A DNA stretch of 64,000 nucleotides, from positions 1,104,180-1,168,179 of the forward strand of contig NC_013204.1 in the NCBI RefSeq assembly GCF_000024265.1, read 5' to 3'. A model generated the notes under the pieces. The model was not told where the DNA came from, ran no database searches, and saw only the letters and a list, made by a program, of their open reading frames with translations. Below, piece after piece: positions 1 through 64,000 of the stretch (its first letter is position 1; each line of letters starts with the position of its first letter). This stretch comes from Eggerthella lenta DSM 2243 (lineage in GTDB: Bacteria > Actinomycetota > Coriobacteriia > Coriobacteriales > Eggerthellaceae). The position numbers and the translations under genes are program-made.

Positions 1-135
1 GGCATGCGCCGCATCGAGGACGTGGGTCTTGCCGGTCACGGCCTGGCGGTCATGGTTCCAGGTGAACTCGGCGACCTCGTGGTCGCCGCACATGAGGGTG
101 AGCCGCGAGAGCTCGGGCTGCCTGCTGTCCATCAT
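1..135 (-). CDS. Partial CDS, unknown protein (N-terminal 45 residues)
   Basis: An open frame enters from the left edge and starts at a double ATG (135 or 132), with a GGAG ribosome site just upstream. The visible protein begins MMDSRQPELSRLTLMCGDHE and shows only a short mixed alpha/beta-looking N-terminus. No family is recognised. It lies downstream of, and in the same direction as, the ICE operon, so it is probably another ICE gene. The function cannot be judged without the rest. Confidence 0.5.
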   Translation of the reverse strand, partial: MMDSRQPELSRLTLMCGDHEVAEFTWNHDRQAVTGKTHVLDAAHA

Positions 136-225
136 CTGGCTCCGATCGTTGCTTAATTGACTATGGCGTTGCCGTCATTTTATCGCACGGCGGGCGCCGG
201 CGCGCGAACCGTTACGAAGACCCGT

Positions 226-1341
226 CTACTCCCAGTGCCCGGCCACATCCACGACCCAGTGCCTACCGGTCGCCTGCTGCTCGTAATGTCCCTGGTCCTC
301 GCTTGTGGTATATGAGTCGTCGGTGTAGCCATCATGGTTCTGACCTTGAGCATACATCGCGTCGCTATGGGCATAGAATCCGTTCTTCGAGTCGAAGGTC
401 GCGCCGCAGGCGTTGCAGATGAAGCGGCCGTGGCGCACGTACACGACGTTCGGGACCCAGACCTGGCCGTAGTCGGTCTCCCAGTGCCCCTGCTCGGGGA
501 CCCACTTCTTCTGGGATTGCGCGGAGCCGGATGCCGACGAGCTCGAGGACGAGCCGCCGGACGCCTGCGTCGCCGCGTTGCCCTTCGAGTCGTTCTTCTT
601 GGTATCGGACTTGGTGTCCGCCTTGGCGCCGGAATCGTCGGCCTTCGCGCTGCCGTCCTCGGCCGTCTCGGACTTGTCGCCCTCGTCTGCCTTGGGGGCG
701 GCTCCGGCCTCGATCTTGCCGCCGGCCGAATCGGTCACCGTTCCCGCGTTCTGTTCGTAGCCGGCGTCATGCACGCCGTCGGAGTTCCAGACGCCGTCGG
801 ATATCACATGCCCGCCCGAGCCGTTGACGACCTCCGCGGTGGTGCCGCCGGAGGGCGCTGCGGCGGGCGAGTTCGTGACGGCGACCTGGACGTTGCCGCC
901 TTCGTCGACCGCGGCCCAGGTGACGGTCTCGATCGTCTTGCCGCCGGTCTCGCATCCGTCGAGCGAGCGGGCGAGCGCGGCGCTGCGGCGGGCGGTGGAG
1001 TCCACGGTCGCGGCGGCATCGTCGTCGGCGCGCTGCGTCACGAAGACGCGGCCCTTGCCGGTCGTGACGGTGACCTCGTCGGCGGGGGCGCCGACGTCCT
1101 GCCCGTCGAGCGTGAGCGTCGGGCATATCTTGGCGATGTCGGCGGGGGCGACGGATTCGGCGCCGGCCTTCTCGACGGCGGACGGCGAGCTGTCGATCGG
1201 TTCGGGTCGGTTGGATGCGATGACGATTCCGGCCCCGCCGATGGCGAGGACGGCGACGACACCGGCGCAGATTACCGCCTTGCGGCGCGCGGCGGGCTCC
1301 GCCAAGAGGTCGCGGATCTTGTCGATAGGGTTGTTCTTCAT
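226..1341 (-). CDS. Membrane-anchored surface protein with C-terminal zinc-finger-like module
   Basis: The protein has 371 residues. A short basic N-terminus is followed by one membrane segment at about residues 22-42, then a long Ala/Asp/Lys/Ser-rich linker (about 190-270) that should be disordered. The C-terminal 100 residues carry a C2H2-like unit, CNACGATFDSKNGFYAHSDA, with a second His shortly after, framed by Trp/His/Tyr-rich strands. Related Trp- and His-rich zinc-ribbon tails occur in Coriobacteriia surface proteins (family knowledge). The topology predicts that the tail is outside the cell. An AAAGGA ribosome site precedes the ATG. It follows the adhesin and sortase genes, so a role at the envelope during mating is plausible, but the function is unknown. 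Confidence 0.75.
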   Translation of the reverse strand: MKNNPIDKIRDLLAEPAARRKAVICAGVVAVLAIGGAGIVIASNRPEPIDSSPSAVEKAGAESVAPADIAKICPTLTLDGQDVGAPADEVTVTTGKGRVFVTQRADDDAAATVDSTARRSAALARSLDGCETGGKTIETVTWAAVDEGGNVQVAVTNSPAAAPSGGTTAEVVNGSGGHVISDGVWNSDGVHDAGYEQNAGTVTDSAGGKIEAGAAPKADEGDKSETAEDGSAKADDSGAKADTKSDTKKNDSKGNAATQASGGSSSSSSASGSAQSQKKWVPEQGHWETDYGQVWVPNVVYVRHGRFICNACGATFDSKNGFYAHSDAMYAQGQNHDGYTDDSYTTSEDQGHYEQQATGRHWVVDVAGHWE

Positions 1342-1410
1342 GGCATGGTCCTTTCGAGATATATGCCTGATGGTCTTTTCGCTGCTTGTTTGGTCCCCTT
1401 CGGTGTGTCC

Positions 1411-1683
1411 CTAGCGCACCGAGGAGTATTCCGGGAGCGCGGGAATGCGCTCGCGGGGCGCGGACGGATGTTCCACGGGCTTCTCCTTCTTCGCTCCCGC
1501 GTGTCGGCGGCAGGCGGAGATGAGGGCCCAGGCCCCGCGTCCGACGAGGGCGACCGCCCCGATCGCGCATGAGGCGACGAGCAGGGCGAGCGATCCCGCG
1601 AGCTTGATGAGCTCATAGCCCAGCTTGATGAAGGGCCAGAGGATTGCGAGCGCGAACGCTCCGATGATGATGGTGGGCAGCAT
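1411..1683 (-). CDS. Small double-spanning membrane protein
   Basis: This is a 90-residue protein with a hydrophobic first half (about residues 4-16 and 27-55, probably two membrane segments) and a basic, Pro-rich cytoplasmic-type tail ending in PALPEYSSVR. An AAAGGA site lies about eight bases before the ATG. It sits 69 bp ahead of the zinc-finger protein gene in the same direction and is probably co-transcribed. No family is recognised. Its size and position fit an accessory envelope protein of the conjugative element. Confidence 0.65.
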   Translation of the reverse strand: MLPTIIIGAFALAILWPFIKLGYELIKLAGSLALLVASCAIGAVALVGRGAWALISACRRHAGAKKEKPVEHPSAPRERIPALPEYSSVR

Positions 1684-1717
1684 GGGTCGATCCTTTCCCT
1701 CGGGTTTTACTATGTGC

Positions 1718-2047
1718 TCAGTCTTCGGTATCGGGAGGATCGAGCGGCGCGATGGCGACGTAGTCCTCGTTGCGCCGGCGGAGCACGAACGTGATCCGGT
1801 GGTCGTGGGCGTTCCGGCAGAACGTGAACAGGCGGCGCAGCACCCTCGTGTATTGGTTGCAGGCGTATTTTCCCATTGTCCTGTATCCCGGGTCCACGGG
1901 GACGATGGCGACGTATGCCCGGCCCTGCTTGAGCACGGTGCAGGGCACCGACGTGTCGTGCACCCGCTTCGCGATCGAAGCGAAGTTGTTCTTGAGTTCG
2001 GTTATGCCCACCGGCGCGGGCGGCGGCAGTTTGGCGCTTCCATCCAT
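1718..2047 (-). CDS. Phd/YefM-like antitoxin-fold protein, orphan
   Basis: The frame is open back to 2155, but the ATG at 2047 is preceded by a strong AGGAGG six bases away and is chosen; the upstream ATG has no ribosome site and an A-rich Lys tract. The 109-residue product contains ITELKNNFASIAKRVHD, typical of the N-terminal half of Phd/YefM antitoxins, followed by the strand AYVAIVPVDP. A second similar strand, DYVAIAPLDP, occurs about 50 residues later, as if the hairpin were duplicated. Phd-type antitoxins bind their own promoter and neutralise a neighbouring toxin. No toxin gene is adjacent, so it may act as a DNA-binding regulator of the adhesin/sortase segment. Confidence 0.6.
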   Translation of the reverse strand: MDGSAKLPPPAPVGITELKNNFASIAKRVHDTSVPCTVLKQGRAYVAIVPVDPGYRTMGKYACNQYTRVLRRLFTFCRNAHDHRITFVLRRRNEDYVAIAPLDPPDTED

Positions 2048-2179
2048 TTCGGCACCTCCTTCCGATAGTGCGTTTATCGAGATGGGAAGCGGTTTTATCG
2101 CTTTCTTACCTTTTTTATACCCGTTTTTATTCCCTTTTTTGTGCCTCTTTTCCATGGTGTGACATGTTTGTCGGAAAAA

Positions 2180-2914
2180 TCAGCCGACGAATACCGTGAG
2201 GGTCCTCGCGCGGCCGCCCGCGAAGTTGGCCGAGCAGGTCACGAGGGTGACGACGCGCTTGGCTCCTGCGCAAAGCGCGTCGCAGCCGTCCGCCTTCGCC
2301 GTGGCCTGCGCCGAGAGGGCCGAGAGCCAGGCGCGCAGCTCCGCGGTCCCGTTGAAGTCGAACCTCTGTATGTCGGCGAAGCTCTTGTCGACGGACATCG
2401 AGAACGCCGGGTGGAGGCTCACGGTGCCCTCGGCGGGCGTCGACCAGCGCATGTCGCCGAGGGCATCGAACTTCTCCTGCCGCCAGGTGTCGCGCAGGTA
2501 GGTGAACATCTCGCCGTCGAAGTTGAGGTGGTGGCCGTAGACGAGCGCATGGCGCCCGTCCGCCCCGCAGCGCGGGTCGAGGTAGGGGCACCCGGAGAAC
2601 GACCAGTTGCGGTCGAAGTCATGGTTCAGATAGAACCCCTTGGGGTCGCCTTCCCGGGGCGAGACCACCGGGAAATCCACCGGGGTGCCTTCGACGGATA
2701 CCCATGCGGCGATGTCCGGGTTGCGCGCGCGCAGGCCATCCCAGTCGATGCCGTCGCCGGCATCCGCCTCGGCATCGATGGAGAGTTCCCTGTAGACGGC
2801 GTCCTGATGGAAGATCGTCCATCCGATGAGGGCGGCGGCTGTGAGCGACACGGCGCATATGGCGGCAAGAAGGATGTCGAGCGGTTTGATCCGGCGTCGC
2901 TGTCGGCATTTCAT
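2180..2914 (-). CDS. Class B-type sortase
   Basis: This is a 244-residue membrane-anchored transpeptidase with one N-terminal membrane segment (about 12-33). The catalytic His lies in YGHHLNF, the Cys in TLVTCSA, and the Arg in the closing strand GGRARTLTVF, so the triad is complete. The N-terminal NPDIAAWVSVEGTPVDFPVV block and the long loop after the His are typical of class B. A GAGGAG site precedes the ATG. It follows the giant CnaB-repeat adhesin gene by 86 bp in the same direction, so that adhesin is its probable substrate, either cross-linked into a fibre or fixed to the wall. Class B enzymes usually recognise NPQTN-like signals, whereas the neighbour carries LDQTG. Confidence 0.9.
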   Translation of the reverse strand: MKCRQRRRIKPLDILLAAICAVSLTAAALIGWTIFHQDAVYRELSIDAEADAGDGIDWDGLRARNPDIAAWVSVEGTPVDFPVVSPREGDPKGFYLNHDFDRNWSFSGCPYLDPRCGADGRHALVYGHHLNFDGEMFTYLRDTWRQEKFDALGDMRWSTPAEGTVSLHPAFSMSVDKSFADIQRFDFNGTAELRAWLSALSAQATAKADGCDALCAGAKRVVTLVTCSANFAGGRARTLTVFVG

Positions 2915-2942
2915 GGGCGTCTCCTCTGGGATGTCAAGCGAA

Positions 2943-2972
2943 GGGGCCCGGCGCGGATATGCGTCGGACCCC
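2943..2972 (-). terminator. Hairpin between adhesin and sortase genes
   Basis: A 12-bp stem (one mismatch, one wobble) around a six-base loop lies between the adhesin stop and the sortase ribosome site. No T-run follows. It could attenuate read-through or stabilise the upstream transcript rather than terminate it fully. Confidence 0.35.
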
Positions 2973-3000
2973 GGTCGAGGGCTATCTATCGGCCCTGTTC

Positions 3001-6000
3001 TCAGTAGCGGTCGCGGTAGCTGTCGCGGTATCCGTCATCGTACCCATAGGGGTCGCGGTCGTAACCGTCGGGATAGCGGTCGTCGCGGTATTCGCGCTCG
3101 TGCGCGTCTTCCTCATATCCGTCATCCTCGCCGCCTGCGGGAACAGGGTCCGGATAGGCGTGGCGGCGGCGGTAGATGAGCGCCGCGGCTGCCGCTGCCG
3201 CGGCGGCGAGGGTCGCGGCGAGGCCGATGATGACGTTGCGGCCGGTCTGGTCGAGGTTGGTCGGGGGCACCGTGACGGCCTTCGCCGTCTGGGTCACCTG
3301 GTCCTCGTCATGGTCCTCGAGGCCGTCGCCGCCGCCGTTGCGGGTGAGGTCCACGCGGGCGTAGTTGTCGAGCGAGGTGCCAGCGGTGTAGCCGTCGGTG
3401 GCCTTCATGCGAACGATGGCGGGCGCATAGGCCGTCCCGGTCCCCGTGCCGGAATCGTCGGTATCGGAGCCGTTTTCGGCGGCGGTGTCCTCGGCGCTGG
3501 CGATGTCGTCATGGACGTCCTTGATGCCCTCGCGGTCCCAGCCGCCGTCGCGGGTGGTGAAGCCCTGCTCCACGCGGCCGTACTCGAAGCGGATCGCGGT
3601 GACGTGCTCGCCCTCCTCGAGGCCGAGGTCTGCCACGGCGAGCTCGGCGGCCTCGGTCGTGGGCACGTCGGCGCGCCAGAGCTTCCATCCGGTGAAGTCG
3701 ACGGCTCGGCCGTCCTCGCCAAGGGTGGAGGCGGTGGCCTCGTCGGACAGCCAGGGGTTCTCATGGCCGTCGGAAAGCGTGGCGTTGGCACCGGACTCGT
3801 CGATATAGTCGTCGGGCGTCTTGTCGGTCCTGTACCAGACGTTCATCTTGCCGTCGTAGTCATCGAGGGCCTGCGGCGTGGTGATCGATGTGAGCTGAGC
3901 ACGGCCGTCGGCGGCGGCGGTCAGGTCGTCCTCGACCGTGAACTCGTCGGTCCAGGTGTTCGATGTCGAGCGGAAGTCGATGGTGTAGGCATAGGAGCCG
4001 TCGTCGGATGCCTTGGTCTCGGCGGTGTTCAGGCCGTCGCCGTTGGCATCGGTGTCCTTGGCGGTGGGGTCGGCGATCTCCTGCCGCTTGTCGATCTCGC
4101 CGCTGATGGAGATGGGCGAGTCGTACATCGTGACGGTCTGGACCTCGCCGGTCTTCCTCACCTCGAACTCGATGCTCTCGGCCTGGTCGTAAGCGGTCGG
4201 CGTGCGCTGTTCGGTGAGCGTGTACTTGCCGGGTGCGAGCGCATCGATCTCGTGATCCTCGGCGGTCGAGGTCCATGAGTCGACGGTCTTGCCCTCGGAA
4301 TCGGTGACGGTGAGCTTGGCGCCCTCGATCTCGGACTCGTCGGTGATGTCGCGCTTGGAGATGCGGACCTTGGTGTAGTCGTCCTCGAAGGCCGCCTGGC
4401 CGGAGTCCCGGCCATCGATTCGGCCGTCGGCGCCGACGGTGAAGGTCTTGATCCCCGGCGCCTCGACGTATCCGGCGGGCGCCTCGACCTCGGCGACGCG
4501 GTACGTGCCGGGCGCGAGGTGCAGAAAGTCGGTCGAGCCGTCGGCGCCGGTCATGCCCTCTGTGGCGCTCTTGCCCTCCTTGAGCAGGACGGGCACCCGA
4601 CGGGCGCGGCCGCCGCTGACCAAGATGTAGGTCGGCCCGTCCCCGTCGATCTCGATCTGTCCGGCGGCTTTGCCGGCGACGGTCAGGTCGTATGTGCCGA
4701 GCCCGAGGTCGAGGGCCACGTACGCCGAATTGGCCTCGGACCAGGCGAGCTTGATGGCGGGCATGGCGTAACCGTCGTCGGAAAGGACGGCATGATTGCC
4801 GAGCAGGCCGCCCGCGACCTTGGCGGTATAGGCCTTGCCGGCCTCGATCTCGACTTCCGCTCCCTCGAGCGTCTTGCCGTCCTGGGTGGCGGTCAGGGTG
4901 TACGTACCGGGTTCCATATCGACGGCATCGGGCCCGAGCTGGGTTTCCATGCCGTCGGCGGATTTGAGGACGAGGGAGGTTCCGTCATCGGCCTCGGATT
5001 TGACGCTTGCGGCGGCGACGGCCTTCCTGATGGAGACCTCGGCCCCGGCGTCGGCTCGGACGGCGAGGTTGCCGGCGGCGCTGCCGATCGAGATCTCGTC
5101 GTCGGTGTTCCAGGCCTGGAACTTTGCTCCGGGAAGCGGTGTGTCGGCGCCCATGACGGTCTTATCGACCTCGAACTTCACCGCAGCGTCGGACTGGTCG
5201 GATGCGGCTTTCACCTCGGCGGTGGCGCCGTCCTTGTAGGAGAGGGTGAACGCCACGGGCGTCTCGTCGATCACATGGCCCGAGGGGGGCTTGGTCTCGA
5301 TGAAGGCGTAGGCCGCCGAGCCGCTGCCGAGGTAGAGTTCCTTGGTGGTGGCGCGGCCGTCCTGCCCGGTCTTCACATGGTCGACGACGTCTCCGGCCGC
5401 GGCGCGCACGGTGCCGTCGGGGGACACGATTTCTTGCTGCGCCACGACGTCGTACTCTGCGCCCTGAAGCGCCTTGCCGTCATGCGAGCACGTCTTCGTG
5501 ATGGTCGCCTTGCCCTTCGCCTGCTTGTCTGAGACCTTGATGACGGTCACGGGGGAGGCCTTCTTGTAGTCCTTGGGGACCTCGAAGCCGACTGCATCGC
5601 CGTTGACGGTGTAGGGCGCCGCGGCGGAGACCTCCTTGATGGAGTACTTGCCGGACTTGAGGCGCTGCGGGATCGTGACCTGCCCGGCGTCGTCGGTCGT
5701 GAAGGTGTCGACGGTGCCGTTGACGTCGTAGGGGTCGGCGAAGCTCATGGTCTCGCCGTTCGAGTCGAGCACTTGGAACTTGAAGCCGGAGAGGGGCACG
5801 GTGTTCCCGGTCTCGGCATCGGTCTTGACGATCTGGATGCGGCTGTTGAGCGTCTTGTCGATGACGGAGTAGTACTTCGTGGTGCCGTCCACGAGGTCGT
5901 CGGCCGAGATCGTCCAGTCGTCCACATGGTCGAAGCCCTCGGGCACCGTGGAATCGACCTCGCGGATCGTATAGCCTGCCGCGTCATATGGCACGGCGCC

Positions 6001-8667
6001 GGAGATGCCGGCGTTGCGCTTGCCCGAGCCGAACCACGGGCGCGCCGGGTCGTCGGTCTTGGCCTCGGAGACGGAGGTCTCGTCGCAGGTGGCCGCGTCC
6101 TTGGTGGACGCGAAGCCGGCATCGTTGGTCGTCAGGGTTCCGACGACCTCATTGGTGGTATTCGAGATGATCTGGAATTGGACGCCCGTCGCGGCATTTC
6201 CCTGGCCGTCGTCGGATTCCCAGCTGTCGTCCTCGCCGCCCTTGGTCTTGGCGATCTCGATATCGAACGAAATCGGGTTCTCGGAGAAGTCGTTCTCAGG
6301 CTCGAGCTCAAATATGCCTTCTGCGCGAGGGTCATCGCGACTAATCGTATATTTATGAACAGTAGTGTCCAGCTTGTAGCCGGCAGGTGCTTTGGTTTCG
6401 GTTACAGTCAGCTCTCCAAGGGGAACATCGCGAATAACCGCATAACCGTTTTCGTCGGTCGTGACGGTCACGGGTCCCCATGAGGGCGATGACAGGGATG
6501 CAATCGAGTACTCGGCACCCTTGAGCGAAGCGCCGGATTGTGCCCCGCCGAGCGTAGCCGAGTCCTTCTTATTGATTTTGATGCGCACCGTGCCAGGGTC
6601 GTCCTTCAGCTGCTCGGTCCCGGCGGAGTTGCCGGTCCTGAAGGCGATATGCCCCTCGTGGAGCGTATAGCCCGCGGGCGCCTTGGTCTCGACGGCGTAG
6701 TAGGCCTGGTTGGGCTCGAGGTCCAGCGCGGCGTTGCCAGATGCGTCGGTGACGATATGCGACACGAGCGCGTTGTCGGAGGAGCGGTAGATGTCGTACT
6801 CGGCGCCCTCGACGGAGTACTCGGAGTTGCCGTCGGTGATGGAGACGTTGGCCGAGCACTTGGAGAAGGTGTAGCGGACCTTGTTCAGCTTCCACTTGAT
6901 CTTGAAGAAGCCGGCGCCGGCCTGCGTGAAGGTAGTCGGGACGGTCACGCCGATGATCGCCTCGTCGCCGTTGACGGCGGCGATGCGCACGGTCTGGCCG
7001 TAGTCGTCGTCGGTATGGACGGCCTGGTTGTAGGAGGGGTCGAGCTGGCCGGAGGGGTTCACGCCGACGTGGCCGCAGGTGAGGTCCACTTTCGTCGCGC
7101 TGGGGATGGTGACGCCGGAGACCGTCTGCGCGGCGATCGTGCAGGTGCGCTCGATCGACCAGGCTCCGGACTGGAGGGCGGAGACGTCGACGTTCTGCGT
7201 GCCGAGCGCCTGATAGATCGTCTTGGCCTCGTAGCGTCCGCCGGACGGATTCTCCACCGCCGGCAGGGTGGCGCCGGTGCGGGCGCCGGTGTACTTGTTG
7301 TGGCCGGCGGTGTGGAAGGACATGCCGGCCCAGGGGGCGGACTGGAACTCCCAGGTTCCGATGTTCCACACGTTGCCGGCGAAGGCCTCGGTGGCAAGCG
7401 CCGCGAGCCACGAGCCGACGTTCTTCTCGGCATCGTTGGCGAGCTTGATGTCGACGCTGCGCACGCCGGCTGCGGCGATGAGGATGTCGAGCGTGCCGGT
7501 GTCCTCGTCGTAGGTCCACATATCGAGGTCGCGCGTGTACTCGATGCCGTTGACGGTGACGGACTCGATCGTGGCGTCGGAGATCGACTTGCGGGCGGCC
7601 TTGTCGCGGGCGAGCGCGATCTGGGTATCGGGGGACGAGACGTCGACCGAGGCGGTTCCGGACTTGGCTGCGCGGCCGTCCACGTTCTCGGCCTCGACCT
7701 TCACGGGGAAGGTGTTCACCGCGCCCTTGTCGGACGTGGCGTAGAGGAGCTGGATGCGGGAGGACGCGACCTTGTACTCGCCGGCCTTGTTCTTGACCGT
7801 GTACTTCTTGGGCACGTAGACGAGCCCGGTGGCCGCGTCGAACTTGAAGCCGCGGCGCATGGCGGCGTCGGCGTTGTTCTCCGATGCGCCCCAGTCGGCC
7901 AGCGTCGCGCCCGAGATGTCGGAGCCGGCGCGGCCCACGAGGTAGTCGGACGAGTTGTCGAGGTCGTACAGAACGGCATGGCTCACGGCGTTGGATTTCA
8001 GCGCGTCGCTGTAGTCGCCCATGCCGTCGCCGTCCGCGTCGGCCCACAGGCCGTCGAGCGTGGGCGCGGCGACCTTTCCGGAGTCGACCGTGGTGGTGGT
8101 GACGGTCAGCACGTCGCGGCGCTCGAACTTGTCGAGGCCCGAGAGAGATTCGTCCAGGTTGGCCTCGATGTAGGCCTTGTCGGAGGCCTCCTTGGCCTGC
8201 TTGGCCGAGGCCTCGGTGGCGACGGCCTCGAGCGCGGCCGAGCCGTTGGAGCCGTCTTCGTAGAAGGCGCACGTGACGGTGGTGTCGGTCTCGGCCTTGA
8301 AGGTCGCGCGGCCGTCCTCGACGTCGATCTTGGCGGCCTCGGACCCGTCGCCGGCGAAGGTCGTGAGCGAGTCGGCGAACCAGCCGTCGTCGGGCGTGAC
8401 CTCGACGGTGACGTTCGACCCCTTGTCTACCTGGACCGTGTCGGCCTCGGCGTCCTCGCCGGCGATGGCGAGGCTGCCGTGCTCGCCCGCGGCGAGCGTC
8501 ACGGTGACGGTCTCGGGCTCTGCCGCCGGCTCCGCCCAGGCGGCCGGCACCGCGGGCGCGACCAGGCCGAGCGCCTGGCTCAAGGCGAAGACGATGGACA
8601 GGGCGCCCACCCCGATGCGCCCGAGCTTCGCGCGGGCGGTATGCCCGCCGCTTCCTGTATGCTTCAT
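3001..8667 (-). CDS. Giant SpaA-like adhesin/pilin with CnaB repeats
   Basis: This is an 1888-residue secreted surface protein. A signal peptide (about 1-45, ending near AAWAEP) is followed by a large N-terminal adhesive region and then at least seven CnaB-type units recognisable by closing motifs such as ETKAPAGY, IETKPPSGH, VEAPAGYVEAP and LTEQRTPTAYD. Such domains form intramolecular isopeptide bonds in Gram-positive pilins. The C-terminus has VPPTNLDQTG, a long Ala-rich membrane segment and RRRHAY, the layout of a sortase signal. The cytoplasmic tail is unusually long (about 50 residues) and rich in Tyr, Asp and Arg. The sortase gene follows. Placement in a transfer operon suggests a role in donor-recipient contact. 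The DNA at about 6300-6420 is clearly A+T-richer than its surroundings. Confidence 0.9.
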   Translation of the reverse strand: MKHTGSGGHTARAKLGRIGVGALSIVFALSQALGLVAPAVPAAWAEPAAEPETVTVTLAAGEHGSLAIAGEDAEADTVQVDKGSNVTVEVTPDDGWFADSLTTFAGDGSEAAKIDVEDGRATFKAETDTTVTCAFYEDGSNGSAALEAVATEASAKQAKEASDKAYIEANLDESLSGLDKFERRDVLTVTTTTVDSGKVAAPTLDGLWADADGDGMGDYSDALKSNAVSHAVLYDLDNSSDYLVGRAGSDISGATLADWGASENNADAAMRRGFKFDAATGLVYVPKKYTVKNKAGEYKVASSRIQLLYATSDKGAVNTFPVKVEAENVDGRAAKSGTASVDVSSPDTQIALARDKAARKSISDATIESVTVNGIEYTRDLDMWTYDEDTGTLDILIAAAGVRSVDIKLANDAEKNVGSWLAALATEAFAGNVWNIGTWEFQSAPWAGMSFHTAGHNKYTGARTGATLPAVENPSGGRYEAKTIYQALGTQNVDVSALQSGAWSIERTCTIAAQTVSGVTIPSATKVDLTCGHVGVNPSGQLDPSYNQAVHTDDDYGQTVRIAAVNGDEAIIGVTVPTTFTQAGAGFFKIKWKLNKVRYTFSKCSANVSITDGNSEYSVEGAEYDIYRSSDNALVSHIVTDASGNAALDLEPNQAYYAVETKAPAGYTLHEGHIAFRTGNSAGTEQLKDDPGTVRIKINKKDSATLGGAQSGASLKGAEYSIASLSSPSWGPVTVTTDENGYAVIRDVPLGELTVTETKAPAGYKLDTTVHKYTISRDDPRAEGIFELEPENDFSENPISFDIEIAKTKGGEDDSWESDDGQGNAATGVQFQIISNTTNEVVGTLTTNDAGFASTKDAATCDETSVSEAKTDDPARPWFGSGKRNAGISGAVPYDAAGYTIREVDSTVPEGFDHVDDWTISADDLVDGTTKYYSVIDKTLNSRIQIVKTDAETGNTVPLSGFKFQVLDSNGETMSFADPYDVNGTVDTFTTDDAGQVTIPQRLKSGKYSIKEVSAAAPYTVNGDAVGFEVPKDYKKASPVTVIKVSDKQAKGKATITKTCSHDGKALQGAEYDVVAQQEIVSPDGTVRAAAGDVVDHVKTGQDGRATTKELYLGSGSAAYAFIETKPPSGHVIDETPVAFTLSYKDGATAEVKAASDQSDAAVKFEVDKTVMGADTPLPGAKFQAWNTDDEISIGSAAGNLAVRADAGAEVSIRKAVAAASVKSEADDGTSLVLKSADGMETQLGPDAVDMEPGTYTLTATQDGKTLEGAEVEIEAGKAYTAKVAGGLLGNHAVLSDDGYAMPAIKLAWSEANSAYVALDLGLGTYDLTVAGKAAGQIEIDGDGPTYILVSGGRARRVPVLLKEGKSATEGMTGADGSTDFLHLAPGTYRVAEVEAPAGYVEAPGIKTFTVGADGRIDGRDSGQAAFEDDYTKVRISKRDITDESEIEGAKLTVTDSEGKTVDSWTSTAEDHEIDALAPGKYTLTEQRTPTAYDQAESIEFEVRKTGEVQTVTMYDSPISISGEIDKRQEIADPTAKDTDANGDGLNTAETKASDDGSYAYTIDFRSTSNTWTDEFTVEDDLTAAADGRAQLTSITTPQALDDYDGKMNVWYRTDKTPDDYIDESGANATLSDGHENPWLSDEATASTLGEDGRAVDFTGWKLWRADVPTTEAAELAVADLGLEEGEHVTAIRFEYGRVEQGFTTRDGGWDREGIKDVHDDIASAEDTAAENGSDTDDSGTGTGTAYAPAIVRMKATDGYTAGTSLDNYARVDLTRNGGGDGLEDHDEDQVTQTAKAVTVPPTNLDQTGRNVIIGLAATLAAAAAAAAALIYRRRHAYPDPVPAGGEDDGYEEDAHEREYRDDRYPDGYDRDPYGYDDGYRDSYRDRY

Positions 8668-8814
8668 CTCGGCATCATCCTTTCCATGTTCTTGGCGCCG
8701 GCCGGGAGGTCCCGGCGCGGCGCCCGTAATCTGAGATATGTTACCCAGCCGGTTGCCGGTCTACACCGGTGACCGCCCGGACTTTCCGAACGGGAAGCGC
8801 ACCTCCCCTTGCTC
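8668..8814 (-). promoter_or_regulatory. Adhesin gene leader with GC-rich hairpin
   Basis: The 147 bp between the XRE gene and the adhesin hold a strong potential stem from GGCGCC arms enclosing CCGGGA/TCCCGG pieces (about 8693-8725), then an AAAGGATGATGCCGAG ribosome-site region before the ATG. Two 9-mers, CTTGGCGCC (8691-8699) and TGAGATATG (8732-8740), recur in the same order ahead of the VirB2-like gene (19265-19304). It may be an attenuator or binding site for separate control of adhesin expression. Confidence 0.35.
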
Positions 8815-9135
8815 CTACGCCCCCGCGCCGCCCTGGGATGCGTCCCGGTAGTCGCCCTGGGGTGAGGCCTTGAGGCCGAGCAGGTAGTCGGCCGACACGT
8901 TGAGCGTCAGCGAGAGGCGCACGATCGCGTCGAGCGTGGGCGTGCGCTGGCCGTGCAGCGTCCTCGAGATGACCGCCTCGGACACGCCGGAGAACTCCGC
9001 GAGCTTCCTGGCGGTCATGGCACGCCCCTCGAGCGCCGCGGCGAGCCGGCGCTGGCAGGTCGCGCGCAGCGCCGGGTTGATGTCGAGCTCGGCGAGGGGT
9101 ACGCAGCCGTCCCCGTCGCGCGTGACGGCGGCCAT
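8815..9135 (-). CDS. XRE-family helix-turn-helix protein
   Basis: The 106-residue protein has a Cro/C1-type HTH at about 40-95: LAEFSGVSEAVISRTLHG followed by TPTLDAIVRLSLTLNVSADY. The N-terminus is a short extension of about 25 residues. It starts three bases after the topoisomerase stop, so it is translated from the same transcript. The downstream gene is the adhesin, after a 147-bp gap with hairpins. A role in controlling adhesin or operon expression is an inference from position only. Confidence 0.8.
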   Translation of the reverse strand: MAAVTRDGDGCVPLAELDINPALRATCQRRLAAALEGRAMTARKLAEFSGVSEAVISRTLHGQRTPTLDAIVRLSLTLNVSADYLLGLKASPQGDYRDASQGGAGA

Positions 9136-9138
9136 GGC

Positions 9139-11364
9139 CTACCGCTTCCCGCCGCGACGCCGCGAGCCCGTGCGGCCGGCGCTCCCGCCCGGCTTCTCGC
9201 TCCGGCAGAACTCGACGAACCCGGTGTAGGGCGCCGCTCCGAGCTTCGCGTCGGTGTCGAACGTGCCGCTGCCGGCCTTCTTCGACAGGCCGGTGAGGTG
9301 GACCGTCCCTCCCGACAGGATCGACTTGGCCTGCGACTTGGTGAGCTTCCTGCCGTTCTGGACGATGTTGAGCTTCACGCCGCAGCCCTGGAGCAGCCGC
9401 CAGCCCTCCTCCTTGCCGGCCCATTTCGACGACGAGCACTGCCACTGCCTGCCGCTGCGCGACAGCACGATCGGCGCTCCGCAGGCCGGGCACCGGCACA
9501 GCTCCTCGCGGCCGGAGACGGCCGCGGCCTGCGCGGGGTCGAAGCCGCGCTCGAGGTCGGACACGACCGCGGCCGTGTAGCCCTCGATGCCGGAGAGGAA
9601 GTCGGACAGCGACCCCTCTCCCCGCTCGACGTGCGACAGGGCGAGCTCCCACTTCGCGGTGAGCTCGGGGGTCTTGAGCGAATCGCACACGATGTCGATC
9701 AGCGTCTCGCCGCGCTCGGTGGCGGAGAGGGTCTTGCCGCGGCGGCGGATGTACTTCGCCTCGATCAGCTTCTCGATCATGCGGGCGCGGGTGGCAGGAG
9801 TTCCCAGGCCGCCCGAGTGCATCGAATCGTCCTCGATGGCAGCCTTCAGCTCGCGGTCCTCGATGGACCGGCCGGCGTGCTCCATGGCCGACAGCAGCGT
9901 CGCGTCCGTATAGGGCTTCGGCGGGGTCGTCTTGCCGTCCTTCACGCGAACGTCGCCATCGGCGACGGTGAAGGAGTCGCCCTGCTCGATGTCGGCGGGG
10001 ATGTCCTGCGCCTCGTCGTCCTCGTCCTCGGCGGCCTTGCCGCCGCCCGCAAGCGCGGCACGGCACGCCTCGTCCACGGCGATCCAGGAAGCGTCCGTGA
10101 CGGTGCTTCCCGAGGCCGTGTAGGCGTCTCCGTTGACCTCGCCCTCGACCTTGGTCTTGAGCTTCGTCGCGGGGTCCATGGTGGCGGCCATGAGGCGGCA
10201 GCAGATGAGGATGGCCACGGAGCGCTCTGCGCCATCGAGCTTGGCCATCTCCTTGGCGTCGAGCAGCGCCGTGGGCAGGATCGCGCCGTGGCCGTGGACC
10301 TTCGAGTCGTCGGCCACGCGGGCGACGTCGGAGCGCGACGCGTCGAACCCGGCCGCGGCGGCCTCGCCGACGATTCCCGGCACCGCGATGGCCGAGAGCA
10401 CGCGGGCCGTCTCGGGGATGTCGGACTCGCCGATGTAGCGGCTCTCGGTCCTGGGATATGTCGCCAGCTTCTTCTCGTACAGCGTTTGCAGCGCGTTCAG
10501 CGTTTCCTCCGCGGTGAGGCCCGCGCGCGTCGATGCGTCGCGTTGCAGCCCGGTGAGGTCGTAGAGCTTGGGCGCGCGGCACTTCTCCTGCCTGCGCTCG
10601 ACCTTCAGGATCGCGCACTGCGACCCGACGGCCGCATGGGCGCGGCGCAGGGCCTCCTGACGGGTCTTCAGCTTCTCGCCGGCGAGGCGCACGTGTGCCG
10701 TCCTGCCGACCGAGCACTCCACCTGGAAGAAGGGGACCGACTTGAAGCCGCGGATCGCGCGGGTCCGCTCGACGACCAGCGCCAGCGTCGGGGTCTGGAC
10801 GCGGCCGGCGGACAGGCGCGAGCCTTCGTAGAGGCACGATAGGGCGCGCGAGGCGTTGAGGCCCACGAGCCAGTCCGCCTTGGCCCTGCCCTCGGCGGCG
10901 TCGGCGAGGCCGTCGTAGTCGGAGAGGGGCTTGGCGTGGGCGAGGTCGGTCCGCACCTGCTCTGGCACGAGCGAGGTGGACCAGAAGCGACGGACGGGCT
11001 TCTTGCAGCCGGAATGGGTCCAGACGCGCCGGAAGATGCCCTCGCCCTCGCGGTCGGCGTCGCAGGCGTTCACGACGAGCTCCACGTCGGCGCGGTCGAG
11101 CAGCCCTTTCAGGACCTTGTACTGCTCGGGCGCGGTGACGCTCCACCTCCACCGCTCCGGGATCATGGGCAGCTGCGACATCGACCAGTGGCCGGACCAC
11201 TGCGGGTAGTTCTGGGGGAAGTCGAGGTCGATGATGTGGCCGCGGCACCAGCTGATGAGGTAGCCGCCGCCCTCGATATAGCCGTCGCGGCGCTCGTGGG
11301 CGCCGACGGCGTCGGCGATGCCGCGCGCGACGGACGGCTTCTCGGCGATGATGAGTGTAGGCAT
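9139..11364 (-). CDS. topB: DNA topoisomerase III (type IA)
   Basis: The start is taken at MPTLIIAEKPSVARGIADAV (11364), where the TOPRIM domain begins and a GGGGGGAG ribosome site lies just upstream; the open frame extends further but has no homology-like sequence. The product is 741 residues. TOPRIM acidic residues include the Glu of AEKP and the DADREGEG block. The active-site Tyr lies in LATYPRTES near residue 302. The C-terminus has a zinc-type CPACG and a second Cys-containing loop. The enzyme cuts one strand to decatenate or relax DNA. TopB homologues are standard cargo of actinobacterial and Firmicute ICEs, helping process the transferred strand. It sits between the putative VirB8 position gene and an XRE gene with tiny gaps. 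Confidence 0.93.
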   Translation of the reverse strand: MPTLIIAEKPSVARGIADAVGAHERRDGYIEGGGYLISWCRGHIIDLDFPQNYPQWSGHWSMSQLPMIPERWRWSVTAPEQYKVLKGLLDRADVELVVNACDADREGEGIFRRVWTHSGCKKPVRRFWSTSLVPEQVRTDLAHAKPLSDYDGLADAAEGRAKADWLVGLNASRALSCLYEGSRLSAGRVQTPTLALVVERTRAIRGFKSVPFFQVECSVGRTAHVRLAGEKLKTRQEALRRAHAAVGSQCAILKVERRQEKCRAPKLYDLTGLQRDASTRAGLTAEETLNALQTLYEKKLATYPRTESRYIGESDIPETARVLSAIAVPGIVGEAAAAGFDASRSDVARVADDSKVHGHGAILPTALLDAKEMAKLDGAERSVAILICCRLMAATMDPATKLKTKVEGEVNGDAYTASGSTVTDASWIAVDEACRAALAGGGKAAEDEDDEAQDIPADIEQGDSFTVADGDVRVKDGKTTPPKPYTDATLLSAMEHAGRSIEDRELKAAIEDDSMHSGGLGTPATRARMIEKLIEAKYIRRRGKTLSATERGETLIDIVCDSLKTPELTAKWELALSHVERGEGSLSDFLSGIEGYTAAVVSDLERGFDPAQAAAVSGREELCRCPACGAPIVLSRSGRQWQCSSSKWAGKEEGWRLLQGCGVKLNIVQNGRKLTKSQAKSILSGGTVHLTGLSKKAGSGTFDTDAKLGAAPYTGFVEFCRSEKPGGSAGRTGSRRRGGKR

Positions 11365-11375
11365 GCCGCTCCCCC

Positions 11376-12266
11376 CTACTCGGAGAAGGAGACCGAGCCG
11401 GCGGCCATGTCGGCCACGCCTCGGTAGGTCTTCTGGCTCGAGGGCATCCAGACGGTGAACGTGACCGTGCCGTCGTCGTTGTGCGTCACATGGTCGCGGG
11501 AGAACAGCGCGGAATCGGCATCGGCGCCGCCCTCCTTCTCCGCGGCGAACGCGCGCCATGCGTCCATGAGCGCGCCGGCGCAGGAGTCGCCGATATACTT
11601 GGCGGCCTGCTCGGTGTCGGTGATGGCGAAGGTCTTCTTGGGCGCCGCGGCGCTCTGCTCGGTGGCGTCGGCGTCGGCCGCCGTGTCGGCGCGCGAGTCG
11701 ATCTGGTCCTGCGCGAGGTCGTCGTTCACGCCGTCCACGCGCTCGAGCAGGGGGAAGACGGTCCAGGTGCCGTCGGCGTAATGCGCCGAGTAGCAGTCGC
11801 CGGTGCCCTTCACGCGCATGAACACGACGGTGCCGTTATCGGTGGCCTGGGGCTTCTTCTTGATCGAGACCGTGATCTCGTCGAGCTTGTAGCCGTTGGC
11901 GCGCATGGTCGAGGCCACGGCGTCGCAGAAGCTCTCGCGCTTGGTCGCGGTCATGCCCGAGAGCTTGTCGAAGCCCTCGAACCGAACGCCGGAGGTCTCG
12001 GACGGGTCCGGCGACGCCTCGACTTTCTTCTCGTCGCCCGCCTCCTTCCCGTCCTGCTCGTCGCCCCCGGCGGCGCTGCCGCCATCGACCGCCTCGGTGG
12101 CGTCCTGCTTGCCGCCCTCGTCGCCCGCGGTGCCCGTGCGGGAGCACGAGGCGGCGTCGAGGCCGAAGCCCAGCGCGATCACGCACGCCAGCGCGATCAG
12201 GCCGTAGGCCAGCTTCCTCTTGGGGTCGTTCTCGTTGGCCGGGTTGAACCTGTCGGTCATGTTCAT
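11376..12266 (-). CDS. Single-pass membrane protein in the VirB8/TcpC position
   Basis: The open frame runs further upstream, but the ATG at 12266 (MNMTDRFNPANENDPKRK) follows a GAAAGGGAAAGC ribosome site and lies just after the wall-hydrolase stop. The product has 296 residues: a membrane segment at about 19-37, an acidic Gly/Asp/Glu linker to about 90, then two small alpha/beta-looking domains, one ending near residue 155 and one starting near 215. In Tn916-like systems the gene after the NlpC/P60 hydrolase encodes TcpC, a VirB8-like bitopic protein with two NTF2-like domains. Order and topology fit, but sequence similarity is not obvious by eye. Alternatively it is an element-specific envelope protein. 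Confidence 0.6.
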   Translation of the reverse strand: MNMTDRFNPANENDPKRKLAYGLIALACVIALGFGLDAASCSRTGTAGDEGGKQDATEAVDGGSAAGGDEQDGKEAGDEKKVEASPDPSETSGVRFEGFDKLSGMTATKRESFCDAVASTMRANGYKLDEITVSIKKKPQATDNGTVVFMRVKGTGDCYSAHYADGTWTVFPLLERVDGVNDDLAQDQIDSRADTAADADATEQSAAAPKKTFAITDTEQAAKYIGDSCAGALMDAWRAFAAEKEGGADADSALFSRDHVTHNDDGTVTFTVWMPSSQKTYRGVADMAAGSVSFSE

Positions 12267-12292
12267 GTTCGCTTTCCCTTTCATTCGATGGG

Positions 12293-14092
12293 CTAGAGGA
12301 TGCTGCCGCTGTTGACGGACGAGCAGACGCGCTTGCCGCCCCATTCGGCCTTCCAGCTCGAGCTGCCGGGGTTGCCGCTCCTGTAGAAGCGCGACCTCTC
12401 CACCTCGAACTCGATGACGTTCTGGCCGTTCGAGTGCCCCCACTTGTTGCATCCCTGGTCGTTGGGGTTCTTCGCGTCGGCGATGACGCACTTGATCACG
12501 GTGCCGTCCGACAGGGTGAAGTCCACCTTGTCGCCGACGCGGCCGTACGTCGTCGTGCAGGCGATCAGGTAGCGCCCGTTGTATGTCGCGATATCGTCGT
12601 CGTACTTCGCGCCGGCGAGCGCCCACTTGGAGTGGACGGCCGCCTGCGACGTCCCGGCCGCCCATGCGGTGTCACGGCCGTTGACGTAGCAGCCGCGCTG
12701 GGTGTAGAAGGTGACGGAGTACCCGCCGTTGCCGTACTGCTCGGGAATGGTGACGCCCGCCCCTCCGGTGGGACGCAGGACCGTGTCCCAGGCGTCGTTC
12801 CAGTAGGACCCCAGCGATACCTCGTCTCCCGACGAGTCGCCGTCGGCGCCGTCGAGGTCTTCGTGCGCGCCGTAGTCCTTGCCGTCGCCGGCATAGATCT
12901 CCGTGTGCTGCTCGGTGTTGATGAGGATGTCGCCGCGTTGCAGGGAGTCCATCTTCCCGTCCCACTCGACCTTCTCGAAGCCCGCCTTGAGCAGAGGTTC
13001 CGCCATGGTGGAGGTGGTGAACGGGTGCGTACCCAGCTGCTCGGTCGTGCAGTAGCCCGAATCGACGAGGCAGTAGTAGACGAACGACGAGCAGTCCATG
13101 TTGGGGTTGTGGCAACGCGTGGACTGCGAGTACCCGATGGAGTCGTCGTCGACGTATCGCTGCGCCTGGGCCAGGTAGCCCTCGGCGCTGCCGCCGGAAG
13201 AAGATGTGGCGGCACCGCCGATGACCGCGCTGAGCAGCGACATCCCGACTAGGCAGATAACCGCGGTGCCGCCCACCGCGGCGCCCGCCGCGGCCACGCC
13301 GCGCCAGCCGAAGACGGTGTTCGTGACGGTCGCCTTGGTGCGGCGCAGCTGCATGAGCTTGCCGCGGATGCCGGAGGTGTTCGTCCCGGCGAGCCGGCCC
13401 GCCTTGGCGCCGAGCCGTCCCGCCTTGTTCTCGAGCCGCTTCTGCCTGAGGTTGATCCAGCGCCCGAGCAGGGACTTGTCTGACATCCCGGCGCGTCGCA
13501 TGGTGTCGGCGCGCTTCCTCTTGTGCTCCAGCTGGTCGAGCACCTTGTCCTGCTTGGCGAGGGCCTTCTTCGATTTCGCGTCCCAGCGGGCCATGCGCCT
13601 GCGGGCCCGTCCCGCCGGCAGCCTGTCGGCGACGGCCTTTCCCTCGCGGTACAGGTTGCGCGGGTCGGCCTGGGTCATCGCCGCGTTGGCGACGGTGTCG
13701 GCGGCGCGCGCCCCCTCGTCGGCGATCTGGGCGTTGCCGTCGGAAAGGCCGATGGCCGCGCTCATCTCCAGCGCCGCGCGGGGGCTGTGCAGGACGCCCT
13801 TCGCGGCCCCTTTGGCTGCGCCTTTCGCCGCGCCCTCGGCGGCTCCCTTCGCCGCGCCGAGGGCGTTGCCGACGGACTCGCTGACGCGGTCCTTGAACAC
13901 GGACCTTGCGGCCTCCCCGCGCGTGAGCTCGGGGAGGGCCGATTCCTTGTAGGGCGCGACGGCCCGCTGCCTGTATGCGGGGCCGTCGTGCTGCACGGCA
14001 TACTCGAGGGAGGAGTGCTTGACCTTCTCCATCTCTAGCGGGCTCGCCTTGTCGGTGACGGTGGGCTTCTCGTCTGCCATGGCTCGGGTCAC
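12293..14092 (-). CDS. Conjugative NlpC/P60-type peptidoglycan hydrolase (VirB1-like)
   Basis: The product has 599 residues. Residues 1-260 are an Ala/Arg/Lys-rich cytoplasmic region containing tandem GAAKGAAEGAAKGAAKGA helices. A membrane segment lies at about 262-290. The catalytic domain (about 305-420) has the Cys in NMDCSSFVYYCL and the His in TEQHTEIYAG, as in NlpC/P60 cysteine peptidases. The C-terminal 150 residues contain IACTTTYGRVGDKVDF and VIADAKNPNDQG, which resemble a 3D/double-psi-barrel module. It should open the wall for the secretion channel. The start overlaps the VirB4 stop region closely (ATG at 14092, stop ending at 14094). Confidence 0.85.
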   Translation of the reverse strand: MTRAMADEKPTVTDKASPLEMEKVKHSSLEYAVQHDGPAYRQRAVAPYKESALPELTRGEAARSVFKDRVSESVGNALGAAKGAAEGAAKGAAKGAAKGVLHSPRAALEMSAAIGLSDGNAQIADEGARAADTVANAAMTQADPRNLYREGKAVADRLPAGRARRRMARWDAKSKKALAKQDKVLDQLEHKRKRADTMRRAGMSDKSLLGRWINLRQKRLENKAGRLGAKAGRLAGTNTSGIRGKLMQLRRTKATVTNTVFGWRGVAAAGAAVGGTAVICLVGMSLLSAVIGGAATSSSGGSAEGYLAQAQRYVDDDSIGYSQSTRCHNPNMDCSSFVYYCLVDSGYCTTEQLGTHPFTTSTMAEPLLKAGFEKVEWDGKMDSLQRGDILINTEQHTEIYAGDGKDYGAHEDLDGADGDSSGDEVSLGSYWNDAWDTVLRPTGGAGVTIPEQYGNGGYSVTFYTQRGCYVNGRDTAWAAGTSQAAVHSKWALAGAKYDDDIATYNGRYLIACTTTYGRVGDKVDFTLSDGTVIKCVIADAKNPNDQGCNKWGHSNGQNVIEFEVERSRFYRSGNPGSSSWKAEWGGKRVCSSVNSGSIL

Positions 14093-14093
14093 G

Positions 14094-17000
14094 CTACCCG
14101 CGGCGGGCGCCGTCGCCGCGCCCGTCCTCGTTGGAGTACTGGATCAGGTCGTCGAGCTTGGTGGTGACCATGCGGTAGATGGCCGAGTCCGTCGGGATGC
14201 GGTTCTCGAACGGGATGATCTTGCCGCCGGCGACCAGCAGGCCCTCTCCGGGCCCGGCGTTGCGCATCATCGCGACCTGGCGCTCGGAGAGCTTGATGAC
14301 CTCGCCCAGCGCCGCGGCGTCCGATGCGGACTGGCCGAGCAGCACCAGGAAGTCGGAGTTAGCCAGCATCAGGCGGCTCTTCTCGTTGTTGATGATGCGC
14401 TCGATGTTCTGCGTGATGCCGGTCGGGATGGCGCCGTACTTGCGCGAGCGGGTCCAGAGCTGGTCGAAGTACGAGATCGCGTAGTCGTTCTCGAAGAGCA
14501 GCTGCATCTCGTCGATGAACACCCAGGTGCGGACGTGGCGCTCGCGGTTGCGCACGATGCGGTTCCACGTCTGGTCGAGCAGGATCAGCAGCGCCAGGCC
14601 CTTCATGTTGTCGGCGCAGTCGCGGATGTCGTAGACGACGAAGCGCTTGTGCGTGTTCACGTTGGTCGGGTGGTTGAACAGCGAGGCCTGGCCGGTGACG
14701 TAGCGCTCGATGGTGACGGCGAGCATGCGTCCCTCGGGCTCGGGCTGCTGGTTGAGCATGTTGTAGAAGTCGATCAGCGTGGGGATGTCGCGCTGGTCGT
14801 GGGTGGCGAAGTAGCGGTCGTAGATGCGCGAGACGCAGCGGTCCACGAGGGTCTTCTGCATCGGCGAGAGGTTCTTGGCCATCATCTCGACCATCGACAT
14901 GATGGCGTCGACCTTCATCGCGAGCGGCTGTTCGCCCTCCACGAGCTCGAGATCGAACGGGTTGATATAGGTATGCGAGTCTCCGGAGATCTGGACGACC
15001 TCGCCGTCCATCTCGCGCGCGACGTTGATGTACTCACGCTCGGGGTCGAGCACGATGACCTCGGCGGTGGGGTCGGTGAGAAGCGTCCACAGGATCGTGT
15101 TCTTGGCCGTCACCGACTTGCCGCGGCCCGGCTTGCCCAGGATGAAGCCGTTGGGCGCGACGGCGTCGCGGCGGTTGTAGAAGATGAAGTTCTTGGACGT
15201 CTGGTTCTGGCCCATCCACATGCCGCCGCGCTCCATGAGCTCGACCGACGTGAACGGCACGAGCGCCGCGAGCGGGGCGGTCGTGAGGTTGCGTACGTAG
15301 GGGATGTCGCAGCGGCCCGTGGGCAGCATCGCGGCGAAACCCTGTCGCTGGAGCTTCACGAGGGGCACTGCGCGGCAGGTGAATCGGCGGAACACGTCCT
15401 GGATGGCCCCGGAGTTCTCGTCGCAGTCCTCGAGCGAGTCCGCCCAGGTCATGGTGGTGCAGGTGAGCGACCACATCTTCTGGTCGCGGCTCACGAGGTC
15501 GTCGCGCAGGTCGCGGGCGTTCTCCATGGCGTCCTGGAGGTTGGTCGGCAGCATCTCGTCGGTGATGTACATGGTCTGGGAGTGCTTGAGCACGTAGTCG
15601 GACTTCTGCACCTTGAGATCGGTGTTCATCGACTCGATGGTCTCGATGGCGCGCGACTGCTCCCAGCTCGTCATGTCGAGCGTGATCACCTGGTTGATGG
15701 GCAGCTCCGCCAGGCTCGAGATCATGTCGGAGCGCACCGAGCCCGCCCATTTCTGGAGGTAGAGCGCCTGGCCCGTGACGCCGTTCCATGAGATATGGGT
15801 GTCGTCGATCTTGGTGAGGTCGGCGGGCGCGACGAGGTCCTTGGTGGTGTAGCCGAGCTGGATGGCGCTCACGCCGCGCTCGTCGGTGACCTTCAGGTCC
15901 TCGAACGAGACGAAGCCGCGCGGGTCGCGCGGGTTGGTGATCGAGTCGATGATGCGCAGAAGCTCGTTTCCGCGGACCTCCTCCGAGTTGACCCCCATGT
16001 TCTTGAGCGAGCGCATGACCTGCTCGGTCGCGCGGGCGAGCAGCGGGGACGCCTGCTCGCAGGTCGGCGCCTCGACGGTCACGATGAACAGCCGGCGCCT
16101 CTCGACGTTCTGCTGCGTCTCGGCGACCTTGCTCTCGATGATCTGGTTGATGTCGCGGCGGAAGCGGTTGCCGGCGTAGTCGCCCTCGACGGGCGGCAGG
16201 AAGGTGTCCTCGCGGAACGCGTCTCGGTCGATGACGCGGCACAGGATCTTGACCTGGAGGTGCACGGTGTTGTCGAACGTGTTGAGAAGTTCGGACCAGT
16301 TCTCGTAGATCTCGCGCTGCTCGGACTCGCGCGCCGCCTGGAAGCTGGCGTCCTGGAACTCCACGACGCGGCTGTAGACGCCCTGCTGGAGCTTGACGGT
16401 GCCGTCCTCGCACAGGAGCTCATAGCCGAGCGCGTCCTGCGTGCACTTGTCCGCGCGCAGGACGAGGGTGCCAGGGTAGTCCTCGGTCGGCAGAAGGCGC
16501 TTCATGCCCTTCTTCTTTCCCGCCTTCTCCGCGGCGCGCTCGCGGCGCTTTCGGGCTTTCGCGGCCTTCGCGTTGAGCTTCTGCTGGCGGCGGGCGTCGC
16601 GGCCCTCGGCGCGGACGTCCTCGCGGCTCTCCTCGCGCTGCCCGCGCTGTCCGCGGCCGTCCGCGTCATCTGCGCGGCCCGCGTCGCGGTAGTCATTGTA
16701 GGGGTCGCGGGCCGGCTGGGGCGCAGGCTCGCGGTATGACGGTGCGCTCGGGCGCGCCGGGGTCTGGCTCTGGCGGCAGTAGTCCTCGTAGGGGTCGCGC
16801 GAGGTGTCCGCATATGCGTTCTTCCCGTAGGCGTAGGCGTCGGACTCGCCGGATGCGGCGGGCTCCCCGTCGGGGTCGCGGGCGGCAGGGCCCTGCCCGC
16901 CACGGCCCGGGGTGGGGCGGTAGTAGTCCTCATATGGGTCGCGGGCCGGTTGGGGCGCAGGCTCGCGGTATGGCTGCGCGCTCGGGCGTGCCGGGGCCTG

Positions 17001-17333
17001 GCGGTAGTAGTCCTCGTAGGGGTCGCGGGCGGGGGATGCCGGGGATTCGGCGGCCTCCTCGCGGCCGTATGCGAACGGCGGCTCCGGGCTCTGTGAGACC
17101 TGTGAGACCTGCTCGTGGGCCCCGCGGGCGGCCGGCTGCGGGGCCGCGGACACGGGGATGTCCTCAGCTCGGTATGCCGGCGAGGGCGCAGGCGCCGCGG
17201 GCGGCGCGGACTGGATGGCGGGCATGGTCGCGGTGGCGGTGGCAGACGGCGCGGGCGCGGCCAAGGGCGTGCCGCAGTAGGGGCACACCGCGGTGCCGTC
17301 CACGAGCTCGCAGTTGCAGTTGGGGCAGATCAT
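14094..17333 (-). CDS. VirB4-family conjugation ATPase with N-terminal zinc ribbon
   Basis: This 1079-residue protein is longer than the usual ~800. It opens with a zinc ribbon, CPNCNCELVDGTAVCPYCG (residues 3-21). Residues 25-255 are low complexity with four copies of RDPYEDYYR-like motifs, followed by a Lys/Arg-rich stretch. The VirB4 core follows: Walker A in LGKPGRGKSVTAKN near 730 and Walker B in VFIDEMQLLF near 930. VirB4 ATPases energise assembly and substrate passage of the type IV channel at the inner face of the membrane. The gene lies between the PrgI-like and the hydrolase genes, the standard Gram-positive order. The zinc ribbon and Tyr-rich extension are not part of the standard family. 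Confidence 0.93.
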   Translation of the reverse strand: MICPNCNCELVDGTAVCPYCGTPLAAPAPSATATATMPAIQSAPPAAPAPSPAYRAEDIPVSAAPQPAARGAHEQVSQVSQSPEPPFAYGREEAAESPASPARDPYEDYYRQAPARPSAQPYREPAPQPARDPYEDYYRPTPGRGGQGPAARDPDGEPAASGESDAYAYGKNAYADTSRDPYEDYCRQSQTPARPSAPSYREPAPQPARDPYNDYRDAGRADDADGRGQRGQREESREDVRAEGRDARRQQKLNAKAAKARKRRERAAEKAGKKKGMKRLLPTEDYPGTLVLRADKCTQDALGYELLCEDGTVKLQQGVYSRVVEFQDASFQAARESEQREIYENWSELLNTFDNTVHLQVKILCRVIDRDAFREDTFLPPVEGDYAGNRFRRDINQIIESKVAETQQNVERRRLFIVTVEAPTCEQASPLLARATEQVMRSLKNMGVNSEEVRGNELLRIIDSITNPRDPRGFVSFEDLKVTDERGVSAIQLGYTTKDLVAPADLTKIDDTHISWNGVTGQALYLQKWAGSVRSDMISSLAELPINQVITLDMTSWEQSRAIETIESMNTDLKVQKSDYVLKHSQTMYITDEMLPTNLQDAMENARDLRDDLVSRDQKMWSLTCTTMTWADSLEDCDENSGAIQDVFRRFTCRAVPLVKLQRQGFAAMLPTGRCDIPYVRNLTTAPLAALVPFTSVELMERGGMWMGQNQTSKNFIFYNRRDAVAPNGFILGKPGRGKSVTAKNTILWTLLTDPTAEVIVLDPEREYINVAREMDGEVVQISGDSHTYINPFDLELVEGEQPLAMKVDAIMSMVEMMAKNLSPMQKTLVDRCVSRIYDRYFATHDQRDIPTLIDFYNMLNQQPEPEGRMLAVTIERYVTGQASLFNHPTNVNTHKRFVVYDIRDCADNMKGLALLILLDQTWNRIVRNRERHVRTWVFIDEMQLLFENDYAISYFDQLWTRSRKYGAIPTGITQNIERIINNEKSRLMLANSDFLVLLGQSASDAAALGEVIKLSERQVAMMRNAGPGEGLLVAGGKIIPFENRIPTDSAIYRMVTTKLDDLIQYSNEDGRGDGARRG
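16690..17035. repeat. In-gene direct repeats in virB4-like gene
   Basis: A unit of about 110 bp, from the block encoding ARPSAxxYREPAPQPARDPY, occurs at roughly 16,690-16,800 and again at 16,921-17,030, with extra partial copies of the GTAGTCCTCGTAGGGGTCGCG-like core. The copies stay in frame and encode RDPYEDYYR-type motifs. Copy number could vary by slippage. Confidence 0.7.
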
Positions 17334-17352
17334 GTGGTTTTCTCCGTTTTCT

Positions 17353-17769
17353 CTATGCCTCGGCCTCGGCGTCGGCCTCCAGCGCCGCCGCCTTCTCCGC
17401 TTTGGTCTCCTTCTTGGGCCTCTTGCCGGCTTTCGCCTTGGCGGAGGCGCGGTCGCCGTGCGGCGAGAGCGTCGGCGCGGCGAACAGGGCGACCTTCGGC
17501 CAGTCGCGGTCGGCCTTCCAGATGGCGAACCACTGCTCGAACTTGAGGTCGTGGATGCGCCCGAGGCCGACGAGCCCGATCGCGCCGCAGACGGACATGA
17601 TCAGCATCAGCCACAGCGTGTTGATCTCGGTGAACGACGAGATCGCCAGCCCCATGCCGGCGGCGGTGATCGCGATGGCCGCTCCGGTCGCGACCTGGCG
17701 GTACGTGAAGCCGAACAGCGGCCTGGCCTCGTAGTCCTGGATGTCCTTGCGCAGGATGATCTCTACCAT
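17353..17769 (-). CDS. PrgI-like (VirB3-type) small membrane protein
   Basis: The start is MVEIILRKDIQDYEARPLFG at 17769, whose ATG shares its A with the TGA of the upstream gene (TGATG), indicating translational coupling. The 138-residue protein has two close membrane segments at about 26-70, a typical PrgI-family layout, and a charged Ala/Lys/Glu tail. PrgI/VirB3 proteins sit in the inner membrane and partner the VirB4 ATPase encoded next. The LRKDIxxYExRxxxGFTxRQ opening is characteristic of the family. Confidence 0.85.
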   Translation of the reverse strand: MVEIILRKDIQDYEARPLFGFTYRQVATGAAIAITAAGMGLAISSFTEINTLWLMLIMSVCGAIGLVGLGRIHDLKFEQWFAIWKADRDWPKVALFAAPTLSPHGDRASAKAKAGKRPKKETKAEKAAALEADAEAEA

Positions 17770-18986
17770 CAGCCCATCGCCCCCATGATCGTGTCCGCTA
17801 TATGCTTGGATTGCCCGCACAGCGCCGAGAAGCCGAAGCATCCAGCCATGGACGCGAGCAGCGAGACGATGGTCCAGACCGAGTCATCGATGCCGGCATT
17901 CGGCTTGGTCGCCAGAAGCGACCCGGCGGCCGAGAAGCAGATCCCGGCGAAGGCGATGATCGTTATGAGGATCGCCGCCTGAAGGCACACGCCGGCGAAC
18001 TTCTTGAAGTACCCGATGCCGGACGGCCTGGTCTCGCGCGTCGTGAGCATCACGAGCGGGAAGCCGGCGAAGGCCGTCATCAGGTAGATCTCGAACATGC
18101 GGGTGATGGTGAGCGTGAGGACCTTGATCAGGCACAGGCCGGTCGAGACGAGGATGACCATCGACACGAGCGCGTAGCCGACCGACCACGCGAACTGGCT
18201 GTACCTGATCTCCATCATGGAGAGCATGAAGGAGTTGAAGCCGACGCCGCCGATCTGTCCGGCCGCCAGCGTGTCGGAGACCTTGTTGGCGACCCACAGG
18301 AAGACCTCGTACACGCCGCCGCACAGCTGCACGGTATGGCTGATGAGGACCATGACGAGCGAGAACTTGACGATGATCCAGACGTAGTTGCCGGCCATCG
18401 TGAAGTGGTCGCCGCGGTTGGTCGAGACCTCCTTGGAGAACTCGAGAAGGGCCCACACGCACGCGAGGCCGAGAAAGCCCACGCAGATCGGCTGGATCAC
18501 CTTGACCGAGACGTCGGCGGCCGCCGAGTACATCTTGGCGAAATCGGACCCCTCGCCGGTGAAGTCGAGCTTGAGCAGCCCCGACGACGAGATGCATTGC
18601 AGCATCGCCTCGCCGCAGTCGACGCAGAAGCTCGCGATGCCCTCGGCGGTGCTGTAGACGAAATAGGAGACCCAGGGCCCTGCGTTTACGACATCGAAAC
18701 CCGGATACTCCCCGCAGGCGCCCATCATGAGGTCGTCGTCGGTCCACATGGTGTTCGTGGTGATGCTGGAGTCTTTCTTGCGGTCCTTGATCGCCTGGTG
18801 GTAGTCGTCCTTGTATTTCGCCTCGAAGCTCTCCTTGGAGGTCTCCACGGCCAGGGCCGGCGATGGGCAGGCCAGTGCGGCCAGGGCCGGCGCGACGAGC
18901 GCGAGCGCCAGCACGGCCGCGAGCGCGGCGCGCAAGGGGGCAGAGGGCCCCGCCGCGCGCCTATCTTTTCCCGTTAGAGCAGTCAT
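17769..18986 (-). CDS. Polytopic VirB6/TrbL-like channel protein
   Basis: The product has 405 residues. A signal-like hydrophobic segment (about 18-45) is followed by an extracellular region to about 150, then six or so membrane segments (about 165-190, 205-235, 270-305, 330-365, 375-400). A GGAGGGAACTCC ribosome site precedes the ATG. The topology and its place between the VirB2-like and PrgI-like genes match the VirB6/TrsL component that forms the membrane platform of the conjugation channel. The assignment rests on topology and order; there is no diagnostic motif. Confidence 0.8.
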   Translation of the reverse strand: MTALTGKDRRAAGPSAPLRAALAAVLALALVAPALAALACPSPALAVETSKESFEAKYKDDYHQAIKDRKKDSSITTNTMWTDDDLMMGACGEYPGFDVVNAGPWVSYFVYSTAEGIASFCVDCGEAMLQCISSSGLLKLDFTGEGSDFAKMYSAAADVSVKVIQPICVGFLGLACVWALLEFSKEVSTNRGDHFTMAGNYVWIIVKFSLVMVLISHTVQLCGGVYEVFLWVANKVSDTLAAGQIGGVGFNSFMLSMMEIRYSQFAWSVGYALVSMVILVSTGLCLIKVLTLTITRMFEIYLMTAFAGFPLVMLTTRETRPSGIGYFKKFAGVCLQAAILITIIAFAGICFSAAGSLLATKPNAGIDDSVWTIVSLLASMAGCFGFSALCGQSKHIADTIMGAMG

Positions 18987-19007
18987 ATGGAGTTCCCTCC
19001 GTCGTCC

Positions 19008-19223
19008 CTACATCGTGGGGAAGGTGAGGTAGCTGCCGCCGACCAGGCCGATGGCCGCCATGGCGCCGCCGAGGGCGATGACCCAGACCGCGCCCTCCTG
19101 GGCCTGCGCGTCGTGGGCCTTGCCGCCGGAGACCCAGCGGAAGACGCCCACGGCGGCGGTGATTCCGCCGACGAAGGTGAGGATCTGCCACAGATAGTTC
19201 AGGAGCTGGTTGAAGAAAGCCAT
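19008..19223 (-). CDS. VirB2/Maff2-like small channel or pilin subunit
   Basis: This 71-residue protein has two membrane helices (about 8-30 and 46-66) separated by a polar loop, SGGKAHDAQAQEG. This is the usual form of VirB2-like and Maff2-family proteins encoded between the coupling protein and the VirB6 homologue in Gram-positive ICEs. An AAGGGAAAA ribosome site lies just before the ATG. The loop Gly-Gly-Lys followed by Gln residues is typical of that family. Confidence 0.8.
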   Translation of the reverse strand: MAFFNQLLNYLWQILTFVGGITAAVGVFRWVSGGKAHDAQAQEGAVWVIALGGAMAAIGLVGGSYLTFPTM

Positions 19224-19281
19224 ATGGGGTTTTCCCTTCTGATTCGCGGCGCCGCCCGTGTGGCCTTGGCGCCCTGTTTGA

Positions 19282-19332
19282 CCCGCCGCGGCGGGTGAGA
19301 TATGACGACTGGCGGGGTCTCCCCCGCCGGGG
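19282..19332 (-). terminator. Double GC hairpin after coupling-protein gene
   Basis: Directly after the coupling-protein stop, a seven-bp stem GGCGGGG/CCCCGCC with a four-base loop (19311-19328) is followed by a perfect 14-base palindrome, CCCGCCGCGGCGGG (19282-19295). No T-run follows. This is probably an attenuator or mRNA-processing hairpin that separates coupling-protein expression from channel genes. Confidence 0.5.
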
Positions 19333-19337
19333 GCCTC

Positions 19338-21371
19338 CTACATGAAGAACTCGGGGTCGAAGAACGAACGGGCCTCCTCGATGCGCCAGCGCATCTCCTC
19401 GACCTCGGCGCGGTGCGCGCGCTCGCGCTCGCACTTGCGGTCCCAGTTCCAGTCGTCCAGGTTGAACTCGCCGACCTCGCGCAGCTCGTGGTAGCGCGGG
19501 TGGTCGATCGTCCTGTACTTCTTGTCGAGGAACGGGAAGGCGTTCTTCACGAAGACGATGCAGTCGTCGCCGCCGAACTTCTCGGGGTTGTTGCCGAGGT
19601 CGGCGGCGGCCATGAGCTCCTTGCCGATCTTGTTCTCGCTCTCGGACCACGATCCCTGCCGGCCGTGCGACTCGCTGCGGTTGCGGACGGTGGCGGTGAA
19701 CTTGCCCAGGCGCTCGGAGATCTTCTTGTTGGTCTCGAGGTCGCAGCGGCCGAGGAACAGCGTCGTGTCGCAGTTGCCCTCGATGATGTCGGCGTTGTCC
19801 TTGTACATCTTCTTGAGCTGCGTGACCGATTGCAGGATGGCCGTGATGTAGATCCAGCGCGAGCGCAGGGTCGCGATCTTGACGTCGAGGTCGGGGATGC
19901 GGCCGATGTTGGCGAGCTCGTCGAGGATGCAGTTGATCGGGATCTTGCAGTGCGAGCCGGGGTTCCTGTCGGCGATGGCAGTGTTGACGTCGAACAGCTG
20001 GTAGAGCAGCATCGCCAGGATGAAGTTGAACGTCTTGTCGGTGTCGGACATGACCAGGAAGAACGCCGTGCGCTCCTCGCCGATCATCTCGAGCTCCAGC
20101 TCGTCCTCGCTGAAGAACTCGCGGACCGCGGAGACGGCGAACGGCGCCAGGCGGACGTTGCACGACGCGATGACCGAGGCCTCGGTCTCCGGCGATTCGG
20201 AGGTCGACTTGAAGCCCTTGTACTGCTTGATGACGAAGTACTCCTCGGAGGCCTGCGCGGCCGCCTCGTCGCCGCCGTGGTTGGCGACGATCCATTCCTC
20301 GAAGCCCTGGAAGCCGTCCTCGGCGGTCGTGCCGAGCATGATGATGTCCAGCGGGGTCTTGGTCTGGCTGGGGTTGTCCTTGCCGGCGAGCTGGAGCAGG
20401 TCGAGCATCTGCGGGAACGTCTGGTACTGCGGCTGGTCCGCGTAGAAGTAGAAGAGGTAGCCCATCAGCGCCATGTACAGCTGCCTCTCGGCCTTGACGA
20501 AGAAGTCCTCCTTCTCGGCCTCCGCGTTGCCCGACGTGTTCTCCACCAGCAGGTTGACGATCTGCATGATCGACGTGGAGTCCTGGAGGTAGAGCAGCGG
20601 GTTGTAGTGCATCGATTGGTTGATCTGGTCGGGCTTGGTGTTGACAGCCTTGAGCTTGTAGCCGTGGCGCAGGAAGAAGTTGCCGTACTGCTTGAGCGTG
20701 TCGCCCTTGGGGTCGGTCGTCACGATCGAGCTGTTGAGCTGGAGAAGGTTGGGGCCGACGAAGTTGAAGGTCTTGCCCGAGCCGGAGCCGCCGAGCACGT
20801 AGACGTGCTTGTTGCGCTCGAGCGCCGGGTCGGGGATCTTCGACATCTGGAGCTCGGCGCGCTCGGACAGGATGATGTTGTCGTCCTCGATCTTCTCGAC
20901 GTAGTCGGGCTTGGGGTTGGCGACCTTGTTGGTCATGCCGAGCTTGGCCTTGATGAAGTCCTTCGGGTTGTTGCGGGCGAAGCGCATCGCGTCGGCGGTG
21001 CGCTGCGGGATGCGGATGGGCACGCGCTTCACGGTCGAGGTGTGCGCGAACTGCTGCATCTCGTCGTCGCGCGCCCAGCGCTGGTTGCCGTACTCCTCGC
21101 CGCGGAGCTTCTTCTGCTCCTCGCGCTCGCCGGTCCAGTCGTATTTTGTCATGGCCACCAGCGCGATGGCGCCGAAGGCCAGAAAGAAGAACGGCATCGT
21201 GCGGGAGTCGAGGTAGAACGGGTCTTGCAGGATCACGGCCCACTCGGCGACGGTGTGGTTGGAGCCGACGGTGAGCGGGTTGTCGATGAACCATGCGGCG
21301 ATTCGGTTGAACATCCAGCCGCAGAGCGTGCCGCCGAGGATGAGGTACAGAAATCCCTTGAGGGTGCGCAT
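19338..21371 (-). CDS. VirD4/TraG-family type IV coupling protein
   Basis: The 677-residue protein has two N-terminal membrane segments (about 5-25 and 55-72). Walker A is GGSGSGKTFN near residue 190, followed by TTDPKGDTL, the typical second block of TraG/VirD4. Walker B is in CILDELANIG near 480. Coupling proteins bring the relaxase-DNA complex to the channel and pump DNA. It lies downstream of two accessory genes, one PcfB-like, with a three-base gap, and upstream of the VirB2-like gene. Its length is normal for the family. Confidence 0.95.
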   Translation of the reverse strand: MRTLKGFLYLILGGTLCGWMFNRIAAWFIDNPLTVGSNHTVAEWAVILQDPFYLDSRTMPFFFLAFGAIALVAMTKYDWTGEREEQKKLRGEEYGNQRWARDDEMQQFAHTSTVKRVPIRIPQRTADAMRFARNNPKDFIKAKLGMTNKVANPKPDYVEKIEDDNIILSERAELQMSKIPDPALERNKHVYVLGGSGSGKTFNFVGPNLLQLNSSIVTTDPKGDTLKQYGNFFLRHGYKLKAVNTKPDQINQSMHYNPLLYLQDSTSIMQIVNLLVENTSGNAEAEKEDFFVKAERQLYMALMGYLFYFYADQPQYQTFPQMLDLLQLAGKDNPSQTKTPLDIIMLGTTAEDGFQGFEEWIVANHGGDEAAAQASEEYFVIKQYKGFKSTSESPETEASVIASCNVRLAPFAVSAVREFFSEDELELEMIGEERTAFFLVMSDTDKTFNFILAMLLYQLFDVNTAIADRNPGSHCKIPINCILDELANIGRIPDLDVKIATLRSRWIYITAILQSVTQLKKMYKDNADIIEGNCDTTLFLGRCDLETNKKISERLGKFTATVRNRSESHGRQGSWSESENKIGKELMAAADLGNNPEKFGGDDCIVFVKNAFPFLDKKYRTIDHPRYHELREVGEFNLDDWNWDRKCERERAHRAEVEEMRWRIEEARSFFDPEFFM

Positions 21372-21374
21372 GGG

Positions 21375-22115
21375 CTACTCCTCCTCCGCGGTCTCGCCGC
21401 CGTCGGGCGCCGCGGCGCGGTGGTAGTGCTTGCCGCCCTCGGCCTCGTCGCCGTCCTGCCCGCCCGCGGCCTCAGCCATGGGCATCGACAGGGCGAAGAA
21501 CGTCTTGAGGCGCATCGAGGCGCTGTCGAGCACGCGGTCCGCGATGGCCCTCCGCTCGGAGCGGGCGGGCGGGAACATGGCGAGGAACCCGTCGAGCTCG
21601 GCGATGGGGTAGGACCAGCGCGAGGCCGACAATTTCATGTAGTCGTAGTCCATGTTGGCCATGGCGCGGTCGAGGTAGCTTTCCTCGCCGTCTACGAACC
21701 TGTTGCCCTTGATGGCGCTCTCGAGCGCCGCGCATCCGCGCGGGTCGAACGGGGCGGTGCGGGCGCACAGCAGGACCTCGTGGACGTCGAGCGGGTTGAC
21801 GCGGAAGCCGTCATGGCCCTCGCCGCCGTCGCGGATGGATGCGAGCTCGCCGTCGAGCGCGCAGTACCCGATGACGCAGGCGAGCAGCCGGCGCTCCGCC
21901 TGCTCGAGGTATTCCCTCGTGTAGCCGTATTCGCGGGCGGTCTCGGGGTATTCGCTGCGGTAGGCGGACGAGGAGATCGGCGAGTAGTATTCGGGGCTGT
22001 CGCCGAACTCGAGGATGCCGGCGGCGTCGTATCTGAACGTGTCGGAGCTGCCGCGCGCGACGATCTCGTCGGCCATCGTCGCGCACGAGGCGGCCAGGGT
22101 CTCAAGGTCGATCAT
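21375..22115 (-). CDS. Unknown ICE protein between PcfB-like and coupling protein genes
   Basis: The protein has 246 residues with no signal or membrane segment: a mostly helical, acidic product with a Tyr/Ser/Glu-rich stretch at about 40-75 (EYYSPISSSAYRSEY) and a Gly/Asp/Glu-rich tail. The ATG overlaps the stop of the preceding gene by four bases, so it is translationally coupled. No family is recognised. Its place next to the coupling protein suggests a cytoplasmic transfer accessory factor. Confidence 0.65.
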   Translation of the reverse strand: MIDLETLAASCATMADEIVARGSSDTFRYDAAGILEFGDSPEYYSPISSSAYRSEYPETAREYGYTREYLEQAERRLLACVIGYCALDGELASIRDGGEGHDGFRVNPLDVHEVLLCARTAPFDPRGCAALESAIKGNRFVDGEESYLDRAMANMDYDYMKLSASRWSYPIAELDGFLAMFPPARSERRAIADRVLDSASMRLKTFFALSMPMAEAAGGQDGDEAEGGKHYHRAAAPDGGETAEEE

Positions 22116-23179
22116 CGGTGCATCCCCTCGTTGCGTGCGGGCATGGAGGGCTGCATCTTGCTCTCGGCGATCTTCTTGGCCGCCTTCGTCTGTCCGACGG
22201 GGGACTCAGGCGAGGCGGCCCGGGAGTTTCCCAAGGCCTCGCTGAGCAGCGCGGCGTTTTTCTCGGCGGCAGCGGCCTGCTTCGGGTCGATCTTCTTCTT
22301 GTTCTCGGAGATGAAGCAGCCGCGGTCGATGGCGGCCTCGAGCACCATGCCGGGCGCGGCCGCGAACGCGGCCCCCTCGGCCTTCATCTCGTTGTAGAAC
22401 TCCTTGGCTCCGTCCGAGCCGGTCTTCCAGAGCTCGGGTCCCTGGGTGGCGTCGACTTCGGCGCTGGCGACGGGGCGGCCGTTGCGGGTGCATTCGAAGG
22501 AGGCCTTGTTCTCGTCGTCCGGGTCGAGGGTCACGCGGTACTGCTCTCGGGAGTGGCCGCCGGCCGACCCGACCCAGCTGTTGCGGCCGTCGCCGGTGCG
22601 CTCGAACTCCCAGTTGATGCCGTTGCGCTTGAAGGCGCGGGGATAGCGGTTCTGGTCGTCGCGCTCGATGCCGCGCGCGCACTCCTCGAGCTCCTTGCGG
22701 TCCATGCCGAAGGACTCGACGCCGATGTTGATGAGCGCCTGGGTCATGATGTCCATGTCCCGGCCCTGGATGCCGATGGAGACCGCGGGACTTCCGTCCA
22801 TGGGGTTGACGGTGTCGAATACGGAGAACTTCACTCCGTGGTTCATGAGTTCGCGCTTGAGCTTCTGGATGTCCTCGCGATTGTCGGCGACCGCCCCGGG
22901 GAATACCATGGCCTCGCGGTACTGGTCCGGGTTCTGGGCGCGCACGGTCTCGGCGGAGACGATGCCCTTCTCGCCGCGGCCGTCGACCATGTTCGCGGCC
23001 CCGTGCGTGAGGGCGCGGGCGAATCTCGCCGGTATGCGGTCGTTCCTGTTGCCGGCCGCGCGGGCTCGCCGCGCCTGGGCCAGGCCCTCGAGCAGGTACT
23101 TGATGATTTCTGAGGCTGATTGCACGGCTGCCGTGCCGGTCCTGAACGCGAGCTGTACCGCCTCGTCTTCTGCTGCCAT
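22112..23179 (-). CDS. PcfB-like (DUF3801-type) transfer accessory protein
   Basis: The protein has 355 residues. The first 30 residues include SASEIIKYLLEGL, and residues 85-150 contain IQKLKRELMNHGVKFSVFD followed by strand and RDMDIMTQALINIGV. This helix-strand-strand-helix arrangement (nucleic-acid-binding-like, residue-by-residue address of small Lys/Arg helices) is that of PcfB/DUF3801 proteins, which accompany PcfC-type coupling proteins and the relaxase. The C-terminal half is longer than in PcfB and ends in a Lys/Ala-rich tail. It is the first gene of the transfer operon after the promoter at 23,308. The family call is moderate. Confidence 0.65.
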   Translation of the reverse strand: MAAEDEAVQLAFRTGTAAVQSASEIIKYLLEGLAQARRARAAGNRNDRIPARFARALTHGAANMVDGRGEKGIVSAETVRAQNPDQYREAMVFPGAVADNREDIQKLKRELMNHGVKFSVFDTVNPMDGSPAVSIGIQGRDMDIMTQALINIGVESFGMDRKELEECARGIERDDQNRYPRAFKRNGINWEFERTGDGRNSWVGSAGGHSREQYRVTLDPDDENKASFECTRNGRPVASAEVDATQGPELWKTGSDGAKEFYNEMKAEGAAFAAAPGMVLEAAIDRGCFISENKKKIDPKQAAAAEKNAALLSEALGNSRAASPESPVGQTKAAKKIAESKMQPSMPARNEGMHR

Positions 23180-23226
23180 TTCTTCTGACCCCTTCTGTAG
23201 AGCAGGTGTGGATATGGGCCTGCTGG

Positions 23227-23313
23227 GGTCAGGTGGCGTGGCCGGGGTCGGCGGAAGGTCAGGTGGTGAGGTCGATGCAGTCGGCAGGCCGGACCATCGA
23301 CGGTGGCATTATA
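23227..23313 (-). promoter_or_regulatory. Transfer operon promoter and repeated leader
   Basis: On the minus strand a perfect TATAAT lies at 23313-23308, with a poor -35 box, about 130 bp ahead of the PcfB-like start. The leader contains GGTCAGGTGG twice, at 23257-23266 and 23227-23236, exactly 30 bp apart, in G-rich sequence. The weak -35 suggests that an activator is needed, and the two decamers are candidate regulator sites. Confidence 0.5.
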
Positions 23314-23330
23314 ACCAATTGTCTGAGTTT

Positions 23331-23561
23331 CTATTCAGTCGATTTCCGCCTGTTCGGGATGCAGGCGGGATCGACCCCGACGAGCCTGGCGACGGAGTCG
23401 CGCGTTATCTTGCGGTGCCCCCGCTCGGGGGTCCATTGCCTGAGGTCCCCCGACTTGACGAACCTCTTGACGGTCGACGCGCTGACGCCCAGGAAGGCGC
23501 ACGTCTCCTTGACGGTCAGGAACCTCGGCAGAGCCGCCAGGTCCTCGATGACTGAGCTCAT
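23331..23561 (-). CDS. Excisionase-like HTH (MerR/HTH_17 type) protein
   Basis: This 76-residue protein has a winged-HTH core: LTVKETCAFLGVSASTVKRF, then KSGDLRQWTPERGHRKITRDSV. This is the typical helix-turn-helix plus wing of HTH_17 excisionase and AlpA-like proteins. The start overlaps the preceding small gene by four bases. In an ICE such a protein usually bends DNA to favour excision or acts as a transcription activator. The transfer operon promoter lies just downstream. Confidence 0.8.
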   Translation of the reverse strand: MSSVIEDLAALPRFLTVKETCAFLGVSASTVKRFVKSGDLRQWTPERGHRKITRDSVARLVGVDPACIPNRRKSTE

Positions 23562-23797
23562 TGGTCCTCCTCGGCGTCCATGACGGCGGACAGCGGCAGC
23601 TCCGCGTAGAGGCAGAGCTGGACGATCTCGAGCCCGTCGAGGGCCGCCGCGGCGCGCGACGCCGTGGAGAGCCCGAGCAGCCTCAGGACCTTGGGCAGCG
23701 GTATCCCCGTGCCGCGGACGATGTCGAGCGCCGTGGCGCCGGTCTCCCTGAGCGCCGCGGCGAGCGCGTCCATGTGTATGCCGTCTTGTCTGTTCAT
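23558..23797 (-). CDS. Small helical HTH-like protein
   Basis: The 79-residue protein is almost wholly helical. The stretch TALDIVRGTGIPLPKVLRLLGLST can form an HTH-like pair. The start at 23797 has GGAAGG eight bases upstream; an alternative is the ATG at 23773. It is divergent from the XRE gene across a 156-bp region full of inverted repeats, and it overlaps the excisionase-like gene. This is probably the first gene of the ICE early regulatory operon. No named family. Confidence 0.6.
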   Translation of the reverse strand: MNRQDGIHMDALAAALRETGATALDIVRGTGIPLPKVLRLLGLSTASRAAAALDGLEIVQLCLYAELPLSAVMDAEEDQ

Positions 23798-23807
23798 GTC
23801 GGAAGCC

Positions 23808-23882
23808 TTCCCGTTCCGTGTTCCGATACCGAAAGTATCCGGGTCGTTACGACCCCCGACGGGAACAGTATAGGAACGGGGA
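23808..23882. promoter_or_regulatory. Divergent control region with nested inverted repeats
   Basis: CCCGTTCC (23810-23817) pairs with GGAACGGG (23873-23880), and GTTCC (23820-23824) with GGAAC (23862-23866). GATAC-CGAAA-GTATC and the perfect GGGTCGTTACGACCC lie inside. The region separates the two divergently transcribed regulator genes, as expected for operators of the XRE protein encoded to its right. Confidence 0.6.
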
Positions 23883-23953
23883 GATGGCGCGCGGTGCGAT
23901 ACTTGCCCGCACGGGGTAGAAAGGCCCCGCGCGTTTCGACACGGAAGGAAGTG

Positions 23954-24322
23954 ATGCGTTCGATGAGGTCGAGGGTTCCGGAGAAGTCCGAGCTGGCGGC
24001 GCAGCTCAAGCGCTACCGCTACGATGCGGGGCTGAAGGGCGATGAGGCGGGAGCGGTCATCGGCAAGAAGGCCACGACGGTGTACAAGTACGAGGCCGGG
24101 ACCCTGTGGGTGTCGCCGGGGGACCTGCGGGCGCTGCTCAACGAGTACGGCGTGAACATGGTCACGGCCTTCACCGAGGTCGGCGACCCGAGGGCGGGCG
24201 GCAGGAAGAAGGACGAGTCGGCCCTGCGCTGGCGCAAGATGCGCGCCTACTACGACATGATGGGCCCGGCCAAGCAGAGGACCCTGCTCGACGTCGCGAG
24301 GGCGATGGCCGAGGACTTCTGA
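23954..24322 (+). CDS. XRE-family transcriptional regulator
   Basis: The open frame begins far upstream, but the ATG at 23954 follows GGAAGGAAG and matches where homology-like sequence begins (a second ATG at 23963 is possible). The 122-residue protein has an HTH at about 15-65: LAAQLKRYRYDAGLKGDEAG, VIGKKATTVYKYEAG. It is the only plus-strand gene in the ICE portion. Divergence from the HTH pair across repeated dyads suggests that it represses the excision and transfer genes. Confidence 0.8.
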   Translation: MRSMRSRVPEKSELAAQLKRYRYDAGLKGDEAGAVIGKKATTVYKYEAGTLWVSPGDLRALLNEYGVNMVTAFTEVGDPRAGGRKKDESALRWRKMRAYYDMMGPAKQRTLLDVARAMAEDF

Positions 24323-24325
24323 GCC

Positions 24326-24395
24326 GTGCGCGTGCGCACATCAGCACACCGGCATATATGCGCATGCGCATATATCTATAGCTGCGCATCTGCGC
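24326..24395. repeat. Left copy of GCGCA palindrome cluster
   Basis: This stretch contains GTGCGCGTGCGCAC (24326-24339), a perfect 22-bp palindrome with ATATAT ends and a GCGCATGCGC centre (24354-24375), and GCGCATCTGCGC (24384-24395). GCATATATGCGCA (24352-24364) and TGCGCATCTGC (24383-24393) recur in the same order and nearly the same spacing at 25317-25356. It lies between convergent genes. Confidence 0.8.
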
Positions 24396-24398
24396 GAA

Positions 24399-25142
24399 TC
24401 AGCCCTTGCGCGGGAGCGCGCGGGCGCACGACGGCGCCTCCGCCTGCACAGGCTCGTCCTCGGCGATGGACGGCGCCCTCATGGCATGGGCGTCGGTGTC
24501 GATCCAATGCTCCCCGGTCTCGGGGTCGTCGCGCTCGGCGAAGCGGTGGGCGGCATGCCCGACGTCCTCGAACGGGCTGCGGGTGCTGACGAGGTAACGG
24601 CGGCGCGCCTGGGTGCCTATATGCCCCATGGGCGACTCGATGTCGAACCAGGGCTGGAACATCTTCGGCATCGTGACGCAGCACACGTTGTCCTGCGGGT
24701 CGTAGAGGTGGAGCCGGCCGTCCTGCCCGAGCGCGACGGAATATCCCTCGGGCACGGCGACGTAGTTCACGACGCTGCAGTGCGTGCGCGACGTGTCGAC
24801 CTCGTCCATGGTGTAGCCGAGCTGGTGGGGCGGGATGAACGCGTTGTACGTGACGTATTCGGGGTGCTCGCGGATCTGCTCGGGCGTGAAGCACATCTCG
24901 ACGGCGCCGGGCACGTCGACGTCGCCCGTCATGTAGAAGGTGTCGTAGAGCGTGCCGACTACGGCGATCTCCGCGGTGTAGCCCTCCTCGACCACATGGG
25001 TCGAGGCCTCGTGTGCGTTGTAGAGGTCCGACCAGCGCCTCATGAGGTCGCTGGACTTGACGAGCTCGGGGTCGAAGTACCTGTCCCCGGGGCGGTAGAT
25101 CTCCTCGTCGGGGATGTCGCGCTTCGATTTGAAAAGGCCCAT
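24399..25142 (-). CDS. Unknown cytoplasmic protein in a repeat-flanked cassette
   Basis: The start is MGLFKSKRDIPDEEIYRPGD at 25142, with AAGGAG seven bases upstream; longer frames lack a ribosome site. The 247-residue protein has no signal or membrane segments and is rich in Asp, Glu, Tyr and His. It contains repeated mixed-strand patterns (VVNYVAVPEGYSVALGQDG, LHLYDPQDNVCCVTMP) suggesting a beta-rich fold. No family is recognised. It lies between two copies of a short palindromic repeat cluster and next to the integrase, so it may be a cargo gene that can move as a unit. Confidence 0.6.
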   Translation of the reverse strand: MGLFKSKRDIPDEEIYRPGDRYFDPELVKSSDLMRRWSDLYNAHEASTHVVEEGYTAEIAVVGTLYDTFYMTGDVDVPGAVEMCFTPEQIREHPEYVTYNAFIPPHQLGYTMDEVDTSRTHCSVVNYVAVPEGYSVALGQDGRLHLYDPQDNVCCVTMPKMFQPWFDIESPMGHIGTQARRRYLVSTRSPFEDVGHAAHRFAERDDPETGEHWIDTDAHAMRAPSIAEDEPVQAEAPSCARALPRKG

Positions 25143-25257
25143 GGTGGTCGCTCCTTGGATGATGGCGCGGCGGTATGCCGCGGCCTGCCGATTATCCGCC
25201 CGCGCCGCGCCGTGCGCAATGCGGCCTTCCCGCACGGGAAGCCGGGCGCGGTTCAGG

Positions 25258-25360
25258 TTCATATATACATATATACCCGAACGCGTACATGCGCATACGC
25301 GCATTTTCTCATTTACGCATATATGCGCAGACGCGGGAACGCGCCTGCGCATCTGCCCGC
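25258..25360. repeat. Right copy of GCGCA palindrome cluster next to integrase
   Basis: This non-coding stretch lies between the cargo gene promoter and the integrase stop. It has alternating ATATATACATATATAC, ACATGCGCATACGCGCAT, the perfect CGCATATATGCG (25316-25327), and TGCGCATCTGC (25346-25356). GCATATATGCGCA (25317-25329) and TGCGCATCTGC match the left cluster about 964 bp away. Candidate integrase arm sites, att region or recombination borders. Confidence 0.75.
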
Positions 25361-25368
25361 GCCACGGC

Positions 25369-26685
25369 CTAGCCGCACGCGAGCGATTCCCAGGAGATGA
25401 TCTTCACCGTCCGCATCGCCTCGGCATCGGGCAGGGGCTCTTCTTCCGGCTCCTTCTTTTCCTGACCCCGGATGCGCGCCGGCAGCTCGGAGCCCTGCCC
25501 GTCGTAGCCTTCCGGCAGCGCCATGACCTCGTTGACGGCGTCGACGCTCGCGCGCAGGTTCTCCGGGCTGGAGCTCACGTAGATCCTCAGCGTGAAGGAG
25601 GGGTCCGTGTGCCCGAGCCAGTTGGACACGGTCTTCGGGTTGACCCCGGACATGATGAGCTCGGTGGCGAAGGTGTGCCGCAGGCGGTGCAGGCCGCACT
25701 TCCCGCCGCCTATGCCGAACGTCCGGACGAACGTCCTGAACAGCTGGTTGGCGTATCTCGGCACCATGAACGCGCCGTCGATGTCGCCGACGACGAAGAT
25801 GTCGTCCGTGAACGGGACGCCGGCGTCGCGGCAGCGGGCCTCCTGCTCCGCCCGTCGGCGCTCCAGCCCCTCCATGAGCCCGTCCGCGATGGGCAGCGCC
25901 CTCACGCCGGCCGGGCTCTTCGGCCCCTTGAGGTAGCCGTTGGAGGAGGGCAGGGTGCCGATGGCGCTGGTGATGCGCACCGTGCGGCGGTTGAGATCGA
26001 CGTTCGCCCAGCGCAGGGCGCAGATCTCCCCGCATCTGAGGCCCGCGAACAGGGCGAGCCGCACTATCGCGTCGAGCGGGCCGCGGATGCACGGGAGGGC
26101 GGCGAGCAGCGCGTTCTTCTCTTCGGCGGAGAGCGCGCGGGGGAGCGGGCGGTCGTGCTTGGGCGCGCGGATCCTGCGCAGGTCGAGCGGGGGCCGGAGC
26201 ATTCGGAAGCTGGCGAGCTCTAGGGTGTCCCTGACCGTCCAGAGCATATGGTTCACGGTCTCGGAGCAGTACCCGTCCTCGACGAGCGAGTCGACGTAGA
26301 GCTGCACGTCCTGGGCGGTGACCCTGTCCACGGGAATCTCCCCCAGGTCGCCCAGGAGCCTGACGTGGCGGCAATAGCCGGCATGCGTCGACTTCTCGAT
26401 GGCGCCGACGGCGAGCGCATGGTCGATGTCGTCCCGCCTGAGCTCGCCGACCGTGGGCATGCGGCCCTCCGTCGCCTCGATGGCTTCGGCCCGCCGCTCG
26501 TCTTCCGGGTCGCGGGGGAGGTTGTAGAGGTATTCGGCCGCTAGGTGCTCGGCTTCCGCGCGGCTCGCCGCCGCCCCGATCGTGGCCCACTTGCGATCGC
26601 CCTTGCGCTCGGCATCGTAGACCGCGCGGTAGCTCATCCTCCATGAACCGCCGCGGCGGGCGAGGGAGACCCTTTCGTAATGCAT
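25369..26685 (-). CDS. Tyrosine recombinase (ICE integrase)
   Basis: This is a 438-residue integrase, taking the ATG at 26685 (a TTG at 26694 is possible). The N-terminal 60 residues form an AP2-like strand-rich arm-binding region (MSYRAVYDAERKGDRKW); the core-binding domain spans about 75-185. Catalytic residues are Arg in LFAGLRCGEICALRW, Lys in LKGPKSPAGVR, His-x-x-Arg in LHRLRHTFAT, His in WLGHTDPS and the nucleophile Tyr in TLRIYV. The catalytic set is complete. The gene starts within six bases of the stop of a truncated recombinase gene. It should catalyse integration and excision of the ICE. Confidence 0.93.
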   Translation of the reverse strand: MHYERVSLARRGGSWRMSYRAVYDAERKGDRKWATIGAAASRAEAEHLAAEYLYNLPRDPEDERRAEAIEATEGRMPTVGELRRDDIDHALAVGAIEKSTHAGYCRHVRLLGDLGEIPVDRVTAQDVQLYVDSLVEDGYCSETVNHMLWTVRDTLELASFRMLRPPLDLRRIRAPKHDRPLPRALSAEEKNALLAALPCIRGPLDAIVRLALFAGLRCGEICALRWANVDLNRRTVRITSAIGTLPSSNGYLKGPKSPAGVRALPIADGLMEGLERRRAEQEARCRDAGVPFTDDIFVVGDIDGAFMVPRYANQLFRTFVRTFGIGGGKCGLHRLRHTFATELIMSGVNPKTVSNWLGHTDPSFTLRIYVSSSPENLRASVDAVNEVMALPEGYDGQGSELPARIRGQEKKEPEEEPLPDAEAMRTVKIISWESLACG

Positions 26686-26690
26686 ATTCC

Positions 26691-27602
26691 TCAATCCTCC
26701 CCTTCATCATGGGCGAGCCTGAGCCCGTAGAGCGTGCATCCGGCGCCAACGATGCGCAGCAGCTCGTTCGCGTCGCTCCTGAGGTGTTCCACGTCGCGGC
26801 GGCGGCCGTTCTTCTCGAGCAGCAGCCTGGATCCGGCCGAGGCGGCCCAGGAGCGCGGCGCGTCGCCGAGCCATGCCGGCAGCCGCGTCACGGAGGGCTC
26901 GGGATATGCGACGAAGAAGTTCGGCTCGCCGATGCTCTCCCGCCAGATCCCGCGGACGGTGACGGTCATGCGCTCCGCATCGAGGTCGTCGGCGAGTATC
27001 CCGCAGATCTCGCCGGGCTTGAGGCCGCATCCGAGGGCGAGGCCGATGGCCGCGGCGGAATGCCCCGATCCGCATGCGGCGAGGGCCCGCGCGGCCTTGA
27101 GGCCCGCCGGGGGGATCGGGCGCTTCTTCCTGGGCGGCCGGGGAACGTCGAACGGGACCTCGGAGAACGGGTTGGAGGCGCACAGCCCTTCGGCGAGCGC
27201 ATGTCTGCCCGCGGCGGCGCAGATGGTCTTGAGCCGGTAGCAGCGCACGCGCGAGACGCCGCGGGACTCGGCCGACTCGAGCGCGGCCGCCGCCGCGGCG
27301 GGGCTTATCGAGTCGACGGCGCAGCCCGCTATCGCCCCGAGGGCCCTGCATTCCTTTCGATAGTTCGCGACGGTTTTCCTGGCGGCCCCCTTGGCCGTCA
27401 GGATCTCGAAGTAGCGGTCCAGCGCCTCGGCGAGCGTGCACGCCTTCGGCCCCGGCAGGGACGCGAGCGCCGCGGCGCGCGCCCCGTCCGCGCTTTCCGC
27501 CCGGAACCTCCTTCGCAGCCTCTTGCGCGACGCGTCGATGATGTCAACCTCCCACACGCCGCATCTGAGCTCCCTGACCGATCTTATCCTTGATTCCGGC
27601 AA
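26691..27602 (-). CDS. Degenerate tyrosine recombinase lacking the catalytic C-terminus
   Basis: The best start is the TTG at 27602, which follows GGGAGG by seven bases; the GTG at 27710 has no ribosome site. The product has 303 residues. It has an arm domain (about 1-45), a core-binding domain (about 55-150) and the beginning of a catalytic fold. The first Arg block reads GCGLKPGEICGIL, with Lys in place of Arg, and the HxxR block is replaced by LYGLRLAHDE, right at the C-terminus. There is no Tyr nucleophile. The frame is clean and has a ribosome site, so this looks like a maintained accessory DNA-binding protein rather than recent decay. It overlaps the integrase leader and is probably co-translated with it. 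Confidence 0.75.
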   Translation of the reverse strand: MPESRIRSVRELRCGVWEVDIIDASRKRLRRRFRAESADGARAAALASLPGPKACTLAEALDRYFEILTAKGAARKTVANYRKECRALGAIAGCAVDSISPAAAAAALESAESRGVSRVRCYRLKTICAAAGRHALAEGLCASNPFSEVPFDVPRPPRKKRPIPPAGLKAARALAACGSGHSAAAIGLALGCGLKPGEICGILADDLDAERMTVTVRGIWRESIGEPNFFVAYPEPSVTRLPAWLGDAPRSWAASAGSRLLLEKNGRRRDVEHLRSDANELLRIVGAGCTLYGLRLAHDEGED

Positions 27603-27734
27603 CGTGCCGCCTCCCTTCGCATGATGTGGAAACGTGCCTCCCGGATGGCTCGAGATGGCTCCGGGGGCGGTTATTTCGATGGAGACAGGGTAATTCGACC
27701 TATCGCCCACATGAACGGCAATTTATGCTTCTAG
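27603..27734. other. Probable ICE end / junction with type III R-M locus
   Basis: This 132-bp non-coding strip lies between the start of the recombinase gene (minus) and the truncated methyltransferase (plus). It holds CCCGGATGGCTCGAGATGGC, with ATGGCTC repeated, in a CCCGGA/TCCGGG inverted repeat. It includes the point where mod homology is lost (an in-frame stop at 27732). Likely contains the ICE attachment junction; the exact crossover cannot be fixed from one end. Confidence 0.5.
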
Positions 27735-28016
27735 CAGCGCAGATGTCGGAATGTGTTTGATGATTTGATACGGGATGGTGACGAGATGACCGGAAATGGA
27801 ACCGCAGGACGTCAGCAGGTGTTCTTTGTTGACGGCGACAAATTGGCGGCCTGCTTCGATGCGAACGTTGGCTCCGACACCATCGAGGAGATGGCGAAGG
27901 CCAAGCCCTGGTACGCCGTCATCCGCGACTCGTCCATGGCTGACGACGCCACACACGCCAACTACGAGGAGCTTTTCCGCACCTACAGCCCCGACACCGT
28001 TCCCCAAGTGATTTAA
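27735..28016 (+). pseudogene. 3' remnant of type III DNA methyltransferase (Mod)
   Basis: The open frame (longest GTG-initiated part from 27753) encodes FDDLIRDGDEMTGNG, then RQQVFFVDGDKLAACFDANV, then WYAVIRDSSMADDA and EELFRTYSPDTVPQVI. This is the conserved C-terminal end of type III Mod subunits. All methylation motifs (FxGxG and DPPY) are absent, and an in-frame stop lies just upstream at 27732. Res follows 9 bp later, so this was the mod-res operon. Mod gives target recognition and protection. Its loss next to the ICE end suggests insertional truncation. Confidence 0.85.
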
Positions 28017-28025
28017 GGCGTCGAC

Positions 28026-31000
28026 ATGAAGTTCAAGTTCAAAGTACAACGGTACCAAACCGACGCCGCAGATGCGGTGACCTCGGTCTTCGAGGGGCAG
28101 CCCAACCAGGGCGCCTCCGTCTACCTGCGCGATCTGGGCCGCAAGCCCAAGTGTGCGCAGGGCGAGATCGACTTCGGCGACGAGAGCACCGAGGGCTATG
28201 CCAATGCGCCCGTCGCGCTTTCGGGCGCTGACATACTGGCAAACGTGCGAGCGGTGCAGCGACGCAACCAGATCCCCGAGTCGGAGGAGCTTTTCTGCAG
28301 TATGGGAGCCTGCCAGCTGGACGTCGAGATGGAGACGGGCACCGGCAAGACATACGTCTACACCAAGACGATGCTCGAGCTCAACCGCCTGTACGGCTGG
28401 TGCAAGTTCATCGTGGTGGTGCCATCGGTCGCCATCCGCGAGGGTGTGGCCAAGAGCCTGGAGAACACCCAGGAGCACTTCTTCTCCCAATACCACAAGA
28501 AGATCAGGTTCTTCATATACGACTCGGACAACCTGACCGAACTGGATGCGTATTCCCAGTCGAGCGACGTCAACTGCATGGTCATCAACATGCAGGCGTT
28601 CAACGCGTCGATGAAGGAGGGCGCCAAGAACAAGGCGGCGCGCATCATCTTCGACGAGCGCGACGAGTTCAGCAGCCGTAGGCCCATCGACGTCATAGCG
28701 GCGAACCGCCCCATTGTCATCTGCGATGAGCCCCAGAAGATGGGAAAGAAGGGGGGCGCGACCCAGAAGGGCATCGCCCGCTTCAACCCGCTGTTCGTGC
28801 TGAACTACTCGGCAACTCACAAGGAGAAGCACGACCTGGTGTATGCCTTGGACGCCTTGGACGCCTACAACCAGAAACTCGTCAAGCGCATCGAGGTGAA
28901 GGGCTTCGCCCTAAAGAACATGCGCGGAACCGACGGCTACCTGTACCTGCGCGACATCGTGGTATCCAAGAATCGCGCCCCCGAGGCCGTTATCGAGTTC
29001 AAGTGCATGGGGTCTGGCGGCAAGGTGCGCAAGAAGACCGCACGCTTTGGCGAGGGCGACAGCATCTACGGCGCCAGCGGTTCGACGAAGCTCGAAGCGT
29101 ACCGCGGCTACACCATCGCGAGCGGCAACGACGGCGTGGTCCCGCCCCAGGATGGGCGCCCAGGCTACGTGCGCTTCCTGGACGGCTCTATCGGGGACGA
29201 CGGGCGCGTCTACATCGGCGAGGTCTACGGCGACTCCGCCGCCGACGACATGCAGCGCATACAGATTCGCGAGACGATCCTGAGCCACTTGCAAAAGGAG
29301 GAGGCGCTTTTCCGCCGCGGCATCAAGTGCCTGAGTCTTTTCTTCATCGACCAGGTAGCGAAGTACCGCGACCTCTCCGGAAACGGCGAAACAGTGGGCT
29401 ACGGTAAGATCTTCGAGGAGGAGTACGAGGCCATCGTCTCCGACAGGCTGGAGCACCCGACGCAGGATGACATCCTCGACCCCTCGTATGCGGAGTACCT
29501 CGGGCGATTCGAGGCATGCTCAGTGCACTCCGGATACTTCTCGGTGGACAAGAAGGGCAACGCCGTCGAGTCGAAGGCCGAGAGGAAGGCGGAGCGCGAT
29601 GACGGCATCGGCATCAACGACGACGACGCGAAACGCGGCTACGACCTGATCCTGCGCGATAAGGAGCGCCTGCTTTCGTTCGATGAGCCGGTGCGCTTCA
29701 TCTTCAGCCACTCGGCGCTGCGCGAGGGCTGGGACAACCCGAACATCTTCCAGATCTGCACACTCAAAGAATCCGGCTCTGAGACGAGCAAGCGCCAGGA
29801 GGTCGGCCGCGGCATGCGCTTGGCGGTCGATCAAGACGGCAACCGCCAGGACGCGGCGCTGCTGGGACCCGACGAGGTGCACCGCGTGAACTTGCTCACC
29901 GTGATCGCGTCGGAGAGCTACGAGACGTTCGTGAGGGATTTGCAGACAGATATAAGCAAGAGCCTGCGCGATCGTCCGAAGAAGGTGGAGATGGACCTGT
30001 TCAGCGGTCGCGACGTCGTGCTCGACGGCGAGACGGTCTCCTTCACCGAGGACGAGTCGAGGCGCGTATACAAAACCCTCTACAAGTGCGACCTCATCGA
30101 TGACGACGACAAGCCGACCGCCGAGTTCCGCAAGGCCGTGGAGGACGGCACCTTCGTGGAGTACTTCGTCGCGAAGCTGCCCGAGGAAATCGCCGACGCT
30201 GCCCACGCCAAGGCGGTCGAGGCGCTGGTGAAGAGCGTCTACGACGCGCACGCGCTCGACGGCATGATCGGGCGCGCCCAGGAGAAGATCTCCGAGAACA
30301 CGCTGACCGACAACTTCGCAAGACGCGAGTTCAAGGAACTGTGGGCGCGCATCAACCGAAAGCACGCCTACACGGTGAGCTTCTCGGACGACGAGTTGAG
30401 GCGCAAGTCGATAGAGCGTATCAACTGTGACCTGCGCGTGAGCAGGCTGCAGTACACCTTGACGGTCGGCGGGCAAAAGTCACGGGCAACGCGCGACGAG
30501 GTGCAGGGCGGCTCGTCGTTCGGCCGCACGCAGACCGAGACTCGCAACGTCGACGCCGGAACCGCGTCCGTGGGCGTGACCTACGACCTCGTGGGCGAGG
30601 TGGCGCAGGCCGCTGCTATCACGCGCAGGAGCGCCGCGGCGATTCTCGCCGGCATCGATGCCAACGTGTTCGGGCTCTACCGCGTGAATCCCGAGGAGTT
30701 CATCAAGAAGACGGCGGCGCTCATCGTGTCGGAGAAGGCGACGATGGTGGTGGAGCACATCAGCTACCACGAGATCGACGACGTCTACGATGAGGCTATC
30801 TTCACTGAGCGCATGCCCGACAACGCGAGCAAGGCGTACGAGGCCAAGAAGAACATCCAGCGCTTCGTGTTTCCCGACTCCGACGGCGAGCGCAGGTTCG
30901 CTGAGGACATGGACGCCGCCGCCGAGGTAGCGGTCTATGCCAAGCTGCCGCGCACGTTCCAGATTCCCACGCCGGTGGGCAACTACGCCCCAGACTGGGC

Positions 31001-31208
31001 CATCGCCTTCAAGGAAGGCAGCGTGCGCCATGTGTTCTTCGTCGCCGAGACCAAGGGCACCGTGGACACGCTGGAGCTCTCCGGTGTGGAGAACGCCAAG
31101 ATCGCCTGCGCCAAGAAGCTTTTCAACGAGATGAGCACGGGCGACGTGCGCTACCACAACGTGGCGACGTACGAGGACCTGCTCGAGGTGATGGGCAGGA
31201 TGGGCTAG
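28026..31208 (+). CDS. Type III restriction enzyme Res subunit
   Basis: This 1060-residue protein is of normal Res length. Superfamily 2 helicase motifs: Walker A in METGTGKTYVYTKT near 103, DEPQ in VICDEPQKMG near 235, and motif VI in RQEVGRGMRLAV near 592. The C-terminal endonuclease has PDWAIAF near 988 and AETKG near 1007, a PD-(D/E)XK-type site. Res translocates along DNA and cuts when complexed with Mod at two head-to-head sites. Reading frame and motifs look intact. Without an intact Mod in the window it should be inactive unless Mod is provided elsewhere. Confidence 0.95.
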   Translation: MKFKFKVQRYQTDAADAVTSVFEGQPNQGASVYLRDLGRKPKCAQGEIDFGDESTEGYANAPVALSGADILANVRAVQRRNQIPESEELFCSMGACQLDVEMETGTGKTYVYTKTMLELNRLYGWCKFIVVVPSVAIREGVAKSLENTQEHFFSQYHKKIRFFIYDSDNLTELDAYSQSSDVNCMVINMQAFNASMKEGAKNKAARIIFDERDEFSSRRPIDVIAANRPIVICDEPQKMGKKGGATQKGIARFNPLFVLNYSATHKEKHDLVYALDALDAYNQKLVKRIEVKGFALKNMRGTDGYLYLRDIVVSKNRAPEAVIEFKCMGSGGKVRKKTARFGEGDSIYGASGSTKLEAYRGYTIASGNDGVVPPQDGRPGYVRFLDGSIGDDGRVYIGEVYGDSAADDMQRIQIRETILSHLQKEEALFRRGIKCLSLFFIDQVAKYRDLSGNGETVGYGKIFEEEYEAIVSDRLEHPTQDDILDPSYAEYLGRFEACSVHSGYFSVDKKGNAVESKAERKAERDDGIGINDDDAKRGYDLILRDKERLLSFDEPVRFIFSHSALREGWDNPNIFQICTLKESGSETSKRQEVGRGMRLAVDQDGNRQDAALLGPDEVHRVNLLTVIASESYETFVRDLQTDISKSLRDRPKKVEMDLFSGRDVVLDGETVSFTEDESRRVYKTLYKCDLIDDDDKPTAEFRKAVEDGTFVEYFVAKLPEEIADAAHAKAVEALVKSVYDAHALDGMIGRAQEKISENTLTDNFARREFKELWARINRKHAYTVSFSDDELRRKSIERINCDLRVSRLQYTLTVGGQKSRATRDEVQGGSSFGRTQTETRNVDAGTASVGVTYDLVGEVAQAAAITRRSAAAILAGIDANVFGLYRVNPEEFIKKTAALIVSEKATMVVEHISYHEIDDVYDEAIFTERMPDNASKAYEAKKNIQRFVFPDSDGERRFAEDMDAAAEVAVYAKLPRTFQIPTPVGNYAPDWAIAFKEGSVRHVFFVAETKGTVDTLELSGVENAKIACAKKLFNEMSTGDVRYHNVATYEDLLEVMGRMG

Positions 31209-31217
31209 GCCACGCTT

Positions 31218-32351
31218 ATGAGCCATAAGGAAAACCAGGAAAAGGCCGAGCTTTCGATTTATGAGCAATCGCTGAAAGTCGCGAGGGCAAAAGGCGGAGA
31301 AGCTAGAAGGAACGTCGCCCGACTGTCGGGCGACGCCCGCCCATTCGATAGACCCGATATCCTCATCGCAGCAGAAGACGGAAGAAGAATAGTCGGCTTA
31401 GAGCACTTTCGTGTTGACCACCATATCGGGAGGGGCAAGAAGGCTGAATCCAAGTCCGCGAGGTTCTCTTCGGATGCAGAGCGCTTTCGAAAGCAACACG
31501 AGGATGCAGCTTGTAGGGGCGCTTTGGCAGAAGAGGCTTACCGAGGGTTCGGTGATTTGATTAGCCGGGCGATACGGGAGCAATCGAACGCCTGCGTTGA
31601 CGACATCAGCACTTCGCTTGACGCTGGGCTGTTCGGCAGGGACGGTCGCGGGCATGCGTTCAAGCTCGATGCGTATCGCGAGAACATAACGCAGAGTGAC
31701 GCCAATGCCGATATCCAGCTTGGGTTCCTGATTGAGCTCCATACGGATTTGCGCCAATGGTTCCTCAATGATGGATTTAAGGAGACCAGGGTATCTCCAG
31801 GTCAGTTTCCGATAAGTTGCGAAGCCTATGAGCTTCTTAGGAAAGCATCGGCTCACGTTGATTGGATCGTGCTTGCGTTTTGCCCGCTTTACAGCGATGA
31901 GGTGAGAGACGCCGCGATTATCAGATGCCGCAACGGCATGTTCGAAACGAGCGCCGCTCGACAAGGCATAATCCAGACGCCATATTTAGGCCTTGGAAAA
32001 GAAGCGCCTTTCGGCAAGCAGGATAGACAAGGAGAGGTTGAGTTCGGTGTCGGAAACGACGGCGTTGATTATCTGGTCGAAAACACGTCCGGGCAGATGG
32101 ACCCCATCGAGTTGTTCAACAACGCGATAAGCGGAGCCGCCGAAGCATTCAATCTGGCGCGGAAGGGAAAACCCTTTGCTGCGACGACGTCCGTTCAGCT
32201 TGCCTACGACATAGCAAAAGATTCCTTGAAGCACAAAAACGGGAATGTTGGGCCGCAGGATGTCCTTAAGTCGATTGGCGGAATGGATCCATCAGAGAAG
32301 ACCGCGCGGATGCGGAATTGGAGAAAGCGCTGGCCCGCCGATAGCGTATAG
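31218..32351 (+). CDS. Unknown protein in R-M operon, possible nuclease fold
   Basis: This 377-residue protein starts 9 bp after Res, probably in the same transcript. No membrane segment. Near residue 45 the block RPDILIAAEDGRRIVGLEHF resembles the PD...E-x-K layout of restriction-type nucleases, but with His where Lys is expected, so catalysis is uncertain. The middle has a mostly helical region and a strand-rich part (HVDWIVLAFCPLY). Base composition is more A+T-rich than that of res, a sign of separate origin. Its position between res and a DUF4268-like gene suggests a defence-island accessory gene. Confidence 0.6.
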   Translation: MSHKENQEKAELSIYEQSLKVARAKGGEARRNVARLSGDARPFDRPDILIAAEDGRRIVGLEHFRVDHHIGRGKKAESKSARFSSDAERFRKQHEDAACRGALAEEAYRGFGDLISRAIREQSNACVDDISTSLDAGLFGRDGRGHAFKLDAYRENITQSDANADIQLGFLIELHTDLRQWFLNDGFKETRVSPGQFPISCEAYELLRKASAHVDWIVLAFCPLYSDEVRDAAIIRCRNGMFETSAARQGIIQTPYLGLGKEAPFGKQDRQGEVEFGVGNDGVDYLVENTSGQMDPIELFNNAISGAAEAFNLARKGKPFAATTSVQLAYDIAKDSLKHKNGNVGPQDVLKSIGGMDPSEKTARMRNWRKRWPADSV

Positions 32352-32411
32352 CTTAGCTTTCGATTGACGCGGACGAAGCGCTCTGCGCGCCAGCGATTTG
32401 AAAGGAATGCG

Positions 32412-33341
32412 ATGAAATACAACCTCGACAAGCTCAAGAAGGTCGAGCTGCGCGACGTGTGGCTGCACGAGGCGCTCGATTTCACCAGGTGGCTCTCCGA
32501 GGAGCCCAATCTTGCCATATTGAGCTCCGCAGTCGGCATTGAGCTCGAGCTCATAGAGACCGAGTCGTCGGTGGGTTCGTTCAATGTCGATATCTATGCG
32601 CGGGAAGCCGGCACCGGACGCAAGGTGATCATCGAGAACCAGCTCGAGGACACCAACCACGACCACCTGGGCAAAGTAATCACCTACGCCGCCGGTAAGG
32701 GCGCCGAGGTCGTCGTGTGGGTGGTGGCACGCGCCCGTGACGAGCATCGTCAGGCCATCGAGTGGCTCAACCAGCACACCGACAGCGATTTCGGGTTCTT
32801 TCTGGTGGAGATAGAGCTGTGGTCCATCGGGGACTCACTGCCCGCCCCGCGCTTCAACGTTGTCGAGCAGCCGAACGAGTGGACGAAGGCCATCAAGCTC
32901 AGCGAGGGCCTCTCCGAGACCGAGCGCGTCAAGCTATCGTACTGGACCAAGTATCGCGAGGTGGCCCAGGCGTCACCTGATTTTTTGAAGGCGTTCAACT
33001 CGCAGAAGCCCTCGAAGGACCACTGGACCACGTTGCGCTGCGGCACGTCCGCCTATCACATCGCGCTGCTTATAGACACGCAACACGGCAGAATCGGCAT
33101 CGAGTTCTACGCGCCCAACGACAAGGAGATCGGCCACAAGGCCATAGACAACGCCGATTTGTTTGAAGAACGTCTCGGCCTTGCGGCCACGCCCTTCGAC
33201 GCCAAGAAGGCATCGGGGCTTCGCTTCTACAAAGACGGCTGCAAGATCAAGAACAACGAGGCCGCCTGGCCGAGATTTATATCAGAGCAGCTCAAATGGG
33301 CTATCGTTATGAAGCAAGTAATCGGCGAACTTGAGCTCTAG
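32412..33341 (+). CDS. DUF4268-like protein with PD-(D/E)XK-type N-terminal domain
   Basis: The start is ATG 32412 (MKYNLDKLKKVELRDVWLHE) after AAAGGAA; the frame before it lacks a ribosome site. The product has 309 residues. The N-terminal 120 residues carry VGSFNVDIYAREAGTGRKVI, then IENQLEDTNHDHLGKVITYA, the D...(E)xQ nuclease-like pattern seen in this family (a core Asp and Glu-x-Gln). Residues 195-309 match the DUF4268 arrangement (PSKDHWTTLRCG, IGIEFYAPNDKE). Such proteins are common next to restriction systems. A DNA-related nuclease or binding role is probable; the exact activity is unknown. Confidence 0.75.
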   Translation: MKYNLDKLKKVELRDVWLHEALDFTRWLSEEPNLAILSSAVGIELELIETESSVGSFNVDIYAREAGTGRKVIIENQLEDTNHDHLGKVITYAAGKGAEVVVWVVARARDEHRQAIEWLNQHTDSDFGFFLVEIELWSIGDSLPAPRFNVVEQPNEWTKAIKLSEGLSETERVKLSYWTKYREVAQASPDFLKAFNSQKPSKDHWTTLRCGTSAYHIALLIDTQHGRIGIEFYAPNDKEIGHKAIDNADLFEERLGLAATPFDAKKASGLRFYKDGCKIKNNEAAWPRFISEQLKWAIVMKQVIGELEL

Positions 33342-33522
33342 GCATTCAAGGGCTTACCCTTTTCAGTTGCTGCATAGTTCGATATTGACAAATGTAGAGT
33401 TCCTGCTCGGTCGCCAGCTGGCCTCGACATCAAAAAATTGTTCTGCGGACTTGTTGTTTAGGATTGGAGCCTTTGTGACTGTTTTGTCGCCCGCGGAATG
33501 CTTCGTGGTTCCGGGCGCATCC

Positions 33523-33615
33523 TCACAGCACGCGCTTTCCAATCCACGCGACAAGGGCAATGAAGCCCAGACATAGTTTTCCGATAAAGCTGAATACGCA
33601 TTTAATAATCTTCAT
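33523..33615 (-). CDS. 30-residue hydrophobic basic membrane peptide
   Basis: The ATG at 33615 lies inside the last codons of the upstream gene and has AAGGATTTGAAA just ahead, so it is translationally coupled. The peptide, MKIIKCVFSFIGKLCLGFIA and ten more residues, is a single membrane helix with Lys at the start and Gly-Lys-Arg near the end. Size and layout resemble type I toxin-like or holin-like small peptides, but no partner RNA is evident. It could instead be a small regulator of an envelope protein. It is too short for ordinary gene calling. Confidence 0.5.
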   Translation of the reverse strand: MKIIKCVFSFIGKLCLGFIALVAWIGKRVL

Positions 33616-34204
33616 TTTCAAATCCTTCCAGCCAGTTCTCTTCTTGATTGTTGGTTTCTGTTTCGTTCGGTGATTCCCTGGGGCAAGCTGCTTTGAGTCG
33701 GTAGACGAGCTCTTCCGAGCAGCCACAGTGCCGCGGTATCGCATCGCGCGCGATACCGCAGTCGGCTTGCGAGACAGTAGAAAGCTCATCGAACAGGTGC
33801 ACGATGGTTTCCGCAACCGATCGATTCGATGTTCCGAGCCATAGCCTTGCGGATCTCATCAGCTGGCCAACATCGACCATCTCGCCAAGGACGCGCGCCA
33901 AGGCAAGCTCGCCGTCGACGGCGACCCATTCGAGTTCATCTAACTCCGAAGCTTCCGCCAGCAGGAAGCGCCAGCCGCGCCTGCGCCTGGCAACAGGCGT
34001 CTCGTCGTCAGGGCACTCCTCGGTGCCTGAAGGGTCGACGTCGTAATGATGGGCGGCAAGCCACAATCCCTTTTTTCCAAGCTCGTCGAAGCGCAGTTCG
34101 AAGTTCGTGAGTGCGTTCTCTTTTCCCAACGGGCTTGGGGCTGTGAACGACATCGTGTCGAACACGTCGACCCTGCCGTTTCGATACGCCATCTCTATCT
34201 TCAT
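33602..34204 (-). CDS. Unknown protein at the end of the mobilization operon
   Basis: This 200-residue soluble protein begins MKIEMAYRNGRVDVFDTMSF and has an N-terminal strand-rich half with FELRFDELGKKGLWLAAHHY and VARRRRGWRFLLAEASELDE. The second half is helical (LVYRLKAACPRE) with a C-terminal acidic Asn/Glu tail. Similar N-termini are found in small proteins of Coriobacteriia mobile elements (weak recollection). The ATG directly follows the TAA of the relaxase gene, with GGAG upstream, so it is co-translated. Possibly a mobilization accessory or regulator; no function is assigned. Confidence 0.65.
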   Translation of the reverse strand: MKIEMAYRNGRVDVFDTMSFTAPSPLGKENALTNFELRFDELGKKGLWLAAHHYDVDPSGTEECPDDETPVARRRRGWRFLLAEASELDELEWVAVDGELALARVLGEMVDVGQLMRSARLWLGTSNRSVAETIVHLFDELSTVSQADCGIARDAIPRHCGCSEELVYRLKAACPRESPNETETNNQEENWLEGFENEDY

Positions 34205-35482
34205 TTACCGTTCTCCTCGATCTACCCGGCGTTGCTCTCGTTGGCGTCGTTGCGCCGTTTCCTGTTCCTTGTTTCGACCGTTTGACGCATGGGCGTTGGC
34301 TCGACGCCTGTCATCGCCGGGGTGCGAGCGTGGCTCGCCCTTCTCGGACAGCAACCCGTATGAGGCGAGTATCTGGGCTGCCTCGCGGATTTCCGTCGCG
34401 GCTGCAATGGCGCGAGGGTCGCTGAAGGCTCGTTCCGCCTTGGCCTCCATGGCGCGTGCCCTTGTTGTCGCGTCCGCACGGTTCGCTATCCCGTACTTAG
34501 AGCACGTCTCCAGGGCGCTTGCAATGTCTTGCAGGTCGCTCAGGCTCTCAAGCGCGATCGCGTTCCTTGCGGCTTTCAGTACCTCGCGGTTGCTCATGCC
34601 TTCGAGGCTCGTTCCGCCGAAGCTCCTCCCGACGGCTTGCTTGGTGTAGGTGTACCCGAGTTTGCCCCCGGAAACCTTGCATTTCAGCGCTTCCCTCATG
34701 CTGTAGACCCAGTCGTCCCGTCCGCCGCGTGTCGATGCTGGCGAGACCTCGATGCCCAGCAATCCGAGCACCTGCCTGAACTCGGCATCGCTTCTTGAGA
34801 GCTTCTTCGCTATGCCCACGCGGCACCTGATGTCCGATACCCATGAGTAACCGCCTTCTGCGACTATCTCGTGCTCGGCGCGGCTCATATGGACGTCTTG
34901 CCGTTTGGAAGGCCCCTTGCGCCCATGCTCTTTCTCTGCAAGCCTTTCGACGCCGCTCTTAGCCTTCGACTCGTTGGAAAGGCCGCGCAGCCCGCGCGCC
35001 CGGGCCATGTCTTGCAAGGCGCGGTTGAGTTCCAGCGGGTTTTTCGTCTGCATCCTGTTGCCAGTCTTGAGGTTGGTGTTGTTCACAACCACGTGCGCAT
35101 GTGGGATCCCGTTTGCGTTGTCGTCGTGGTAGACGATGGCTATCTGGTGGTCGCCGAAGAAGCGAAGCGCCCAGTCGCTCGCCAACCCACGAAGCGCCTC
35201 GATGTCGATGTCATCCTCCGGGTCGGGCGAGATGACGAAGTGCTTGTAGGTCCGGGCCTTCCTGCCTTTGTAGGGCGCGTCGTTGCCGAACGATGCGCGC
35301 GTCCTGTTCATCTCGCGGTCCCATTCGACGGCTTCCTTGCCGGCTTCGTCGTAGCCTGCCATCTCGCGCTCGTCCCATGACAGGTTGAAGAAGTCGCGGG
35401 CTATGGCGCGCCCGTTCTTCTCAAGGTACCTTCGGACGTTGCGGCAGCCCGTGTGCCCGGATATCGGCTTCAGTATCGGCAT
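34205..35482 (-). CDS. Relaxase (MOBP-like mobilization nuclease)
   Basis: This 425-residue protein starts MPILKPISGHTGCRNVRRYL. The HUH metal motif is NGIPHAHVVVNNTN near residue 130, with a candidate third His in YHDDNANG a few residues upstream. The N-terminal Tyr (YLEKNGRAIARDF) is a possible nucleophile. The C-terminal half is helical and basic. Relaxases of this type nick oriT and pilot the strand through a coupling protein. The start overlaps the end of the MobC-like gene by 13 bp. There is no channel gene in this island, so it would use a helper such as the neighbouring ICE. Confidence 0.88.
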   Translation of the reverse strand: MPILKPISGHTGCRNVRRYLEKNGRAIARDFFNLSWDEREMAGYDEAGKEAVEWDREMNRTRASFGNDAPYKGRKARTYKHFVISPDPEDDIDIEALRGLASDWALRFFGDHQIAIVYHDDNANGIPHAHVVVNNTNLKTGNRMQTKNPLELNRALQDMARARGLRGLSNESKAKSGVERLAEKEHGRKGPSKRQDVHMSRAEHEIVAEGGYSWVSDIRCRVGIAKKLSRSDAEFRQVLGLLGIEVSPASTRGGRDDWVYSMREALKCKVSGGKLGYTYTKQAVGRSFGGTSLEGMSNREVLKAARNAIALESLSDLQDIASALETCSKYGIANRADATTRARAMEAKAERAFSDPRAIAAATEIREAAQILASYGLLSEKGEPRSHPGDDRRRANAHASNGRNKEQETAQRRQREQRRVDRGER

Positions 35483-35895
35483 GGGCCGCCGCCTACTACG
35501 ATGGAGCCTTCCAAGTCGTCGAGCCGCCCCTCAAGCCTGCGCCGACCTTCTTCGACCGCATCGAGCTTTTCGTTCGCGATGCCGATCTGCTGGACGAAGT
35601 AATCCCGCCCGGGGGCTTTCTTGCGCGCTGCGTACGCTATCGCGTTGAGGGCGTGGACGCCCTGGTTGTAATGGCGGCCCCAGCGGACGAGCTCGTAGCG
35701 CAGGGCGCCGAGGGTCTTCGCGTCGACGACGAGAACGTTTGCGCCTTTCGGGTCTTGGCATGCCGATACGGGGATGCGGATGAGGTAGCGCATGTAGGTC
35801 GACGGGGCGACGTCGAGAGCTGCGGCGTTCTCGTGCAGCGATCCGTAGTCCCGATCGTCGAGCCTACAGGTGACCATGTGGGTTTTCTTGGCCAT
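35470..35895 (-). CDS. MobC-like relaxosome accessory protein
   Basis: The ATG at 35895 follows AAAGGAGAATCCC and is preferred over the upstream ATG at 35925. The 141-residue protein has a ribbon-helix-helix-like N-terminus (HMVTCRLDDRDYGSLHENAA), then YMRYLIRIPV and the conserved MobC-type WGRHYNQGVHALNAIAY. The C-terminal half is a coiled coil (KLDAVEEGRRRLEGRLDDLE). MobC proteins bind near nic and help melt the DNA for the relaxase, encoded directly downstream with a 13-bp overlap. Confidence 0.82.
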   Translation of the reverse strand: MAKKTHMVTCRLDDRDYGSLHENAAALDVAPSTYMRYLIRIPVSACQDPKGANVLVVDAKTLGALRYELVRWGRHYNQGVHALNAIAYAARKKAPGRDYFVQQIGIANEKLDAVEEGRRRLEGRLDDLEGSIVVGGGPCRY

Positions 35896-36154
35896 GGGAT
35901 TCTCCTTTGCGGTCGGCGCAGCCAAACGTGGAAGGTGCTGCGTGGTTCGTTTCTTGAGCGAGCTATTGCTCGCCGGGGAGCGGGGGCAGCCCCCGCATGC
36001 TTCCTTCCTGCGGTGGTGTCGCCGCTGGGAAGAAGCGGTTCCGAGCCATTGCCCGGCACGGCGCCAAGGCGCCTTCGGGCGTTGCGCATCGGCTCGGACA
36101 AGTGCTATTCCGGCATGCGTTGGAAAACGTATTACGGAATAGGCTACTTGCTAC
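35896..36154. other. Candidate oriT region with several hairpins
   Basis: The 259 bp between parB and the mobC-like gene have no gene. They hold GCGGGGGCAGCCCCCGC, a CTTCC...GGAAG stem enclosing GCGG/CCGC, GGCGCCAAGGCGCC, and the A+T-richer strip near 36,120-36,154 (GGAATAGGCTACTTGCTACT). A non-coding, stem-rich strip just upstream of mobC-relaxase is the usual oriT location. The nick site is not identified. Confidence 0.4.
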
Positions 36155-37078
36155 TTAAGGTGCTGAAGACCCTTCCGATGCGTCCATCACTTCTCGAAGG
36201 GCGGCTTGCATCGCCTCGATGCATTCCAGGTCGTGCGGCGCGGGCATTCCCTTGAGGTCCTTCGCGTACTTTTCGACGAGTTTCCTTGCCTTGGCCAGTG
36301 AGTCGTCGGGACGCGATTCCGAAGGGCGAATTGAGAGCAGGGATTGGGTGATATCGCGCTTCGACATGCCGTCGACGTCCATCTCCCTGAAAGCCTTCTC
36401 CTGCGCTGGCTTGGGCATGGCGGCGAGCGCCTTCACTGCCGCCGCCGAGACCTTGCCGGCGTTTGCCATAGGTTTCCAAGAGTCCGACACTGATTTTTCG
36501 ATCGTCTTCGCCAGGGCCTCGTCGCGCTTGATGGTCTTTCCCGATACCTTGCGCCCCGTCTGTTTCTCGATGATGGAGGCCTTGATGTCCTCGGTGCGCA
36601 CGCCTGAAAGCGCTGGGTCTGAGTCGCGCATGTTCTGAACTTGCGCGCCGAGGGCCCTCGTCGCAGCGGCGCGCTCTGCCACCGTGAGCTCGCGTACGAA
36701 GTAGTTGGCTGCATGAAGCATGGACACCGCCTGCTCGTCGGTTATGCCTTCGACGATGCGGCAGCCCATCTTCCGATAGGCGGGGTCTTTCTGCGCCAGC
36801 AGCCTGAACGCCGCGCGGCGCCTGTGGCCCGATATGAGCTGCCAGAGCCCGTCCGGCAGCTTGCGCACGAGCGGCAGGTCGGTGAGCCCGTCTTTCTCGA
36901 TGGATGCGGCCAGCGCCTCGATCGAGGCCTCGTCCATCGAGTAGACGGCGTTTTCGGGGTTGTCCTCGATGGCGTTGATGTCGAGCTCTGCCACTGGGTA
37001 TTTGCTGCGGGTCTTCGCGCCCGCGTCGAGCAGACCGCTGATGGAGAACCCTGCGGCCACGTCACTAGCCGAGCTCAT
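36155..37078 (-). CDS. parB: ParB-type partition protein
   Basis: The ATG at 37078 lies inside the end of parA with GGAGGAGGT upstream, so the two are coupled. The 307-residue protein has the ParB/Srx core with IEALAASIEKDGLTDLPLV and the signature SGHRRRAAFRLLAQ near 90. A central HTH region follows (FVRELTVAERAAATRAL). ParB CTPases bind parS and load ParA. Here it may stabilise an excised or replicating form of the mobilizable island, or regulate its genes. Length is typical. Confidence 0.9.
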   Translation of the reverse strand: MSSASDVAAGFSISGLLDAGAKTRSKYPVAELDINAIEDNPENAVYSMDEASIEALAASIEKDGLTDLPLVRKLPDGLWQLISGHRRRAAFRLLAQKDPAYRKMGCRIVEGITDEQAVSMLHAANYFVRELTVAERAAATRALGAQVQNMRDSDPALSGVRTEDIKASIIEKQTGRKVSGKTIKRDEALAKTIEKSVSDSWKPMANAGKVSAAAVKALAAMPKPAQEKAFREMDVDGMSKRDITQSLLSIRPSESRPDDSLAKARKLVEKYAKDLKGMPAPHDLECIEAMQAALREVMDASEGSSAP

Positions 37079-37832
37079 CGGAGACCTCCTCCGCGAGTGC
37101 GGCATAGTCCTTTGCGGCGCGGTTCTTCGGGTCGAATTCCACGACCGGCTGCCATTGCCAGCTGCCCTCCATCACCTTCGAGGAAGAGTGGATCACGGTT
37201 CGGAGTTGGTCGTTCGGGAAGAAACGGTCGAGAACCTCCGCACCCGTTGCCTCGCTGCGCGTCGCGCGGCCGGGAACGCAGGTCCTCAGAATCTTGAAGC
37301 GAGGCGTCGGCATGCGCAGGGCGTCGGCGATGGCGCGCGTGGCGTTCACCGTGAGCGCGGTTCCGCGCATCACGGAGCTGTCGAGCTTCACGGGCACGAT
37401 CACCAGCCCGCCGTCCGCTGCGGCGAGGTACGCGTTGAAGGCAAGGCGCTTCATGACGGGCGAGCAGTCGACAATCGCTATGTCATAATCGTCCGAAGCG
37501 TCGTCGAGCGCGAATTTGAGCCGCTGCTCCCGAAGCATCAGCTCGTTCTGGTCGATAAGGTCGATGAGCGACGGCACCATGCTCAGGTTCGGAATCTTGG
37601 TTTCATGGGTCACCTTCTCTACGGGGGCATTCCCGTAGAGAAGCGATATGGAGTTGAGTCCGGTGGACTCGGCTTCGCCGTAGAGCCCGAAGTAATCGGT
37701 CGCCGACGCTTGGGGGTCGAGGTCTATCAGCAGAACCCTCTTGCCGTTCTTGGCGAACAGCGTAGCCAGGTTGACGGCCGTGGTCGTCTTACCGACGCCC
37801 CCTTTGTAGTTCGAGATGGCGATGGTGTTCAT
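37065..37832 (-). CDS. parA: ParA-type partition ATPase
   Basis: The start is MNTIAISNYKGGVGKTTTAV at 37832 after AAAGGAGGAAGCG. The 255-residue protein has a deviant Walker A (KGGVGKTT), a second block LLIDLDPQASATDYFGL, and IAIVDCSPVM as the third motif. It lacks an N-terminal HTH, so it is the small type Ib-like ParA without its own repressor domain. It is encoded first in the par-mob operon behind a palindromic operator shared with the xis/regulator region, so its transcription is likely set by the XRE protein at 40626-41051. Confidence 0.92.
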   Translation of the reverse strand: MNTIAISNYKGGVGKTTTAVNLATLFAKNGKRVLLIDLDPQASATDYFGLYGEAESTGLNSISLLYGNAPVEKVTHETKIPNLSMVPSLIDLIDQNELMLREQRLKFALDDASDDYDIAIVDCSPVMKRLAFNAYLAAADGGLVIVPVKLDSSVMRGTALTVNATRAIADALRMPTPRFKILRTCVPGRATRSEATGAEVLDRFFPNDQLRTVIHSSSKVMEGSWQWQPVVEFDPKNRAAKDYAALAEEVSDELG

Positions 37833-37910
37833 CGCTTCCTCCTTTGCATTCGCGCTCCGACTGCGCAAGATGTGGAAGAGGCGCAGCCGGGGGCTTCGTA
37901 ATACGTTTTC

Positions 37911-37949
37911 ATTGTATCAAACACCGTTCGATATTGAACGGTGTTTGAT
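37911..37949 (-). promoter_or_regulatory. parA promoter with perfect palindromic operator
   Basis: The minus-strand -10 TACAAT (37916-37911) abuts a palindrome at 37916-37949 with 14-bp perfect arms (ATCAAACACCGTTC) around GATATT. The -35 lies inside the dyad. The inner half matches sites at 40486-40560 near the xis promoter, sharing GTTCAATATCGAACGGTG. Confidence 0.75.
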
Positions 37950-37970
37950 TGCGGCGGTGCTCCGAAGAAA

Positions 37971-38139
37971 CGGAAAAGCGCCTTCGGACCGCTTTTCCGC
38001 GGCAGGTGCAGGATGCCTTCGCATCCTGCCGCAGGGGTTTGGGGACGAGGAGTCCCCATGCTCGACTATTTCGTGCGGGTGCCTTCCTAATCGGAAGCCT
38101 TTGCCGCAGGCAAGCCCGCCGGGGTCGCCCCCGGCGGGC
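37971..38139. repeat. Run of perfect hairpins upstream of parA
   Basis: Three further perfect stems follow the parA operator: CGGAAAAGCG/CGCTTTTCCG (37971-37999), GCAGGATGC/GCATCCTGC (38008-38029), and GCCCGCCGGGG/CCCCGGCGGGC with a four-base loop (38114-38139). No gene is present between 37,833 and 38,169. The last hairpin may terminate the yraN-like transcript; the set could also belong to an origin or parS. Confidence 0.6.
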
Positions 38140-38169
38140 CGCTGCTGGCCCGAAGCGGCCCGGAGGTCG

Positions 38170-38538
38170 TTAGGCCGGATCGGCTGACAGTGCGTTGATG
38201 TGGTGGCGGAGCATCGCGCGGCTTTCGCCGATGATCACCATCGAGATGATGTCGAAGCGGACGGACACGTCGGTTTCCTCGTAGCCGGCCATGTAGGCGA
38301 TCGCGGTGCGCTCGAACTTGGCGCGCTTCGCTTCGGTGCCCGCCTCCGCCGGGAAGCCGGCCTCGGTGTTCGTCTTGGCGTTCACCTCGACGAATACGAC
38401 GTCCGCATCGTCGCGGGCGATGATGTCGGCGCCGCCCGCCGTGCATTCCCAGCTGGTTTCGAGGATTTCGTAGCCCCTCGACTCCAGGAACCGCTCGGAT
38501 GCCTTGATCGCCTTGGGCTTGAGTTCTTCTGCGTTCAT
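38170..38538 (-). CDS. YraN/UPF0102-like protein with altered nuclease motif
   Basis: The ATG at 38538 follows GGAGGTCAGCC. The 122-residue product has the YraN pattern: AIKASERFLESRGYEILETS, then GGADIIARDDADVVFVEVNA. In the family the last motif is usually E-V-K within a PD-(D/E)XK site; here it is E-V-N, so the catalytic Lys is missing unless the nearby Lys (NAKT) substitutes. YraN proteins are Holliday-junction resolvase-like and usually chromosomal; a copy on a mobile island is uncommon. Function may be DNA binding only. Confidence 0.75.
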   Translation of the reverse strand: MNAEELKPKAIKASERFLESRGYEILETSWECTAGGADIIARDDADVVFVEVNAKTNTEAGFPAEAGTEAKRAKFERTAIAYMAGYEETDVSVRFDIISMVIIGESRAMLRHHINALSADPA

Positions 38539-38843
38539 GGCTGACCTCCATCGAATCTTGGCTGGACCCTTTGTCCTGCCTTGCGATTCGAAGGCCGCGC
38601 CGCGGGGCGCGCGCCGCAAGGGAGGAAAGCCGAAGGCGTCTTGCCCCAACCCTTTCCGCCGCAAGTTTCCCTAATTCTTTTTCAGTCCTGCCCTCTGAAT
38701 ATCCTGCAAAAGAATTCGGGAAAGTTTCGGCGCCCTTGCGGCGCGGGCCCCGTTGCGCGAACGTGGCGAATCCAAGGAAGGCGAAGGGCCTTTGCCGGTT
38801 CGGGGCAACCGCTGCTCGCAGAAAAACGCCGCAAGGGTCTCGG
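38539..38843. repeat. Non-coding stretch with repeated GCCGCAAG octamers
   Basis: There is no gene in these 305 bp. GCCGCAAG occurs at 38613-38620, 38658-38665 and 38827-38834, and inverted at 38735-38742, with GC-rich flanks and an A+T-rich middle (TTTCCCTAATTCTTTTTCAG). The layout of repeated octamers beside an A+T-rich patch is compatible with an origin or accessory protein binding region. Confidence 0.45.
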
Positions 38844-39206
38844 TCAGCCGCGTCCCGTCTGCTCGATCAGGGCATCCTCCTCGTCAAGCGGACTCTCGAC
38901 GTCGGCGATCCCGAGGAAAAGGTCGCACAGCAGCTCGACCCTCGCTTCGAGCTCCTCGCCGAGATCTCCCGTGTTGCGCAGGCGGCTCAGCTCGCCGACG
39001 ACGGCGCGCATCTCGTCGCGAAGCATCTTGAACGTGCGGACGTCCGGGACGATGGTGAACTCCTTGTCCTCGATCTTTGCCATGATGTACTCCTGCTGCG
39101 TGACCCCGGCCGCCCTCGCGAGAAGCTCGATGCGGTGTCTCTCCTCGGGCGAGCAGCGGAACGCCTTCGAGATGGTTCGCTTGCGGTGGCTGTTCGGACA
39201 GGGCAT
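38844..39206 (-). CDS. RHH/MobC-like small DNA-binding protein
   Basis: The ATG at 39206 shares its A with the integrase TGA, so it is coupled. The 120-residue protein has an N-terminal ribbon-helix-helix-like part (ISKAFRCSPEERHRIELLAR, AAGVTQQEYIMAKI), as in mobilization accessory proteins, and a helical C-terminus with LSRLRNTGDLGEELEARVEL. It is encoded at the end of the xis-int operon. It might help the integrase or the relaxosome; a precise role is not shown. Confidence 0.65.
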   Translation of the reverse strand: MPCPNSHRKRTISKAFRCSPEERHRIELLARAAGVTQQEYIMAKIEDKEFTIVPDVRTFKMLRDEMRAVVGELSRLRNTGDLGEELEARVELLCDLFLGIADVESPLDEEDALIEQTGRG

Positions 39207-40279
39207 CAGAATCCACCCCGTTCTTCTTCGAGCTCGTTGGCCATGTCGTCTTGCACATTCGGGAACAGGTGGGCGTAGCGGAAGGTGATGTCGGTCGCCT
39301 CGTGCCCCATGCGGTCTGCGATGGCGAGGGCGGTGAAGCCCATGTTGATGAGCAGGCTCACGTGGCTGTGCCTCAAATCGTGCACGCGTATCTTTTTCAC
39401 GCCGCTCGCCGCGCATCCTCGCTGCATCGCGTGCGATATGTAGTGCTTCGACACGGGGAACAGGCGATCGCCTTCGCCAATCTCCGGGTGGTGGTTCGCG
39501 TAATCGCGCACCTCGTCGGCCAGGAAGCGCGACATCTTCACGGTTCGCACCGATTTGGGCGTCTTCGGGTCGGTTATCACGTCGCGGCCGCCCAATCTCT
39601 GGTAGGACTTGTCGATGCGCATGGTCGATTTCTTCCAATCGAACGAGTCCGGCGTGAGGGCCAGGAGCTCTCCCTCGCGGACGCCGGTCCAGTACAGCAC
39701 CTCGAAGATCACGAACGCGCGGGGATCGTCCATCGTTGCGTCGGAGAACCTCAGATACTCGTCCTTGGTCCAGAAATTCATCGTGCGGGCTTCCTTGCCG
39801 CCCATCTTCACGGTTCTCATCGCGGGGTTGGGGCTCAGCCCGTAGTACCTCTCCGCGTGGTTCAGAATGGCGGTCAGCTGGTTGTTGAGCGTGCGCAGAT
39901 ACGTGGCGCTGTAGGGCTTTCCGTCGTTTGCGTCGGGCGCCATGAGGGCATTCTGCCAACGGACGATGTCAATGGTGCGTATCTCGTCCATCTTCTTGTT
40001 CGCGAAGAAGGGCAGCACCCTCGACTTGATCGCGTACTCCTTCTGCCGCCAGGTGTGCTCGCGCAGCCTGGGGCGAAGATCGGCTTCGTAAACCTTGAAG
40101 AACTCGCCGAACGTCATCTCCATGGTGCAGCCCGCGCTGGCGATGAACTCGTCCTCCCAAGCCTGCGCCTCTTCCGCCGTCGCGAACCCGCGCTTGCATT
40201 TGTGCACTTCGTTGCCAAACTTGTCCTTGCACCTGAATTGCGCGAGCCAGGTGCCGTTCTTGGCAAGCTTTACGCTCAT
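39206..40279 (-). CDS. Tyrosine integrase of the mobilizable island
   Basis: The start is MSVKLAKNGTWLAQFRCKDK at 40279, overlapping the xis stop by four bases (ATGA). The 357-residue protein has an AP2-like arm-binding N-terminus, a SAM-like core-binding domain (about 55-165) and a catalytic domain with Arg in LYWTGVREGELLAL, Lys in TPKTPKSVRTV, HxxR in VHDLRHSHVSLL, His in RMGHEATD and Tyr in TFRYAHLF. All residues are present. It belongs to the Tn916 Int-like group by layout. It is the likely enzyme for insertion at the guaA 3' end, 1.2 kb away. Confidence 0.93.
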   Translation of the reverse strand: MSVKLAKNGTWLAQFRCKDKFGNEVHKCKRGFATAEEAQAWEDEFIASAGCTMEMTFGEFFKVYEADLRPRLREHTWRQKEYAIKSRVLPFFANKKMDEIRTIDIVRWQNALMAPDANDGKPYSATYLRTLNNQLTAILNHAERYYGLSPNPAMRTVKMGGKEARTMNFWTKDEYLRFSDATMDDPRAFVIFEVLYWTGVREGELLALTPDSFDWKKSTMRIDKSYQRLGGRDVITDPKTPKSVRTVKMSRFLADEVRDYANHHPEIGEGDRLFPVSKHYISHAMQRGCAASGVKKIRVHDLRHSHVSLLINMGFTALAIADRMGHEATDITFRYAHLFPNVQDDMANELEEERGGF

Positions 40280-40473
40280 TTCCAACCTCCCTTCTGCTTG
40301 ATGTAGAGCTCGTCCAGAAGCTCGCAGCTCACGCGCCCCGGGATGGTTCTGCAGCCCTTTCTCTCCATCTCAAGGTTCAGCTCGTGGATAAGCTCGTAGG
40401 CCTTCGTCCTTCCGATGTGCAGCTTCTCTGCGACTTCACGGGCGCCGATGAGTCGTTTCGGGTTCTCGGACAT
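40276..40473 (-). CDS. Excisionase-like HTH protein
   Basis: This 65-residue protein has an HTH core, LIGAREVAEKLHIGRTKAYE, with the short wing GRVSCELLDELYIKQ, typical of small AlpA/Xis-type proteins that control the direction of recombination. It is the first gene of the xis-int-RHH operon. The promoter lies in the 40,474-40,560 operator cluster, divergent from the XRE regulator gene. Confidence 0.8.
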   Translation of the reverse strand: MSENPKRLIGAREVAEKLHIGRTKAYELIHELNLEMERKGCRTIPGRVSCELLDELYIKQKGGWK

Positions 40474-40485
40474 CTTTCCTCCTTA

Positions 40486-40573
40486 CAGTTCAATATCGAA
40501 CGGTGCTTAAGGCGAATCGTAACCGTTCAATATCGTGCGGTCAATATCAAACCGTTCAGAAACGTGCTATTAT
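40486..40573. promoter_or_regulatory. Divergent promoter with AATATC operator cluster
   Basis: Three sites are visible. Site A is GTTCAATATCGAACGGTG (40488-40505), site B is ACCGTTCAATATCGTGCGGT (40522-40541), and site C is a partial copy with core AATATC at 40543-40548. A plus-strand -10, TATTAT (40568-40573), serves the XRE gene; site C lies at its -35 position. Site A lies just before xis. The same motif forms the perfect palindrome at the parA promoter. Confidence 0.75.
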
Positions 40574-40625
40574 TTCCGCGTTATGTTCAATCGTCCGCCC
40601 GAAAAGGGCGCCTTCAGGAGGCTGC

Positions 40626-41051
40626 ATGGGAACTGGCGAACTCATTAGGAAGTACCGCAAGATGCGGGGTCTTACCCAAAGCGAGCTTGCGGAGAAGTGC
40701 AGTTTGACGGATTCAGCGATTAGGAACTACGAGCTCGGCAACAGGACGCCTGGGGAAGATCAGGTGAAAGGAATCGCATCGGCGCTTCACGTTGCGCCCG
40801 AATCGCTTTCCGACGTTCCCGTGGCCACGGCGCGCGAGGCCTTGGAGCTCATCTTCAGGATCGACGAGGAGTTCGGCTTCAAGCCGAAAGAGATCGGCGG
40901 CGAGCTCGTCCTGGCCATCGACCCGTCGTCGAAGAAGGCGCCCAAGCTCGCCCAGGCGCTCAAAGCTTGGCTCGCGCAGATTGATTCGGAAAAGTCCGGC
41001 GAAATCACCGCCGAGCAGCTCGCCGAATGGAAGGCGAAATTCGGAGCCTAG
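40626..41051 (+). CDS. XRE-family repressor of the mobilizable island
   Basis: The ATG at 40626 follows CAGGAGGCTGC. The 141-residue protein has a Cro/C1 HTH at about 5-60 (ELIRKYRKMRGLTQSELAEK, DSAIRNYELGNRTPGEDQV). The C-terminal 80 residues are an effector or dimerisation-like region (LELIFRIDEEFGFKPKEIGG). It is divergent from xis-int and, through a shared palindrome, probably also controls parA-parB-mob. Likely a repressor keeping the island quiescent. Confidence 0.85.
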   Translation: MGTGELIRKYRKMRGLTQSELAEKCSLTDSAIRNYELGNRTPGEDQVKGIASALHVAPESLSDVPVATAREALELIFRIDEEFGFKPKEIGGELVLAIDPSSKKAPKLAQALKAWLAQIDSEKSGEITAEQLAEWKAKFGA

Positions 41052-41527
41052 CAAGCCACTTTCGGAATGATTGCGAATCACTTTTATTGATAAAAGTCGC
41101 TATTTTCAGTTGTTGCAGGGGGGCATTTTAAGGCCGAAATCGGCTCGATTTTCGATTTGTCATCCCCTCAACTTGACCTGGTATTTTGTCCAGATACCAC
41201 GTAAAAATGTCCAGTGATTCGCGATTGATTCGAATCACCCCCAAAGAGCGCGACAATCGCCAAAACACTCGTCGCAGGTGGTTTGGCGTATTCTTGTTTT
41301 ATGCCATGCTGTTGCACGGTCGCCATGGGGTGCAACCAATCCCGAATCCACAGAATGACAACGAATCAAAATACCTGTTCAAAGGCATAAAAATACCCCG
41401 GAAACTTACGCTTCCGGGGTGGAATCATTCTCTTGTTTTGCAAGTGGCTTGATTCGCTATGACCCTCAATGGAACTTCATGAGCCATGATGAATCATTGC
41501 AGGTGGCTTTGCAAAATTAGCCTAGGG
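41051..41527. other. Island end / attachment region with short repeats next to guaA
   Basis: There is no gene in this 476-bp stretch. GCARGTGGYTTG-like repeats occur at 41274-41285, 41440-41451 and 41499-41510, plus an inverted copy at 41051-41062 (GCAAGCCACTTT). A perfect 10-bp inverted pair, GCGAATCACT (41073-41082) and AGTGATTCGC (41213-41222), is also present. Repeats of this kind next to an integrase are typical arm-type binding sites. The core att site should be at or near the guaA 3' end (41,528-41,550). Confidence 0.6.
41386..41420 (-). terminator. Rho-independent terminator for guaA
   Basis: ACCCCGGAA/TTCCGGGGT form a perfect nine-bp stem with an eight-base loop. On the minus strand it is followed by ATTTTTATG. 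It lies 108 bp beyond the guaA stop. If the island inserted at guaA, this terminator is supplied by the island. Confidence 0.8.
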
Positions 41528-43135
41528 TCACTCCCACTCAATCGTCGCGGGGGGCTTGCTGGTGATGTCGTACGCTACCCGGTTCACGCCCGGGACTTCG
41601 GCTACGATGCGGCTCGACACTCGGGCCAGCACTTCGTAGGGCAGCTTCGCCCAGTCTGCCGTCATCGCGTCGCTCGACTCCACGGCTCGCAGGATGATGG
41701 GGTAGGCGTACGTCCGCTCGTCGCCCATGACGCCGACGCTCTTCACGTCGGGCAGCACGGCGAAGTACTGCCATACGCTGCGTTCGCTGTTGCGCTCGCC
41801 GGTCTCCTCGTACACGCGGACGTTGTAGGCGTCCAGCTCCTCGCGCACGATAGCATCGGCGTTTTTCAAAATCTCCAGCTTCTCGCGCGTCACCGTGCCG
41901 ATGATGCGGATGGCCAAACCCGGACCGGGGAACGGCTGACGATGCACGATGTGGTCGGGCAGCCCCAGCGCCGTGCCCAGCGCACGCACCTCGTCCTTGA
42001 AGAAGTGGTCGAGCGGCTCGATCAAATCGAAATGCACGCCGTCGGGGAAGGGGATCAGGTTGTGGTGGCTCTTGATGGTCGAGGCCTTGCCGCCGGTCTT
42101 GCGCGCGCCGCTCTCGATGATGTCGGGGTAGATGGTGCCCTGCGCCAGGTACTTCACCGGCCGGCCGCCCTCGGCCAGCTCCTCCGCGACGGCGAAGAAC
42201 TCCTTCCAGAACTGCGAGCCGATGATGCGGCGCTTCTGCTCCGGCTCCACGACGTCGGCCAGCAGCGCGGCGTAGCGGTCCTCGGCGTGCACGTGCACGA
42301 AGTCCACGTCGAACTGCTTCGTGAACACGTCCTCAACTTCTTCGGGCTCGTTCTTGCGCAGCAGCCCGTGGTTGATGAACACGCAGGTCAGCTGCTTACC
42401 GATAGCCTTTGCGCACAGCGCGGCCACCACGGAGGAGTCCACGCCGCCCGAAAGGCCCAGGATCACGCGATCGCTTCCCACCTGCTCGCGGATGGCCGCC
42501 ACGGCATCGTCGATGATGGAGTCCATCGTCCAGCTGGCCTCAAGGCCGCAGATGCCGAACAGGAAGTTCCTCAGCAGCTGGTCGCCGTGCGGCGTGTGGC
42601 GCACCTCGGGATGGAACTGCGTCGCGTACAGCCGGCGCTCCGCGCACTCCATCGAGGCCACGGGGCACACGTCGGTCGAGGCCGTCACCGTGAAGCCCGC
42701 AGGCGCCTCGGCTACGGCGTCGCGGTGGCTCATCCACACCGTCTGCTTGACGGGCGTCTCGCCGTACAGCAGGGACGTCCCCTCGTCGCGCCGCGTCAGA
42801 GGCGCGGCTCCGTACTCGCCCTTCTCGGTGTGGCCCACGGTGCCGCCCAGCGTGACGGCCATAATCTGCTGGCCGTAGCAGAAGCCCAGCACGGGAATGC
42901 CCAGCTCGAAGATGCCCGGATCGATGGACGGCGCGTCCTCGGCGTACACGCTGGCCGGCCCGCCCGACAGGATGATGGCCGCGGGCGCGAGCTCGCTCAC
43001 CTCCTCGGCGGTGATGTCGCACGGGACGATTTCCGAGTACACGTGCAAATCGCGCACGCGGCGGGCGATTAGCTGCCCGTACTGGGCTCCGAAATCGACG
43101 ACGATGACCAACTGGCTGGACGGGGTGGTGGACAC
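41528..43135 (-). CDS. guaA: GMP synthase (glutamine-hydrolysing)
   Basis: The start is a GTG at 43135 (MSTTPSSQLVIVVDFGAQYG) after AAGGAGCCACCC; an upstream ATG at 43183 would add 16 poorly supported residues. The 535-residue protein has a glutamine amidotransferase domain with the nucleophile Cys in VLGFCYGQQIM and the His in YATQFHPEV. The ATP pyrophosphatase loop is LGLSGGVDSSV, and the C-terminal dimerisation domain ends in ATIEWE. It converts XMP to GMP. The 3' end of guaA is a known insertion hotspot for integrative elements, which fits the island to the left. Confidence 0.97.
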   Translation of the reverse strand: MSTTPSSQLVIVVDFGAQYGQLIARRVRDLHVYSEIVPCDITAEEVSELAPAAIILSGGPASVYAEDAPSIDPGIFELGIPVLGFCYGQQIMAVTLGGTVGHTEKGEYGAAPLTRRDEGTSLLYGETPVKQTVWMSHRDAVAEAPAGFTVTASTDVCPVASMECAERRLYATQFHPEVRHTPHGDQLLRNFLFGICGLEASWTMDSIIDDAVAAIREQVGSDRVILGLSGGVDSSVVAALCAKAIGKQLTCVFINHGLLRKNEPEEVEDVFTKQFDVDFVHVHAEDRYAALLADVVEPEQKRRIIGSQFWKEFFAVAEELAEGGRPVKYLAQGTIYPDIIESGARKTGGKASTIKSHHNLIPFPDGVHFDLIEPLDHFFKDEVRALGTALGLPDHIVHRQPFPGPGLAIRIIGTVTREKLEILKNADAIVREELDAYNVRVYEETGERNSERSVWQYFAVLPDVKSVGVMGDERTYAYPIILRAVESSDAMTADWAKLPYEVLARVSSRIVAEVPGVNRVAYDITSKPPATIEWE

Positions 43136-43348
43136 GGGTGGCTCCTTCGCATAAATGGATCGCTCTCGTTTTTCGCTAGCCATCTTACACGAAAAGACAG
43201 CGATTGCCGGGTTGATGAGGCGTGCTGCACAGGCTTTGCACGAAGGAGATTGCCAGCTAACTCTCTAAGATGCAATTAAGTAAAAAATAATTTAATCTGA
43301 TAAGTAGCGTGTTGGGAGAATTCATTTTTTTGTTTAGGGAGCCGCATT

Positions 43349-45046
43349 ATGGTCGCTGGTTTTAAGATTAAGGAAATTGAGCTCCGTTCAGAAGAAGGAA
43401 CTCGGTTCAGCCCAAAAGCACTAACAATCATTGTTGGGCCAAATAATGCTGGGAAAAGTAGGTTTCTGAAAGAAGTTCGGTCTGCCCTTTTGGGTAGATT
43501 GAGCGACGAAGACGGCGGCCTAATCCTGGGTCGGAAAATAATAAGCACTATTGAATTGCTGCTTCCCGAATCGACGGACGCTCTATTTGAGTGGTTTGAT
43601 CTGGATCGAAAAGTGGTTCGCGATGAAAATGGAAACTATGGTGTAAGAGAGTACTGCAATACTGGAATTAATATTAATCAATATGGTCAAATAGTTCGAG
43701 AAGAGTGTGCGACAAAATATCAGGGACAGTGGAAGGATGTAATCGAATCTCATTATGCCTCTCCCAATGATGCGCGTGCTTTAGATGCGCTTCTCAATTT
43801 CATAGGGCCACTGCTTGTCGGCTATTCTGGCACAGAAGATAGATTGATTCTTTCCGCTGGAGAACCGTACTACGGCGTGGCAGATTCAAATACGAATTTT
43901 CTTTCACGAGTTCGATCCCAAGATCAAATCCTTGATGACTTGTCGGAAATTTCTAAAAGATTATTTGGGAAAGATGTCGTACTCGATGACGTTACAAAAG
44001 GTGGAATGATCCAATTCAAGACTGGTTCGGATTTTTCGAGTTACAGAACAAGTGCTCGTGGAACCTCAGATTTCGAATTCCTGTTAGAGCAGGGTGTTTC
44101 CTTGAAAGACGAAGGAGATGGGTTTCGAAGCTTCGTTTCTGTATATCTTGCTCTTAGGTCGGGAGACAAACCTGTAGTTCTAATTGACGAGCCAGAGTCT
44201 TTTCTTCATCCGCCTCAAGCTTACGAACTGGGGAAGGTGATTGGCTCTTCAGCTGAACAATGCAGCCAAATGATCATAGCGACGCATAGTACGCATCTTC
44301 TTAATGGCATCATGTCAACATGCGACTGGGATAACTGCGACATTTTAAGACTACAGCGCGACGGAGACTCTCTTCGAGCGAACTTGCTTGACCGCGAGGG
44401 CTTGGATAGGGTGAAAGGGGATCCTCTGCTGAGAAGCACGCGTCTTTTGGAGGGCGTTTTTACGCGTGTCGTAGTTGTAGTGGAGTCGGAGTCGGATGAG
44501 CTTGTGTATCGGGAAATCCTGAATAAAGTGGGCGTAGCCGACGAGGCGTTCTTTGTTAACGTGCACAGCAAGGACAGAATTGCATTCGCGGTGGAATTTT
44601 ATAAGAACGTTGGCGTTCCCTGCTGCGCAGTGATGGATTTTGATATTTTGAATGATAAGAATAAGTTCAAAAGAGTCTTGAAGTGTTTTGAATGTGACCC
44701 TAGCGGAAGGCTTTCCCAGATAGCTCAAGAGACAAGAGACGCTATAGAATGCGATGCGGGAAAGCCCGAAGAGACAAAGCTACGGTACAAACGCGATCCT
44801 TTGATGTATCTAGATAAGATTGAGAATGAAGTTGAAGAGTTGCTAGATCGATGCTTGGAGTGCGGTTGTCTTATTGTGAGGACGGGCGAACTCGAAACCG
44901 TTTTTGGAGAAAAGGTAGCCTATCGATCTTCGAAACGGGCTTGGCTCTCCGAAGCCCTGGATTATCTGAACCATTTGGAGCCTGGCGAATTAACTTCTCT
45001 TGCGATCGTTTCCGATCTCATAAAGATGTTGCAGGTTGCGAAATAG
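43349..45046 (+). CDS. OLD-family ATPase-TOPRIM nuclease, probable defence gene
   Basis: This 565-residue protein starts after AGGGAGCCGCATT. The N-terminal ABC-type ATPase has Walker A in IVGPNNAGKSR (about 28) and Walker B in LIDEPESFLHPP (about 278), plus the preceding signature-like SLKDEGDGFRS. The C-terminal TOPRIM domain begins with VVVVESESDELVY (about 374) and continues with CCAVMDFDIL. This is the arrangement of OLD nucleases, many of which act in phage defence. It is far A+T-richer than guaA and uppP on either side, so probably acquired. No UvrD-type GajB partner follows, so it is a stand-alone (class 1-like) OLD. Confidence 0.88.
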   Translation: MVAGFKIKEIELRSEEGTRFSPKALTIIVGPNNAGKSRFLKEVRSALLGRLSDEDGGLILGRKIISTIELLLPESTDALFEWFDLDRKVVRDENGNYGVREYCNTGININQYGQIVREECATKYQGQWKDVIESHYASPNDARALDALLNFIGPLLVGYSGTEDRLILSAGEPYYGVADSNTNFLSRVRSQDQILDDLSEISKRLFGKDVVLDDVTKGGMIQFKTGSDFSSYRTSARGTSDFEFLLEQGVSLKDEGDGFRSFVSVYLALRSGDKPVVLIDEPESFLHPPQAYELGKVIGSSAEQCSQMIIATHSTHLLNGIMSTCDWDNCDILRLQRDGDSLRANLLDREGLDRVKGDPLLRSTRLLEGVFTRVVVVVESESDELVYREILNKVGVADEAFFVNVHSKDRIAFAVEFYKNVGVPCCAVMDFDILNDKNKFKRVLKCFECDPSGRLSQIAQETRDAIECDAGKPEETKLRYKRDPLMYLDKIENEVEELLDRCLECGCLIVRTGELETVFGEKVAYRSSKRAWLSEALDYLNHLEPGELTSLAIVSDLIKMLQVAK

Positions 45047-45111
45047 GGCTGATAGGCAGTTGTATTGTCGAATCCGATCTTCTTCGCTTGCGATGTGCCC
45101 CCTGTGGTTTC

Positions 45112-45142
45112 TCGACGCTCCACGCTCATCCTCGTGTACAAT
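45112..45142 (+). promoter_or_regulatory. Promoter immediately before the small membrane protein gene
   Basis: TACAAT lies at 45137-45142, seven bases before the ATG at 45150, with a weak TCGACG-type -35 at 45112-45117. Start of transcription would fall at or within a base or two of the ATG. No ribosome site is visible, so the mRNA is probably leaderless. Confidence 0.45.
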
Positions 45143-45149
45143 TTCCGGC

Positions 45150-45491
45150 ATGGAGAACGCGCGAAACGACATAGAGGCGCTTGACGACTTGGAGCTGGAC
45201 GCGCCCGCGTCCGTTCCTGCCGCGTCAGACGACGTCGCCGCGCCTGCGCGCCCGGCGAAACGTCCTCGTCGCGAGGCTCCCACCGACGAGGAGCGCCGTC
45301 AGATGCACGCCTCGTTCAACGACCGCATCTCCTACCTTTGCAAGATGGCGGCGCTCGTAGTGGCGCTCGTCTCCCTTGCCACCATCGCGCTGGGCCAAGA
45401 GCTTCCCCAATTCGTTCTCATGGGACTGTGCCTGTCGGTGGCGCTTTTGGCCATCGCCATGCTGCAAGACCATCATCAGCGCAAACGATAA
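45150..45491 (+). CDS. Small double-spanning membrane protein
   Basis: The 113-residue protein has an acidic and then Arg/Lys-rich N-terminal half (MENARNDIEALDDLELDAPA, then AKRPRREAPTDEERRQMH) and two membrane segments at about 64-82 and 88-104, with a HHQRKR tail. No family is recognised. The upstream frame to 45036 lacks a start signal. Gap to uppP is 30 bp in the same direction, so it may be co-transcribed with the lipid carrier phosphatase. Confidence 0.65.
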   Translation: MENARNDIEALDDLELDAPASVPAASDDVAAPARPAKRPRREAPTDEERRQMHASFNDRISYLCKMAALVVALVSLATIALGQELPQFVLMGLCLSVALLAIAMLQDHHQRKR

Positions 45492-45521
45492 CCGCATCGA
45501 CCCAACCAAGGATACGCACGC

Positions 45522-46457
45522 ATGATCATCGAAGCATTGAAGGCCTTCCTCATCGGCATCGTGGAGGGCATCACCGAATGGCTGCCCATCTCCTCGACCG
45601 GCCATATGATCCTCGTGGACGAGTTCGTGAAGCTGCAGGTGTCCGACGAGTTTTTGGCCCTGTTCCTCGTGGTCATCCAGCTGGGCGCCATCATGGCCGT
45701 GCTCATCCTGTACTTCCACAAGCTGAACCCGTTCTCGCCGAAGAAGGACGCCGTCGAGAAGAAGAGCACGTGGCGTCTGTGGGGCATGGTGGCCATCGGC
45801 TGCATCCCGGCTGCCGTCATCGGCCTCTTGTTCGACGATCTGGTGAACGAGTACTTCTACAACAAGGTGACCGTGGCGGCCATGCTCATCCTGTACGGCG
45901 TGGTGTTCATCGTGCTCGAGCGCCGCAATCGCCGTCGACTGCGCGAGGCCGAAGCCGCCCTCGAGGCGCCGCGCGGCCGCCATGCGCGCGTGTCGTACGG
46001 CGATGTGTCCGACGAGGCCGAGGCATCGCTGTTCAAGATCACCGACGTGGACGAGATCGACTGGAAAACCGCGCTCAAGATCGGCTGCTTCCAGGTATTG
46101 GCCATCATCCCCGGCACCAGCCGCTCCGGTGCCACCATCATCGGCGGCATGCTGGCCGGCTGTTCGCGCACCGCGGCGGCCGAGTTCACGTTCTTCCTGG
46201 CCATTCCCATCATGTTCGGCTGGGGTCTGGTGAAGTGCATCAAGTTCGTGGCGGCCGGCATCGCCATGACCTCCACCGAGATCCTCGTGCTGGCGGTGGG
46301 AATCATCACGGCGTTCGCCATGTCGGTGGTGGCCATCAAGTTCCTCATGGGCTATATCAAGAAGAACGACTTCACCGCGTTCGGCTGGTACCGCATCGTC
46401 GTAGGCGTGCTGGTGCTGGGCTACTTCGTCTTCGAAAGCATGGGCATGCTGCCGTAA
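45522..46457 (+). CDS. uppP: Undecaprenyl-diphosphate phosphatase
   Basis: This 311-residue polytopic protein has the two family signatures: GITEWLPISSTGHM at 17-30 and PGTSRSGATIIGG near 197-209. It recycles the lipid carrier for peptidoglycan and gives bacitracin tolerance. An insertion of about 40 polar residues (near 128-170, RRNRRRLREAEAALEAPRGR) makes it longer than the ~270-residue average. An AAGGA site precedes the ATG. A strong convergent hairpin follows. Confidence 0.96.
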   Translation: MIIEALKAFLIGIVEGITEWLPISSTGHMILVDEFVKLQVSDEFLALFLVVIQLGAIMAVLILYFHKLNPFSPKKDAVEKKSTWRLWGMVAIGCIPAAVIGLLFDDLVNEYFYNKVTVAAMLILYGVVFIVLERRNRRRLREAEAALEAPRGRHARVSYGDVSDEAEASLFKITDVDEIDWKTALKIGCFQVLAIIPGTSRSGATIIGGMLAGCSRTAAAEFTFFLAIPIMFGWGLVKCIKFVAAGIAMTSTEILVLAVGIITAFAMSVVAIKFLMGYIKKNDFTAFGWYRIVVGVLVLGYFVFESMGMLP

Positions 46458-46486
46458 AGGTCGTGCATACAGATATCGCACGGTTC

Positions 46487-46517
46487 GCGGCGCGCCTTCG
46501 GGCGCGCCGCTTTGCGT
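46487..46517. terminator. Bidirectional terminator with UUCG loop
   Basis: GCGGCGCGCC and GGCGCGCCGC form a perfect ten-bp stem with a TTCG loop, followed by TTTGCGTT. It lies between convergent uppP and the transporter gene. Confidence 0.75.
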
Positions 46518-46532
46518 TATCGCTGCGCCCCG

Positions 46533-47471
46533 CTACGCCATGAACAGCACGGCGAGCAGCGGGATGGTGAAAACGGCGCCCAGCGTGGTTACGAACGTGC
46601 CCTGCGCCATAGTCTTGCTGTCGCCGCCGTACTGGTAGCACAGCATGGTGCCGTTCGTGGCCACCGGCATGGCCGACAGCAGCACGATCACGCCCAGCAG
46701 CACGGGGTCGCTCACGAGGAAATGCAGCGGCAGCCATACGAGCGCTGGCGCGACCAACAGGCGCACGAGCGCGGCCGCCATGAGGCGCGGCCCGCCCACC
46801 AGCTGGCGCGCCGGCACGTTGGCCAGCGACGAGCCGATGATGAGCATAGCCGCCGGGGTGGTGAGCGAGCCCAGGGTGTCCAGCGCCTCGCCGAGCACCG
46901 GCACGCCGTGGATGCCGGCGAACGCCAGCGCGATTGACGCGACGCTGGCCACGATGCACGGCGAGAGGAACGACTTCGGGCTCATCTTGATCTTCACGCC
47001 GTATTTGTTGTCCGTGGCGAGCATCCACACGCCCAGCGTGAAGACGAGCGCATTGAACGCGAGATTGAACACCGTCGTGTAGATGAGCGCCTCCGCGCCG
47101 AAAACAGCCGCCGTCACGGGGAAGCCGATGAAGCCCGTGTTGCCGAACACCATCATGAACCGGAAGACGCCTTTGCGTCCGTCGGGCACGCGCAGCGCGG
47201 CCGTGATGGAGAATCCGATTGCGACGAGCACCACGTAGCTGGCGCACGAAACGCCCGCGGTCCAGAGGATCTTCGTCGCCGAGGGCAGCGTTTCGGCGGT
47301 CAGCACGGAGGCCAGTATAAGCGCCGGCAACGCCGTATTCAGGATGAGCTTCGAGAACTTCTTGTCGAAGTCCTCGTCCATGAGGTTCAGCCGCTTGGCG
47401 GCGTAACCTGTCGCGCCCACGGCGAACAGGACGACCATCTGCACGAATATGTCGGCGAATTGCGAGATCAA
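46533..47471 (-). CDS. AEC-family (auxin efflux carrier-like) transporter
   Basis: The start is a TTG at 47471 (MISQFADIFVQMVVLFAVGA) after GAGAGGGAAGCC. The product has 312 residues with about ten membrane segments: for example LFAVGATGYAAKRLN, FMMVFGNTGFIGFPV and LLSAMPVATNGTMLC. The GNTGFIGFP block and the Ala/Asn-rich AMPVATN motif are typical of this family, which exports organic anions such as malate or sulfolactate. The specific substrate is not visible. Monocistronic and convergent with uppP. Confidence 0.85.
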   Translation of the reverse strand: MISQFADIFVQMVVLFAVGATGYAAKRLNLMDEDFDKKFSKLILNTALPALILASVLTAETLPSATKILWTAGVSCASYVVLVAIGFSITAALRVPDGRKGVFRFMMVFGNTGFIGFPVTAAVFGAEALIYTTVFNLAFNALVFTLGVWMLATDNKYGVKIKMSPKSFLSPCIVASVASIALAFAGIHGVPVLGEALDTLGSLTTPAAMLIIGSSLANVPARQLVGGPRLMAAALVRLLVAPALVWLPLHFLVSDPVLLGVIVLLSAMPVATNGTMLCYQYGGDSKTMAQGTFVTTLGAVFTIPLLAVLFMA

Positions 47472-47772
47472 CGAGGCTTCCCTCTCAATAGGTTCGGATT
47501 CGGCGCAGCAGCGAGGCGCGCGTTTCCAGTGTACACCGTCAACGGGAGCCGGGGCGCCGAGCGGCTTGCAGCTTCGCCCTTCCATCGGTTTTCGGCATGC
47601 GCCGACCGCGATATCCCATGAACTTCCTCGCTAATTCGGCCGGCATGGCAATCGGGCGCGCCGCTTTTGCTATCATGTCAGCACACGTGTCGCCCGAGAA
47701 CATCGCCGCTTTCGCGCGAGGCAGCGGGTCGAACCGCACGTTAAAGCATGAGAGTCATGAGAGGAAAAGCCG
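47472..47772. other. Divergent intergenic region
   Basis: These 301 bp separate the transporter gene (minus) from chorismate mutase (plus). A possible plus-strand -10, TATCAT, is at 47671-47676 with a poor -35, leaving a leader of about 90 bases that ends in GAGAGGAAAAGCCG before the ATG. I see no leader peptide with runs of aromatic codons and no riboswitch. Confidence 0.4.
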
Positions 47773-48054
47773 ATGTCTGAGAGAGACAGCTCCCTGGCGG
47801 AGATCCAAGAACATCGTGCCAAGATCGACGAGATCGACAAGCAGATCGTCGCGCTGCTCAACAAGCGCGCCGGCCACTCGCTGGTCATCCGCGGTTTGAA
47901 GCCCGGAGCCCACCTGGGCCTGTACGACGCCAAGCGCGAAGAGGAGATATTCGCGAAGGTGAGCAGCTACAACGAGGGTCCTTTGTACAACGAGAACCTG
48001 TGCGAGATCTACGCCACCATTCTCAAGATCATGAAGGAGACCCCGTCCGTATGA
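47773..48054 (+). CDS. Chorismate mutase (AroQ type)
   Basis: The 93-residue helical protein carries IDEIDKQIVALLNKRAGHSL and VIRGLKPG, then YDAKREEEIFAKV, the conserved Arg/Lys and Glu pattern of the AroQ fold. It converts chorismate to prephenate for Phe and Tyr synthesis. GAGAGGAAAAGCCG precedes the ATG. Its stop overlaps the ATG of the DAHP synthase gene (ATGA), so both ends of the pathway are co-translated, and the mutase may bind and regulate the synthase as in related pairs. Confidence 0.92.
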   Translation: MSERDSSLAEIQEHRAKIDEIDKQIVALLNKRAGHSLVIRGLKPGAHLGLYDAKREEEIFAKVSSYNEGPLYNENLCEIYATILKIMKETPSV

Positions 48055-48851
48055 GCGAAGCGAAGATAGCCCCCATCCCCGACTTGGGCACCCGCACCGA
48101 CGAGATCACCATCTTCGCCGGCCCGTGCTCCGTCGAGTCGGCCGAGCAGTTCGAAGAAGTGGCCGAATGCGTCGCGGGCCTCGGTCTCACCTGGATTCGC
48201 GGCGGCGCGTTCAAGCCCCGCACGAACCCGCACTCGTTCCAGGGCCTGGGCGAGGAGGCCCTCAAGATCATGCGCGATTCCGGCGAGAAGCACGGCCTGA
48301 AAACGCTCACCGAGGTCATGGACTCGGCGCACTGCGAGCTGGTCCACTCCTATGTGGACGGCCTGCAGGTAGGCGCGCGCAACTTCCAGAACTTCAGCCT
48401 GTTGAAGAAAATCGGCCAGGTCACCGCCGAGTCGCACAAGATGGTGCTGTACAAGCGCGGTTTCGCGGGCACCATCGCCGAATGGCTGGCCGCCACCGAC
48501 TACCTCACGGCGGAAGGCAACGACAACGTGGTGCTGTGCGAGCGCGGCATCCGCACGTTCGAGACGGCCACGCGCTTCACGCTGGACATCGCCGCCATCC
48601 CGGTGATCCACAAGCAGTCGCTGTGCCCGGTGTGCATCGACGTGTCGCACCCTGCCGGCCAGCGCGACCTGGTGCCGTCGCTCGCCTTTGCCGCCGTGGC
48701 GGCCGGCGCCGACTCCCTCATGATCGAGGTGCATCCCAACCCGCCCGCGGCCCTGTCCGACGGCCCGCAGCAGCTGACGCCGGCCCAGTTCAAGGTGCTC
48801 GTGGCGAAGCTGCGCGAGATCGCCGCCGTCTTCGGCAAGAAGATCGTGTAA
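48051..48851 (+). CDS. aroF: 3-deoxy-7-phosphoheptulonate synthase (DAHP synthase)
   Basis: The 266-residue protein belongs to the short KDO8P-synthase-like (type I beta) DAHP synthases. Visible motifs are IFAGPCSVES, RGGAFKPRTNPHSFQG (metal and PEP contacts), VGARNFQNF, VLYKRG and the final SLMIEVHPNPPAALSDG. It condenses PEP and erythrose 4-phosphate, the first step to chorismate. The start overlaps the mutase gene by four bases. It lacks the N-terminal regulatory domain, so feedback control may come through the separate chorismate mutase. Confidence 0.95.
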   Translation: MSEAKIAPIPDLGTRTDEITIFAGPCSVESAEQFEEVAECVAGLGLTWIRGGAFKPRTNPHSFQGLGEEALKIMRDSGEKHGLKTLTEVMDSAHCELVHSYVDGLQVGARNFQNFSLLKKIGQVTAESHKMVLYKRGFAGTIAEWLAATDYLTAEGNDNVVLCERGIRTFETATRFTLDIAAIPVIHKQSLCPVCIDVSHPAGQRDLVPSLAFAAVAAGADSLMIEVHPNPPAALSDGPQQLTPAQFKVLVAKLREIAAVFGKKIV

Positions 48852-48857
48852 GGAATC

Positions 48858-48903
48858 GGGCGCGTCCGACGGCTCGGAAACCGTCGGACGCGCCCCGTTT
48901 GTA
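48858..48903 (+). terminator. Strong hairpin after DAHP synthase
   Basis: GGGCGCGTCCGACGG pairs perfectly over 15 bp with CCGTCGGACGCGCCC around an eight-base loop, followed by CGTTTGT. It ends the aromatic operon and directly precedes the PhoP-box-like array of the next gene. Confidence 0.85.
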
Positions 48904-48907
48904 AAAA

Positions 48908-48963
48908 CTTTACCCGAACTTTACCTTCCCTTGACCGGGGCCTTACCGTCTGCCCGGTATCCT
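48908..48963 (+). promoter_or_regulatory. PhoP-box-like array over Na/Pi cotransporter promoter
   Basis: Four heptamers occur at an exact 11-bp period: CTTTACC (48908), CTTTACC (48919), CTTGACC (48930), CCTTACC (48941). The actinobacterial PhoP box consists of GTTCACC-like direct repeats with four-base spacers. The -10, TATCCT, lies at 48958-48963, so the array covers the -35 position. Supports induction by phosphate limitation. Confidence 0.75.
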
Positions 48964-49016
48964 TTCGACTCGCGTGCATGAGCGCTTGCAACCGACGATG
49001 CGAAGGGGAGTCCCGC

Positions 49017-50780
49017 GTGAACGCTCCGATGGAAACCGTGTTCGGCCTGCTCGGCGGACTGGCCGTGTTCCTGTTCGGCATGAACATGATGTCCGAGAGC
49101 CTGCAGAAGGCCGCCGGCGCCAAGATGAAGTCGATCCTGTCCATGCTCACCTCGAACCCGGTGCTGGGCGTGCTGGCGGGCGCGGTGGCCACCGCCGTGC
49201 TGCAAAGCTCCAGCGCCACCACGGTCATGGCCATCGGCTTCGTCAGCGCGCGCCTCATGACGCTGCGCCAGGCCATCGCCGTCATATTCGGCGCCAACAT
49301 CGGCACCACCATGACCGCGCAGCTCATGGCGTTCAAGCTCAGCGACTACATCTGGCTCATCGTGTTCGTCGGCTTCATCGTGTGGTTCGCGGCGAAGGAC
49401 GAGCGCGTCAAGAACATCGGCCAGACCGTGTTCGCGTTCGGCCTGCTGTTCGTGGGCATCGACACCATGGGCGCGGTCATGAAGCCGCTCGCGCAAAGCG
49501 AGGTGTTCCTGGCGATGATCGACCAGGTGAAGGATATCCCCGCGCTCGGCGTTGCGGCGGGCACCGTGATGACGCTGGTCGTGCAAAGCTCCAGCGCCAC
49601 CATCGCGGTGCTGCAGAGCTTCGCCTCGCAGCCCGGCCCCGACGGCGTGACCAGCGTGCTGGGCCTCCAGGGATCCATCCCCATCCTGCTCGGCGACAAC
49701 ATCGGCACCACCATCACGGCGCTCCTGGCCTGTATCGGGCAGTCTCGCGACGCGAAGCGCACCGCCGTGGCGCATAGCGTGTTCAACGTCACGGGCGCGT
49801 TCGTGTTCATCTGGTTCGTGCCGCTTATCGCGCAGTTCGTGCAGCTTCTCACGCCCGGCCCCGAGCTGGACGTCATCGCGCGCCAGATCGCGAACGCGCA
49901 CACCACGTTCAACATCGTCTGCACGCTTCTATGGCTGCCGTTCATCGGGGCTATGGTGAAGATCGTGACGTTTCTCGTGCCGGGCAAGGCCGGCGAGGCG
50001 GCGCCGGGCGCGCTCGTCGTCCTTGACGACAAGATCCTCGGTCAGCCGGTGTTCGCCATCAGGATGTTCGGCGAGGAGCTGCAGAAGTACTGCGACAAGG
50101 TGCGCGCCATGCTGGCTGCGCTGCCCGAGGCCATCGCGAACCGGGACGCCGCCGCGCTCAAGGCGCTCCAAGCCGATTGCGCGCAGGTGGAAGCCGCGGA
50201 AAGCGAGCTTGCGAATTACGCGGTGGAGCTGCTGAGCGCCGGCGCGACGTCCGAGCGGCAGGCTGCGGAGATATCCGACCTCATGTTCATCGTGGACGCG
50301 GCGGGCCGCATCGGCTCGCGCTGCGGCGAAGCGGCCGCGCTGTACGGCGAGCGCCTCTCGTCGAAGAAGCCCTTCTCGGACGAGGCGCGCGAGGAGCTGG
50401 CCGAAAGCGCCGCGATGGTGGCGGACATGTACGACGCGGTGCTGCGGTTCCTGAGCGACGGAGGCACCGCCTCCGAGCAGGTGCTCGACGAGCGTCGCCG
50501 CCAGATCGTCAAGCGGCAGAGCCGGGCGCGCAAGGCCCACTTCCGCCGCGTGGGCAGCCGGCAGTGCGCGCCTGAGAACAAGGCGGTGTACAACCAGCTG
50601 CTGCTGTGCCTGGAGCGCGCGGGCAACGAGTGCTCGAACCTCGTGGAGCACGGCGCCGAGCTGTCCATGTGGGGCGACGCGCTGGGCGCCGACCGTCCCG
50701 GTTCGCATGACGGGGGAGCGCCGCCGGTCGCGAAGCGTTCCGAAGCGCCTGTCGACGAGCTGGCGGAGGCGCTTGCGTAG
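49017..50780 (+). CDS. Na+/phosphate cotransporter with PhoU-like C-terminus
   Basis: The start is a GTG at 49017 after GAAGGGGAG. The 587-residue protein has eight or so membrane segments in two inverted repeats, each with the transport motif: VLQSSSATTVMAIG near 60 and VVQSSSATIAVLQS near 190. The C-terminal 230 residues are helical and PhoU-like (KYCDKVRAMLAALPEAIANR). It imports, or in reverse exports, inorganic phosphate with sodium. The PhoP-box-like array upstream gives direct support for the phosphate role. Confidence 0.93.
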   Translation: MNAPMETVFGLLGGLAVFLFGMNMMSESLQKAAGAKMKSILSMLTSNPVLGVLAGAVATAVLQSSSATTVMAIGFVSARLMTLRQAIAVIFGANIGTTMTAQLMAFKLSDYIWLIVFVGFIVWFAAKDERVKNIGQTVFAFGLLFVGIDTMGAVMKPLAQSEVFLAMIDQVKDIPALGVAAGTVMTLVVQSSSATIAVLQSFASQPGPDGVTSVLGLQGSIPILLGDNIGTTITALLACIGQSRDAKRTAVAHSVFNVTGAFVFIWFVPLIAQFVQLLTPGPELDVIARQIANAHTTFNIVCTLLWLPFIGAMVKIVTFLVPGKAGEAAPGALVVLDDKILGQPVFAIRMFGEELQKYCDKVRAMLAALPEAIANRDAAALKALQADCAQVEAAESELANYAVELLSAGATSERQAAEISDLMFIVDAAGRIGSRCGEAAALYGERLSSKKPFSDEAREELAESAAMVADMYDAVLRFLSDGGTASEQVLDERRRQIVKRQSRARKAHFRRVGSRQCAPENKAVYNQLLLCLERAGNECSNLVEHGAELSMWGDALGADRPGSHDGGAPPVAKRSEAPVDELAEALA

Positions 50781-50887
50781 CGGCCCCTGCGCTTGCGCAG
50801 ATTGCGCGCGTTTGCCAGTTGCCGGAGGGGAAAAGCGGTAGAATACGAAAGCTTTGTTTCACCTCCATCCGTCAGGAGACTGCTCAT

Positions 50888-53329
50888 ATGTCAATCGATA
50901 TCGACAGCTTGAACGGGCCGCAGCGCGAGGCGGTCGTCACCGTCGACGGGCCGCTGCTCGTGCTCGCCGGCGCCGGCTCGGGCAAGACGCGCGTGCTCAC
51001 GTACCGTATCGCGAACCTCATCGAGAACCACGACGTGGCTCCGTGGGAGATCCTCGCCATCACGTTCACGAACAAGGCGGCCGCCGAGATGCGCGAGCGC
51101 CTGAACGGCCTGGTGGGCCCTCGCTGCCGCGGCATGTGGGTGTCGACGTTCCACAGCATGTGCGTGCGCATGCTGCGCTCCGACGCCGAGAAGCTGGGAT
51201 TCACGCGCAACTTCACCATCTACGACACCGACGACCAGAAGCGCCTGTACAAGGAGATCATGGCCGAGCTGGACATCGACCCAAAGCGCTTCCCTGTGAA
51301 CGCCCTCATGAACCGCATCTCCACGGCGAAGAACGAGCTCGTCGTGCCGAGCGCCTTCGAGAAGGAAGCGGGCGACCCGGTGGGGAAGGTGGCTTCGCGC
51401 GTGTACTCCCGCTTGCAGGAGCGCCTCAAAGCCGCGAACGCCTTCGACTTCGACGACCTTCTGCTATACGCCTACCTGCTGCTGAAGAACCACGAAGACG
51501 TGCGGTCGGCCTACCAGCAGCGCTTCCGCTACATCATGGTGGACGAGTACCAGGACACGAACCACGCCCAGTACTCCATCACGGGGCTTTTGGCCGAGGG
51601 GCACAAGAACATCATGGTGGTGGGCGACGATGACCAGTCCATCTACTCGTGGCGCGGCGCCGACCTGCGCAACATCCTTGAGTTCGAGCAGGACTACCCG
51701 ACGGCGCACACCGTGAAGCTCGAGCAGAACTACCGCAGCGTGGGCAACGTTCTGGCGGCTGCGAACGCCGTCATCGCGAACAACCAGCACCGCAAGGCGA
51801 AGAAGCTGTTCACCAGCGCCGAGGACGGCGACAAGATCCAGGTGTACATGGCCGCCGACGAGCGCGACGAAGGCCGCTGGATCGCCGGCGAGATCGAGAA
51901 GCAGCGCGCGGCGGGGCTGTCGTACAATCAGGTGGCCGTGTTCTACCGCACGAACGCGCAGAGCCGCATGCTGGAAGACATGCTGCTGCGCGCTGGCGTG
52001 CCGTACCGCATCGTCGGCGGCACGCGCTTCTTCGACCGCGCCGAGATCCGCGACGTCATGGCCTACCTCACGCTCGTCGTGAACCCGGCCGACGACATCG
52101 CCGCGAAGCGCGTCATCAACGTGCCGAGGCGCGGCATCGGCAAGACCACCATCGAGCGCATCGAGCAGTTCGCCCGCGAGATGGGCATGACGTTCATGGA
52201 GGGCGCCGAGCTGGCCATCGTCGATCCGGAGCTGCGCGCGTCGGCGCGCCAGGCCATCGGGGAGTTCGTGGGCCTCGTCAACGAGGCGCGCACCTACGGC
52301 GGCGATTTGCGCAAGGTCATCGAGACGATCATCGACAAGAGCGGCCTCATCGGCGCGCTGCAGGCCGAGAACACCGACGAGGCGCGCGGCCGCATCGAGA
52401 ACATCCAGGAGTTCCTCGGCGTCGTCGACGAGTTCACCGAAACCCACGAGGACGAGGACGCGCTGTACGAGGCGCCCACGGCCGAGCCGGCCGACGCCCC
52501 CGCGCTCGCCCCCGTCCCCTCGTCCGCCGACGCCCTCGCGGGTTCGTTCTACGCCTTCGCGGGCGCGAACGAGCTTGCGGCTCCGGCCGAGGAAAGCCCC
52601 GTGCGCGTCCTGCGCGGCGACTCGCTGGCCGATTTCATCGAGTGGGTGCGCCTGCGCACCGACCTCGACACGGTGGCCGAGGACGGCCACGCCGTCACCA
52701 TGATGACCGTGCACTCGTCGAAAGGCCTCGAGTTCGACTGCGTGTTCGTGGCCGGCATGGAGGAGACGCTGTTCCCCCACATGAACAGCGTGGGCGATGC
52801 GGCCGGCATCGAGGAGGAGCGCAGGCTGGCGTACGTGGCCATCACGCGCGCCCGCAAGAAGCTGTTCCTCACCTGCGCCTACGCGCGCCAGATCTTCGGC
52901 CAGACATCGTCGAACCCCATCTCGCGCTTCATCCAGGAGATCCCCTCCGAGCTGCGCCAGACCACGGGCCTCGGCTCGGCGGGCTTCAGCGGCACGGGCT
53001 GGGAGAAGCGCGGCAGCCGCAAGGGCATCGCCGGCAGCGGCACCGAGGCGGGCGGCGGCCGCGTGTTCGGCCGCTCCAGCGCGTCGGGTTCGTCCGGCCG
53101 CAGCGACGAGCGCGCCGCGCGCGTGGGCGGTTCCTACGTGCGCCCGGGCGCCGAGAAGAAGGCCGCCGCGAAGATGACGTTCTCCACGGGCGACACCGTG
53201 GACCACAAGACGTTCGGCCGCGGCAAGGTGACGAAGGTGGACGGCGACACGCTGTTCGTGAAGTTCTCCAAAACCGGTCAAACGAAGAAGCTTCTCAAAG
53301 ATTACGCGCCCATCGTCAAGATCGGCTAG
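50888..53329 (+). CDS. pcrA: ATP-dependent DNA helicase PcrA/UvrD
   Basis: The start is ATG 50888 (MSIDIDSLNGPQREAVVTVD) after CAGGAGACTGC. The 813-residue superfamily 1A helicase has Walker A in LAGAGSGKTRVLT (about 30), motif Ia AITFTNKAAAEMRERL, motif II VDEYQDTN (about 218), motif III GDDDQSIYSWRGA, motif V TVHSSKGLEF and motif VI RLAYVAITRA. The C-terminus has a Gly/Ser-rich linker and a Tudor-like domain (VDHKTFGRGKVTKVDGDTLF) that binds RNA polymerase in PcrA. Functions in nucleotide excision repair and clearance of stalled complexes. Confidence 0.96.
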   Translation: MSIDIDSLNGPQREAVVTVDGPLLVLAGAGSGKTRVLTYRIANLIENHDVAPWEILAITFTNKAAAEMRERLNGLVGPRCRGMWVSTFHSMCVRMLRSDAEKLGFTRNFTIYDTDDQKRLYKEIMAELDIDPKRFPVNALMNRISTAKNELVVPSAFEKEAGDPVGKVASRVYSRLQERLKAANAFDFDDLLLYAYLLLKNHEDVRSAYQQRFRYIMVDEYQDTNHAQYSITGLLAEGHKNIMVVGDDDQSIYSWRGADLRNILEFEQDYPTAHTVKLEQNYRSVGNVLAAANAVIANNQHRKAKKLFTSAEDGDKIQVYMAADERDEGRWIAGEIEKQRAAGLSYNQVAVFYRTNAQSRMLEDMLLRAGVPYRIVGGTRFFDRAEIRDVMAYLTLVVNPADDIAAKRVINVPRRGIGKTTIERIEQFAREMGMTFMEGAELAIVDPELRASARQAIGEFVGLVNEARTYGGDLRKVIETIIDKSGLIGALQAENTDEARGRIENIQEFLGVVDEFTETHEDEDALYEAPTAEPADAPALAPVPSSADALAGSFYAFAGANELAAPAEESPVRVLRGDSLADFIEWVRLRTDLDTVAEDGHAVTMMTVHSSKGLEFDCVFVAGMEETLFPHMNSVGDAAGIEEERRLAYVAITRARKKLFLTCAYARQIFGQTSSNPISRFIQEIPSELRQTTGLGSAGFSGTGWEKRGSRKGIAGSGTEAGGGRVFGRSSASGSSGRSDERAARVGGSYVRPGAEKKAAAKMTFSTGDTVDHKTFGRGKVTKVDGDTLFVKFSKTGQTKKLLKDYAPIVKIG

Positions 53330-53331
53330 CG

Positions 53332-53370
53332 CGAGGCCCGCATCGGAAACGGTGCGGCCTCGTCGTTTTT
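53332..53370 (+). terminator. Terminator after pcrA
   Basis: CGAGGCC-GCA pairs with TGCGGCCTCG (one bulge), followed by TCGTTTTT. Confidence 0.8.
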
Positions 53371-53511
53371 AGGCGTTTCGGCTTCTTCTTTCGCCCAGGC
53401 TCTTGCAACGCGGTGCGCTATACCGCATGATAGACGCGTCGATGACGTGCGGTCGCCACCGATCTGCAACCCCGCGCTCTTCGTCCGGCTGGCGAGAGAA
53501 AGAGGTTCACC

Positions 53512-54366
53512 ATGAAGATCGTTACCGACTCTTCCGTTATGTTCTCGGTGGAGGAGGGCGCGCGGCGCGGCATGGCCGTGCTTCCGCTCGTCGTGACCAT
53601 CGACGGCCAAAGCTGGCTCGAATACGAGGACGTGTCGGCCGAGGAGTTCTTGGCGAAGGTACGCGCGGGCGCGCTGCCGCAGAGCGCATCGCCTCCTCCG
53701 GCGCTCACCCTGAAGGCTTACGACACCGACGAAGAGGTGATTCACCTCGCCATGGCCGACGGGCTGTCGGGCGCCTACGAGGTGGCGTGCGGCCTCGTCA
53801 AGCAGGCGCGCCGTCCCGATCGCGTGCATGTGGTGAACACGCGCACGCTGTGCGTGCCCCATCGGGTGTTGGCCTGCACGGCGGTGCGGCTGGCCGAACA
53901 GGGGGCGGACGCAAGGGCCGTCCTCGAGACGCTGCATGCCCAGATCGCTACCGCTCACTCCTACCTCATTCCCGAAGATTTCGACTACCTGCGCCGCGGC
54001 GGGCGCCTCACGCCGCTCGCGGCGACGTTCGCTCATCTCGTGAAGGCGTTTCCCGTCATGAAGCAGACCGACGACGGTACGCGCCTCGAGAAGATGAAGG
54101 TGGCGCGCTCGTTCGCGAAAGCCGTTAACGCCATCGCCGACGACCTGGAGGCTCGGGGCGTGGGCGATGGCTTCTTCCTGGGCGTGAGCCATGCAGACAA
54201 CCGCGTGCAGGCCGACGAGGCGTCCGGTATGCTGTCCGAGCGCTTTCCGGGATGCCGCCACGGCGTCTTCGACCTGGGCCCCGCGTTCATCACGCAGGGC
54301 GGCCCCGGCTGCCTTGCCATACAAGCTGTCGACCTGGGAGCTTATCCCGATCTCGATTTGGATTAA
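53512..54366 (+). CDS. DegV-family fatty-acid-binding protein
   Basis: The 284-residue protein starts MKIVTDSSVMFSVEEGARRG after AAAGAGG. Family marks: TDSS at the start, LPLVVTIDGQSW, SQSASPPPALTLKAY (the substrate loop, here PQSASPPP), and DYLRRGGRLTPLAA. DegV (FakB-like) proteins carry a fatty acid to the FakA kinase. No kinase gene is adjacent. Ends in a long hairpin shared with the convergent serine dehydratase gene. Confidence 0.92.
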   Translation: MKIVTDSSVMFSVEEGARRGMAVLPLVVTIDGQSWLEYEDVSAEEFLAKVRAGALPQSASPPPALTLKAYDTDEEVIHLAMADGLSGAYEVACGLVKQARRPDRVHVVNTRTLCVPHRVLACTAVRLAEQGADARAVLETLHAQIATAHSYLIPEDFDYLRRGGRLTPLAATFAHLVKAFPVMKQTDDGTRLEKMKVARSFAKAVNAIADDLEARGVGDGFFLGVSHADNRVQADEASGMLSERFPGCRHGVFDLGPAFITQGGPGCLAIQAVDLGAYPDLDLD

Positions 54367-54395
54367 CCGAGGGGCCCGGGATGCGGGCCCCTCGG
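54367..54395. terminator. Bidirectional hairpin between degV and serine dehydratase
   Basis: CCGAGGGGCCCG and CGGGCCCCTCGG pair over 12 bp with a five-base loop directly after the degV stop. No T-run follows on either strand, so it may act as a mixed terminator or 3' stabiliser. Confidence 0.55.
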
Positions 54396-54443
54396 TGCAG
54401 ATGCCCGTTCCGGTTGTTCGCCCGCCGAGTCTCGGCCGGCGCG

Positions 54444-56054
54444 CTAGTTGCACCCCGGGCAGTAGGCGCAGGCCGTCGGCGCGGCGGCTATGCCCCCGAG
54501 AGCGCTTTCGCGCAGTTCGAACGGCAAGGTTCGACCCACTTTTCGCATAGCCTCCACCGTCTGGTCGAAGTCGACCAGGTTGCCGATGCCTGCGAGTGCG
54601 ATCTGCGCGCTGACCAGCGCGACGGCGGCGCCGGCAGCGTTGCGCTTCTGGCAAGGTTCCTCGACAAGACCCGCGATGGGGTCGCATACGAGGCCCATCA
54701 TGTTGGTCAGCGCGTTGCTGGCCGCGTCGAGGCATTGGGCGGGCGCGCCGCCCATGAGCTCAACCGACGCCGCCGCGGCCATCGCGGCGGCCGAGCCGAT
54801 CTCGGCCTGGCAGCCGCCTTCCGCGCCCGATACCGTGGCGTTGCGCGTGATGAGGTACCCGATGGCGGCGGCCGCCGCCAGGCCGCGCGCAAGATCGCCA
54901 TCCGACAGCCCGCGCGTGCGCTGCAGCGCCAGCAGCACGCCGGGCAGCACGCCAGACGATCCAGCCGTGGGCGCGGCCACGATGCGACCCATCGACGCGT
55001 TCGTCTCCAGCACCGCCATCGCGTAGGCGATGGCGCACGACAGCTGGTCGTCGCACAGCTCGCCGTCGCGCTCGCGCAGATCGGCCAGCTTGCGCGCTTC
55101 GCCGCCTATGAGGCCGCCCATGGAAGGCAGCGCTTCGTCGATGGGGCGCTGCGCGGCGCATTTCATCACGTCCAGCGTCTCGTGCAAATACGCGAGGGAG
55201 CGGTCGGCGTACCCCAAGCTCTCGGCCAGCGCCGCCTCGCGGGCGAGAAACGCCTCCGATAGCGTCGTGCCGTGCTTTTCGCACCATGCCAGAAGCGCGG
55301 CTCCGGTGCCGAAGTCCGCCTCGGCGAACCGCTGCAGCGCCTCCTCCGCGTCGGGCGCGTCAACGGACCCGCAGCCGGGGCGCGCGTCGCCGGGAATGAC
55401 GCGCACGTCCAGGATGGCGGGGTGGTCCTCGATGGCGGCCTTCGCGGCGCCGTCCACCTCTTGGTCGGTTTCCAGCACGGTGTAGGCGATGTCGCCTTTG
55501 CGCTCGCGGTACATGCGCGTGGTGGCGATGTTCACGCCTTCGTCGCTGATGCTCTGCGCGATGTGCGCCAGCACGCCGGTCTCGTCGCGCTGGCGCACGA
55601 CGATGCTCGTGCTCTCGCCGGTGATGCGCACGTCGATGTCGTCGATCTTGCGGATGACGGCCGCTCCGCCTCCGATGCTCTCGCCGCGCACGCTCATCGC
55701 GTTGCCCGCGGCGTCCACGATGTGCATGTCGATGGTGTTGGGATGGTCGTATTCCGCGTCGGGAAGCGTGACGAACGAGAACGCGAGTCCCGCATCCCCC
55801 GCAAGCTGAAACGAGTCGCGGATGCGCAGGTCGTCGGCGGCCAGCCCCAGCATGCCCGCCACGAGGGCCTTGTCGGTTCCGTGCCCGGTCAGCGTGTGCG
55901 CGAACGACCCCAGCAGCCTGAACTCCACCGTCTTCGGCTCGGCCAGGCACAGCCGTCGAGCCATGTAGGCGATACGCAGCGCGCCCGCCGTGTGCGAGCT
56001 CGAAGGACCCACCATGATGGGGCCGATGACGTCGGAGAGGCCGAGAGTTTTCAT
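54444..56054 (-). CDS. sdaA: Iron-sulfur L-serine dehydratase, single-chain
   Basis: This 536-residue protein joins the beta part (MKTLGLSDVIGPIMVGPSSS, HTAGALRIAYMARRL), an ACT-like segment (about 155-220, STSIVVRQRDETGVLAHIAQ) and the alpha part with AAPTAGSSGVLPGVLLALQ. The tail ends CAYCPGCN; conserved Cys residues (in CQAEIGSA, CDPIAG and the tail) fit the 4Fe-4S cluster of this family. It deaminates L-serine to pyruvate and ammonia. GAGGAGCATCT precedes the ATG. Serine and amino acid catabolism fits an asaccharolytic Eggerthella-type lifestyle. Confidence 0.94.
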   Translation of the reverse strand: MKTLGLSDVIGPIMVGPSSSHTAGALRIAYMARRLCLAEPKTVEFRLLGSFAHTLTGHGTDKALVAGMLGLAADDLRIRDSFQLAGDAGLAFSFVTLPDAEYDHPNTIDMHIVDAAGNAMSVRGESIGGGAAVIRKIDDIDVRITGESTSIVVRQRDETGVLAHIAQSISDEGVNIATTRMYRERKGDIAYTVLETDQEVDGAAKAAIEDHPAILDVRVIPGDARPGCGSVDAPDAEEALQRFAEADFGTGAALLAWCEKHGTTLSEAFLAREAALAESLGYADRSLAYLHETLDVMKCAAQRPIDEALPSMGGLIGGEARKLADLRERDGELCDDQLSCAIAYAMAVLETNASMGRIVAAPTAGSSGVLPGVLLALQRTRGLSDGDLARGLAAAAAIGYLITRNATVSGAEGGCQAEIGSAAAMAAAASVELMGGAPAQCLDAASNALTNMMGLVCDPIAGLVEEPCQKRNAAGAAVALVSAQIALAGIGNLVDFDQTVEAMRKVGRTLPFELRESALGGIAAAPTACAYCPGCN

Positions 56055-56332
56055 AGATGCTCCTCGATTGACGGGTAGGGAAGGGGGCGGGCGCGGGGAT
56101 GGTGCGCGCCTATGGTATCACGGACTGTCGCAGCCGTCTCGTGCGCTCTTTCTGGCTCTTTCGTGACGTTTGCGCTCGAAAAGGCTGATCGGCCGCCGTT
56201 CGCTTCGCTGGTGCCGCTATACTGTGGCTCTCGGCGCCGCGCGGCTCGGTATGCGGCGGCGAACACCCTCATGACAAGCTAAGCGAGCGGGATGCGGCGT
56301 GCGTGCGGCATCCCCGGGTAAGGAGTACAGCA

Positions 56333-57700
56333 ATGTCGGCACCGATCATCGTCGTGGGCCACAAGAACCCGGACAACGATTCCATCTCCTCGGCAGTGGG
56401 CTACGCCTACCTGAAGAACGAGCTGGCGCGCCGTGCGGCCGGCGAGGGGGAGCCGTTCCAGACGTACGTTCCCGCCCGCTTGGGGCCGTTGCCTCCGGAG
56501 AGCGCCTGGGTTCTGGAAGAGAGCGGTATCCCCGCGCCCGAGATCGTGGGTCACGTGCATGCGCGCGTCGGAGACGTGATGACGCCGAGCCCTATATCCA
56601 TCAGCCATAACGCCACGCTGCTCGAAGCGGGTCGCCTGCTGCGCCAGTACAACGTGCGCGCGCTCGTGGTGACGAACGACGACGGCACCTACCGTGGACT
56701 CATCACCACGCGCATGATCGCCGAGCGCTACATCGCCGCCACCGACGCCCTCGAGGACGGAGGGGCGAACGAGATGGCGGTCGCCGGCGACCTCATCGCC
56801 TCGCTCGGTCAGAAGGTGGACGAGATCACCGAGACCGATGTGCTCATCCTCGACAAGGAGGGCCTGCTCAAGGAGGCTATCGAAGACCTCATGGCCAGCG
56901 CGTTGCGCGAGGCCGTCGTGCTGAACGACGACGGCCTCGCCATCGGCATCGTCACGCGCTCGGACGTGGCCGTGCGCCCGAAGCGCAAGGTGGTGCTCGT
57001 GGACCACAACGAGACGCGCCAGGCCGCCAACGGCATCGAGGAGGCCGAGGTCGTCGAGATCGTCGACCATCATCGCATCGCCGACGTGATGACTGCCAAC
57101 CCCATCCAGTTCCTCAACCTTCCCGTGGGCTCCACGGCGACCATCGTCACGATGGAGTTCCGCCGCCACAACGTGGAGATGCCTCCGGCCATCGCGCGCG
57201 TGCTGCTGTCGGCCGTGATGACAGACACCGTCATCCTCAAGTCGCCCACCGCCACGCCGACCGATCACGAGCAGGTAGCCTACCTCGCCGGCATCGCGGG
57301 CGTCGATCCCACCGAATTCGGCCTTGCCGTGTTCAAGTGCCGCGGCGGCGAGGACGACATGCCCGTCGACAAGCTCGTCGGCGCCGACGCCAAGGAGTTC
57401 CAGATCGGCGACGCCACCGTTCTCATCGCGCAGCACGAGACGGTGGATCTTCCCGCCGTCATGAAACGCGAAGAGGAGATCCGCGAGCATATGCGCCGTC
57501 TGCGCGACGACCACGGCTACGAGTTCGTGCTGCTGCTGGTCACCGATATCGTGGCCGAGGGCAGCCAGTTCATGTGCGAGGGCAACCGCCGCATCGTCAA
57601 CCGCGTGTTCGGCATCCATTGCACGGGCGAAGGCGGCACCTGGATGCCCGGCATCCTCAGCAGGAAGAAGCAGGTGGCGGCGAAGATCCTAGGAGCATAG
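56333..57700 (+). CDS. CBS-domain manganese-dependent inorganic pyrophosphatase (family II)
   Basis: The start is ATG 56333 (MSAPIIVVGHKNPDNDSISS) after AAGGAG. The 455-residue protein has the DHH half with GHKNPDNDS and later VVEIVDHHRIADVM, an inserted regulatory region with two CBS motifs (about 70-250, MTPSPISISHNATLLEAGRL) and the C-terminal DHHA2 domain ending in SRKKQVAAKI, the substrate-binding Arg-Lys-Lys. It hydrolyses pyrophosphate in the cytoplasm; CBS domains let adenine nucleotides regulate activity. No DRTGG domain is obvious. It converges on the LysR gene with a 12-bp 3' overlap. Confidence 0.93.
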   Translation: MSAPIIVVGHKNPDNDSISSAVGYAYLKNELARRAAGEGEPFQTYVPARLGPLPPESAWVLEESGIPAPEIVGHVHARVGDVMTPSPISISHNATLLEAGRLLRQYNVRALVVTNDDGTYRGLITTRMIAERYIAATDALEDGGANEMAVAGDLIASLGQKVDEITETDVLILDKEGLLKEAIEDLMASALREAVVLNDDGLAIGIVTRSDVAVRPKRKVVLVDHNETRQAANGIEEAEVVEIVDHHRIADVMTANPIQFLNLPVGSTATIVTMEFRRHNVEMPPAIARVLLSAVMTDTVILKSPTATPTDHEQVAYLAGIAGVDPTEFGLAVFKCRGGEDDMPVDKLVGADAKEFQIGDATVLIAQHETVDLPAVMKREEEIREHMRRLRDDHGYEFVLLLVTDIVAEGSQFMCEGNRRIVNRVFGIHCTGEGGTWMPGILSRKKQVAAKILGA

Positions 57701-58561
57701 GGGCGAGGGTTCGCGCCAGCGTTCTTCGAAAAACGAGACGAGGAAGCCGTGGAACGCCGCGGCTTCTTTGCTAAGGGGGCCGCTTGTCGGGGCGATCTCG
57801 ATGGTGCGGGCGAACGGCGCGTCGGCTATGCTCGCCAGGCGCGCGCTGCTGTCGTCGAGGCCTCCCCAGCTGCGTTCGGGCCAAAAGCCCACGCCCAGCC
57901 CCAAGCCGATCATGTTCTTCACCACGGCGGGGCTGTCGCTTTCGAACGCCACGCGCGGCACGAACCCGGCATGCGCGCACGCTTCGTCGCATACCGCGCG
58001 AAACGTGCGGCTTCCGGCGAGGCAGATGAACGGCTCGTCGGCGAGGTCGGACAGCGGCAGGGGTTCCTGCGAGGCGCGCTCGGCGGGCACGGCGATGCCG
58101 ATGCGTTCGAAGAAACGGCGAGCGCGGGGGTCCGCGCTCTCTGCGCGCACGGTGCGGACCCGCAGGTCCCAACGTCGGGAGGAGGCTTCCTGCGTCACCA
58201 CGAAACGTGCGTCGGGATGCGCCAAGCGGTAGGCCGCGATGGCGTCCACCGCCAGCCCCGAGGCCGATTCGATGGCAAGATGGACGGCGGCCCGCTGTTG
58301 CCCGGCTACCACGGCAAGCTCCTCGGGCAGCTCGTCGAGGGCCGCCAGCAGCGGCGCGACGCGCTTCTGAAGCGCGTCGCCGCACGCGGTCAGCCGCACG
58401 TTGCGTCCCACGCGTTCGAACAGGGTCACGCCCAGCTCGCGTTCGAGCCTGCGGATCGACTGGGTGAGGGCGGGTTGGGCCACGTTGAGCTTCTTCGCGC
58501 TGTTCGTCACATGCTGGGTGCGCGCCACTTCGTCGAAGTACCTGAGCTGCTGCAGTTCCAT
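57689..58561 (-). CDS. LysR-family transcriptional regulator
   Basis: The 290-residue protein has an N-terminal winged HTH (MELQQLRYFDEVARTQHVTN, LNVAQPALTQSIRRLERELG) and a periplasmic-binding-like effector domain (about 90-285). It is divergent from a small membrane protein gene (168 bp apart), a common arrangement for a direct target. The intergenic region has A+T-rich stretches near 58,592-58,636 suited to LysR binding. The effector is unknown. Confidence 0.93.
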   Translation of the reverse strand: MELQQLRYFDEVARTQHVTNSAKKLNVAQPALTQSIRRLERELGVTLFERVGRNVRLTACGDALQKRVAPLLAALDELPEELAVVAGQQRAAVHLAIESASGLAVDAIAAYRLAHPDARFVVTQEASSRRWDLRVRTVRAESADPRARRFFERIGIAVPAERASQEPLPLSDLADEPFICLAGSRTFRAVCDEACAHAGFVPRVAFESDSPAVVKNMIGLGLGVGFWPERSWGGLDDSSARLASIADAPFARTIEIAPTSGPLSKEAAAFHGFLVSFFEERWREPSPLCS

Positions 58562-58729
58562 CGGGAGCCTTCCGATCGTTATCCGCTCATCCTATAACAT
58601 CTATCATATCATTGGAGATGAAATTTATATTGGACAACGCTGGGGCGAGCGCGTAGGGTGGTGCCTGTTGCAGGAAAGCGAGGCCGACGATCGCAGAACG
58701 ATCCGGCGCGGTAAGGAGATGGTGGGCTC

Positions 58730-59026
58730 GTGTCAGAGCTCTTGGAAGCGGCCATGCTCGTGTGCTTCGGCTTGTCGTGGCCGCTCAACGCGTACAAGAA
58801 TTTCAAAGCGGCAACGGCGGCTGGCTCCAGCTGGCAGTTTATCGCCCTGATCACGACAGGTTACATGGCCGGCATCGCCGCGAAGTTCGCATCCGGTTCG
58901 GTGAACTGGGTTTTGGCGGTGTACTTGATCAACCTCGCCTGCATCGGCGTCAACTGGATCGTGTACTTTCGCAACCGCCGCCTCGACGCGCAGCGCGAGA
59001 TCGCGTACGAGGCGGCTGAAGCGTAG
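58730..59026 (+). CDS. Small membrane protein, PQ-loop/SemiSWEET-like
   Basis: The start is a GTG at 58730 with AAGGAG upstream. The 98-residue protein has three membrane segments (about 7-22, 35-55, 60-80). GLSWPLNAYKNFKAATAAGS followed by SWQFIALITTGYMAGI is like the PQ-loop repeat found in SemiSWEET transporters, though the PQ itself reads PL. It is divergent from the LysR gene, so it is a likely regulated target. Substrate unknown. Confidence 0.7.
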   Translation: MSELLEAAMLVCFGLSWPLNAYKNFKAATAAGSSWQFIALITTGYMAGIAAKFASGSVNWVLAVYLINLACIGVNWIVYFRNRRLDAQREIAYEAAEA

Positions 59027-59062
59027 GCGCGCGATGCCCGGACGGCGTGCGTCGGGTGCGGG

Positions 59063-59638
59063 CTACAGCAGCACGCTCGACAGCGCGCGTTTGGGCACGT
59101 AGTGCACGCCCGCCTCGTCGCGCCAATACTCGGTGGCGCCGCCTGCCGGAAGGTCGACGATGCGCACGTCTTCGACGGGTTTGCCTAACGCCAACACGAG
59201 GTCGGGCTGGAAGCGGTCCGCGTCGACGCCCAGCGCTTCGGCCATGCTCCTCTTTTTGAACGACGCGATGATGCAGCCCCCGAACCCGGCTTCGACGGCC
59301 TGCAGCATGATGGTTTGCGCGGCTATTCCCTCGTCCCACGCGGTGAAGGTGTCGGCCAATGTGCGATCGTTGTCGCGGCATACCACGACGTAGGCGCTCG
59401 GGCGTTCGCCCGGCACGGGTCCCGGCCAGTCGGGCAGGGCCTTCGCCCATGCGCAGCACGAGAACACGCGCTCGCAGGCGCGCTCGTCGCTGACGATGGC
59501 GTAGCGCAGCGGCTGCGCGTTGCCGCTCGAAGCGACCAGTCGCGCGGCGTCCACCCAGGCGGTGAGCAGCTTGCGGTCGATGCGGTCGCTTTCATCGAAT
59601 CGTCGATAGCTTCGACAGGCTTTGATGATGTCCTGCAC
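59063..59638 (-). CDS. Nitroreductase-family flavoprotein
   Basis: The start is a GTG at 59638 (MQDIIKACRSYRRFDES) after GGGAGGTTCCGA. The 191-residue protein has the family's N-terminal SYRRFDES and ASSGNAQPLRYAIVS FMN-contact blocks, then DEGIAAQTIMLQAVEAGFGG and a final FQPDLVLALGKP segment. It probably binds FMN and reduces an unknown substrate with NAD(P)H. It is divergent from the peptidase gene (163 bp). Substrate cannot be read from sequence. Confidence 0.9.
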   Translation of the reverse strand: MQDIIKACRSYRRFDESDRIDRKLLTAWVDAARLVASSGNAQPLRYAIVSDERACERVFSCCAWAKALPDWPGPVPGERPSAYVVVCRDNDRTLADTFTAWDEGIAAQTIMLQAVEAGFGGCIIASFKKRSMAEALGVDADRFQPDLVLALGKPVEDVRIVDLPAGGATEYWRDEAGVHYVPKRALSSVLL

Positions 59639-59801
59639 TCGGAACCTCCCTCGATTTCGCGGTACGGAGCGCGCGGCCCCGTTGCCCGGGTTCTCGCGCG
59701 CACGGTGCTGTTGCTGATTATAATGGCTTTCGGTAACCGAACCCATCGTCGTTGCCGAGCGTTCAAGCTTGGCGGCTGAAGGAGAGAAAGAAGGAACGTC
59801 C

Positions 59802-60914
59802 ATGCAAGAGAGCCGTCTGCTCGATCTGTTCTGCGAGCTCGTCCGCATCGAGAGCCCGTCGTTTCACGAGGCCCCGATGGCGGCCCGATGCGCCGACGAG
59901 CTGCGCGGGCTCGGGTTCGAGGTGAGCTTCGACGATTCCGCCGAACGTGTCGGCTCGGATACCGGCAACCTCGTCGCTCGTCTTCCGGGAACGCGGACGG
60001 GGCACGTGGTGTTCTCGGCGCATATGGACACCGTGCAGCCGTGCGCGGGCATCGAGCCCGTCGTCGTGGACGGGGTCGTGCGCTCGGCGGGCGACACCAT
60101 CCTGTCGGCCGACGACAAGGCCGGCGTGGCCGCCATCTTCGAGGGCGTGCGCTCGGCCGTCGAGTCCGGCTCGCCTCGACCCGACGTCACCGTGCTGCTC
60201 ACCACCTGCGAGGAGCAGCATCTGCTGGGTTCGAGCGCGCTGGCCGACGGCCTGCTGCCCGCGGGCGCGCCTTGCTACGTGTTGGACGCCGACGGCGCTC
60301 CGGGCACCATCATCACGGGCGCCCCGTGCCATTGGTCGCTCAACGCGACGTTCTCGGGACGCGCCGCGCATGCGGGCGTGTGCCCCGAAGAGGGCGTGTC
60401 GGCCATCGCCATGGCCGCCGCGGCCGTCTCGTCCATGCCGCTCGGCCGGCTCGACGAGGCCACCACGGCGAACGTCGGGTTCATCGAGGGCGGCGGCGCG
60501 ACGAACGTCGTGCCGGACACGTGCGCGCTGGCGGGGGAGTGCCGCTCGCTGTACGCCGAGCGCGCCGAGGCTCAGAAAGCGGCCATGACCGAGGCGCTGG
60601 AGGCCGCCGCCGCGCGCTTCGGAGGCGCGGTGAGCATCGAGTGGACGAAGAGCTACGACGCCGTGCTGTTCGACGAGGAGGACGAACTCGTGCAGGCCAT
60701 CGTCCGCGCCTCCCGAGCGGCCGGCCTCGAGCCGCGGTTCCATCGCTCCGGCGGCGGCTCCGATGCCAACGTGCTCGCCGCCCGCGGGGTGCGTCCCGTC
60801 ACGTTGGGCGTGGGCATGGCCGCCTTCCATTCCGTCGACGAGCACATCGCCGTGGACGACCTGGAGGGCGCTGCCCGCCTCGTGGAGGCTCTCATCGCCG
60901 AAGGCGCGCAGTAG
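59802..60914 (+). CDS. M20-family metallopeptidase (PepT/tripeptidase-like)
   Basis: The start is ATG 59802 (MQESRLLDLFCELVRIESPS) after AAGGAACG. The 370-residue protein has the first metal motif FSAHMDTVQP (about 78), the second metal Asp in ILSADDKAGVAA (about 108) and the catalytic Glu in TTCEEQHLLGS (about 141). A dimerisation domain follows, then SGGGSDANVLAARG and a final His in VDEHI. It is a zinc-dependent aminopeptidase of the PepT/M20B kind, releasing amino acids from short peptides. Confidence 0.93.
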   Translation: MQESRLLDLFCELVRIESPSFHEAPMAARCADELRGLGFEVSFDDSAERVGSDTGNLVARLPGTRTGHVVFSAHMDTVQPCAGIEPVVVDGVVRSAGDTILSADDKAGVAAIFEGVRSAVESGSPRPDVTVLLTTCEEQHLLGSSALADGLLPAGAPCYVLDADGAPGTIITGAPCHWSLNATFSGRAAHAGVCPEEGVSAIAMAAAAVSSMPLGRLDEATTANVGFIEGGGATNVVPDTCALAGECRSLYAERAEAQKAAMTEALEAAAARFGGAVSIEWTKSYDAVLFDEEDELVQAIVRASRAAGLEPRFHRSGGGSDANVLAARGVRPVTLGVGMAAFHSVDEHIAVDDLEGAARLVEALIAEGAQ

Positions 60915-60985
60915 GCCGCGCGCGACGGGCGCGTCTCATGCGGGCTTCCGAAGGCGATGCCGCGTAAGCCGAGCGCCGCCGCAAG

Positions 60986-61293
60986 ATGAAGGCGGCCGAA
61001 GAGGGTTCGCGCATCTGGGAGCGCTTTTTCGCCGATCGACGCCGGTCGCGCGGCGACGCGGTTCGGATCGTGCAGGAAGCCGCCGCGCTCGATGCGGCGC
61101 TGTACTGCACGGCCCTGTGCTCGCCGCCGCCCAGCGCATCCAGGCCGACTACCTGGTCACCTCCGACAAACGGCTTGCCCGGAGCGCACCGGTGGCGTGC
61201 CTGGACGTTCCGGACATGCTCGCGCTGCTCCAAGCCGCGAAAGTCGACGGGGATGGCGGCGATACGCTGCCGACGGGTTCGAAGTATTTTTGA
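60986..61293 (+). pseudogene. Frameshifted PIN-domain (VapC-like) remnant
   Basis: Two frames together give the C-terminal half of a PIN domain. The first (from 60986) ends AAALDAALYCTAL. A one-base shift near 61,116-61,122 gives AAAQRIQADYLVTSDKRLAR and APVACLDVPDMLALLQ. The VapC-type order (acidic-x-helix, then ADYLVTSDKRLA) is clear. The N-terminal catalytic strand is missing. No intact gene of 60 or more residues fits, so it is decayed. The likely original role was a toxin RNase. Confidence 0.6.
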
Positions 61294-61390
61294 GAAACGG
61301 TGGACTTTTCGCCACGGATTCGTCACCAGTGTGGGTTTCACCTGCGATAACGGTTGTCAAGAGGTATAGATACTCCCGGATGCGTGGCGT

Positions 61391-61419
61391 TTGACAACCC
61401 TGAGGGGCGATGGTAGAGT
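61391..61419 (+). promoter_or_regulatory. rpsL promoter
   Basis: TTGACA (61391-61396) and TAGAGT (61414-61419) are separated by exactly 17 bp. This gives a leader of about 130 bases before rpsL. It is the only strong promoter visible ahead of the str operon. Confidence 0.75.
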
Positions 61420-61553
61420 TCACCTTCGCGTCTCCGAGGAGGCGAGCGTTTTCGTGTGCGCATCAGCTGAACGCACTTGGAAACGGTGTTCAAGCGAGCG
61501 TCTATAGAGTATGTAGACGTCTCGGACAAGCAAGAGGTAAAAGGAGAGAAGCT

Positions 61554-61925
61554 TTGCCTACCATCAACCAGCTGGTCCGCAAGGGCCGCAAGAAGGCAGT
61601 CGACAAGAGCAAGACGCCTGCCCTGAAGGGCAACCCGCAGAAGCGCGGCGTGTGCACCCGCGTGTTCACGACCACGCCGAAGAAGCCGAACTCGGCTCTG
61701 CGCAAGGTTTGCCGCGTGCGCCTCGTCAACGGCATGGAAGTGACCGCCTACATCCCGGGCGTCGGCCATAACCTCCAGGAGCACTCCATGGTGCTGCTGC
61801 GCGGCGGCCGCGTGAGGGACCTCCCCGGTGTGCGCTACAAGGTCATCCGCGCCGCGCTCGACTGCGCCGCCGTGGACAACCGCAAGCAGGCTCGCAGCCG
61901 CTACGGTGCCAAGCGCCCGAAGTAA
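61554..61925 (+). CDS. rpsL: 30S ribosomal protein S12
   Basis: The start is a TTG at 61554 ([20 protein letters not shown]) after AAAAGGAGAGAAGC. The 123-residue protein is of normal length and includes the decoding-centre loops [19 protein letters not shown] and the streptomycin-site Lys residues (TPKKPNSA and [13 protein letters not shown]). Highly conserved. First gene of rpsL-rpsG-fusA. TTG initiation is unusual for a ribosomal protein gene but the strong ribosome site supports it. Confidence 0.98.
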
Positions 61926-62041
61926 CACCCGCTAAGACGCGCGGGCCGCAGCAACCGACCGAGCCCAAAGGGGGCAGGCGGGCGGCCTAATGAACGGAGA
62001 GAAAGCCGTTCCGAAGCGCGCAGGACCTAGAAGGAGAACAC

Positions 62042-62512
62042 ATGCCGCGTCGTGCAGCAGCAGTCCGCCGCGAAGTACAGCCGGACGCCCAGTACAACAA
62101 CCGTCTCGTCACGCAGCTGATCAACAAGATCCTGCTTGACGGCAAGAAGGCCACCGCCGAGAACATCGTCTACGGTGCGTTCGCCATCGTCGAGGAGAAG
62201 ACCGGCGGCGATCCGCTGGCCGTCTTCAAGAAGGCAATGGACAACGTCCGCCCCACGCTCGAAGTCAAGCCGAAGCGTGTCGGCGGCGCCACCTACCAGG
62301 TGCCGATGGAGGTCAACTCCCGTCGTGCTACCACGCTCGCCATTCGCTGGATCGTCGACTTCTCGCGCAAGCGCAAGGAGCACACGATGAAGGAGCGCCT
62401 CGCCGCCGAGATCATGGATGCCGCCGAGAACACCGGCGCGTCAGTGAAGAAGCGTGAAGACCTGTACAAGATGGCCGAGTCGAACCGTGCGTTCTCGCAC
62501 TACCGCTTCTAA
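62042..62512 (+). CDS. rpsG: 30S ribosomal protein S7
   Basis: The 156-residue protein starts [20 protein letters not shown] after AGAAGGAGAACAC. It matches S7 over its length: [40 protein letters not shown] and the Arg-rich [15 protein letters not shown]7 nucleates the 30S head. It is 116 bp after rpsL and 15 bp before fusA. Confidence 0.98.
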
Positions 62513-62527
62513 GGGAGGATTCGACTC

Positions 62528-64000
62528 ATGGCGAAAATCGAACTGAAGGATACGCGCAACATCGGCATCATGGCCCACATCGACGCGGGCAAGACGACGA
62601 CCACCGAGCGCATCCTCTACTACACGGGCAAGACCCACAAGATCGGCGAGGTGCACGACGGCGCCGCGACGATGGACTGGATGGTGCAGGAGCAGGAACG
62701 CGGCGTGACCATCACCGCCGCTGCCACCACGTGCTTCTGGAAGTACCCCGGCGGAGCTGACAACGGCAAAGAGTACCGTTTCCAGATTATCGACACTCCC
62801 GGCCACGTGGACTTCACGGCCGAGGTCGAGCGTTCGCTTCGCGTGCTCGACGGCGCTGTCGCGGTGTTCGACGCCGTCGCCGGCGTGCAGCCGCAGTCCG
62901 AGACGGTGTGGCGCCAGGCAAGCCGCTACGGCGTGCCCCGCATCGCCTACATCAACAAGTACGACCGCGTGGGCGCCGACTTCTTCCATGCGATCGAGAC
63001 CATGAAGGATCGCCTGGGCGCGCCGGCTGTCGCCGCGCAGATGCCCATGGGCGCCGAGGACAACTTCTGGGGCGTCATCGACCTGGTCACCATGACCGCG
63101 TGGGACTTCAAGGCCGACGACAAGGGCATGACCTACCCCGAGGCCATGGACGCCATCCCGGCCGAGTTCGCCGAAGAGGCCGAGCTGCGCCACCAGGAGC
63201 TGGTGGAAGCCGCCGCCGACTGCGACGACGCTCTCATGGAGAAGGTCCTCATGGAGGAAGAGGTGACGGTTGACGAGCTGAAGGCCGCCATCCGCAAGGG
63301 CACCATCGCCTGCCAGATCCACCCCGTGTTCGTGGGCTCGTCCTACAAGAACAAGGGCGTGCAGGAGCTCCTCGACGCCGTGGTCGACTACATGCCGTCC
63401 CCGATCGACGTGCCGGCCATCAAGGGCACGAACCCGGACACGGGCGAGGAAGACGAGCGTCCCTCCGACGTGAAGGCGCCGTTCTCCGCTCTGGCCTTCA
63501 AGATCATGACGGATCCGTTCGTGGGCAAGCTCACCTACCTCCGCGTGTACTCGGGCCAGCTCGATTCCGGCTCCTACGTGTCCAACGCCTCGAAGGGCAA
63601 GAAGGAGCGCATCGGCCGTTTGCTGCAGATGCACTCGAACCAGCGCGTCGATATCGACGGCTGCGCCGCGGGCGACATCGTCGCCGTCGTGGGCTTGAAG
63701 GACACGTCGACCGGCGACACGCTGTGCGACGCTGATCATCCGATCATCCTCGAGTCCATGGAGTTCGCCGAGCCGGTCATCGACATCGCCGTCGAGCCGA
63801 AGACGAAGGCCGAGCAGGACAAGATGGGCATCGCGCTGCAGAAGCTGGCCGAGGAGGACCCGACGTTCCGCGTGTCCACCAACCAGGAGACCGGCCAGAC
63901 CATCATCGCCGGCATGGGCGAGCTGCACCTCGAGATCATCGTCGACCGCCTGCTGCGCGAGTTCAAGGTCGAGGCGAACGTGGGCAAGCCTCAGGTCGCC
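62528..64000 (+). CDS. fusA: Elongation factor G (partial, right edge)
   Basis: The ATG at 62528 ([20 protein letters not shown]) follows GGGAGGATTCG. The window holds 491 codons of about 690. GTPase motifs: [23 protein letters not shown] and NKYDR, plus later domains II-III. EF-G drives ribosomal translocation. The gene continues past the edge in an open frame. Confidence 0.97.

What the first reader, a model, noticed from the sequence alone, without database searches (positions are those of the whole stretch)
27603..31208. ICE end abuts a type III mod gene cut to its last ~90 codons, with res intact
Seen: the plus frame ends with a clear Mod C-terminus, but an in-frame stop at 27732 and all the methyltransferase motifs are missing, while the minus-strand recombinase gene of the ICE starts at 27602. 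Res is full length. Inference: the ICE inserted into mod of an older R-M island. If so, excision of the ICE would rebuild mod and switch restriction back on, making restriction dependent on ICE state.
Basis: partly seen in the sequence, partly recalled or inferred. Interest (0 to 1): 0.72.

Follow-up and report, generated by a model that had tools for sequence, protein, structure and literature searches.

The report
Mobile element splits restriction-system methylase gene
A 129-kb self-transferring DNA element has inserted cleanly into the methylase gene of a bacterial restriction system, so the gene lies in two halves 129 kb apart that would rejoin in frame if the element left; similar insertions of mobile elements into such genes are already known in streptococci.

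Summary
The finding is confirmed and completed. The window lies in a complete 3,632,260-bp chromosome (very likely Eggerthella lenta DSM 2243). The missing 5' part of mod, with the methyltransferase motifs, lies 129 kb upstream (C1:1001192-1002872). Six uninterrupted homologous islands show that the two halves meet with no base lost: a clean ICE insertion. The true junction is window 27816/27817, so the mod remnant is 66 codons, not ~90. The ICE ends, a Tn1549-like tyrosine recombinase and a 6-bp crossover that differs between attL and attR indicate Tn916-type insertion; both possible excision products read in frame. The left half keeps methylase and recognition regions, loses half of the C-terminal region that contacts Res in EcoP15I, and is followed by a terminator inside the ICE. 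I therefore predict methylation without restriction (M+ R-) in the inserted state. mod is not a dedicated site: relatives of the ICE split the Wadjet gene jetD in Gordonibacter pamelaeae and sit at the 5' end of yacP in Gordonibacter sp. 28C. Excision and switching of restriction are not shown. Closest precedents: ICEs in hsdM/MTase genes of streptococci. New member of a known kind; moderate interest.

The parts
27817..28016 (+). 3' remnant of mod: last 66 codons plus stop (chromosomal)
   Evidence: Matches intact mod of six other genomes from this point on
27817..27822 (+). 6-bp crossover at attR (AGGTGT), in the register of native mod; at attL (C1:1002873-1002878, outside the window) it is GTTTCC
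   Evidence: Alignment of both ends with intact mod genes; the length 5-7 bp is not fixed exactly by sequence
1..27816 (.). Right-hand part of the 129-kb ICE (whole element C1:1002873-1131995, about 129,123 bp)
   Evidence: Right-end DNA shared with two Gordonibacter copies up to 27816; left end C1:1002879 shared with G. pamelaeae; collinear ICE in G. pamelaeae
27786..28016 (+). 76-aa open frame with an ATG supplied by the ICE end (MTGNGTAGRQQ-VFFVDGDK...PQVI); the same ATG is fused in frame to yacP in Gordonibacter sp. 28C
   Evidence: expression not tested
26691..27602 (-). intA: integrase-like protein, 303 aa, TTG start, ends before the catalytic His/Tyr region
   Evidence: Matches lambda Int and Tn1549 Int N-terminal and central parts; no Pfam hit; same length and end in Gordonibacter sp. 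28C
25369..26694 (-). intB: complete tyrosine recombinase, overlaps the end of intA by 4 bp
   Evidence: Pfam Phage_integrase 3e-21; best solved relative Tn1549 Int, 6emy
23331..23561 (-). xis-like excisionase, 76 aa
   Evidence: NCBIfam TIGR01764, 5.7e-9, above cut-off
19338..21371 (-). VirD4-type coupling protein of the ICE
   Evidence: Pfam T4SS-DNA_transf 5.7e-49
14094..17333 (-). TraG-type P-loop ATPase (VirB4-like) of the ICE
   Evidence: Pfam P-loop_TraG 6e-11
28026..31208 (+). res, type III restriction subunit, intact, 1060 aa, 95-96% aa identity to six other islands
31218..32351 (+). 377-aa protein of the island, no family
   Evidence: Conserved after res in the intact islands; no Pfam or PADLOC hit
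32364..33341 (+). DUF4268 protein (PADLOC PDC-S11), last gene of the island
   Evidence: island homology stops about here in three genomes

Best explanation
A 129-kb ICE inserted by a Tn916-type crossover into codon 561 of a type III mod gene that belonged to a helicase-DUF4391-(OLD)-mod-res-377aa-DUF4268 island. Shown by sequence: the two mod parts meet without loss, the ICE ends are defined, and genes for recombination, excision and conjugation are present. Inferred: in the inserted state the island makes Mod-deltaC (560 native residues plus 26 ICE-coded ones) and transcription stops at a terminator about 50 bp inside the ICE. Mod-deltaC keeps the N-terminal, methylase and target-recognition regions but lacks half of the C-terminal region that docks Res, so the cell is expected to methylate (perhaps weakly) but not to restrict; res is intact but cut off from its operon. 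Excision by IntB (with IntA and Xis) would rejoin mod in frame, with either native KVF or SFL at the seam, and restore the operon. The site was taken by loose sequence preference of the integrase, so this is a passive, reversible knock-out and not an evolved switch.
For: 5' mod part found 129 kb upstream on the same strand; no base lost against six intact mods; ICE ends single-copy and shared with relatives in other sites; collinear ICE in G. pamelaeae; Tn1549-like IntB, excisionase, relaxase, VirD4, TraG ATPase; both excision products open; terminator in the left end; left part matches the PADLOC type III methylase model 3-562 of 621; EcoP15I: methylase domain ends at 516, C-terminal domain 539-644 contacts Res (PMC4490356); other insertion sites in yacP and jetD.
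Against: No excision, methylation or restriction data. Mod-deltaC could be unstable or inactive, because the cut lies inside a folded domain. The structure model was too poor to judge. No E. lenta strain without the ICE was available.
Confidence: 0.68

Rival explanations
1. One-way knock-out: the ICE no longer excises at a useful rate in this strain, and mod-res is on its way to becoming a relic.
For: No evidence of excision is available; the ICE is large; mod is the poorest match of the three sites to the ICE arm (7 of 13).
Against: intA, intB, xis and the ends are intact; neither mod part nor res shows decay.
Confidence: 0.22
2. Evolved switch: the ICE uses mod as its regular site, and excision under stress re-arms restriction, like active lysogeny at comK.
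For: Frame restored on excision; the two other sites are also non-destructive or in a defence gene.
Against: Relatives insert elsewhere; E. lenta's own yacP is free; six intact mods of the same family carry no ICE; restoration of frame follows automatically from this mode of insertion.
Confidence: 0.05
3. Split Mod: Mod-deltaC and the 76-aa peptide started from the ICE-borne ATG assemble in trans, so that the R-M system still works with the ICE inside.
For: The ICE end supplies an in-frame ATG before the mod remnant and the remnant is free of stops; the remnant keeps 98% aa identity.
Against: No promoter-like site at the ICE right end; the remnant may simply be a recent insertion; the cut is inside a domain.
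Confidence: 0.03
4. The two mod parts are unrelated fragments or an assembly or rearrangement artefact.
For: The assembly was not checked with reads.
Against: Exact complementarity against six intact genes, same strand, with ICE ends between them that also bound the ICE in other genomes.
Confidence: 0.02

Closest known systems
Tn1806-type streptococcal ICEs in hsdM, snf2 and MTase genes (PMC4701971, PMC12942858)
   Same: ICE interrupts the methylase gene of an R-M system; restoration by excision has been proposed there.
   Different: Triple serine integrases and recurrent use of methylase genes there; here a Tn1549-like tyrosine recombinase, a type III mod, and a break beyond the catalytic region in a non-dedicated site.
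Tn916/Tn1549 conjugative transposons (PMC5871717)
   Same: Tyrosine recombinase related to Tn1549 Int, short inverted end arms, 5-7 bp crossover that differs at the two ends, no loss of target, low specificity.
   Different: Much larger element (129 kb), target preference not AT-rich but like the ICE's own left arm, extra integrase-like IntA.
EcoP15I type III R-M (PMC4490356)
   Same: Mod and Res of the same families; order of motifs with TRD between them.
   Different: Here Mod is cut in its C-terminal region by an ICE and Res is detached.
Active lysogeny, e.g. the comK prophage of Listeria (cited in PMC4701971)
   Same: Gene split by a mobile element that could be rejoined by excision.
   Different: Dedicated site and shown regulation there; neither here.

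Membership tests
Type III restriction-modification system | mod with N6-adenine methylase motifs, TRD between motif blocks, next to res | tested here: met
   PADLOC MTase_III 4e-181 and REase_III 9e-265; adjacent in six intact islands; in this genome split by the ICE
Type III restriction-modification system | Full-length Mod able to recruit Res | tested here: not met
   In the inserted state Mod ends after 560 native residues and 66 C-terminal residues are separate
Type III restriction-modification system | Restriction and methylation activity | not testable with these tools
   Needs methylome and phage or plasmid assays
ICE | Recombinase, relaxase, coupling protein and type IV secretion genes between defined ends | tested here: met
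ICE | Excises as a circle and transfers | not testable with these tools
   No reads or matings; presence in two Gordonibacter genomes at other sites argues for past transfer
Tn916/Tn1549-type insertion | Target neither duplicated nor deleted, with a short crossover that differs at the two ends | tested here: met
   GTTTCC at attL, AGGTGT at attR, mod contiguous in six relatives
Tn916/Tn1549-type insertion | Recombinase of the Tn916/Tn1549 Int type | tested here: inconclusive
   Best PDB sequence match is Tn1549 Int at 1e-14, but XerA/XerC models also match; no tree was built
Active lysogeny (regulated gene restoration by excision) | Rejoined gene open after excision | tested here: met
   In silico only, both crossovers
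Active lysogeny (regulated gene restoration by excision) | Conserved, dedicated insertion site in that gene | tested here: not met
   mod, jetD and yacP in three genomes
Active lysogeny (regulated gene restoration by excision) | Excision regulated by condition and reversible | not testable with these tools
   Needs experiment

The most novel reading that the evidence does not exclude
An ICE that tends to insert into genes against incoming DNA, leaving a type III system as a methylation-only half that keeps the chromosome protected while the ICE resides, so that restriction can be re-armed safely by excision because the genome is already methylated.
Probability: 0.07. Interest if true: 0.8.

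Novelty: new member of a known kind. Interest (0 to 1): 0.45.

Why it matters
It gives a concrete, easily tested case of a restriction system whose state may follow a mobile element: the junctions, both possible rejoined genes and the predicted half-active (M+ R-) state are stated. It also delimits a 129-kb ICE family of gut Eggerthellaceae, its loose target preference, and the fact that in two of three known cases it breaks a system against incoming DNA. If E. lenta DSM 2243 lacks this restriction activity because of the ICE, that bears on how easily the type strain takes up DNA.

Tried and rejected
Assembly artefact or unrelated fragments: rejected by the exact join against six intact genes. 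Dedicated mod attachment site: rejected by relatives in jetD and yacP. More ICE insertions: none in plasmids, phages or viral contigs; two in genome contigs, the same two as in the family search. Left end of the 28C ICE: not found by DNA, pattern or yacP-upstream search. AlphaFold model of Mod: mean pLDDT 38.6, not used. Promoter at the ICE right end: none found. E. lenta strains without the ICE: none held; literature searches found no paper on this ICE.

Full report
OBSERVATION. In the window the plus frame upstream of res has an in-frame stop at 27732 and ends in a Mod C-terminus; no methylase domain is found in it. Its last 65 residues are 98% identical to the C-termini of full-length Mods in other Coriobacteriia. 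Res (28026-31208) is complete by Pfam and PADLOC. The minus-strand integrase-like gene does start at 27602.

THE OTHER HALF. The window lies at C1:1104180-1168179 of a single-contig genome of 3,632,260 bp; that length is, from my own knowledge, that of Eggerthella lenta DSM 2243. The only type III mod 5' part found in the genome lies at C1:1001192-1002872, same strand, 129 kb upstream. It has the DPPY and DFFAGSS motifs and matches the PADLOC type III methylase model over positions 3-562 of 621. The genome holds one res of this kind. Upstream lie an SNF2 helicase, a DUF4391 gene and an OLD-like ATPase-TOPRIM gene.

EMPTY SITES. Six other genomes, of other genera, carry the same island with intact mod of 639-680 aa. 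The helicase-DUF4391 part on the left matches five of them at 92-96% and one at 85%; the right flank matches all six at 92-95%. Inside mod the middle (target recognition region) differs between genomes, while both ends are conserved. Homology on the left ends at genome 1002872 and on the right resumes at the next reference base or the one after (window 27817-27818), so no mod base was lost. Window 27603-27816 is ICE DNA: it is nearly identical to DNA beside the same recombinase in Gordonibacter, where other genes follow it. The remnant is therefore 66 codons.

ICE ENDS AND MODE OF INSERTION. The right end (...GGAAATGGAACCGCAGGACGTCAGC) and the left end (TGCTGTTCGATGGCTGCAATTATCG...) occur once each in this genome. 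Between left flank and left end stands GTTTCC; at the right stands AGGTGT, in the register of native mod. A crossover that differs at the two ends, without loss or duplication of target, is the mark of Tn916/Tn1549, whose excision intermediates carry a 5-7 nt heteroduplex (PMC5871717). The complete recombinase, IntB, is closest among solved structures to Tn1549 Int. An excisionase, a relaxase, VirD4, a TraG-type ATPase and a topoisomerase complete an ICE. G. pamelaeae 7-10-1-b carries a collinear ICE over nearly the whole length, in two pieces that its assembly places apart and inverted.

IN-SILICO EXCISION. Joining the flanks with either crossover gives an open mod frame..LAGRKVFFVDGDK.. (as in relatives) or ..LAGRSFLFVDGDK... 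Because this mode of insertion neither adds nor removes bases, restoration of the frame is expected wherever the ICE sits and is not by itself evidence for a switch.

OTHER SITES OF THE SAME ICE. In Gordonibacter sp. 28C the right end adjoins codon 7/8 of yacP (NYN-domain gene); the ICE supplies an in-frame ATG and ten codons in place of the native start, as seen against MPKQRKK in a relative. In G. pamelaeae the right end adjoins the 5' part of jetD (PADLOC JetD, model positions 4-342 of 391, next to jetC), and the left end adjoins a frame that reads like a JetD C-terminus and joins it in frame; this 3' piece was recognised by eye, not by a profile. The 13 bases to the right of the crossover resemble the ICE left arm in all three sites (10, 8 and 7 of 13 for yacP, jetD and mod; combined chance about 1e-5, with the register fixed by the ICE ends but the comparison chosen after seeing the data). 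So the enzyme seems to have a loose preference, and mod is the poorest of the three. E. lenta's own yacP is intact and free. Two of three sites are in genes against incoming DNA; with three cases that may be chance.

WHAT THE INSERTED STATE PROBABLY DOES. Mod-deltaC has 560 native residues plus 26 from the ICE; its last codons run through a terminator-like hairpin about 50 bp inside the ICE (AAACCCCCTGTTCAGGGGGTTTTTT). In EcoP15I the methylase domain ends at residue 516, and the C-terminal domain, 539-644, of one Mod makes extensive contacts with Res (PMC4490356). The break falls after residue 581 of 647 in the closest homologue, inside the C-terminal region and beyond methylase and TRD. I infer that Mod-deltaC may still methylate but cannot recruit Res, and that res is cut off from its operon; no promoter-like site was found at the ICE right end, by a scan that covers only the sigma-70 consensus. 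If so, excision would turn on restriction in an already methylated genome. This paragraph is inference from sequence and from the EcoP15I structure; the structure prediction of Mod failed.

COMPARISON WITH WHAT IS KNOWN. ICEs in methylase genes of R-M systems are known: Tn1806-type ICEs with three serine integrases insert in hsdM, snf2 and MTase genes of streptococci, and restoration by excision was suggested (PMC4701971; PMC12942858). The present case differs in recombinase class, in the type of R-M system and in leaving the catalytic region whole, but it is the same kind of thing. I found no paper on this ICE in the library.

VERDICT. The functional inference (restriction dependent on ICE state) is plausible and unproven, and probably not an evolved regulation.

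Noticed in passing
L006:4485-6179 (C1:999484-1001178): An OLD-like ATPase-TOPRIM gene stands between DUF4391 and mod only in this genome; in the six other islands these two genes are about 20 bp apart.
   Followed up: partly
window 26691-27602 (-): IntA, an integrase-like protein without the catalytic tyrosine, overlaps the start of the complete recombinase IntB and is conserved at full length in Gordonibacter sp. 28C. Its role is unknown.
   Followed up: partly
L083-L088, mod genes: The Mods of otherwise 92-96% identical islands differ completely in the target recognition region: the island seems to swap specificity by exchange of that region.
   Followed up: no
L007:4055-10888 (C1:1014055-1020888): The ICE itself carries a pPIWI_RE three-gene defence island.
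   Followed up: no
L051 5090-5640 (reverse strand): In Gordonibacter sp. 28C the ICE end replaces the first codons of yacP with its own in-frame ATG and ten codons.
   Followed up: partly
L100:2450-3514 and L105 up to 5095: In G. pamelaeae 7-10-1-b the same ICE splits the Wadjet gene jetD.
   Followed up: partly
window 34205-37868 (-): Directly right of the island lie relaxase-, Mob-, ParB- and ParA-like genes of what seems a second mobile element, so the island may itself ride on one.
   Followed up: no
window 3001-8667 (-): 1888-aa surface protein with at least six SpaA prealbumin-like repeats on the ICE.
   Followed up: no
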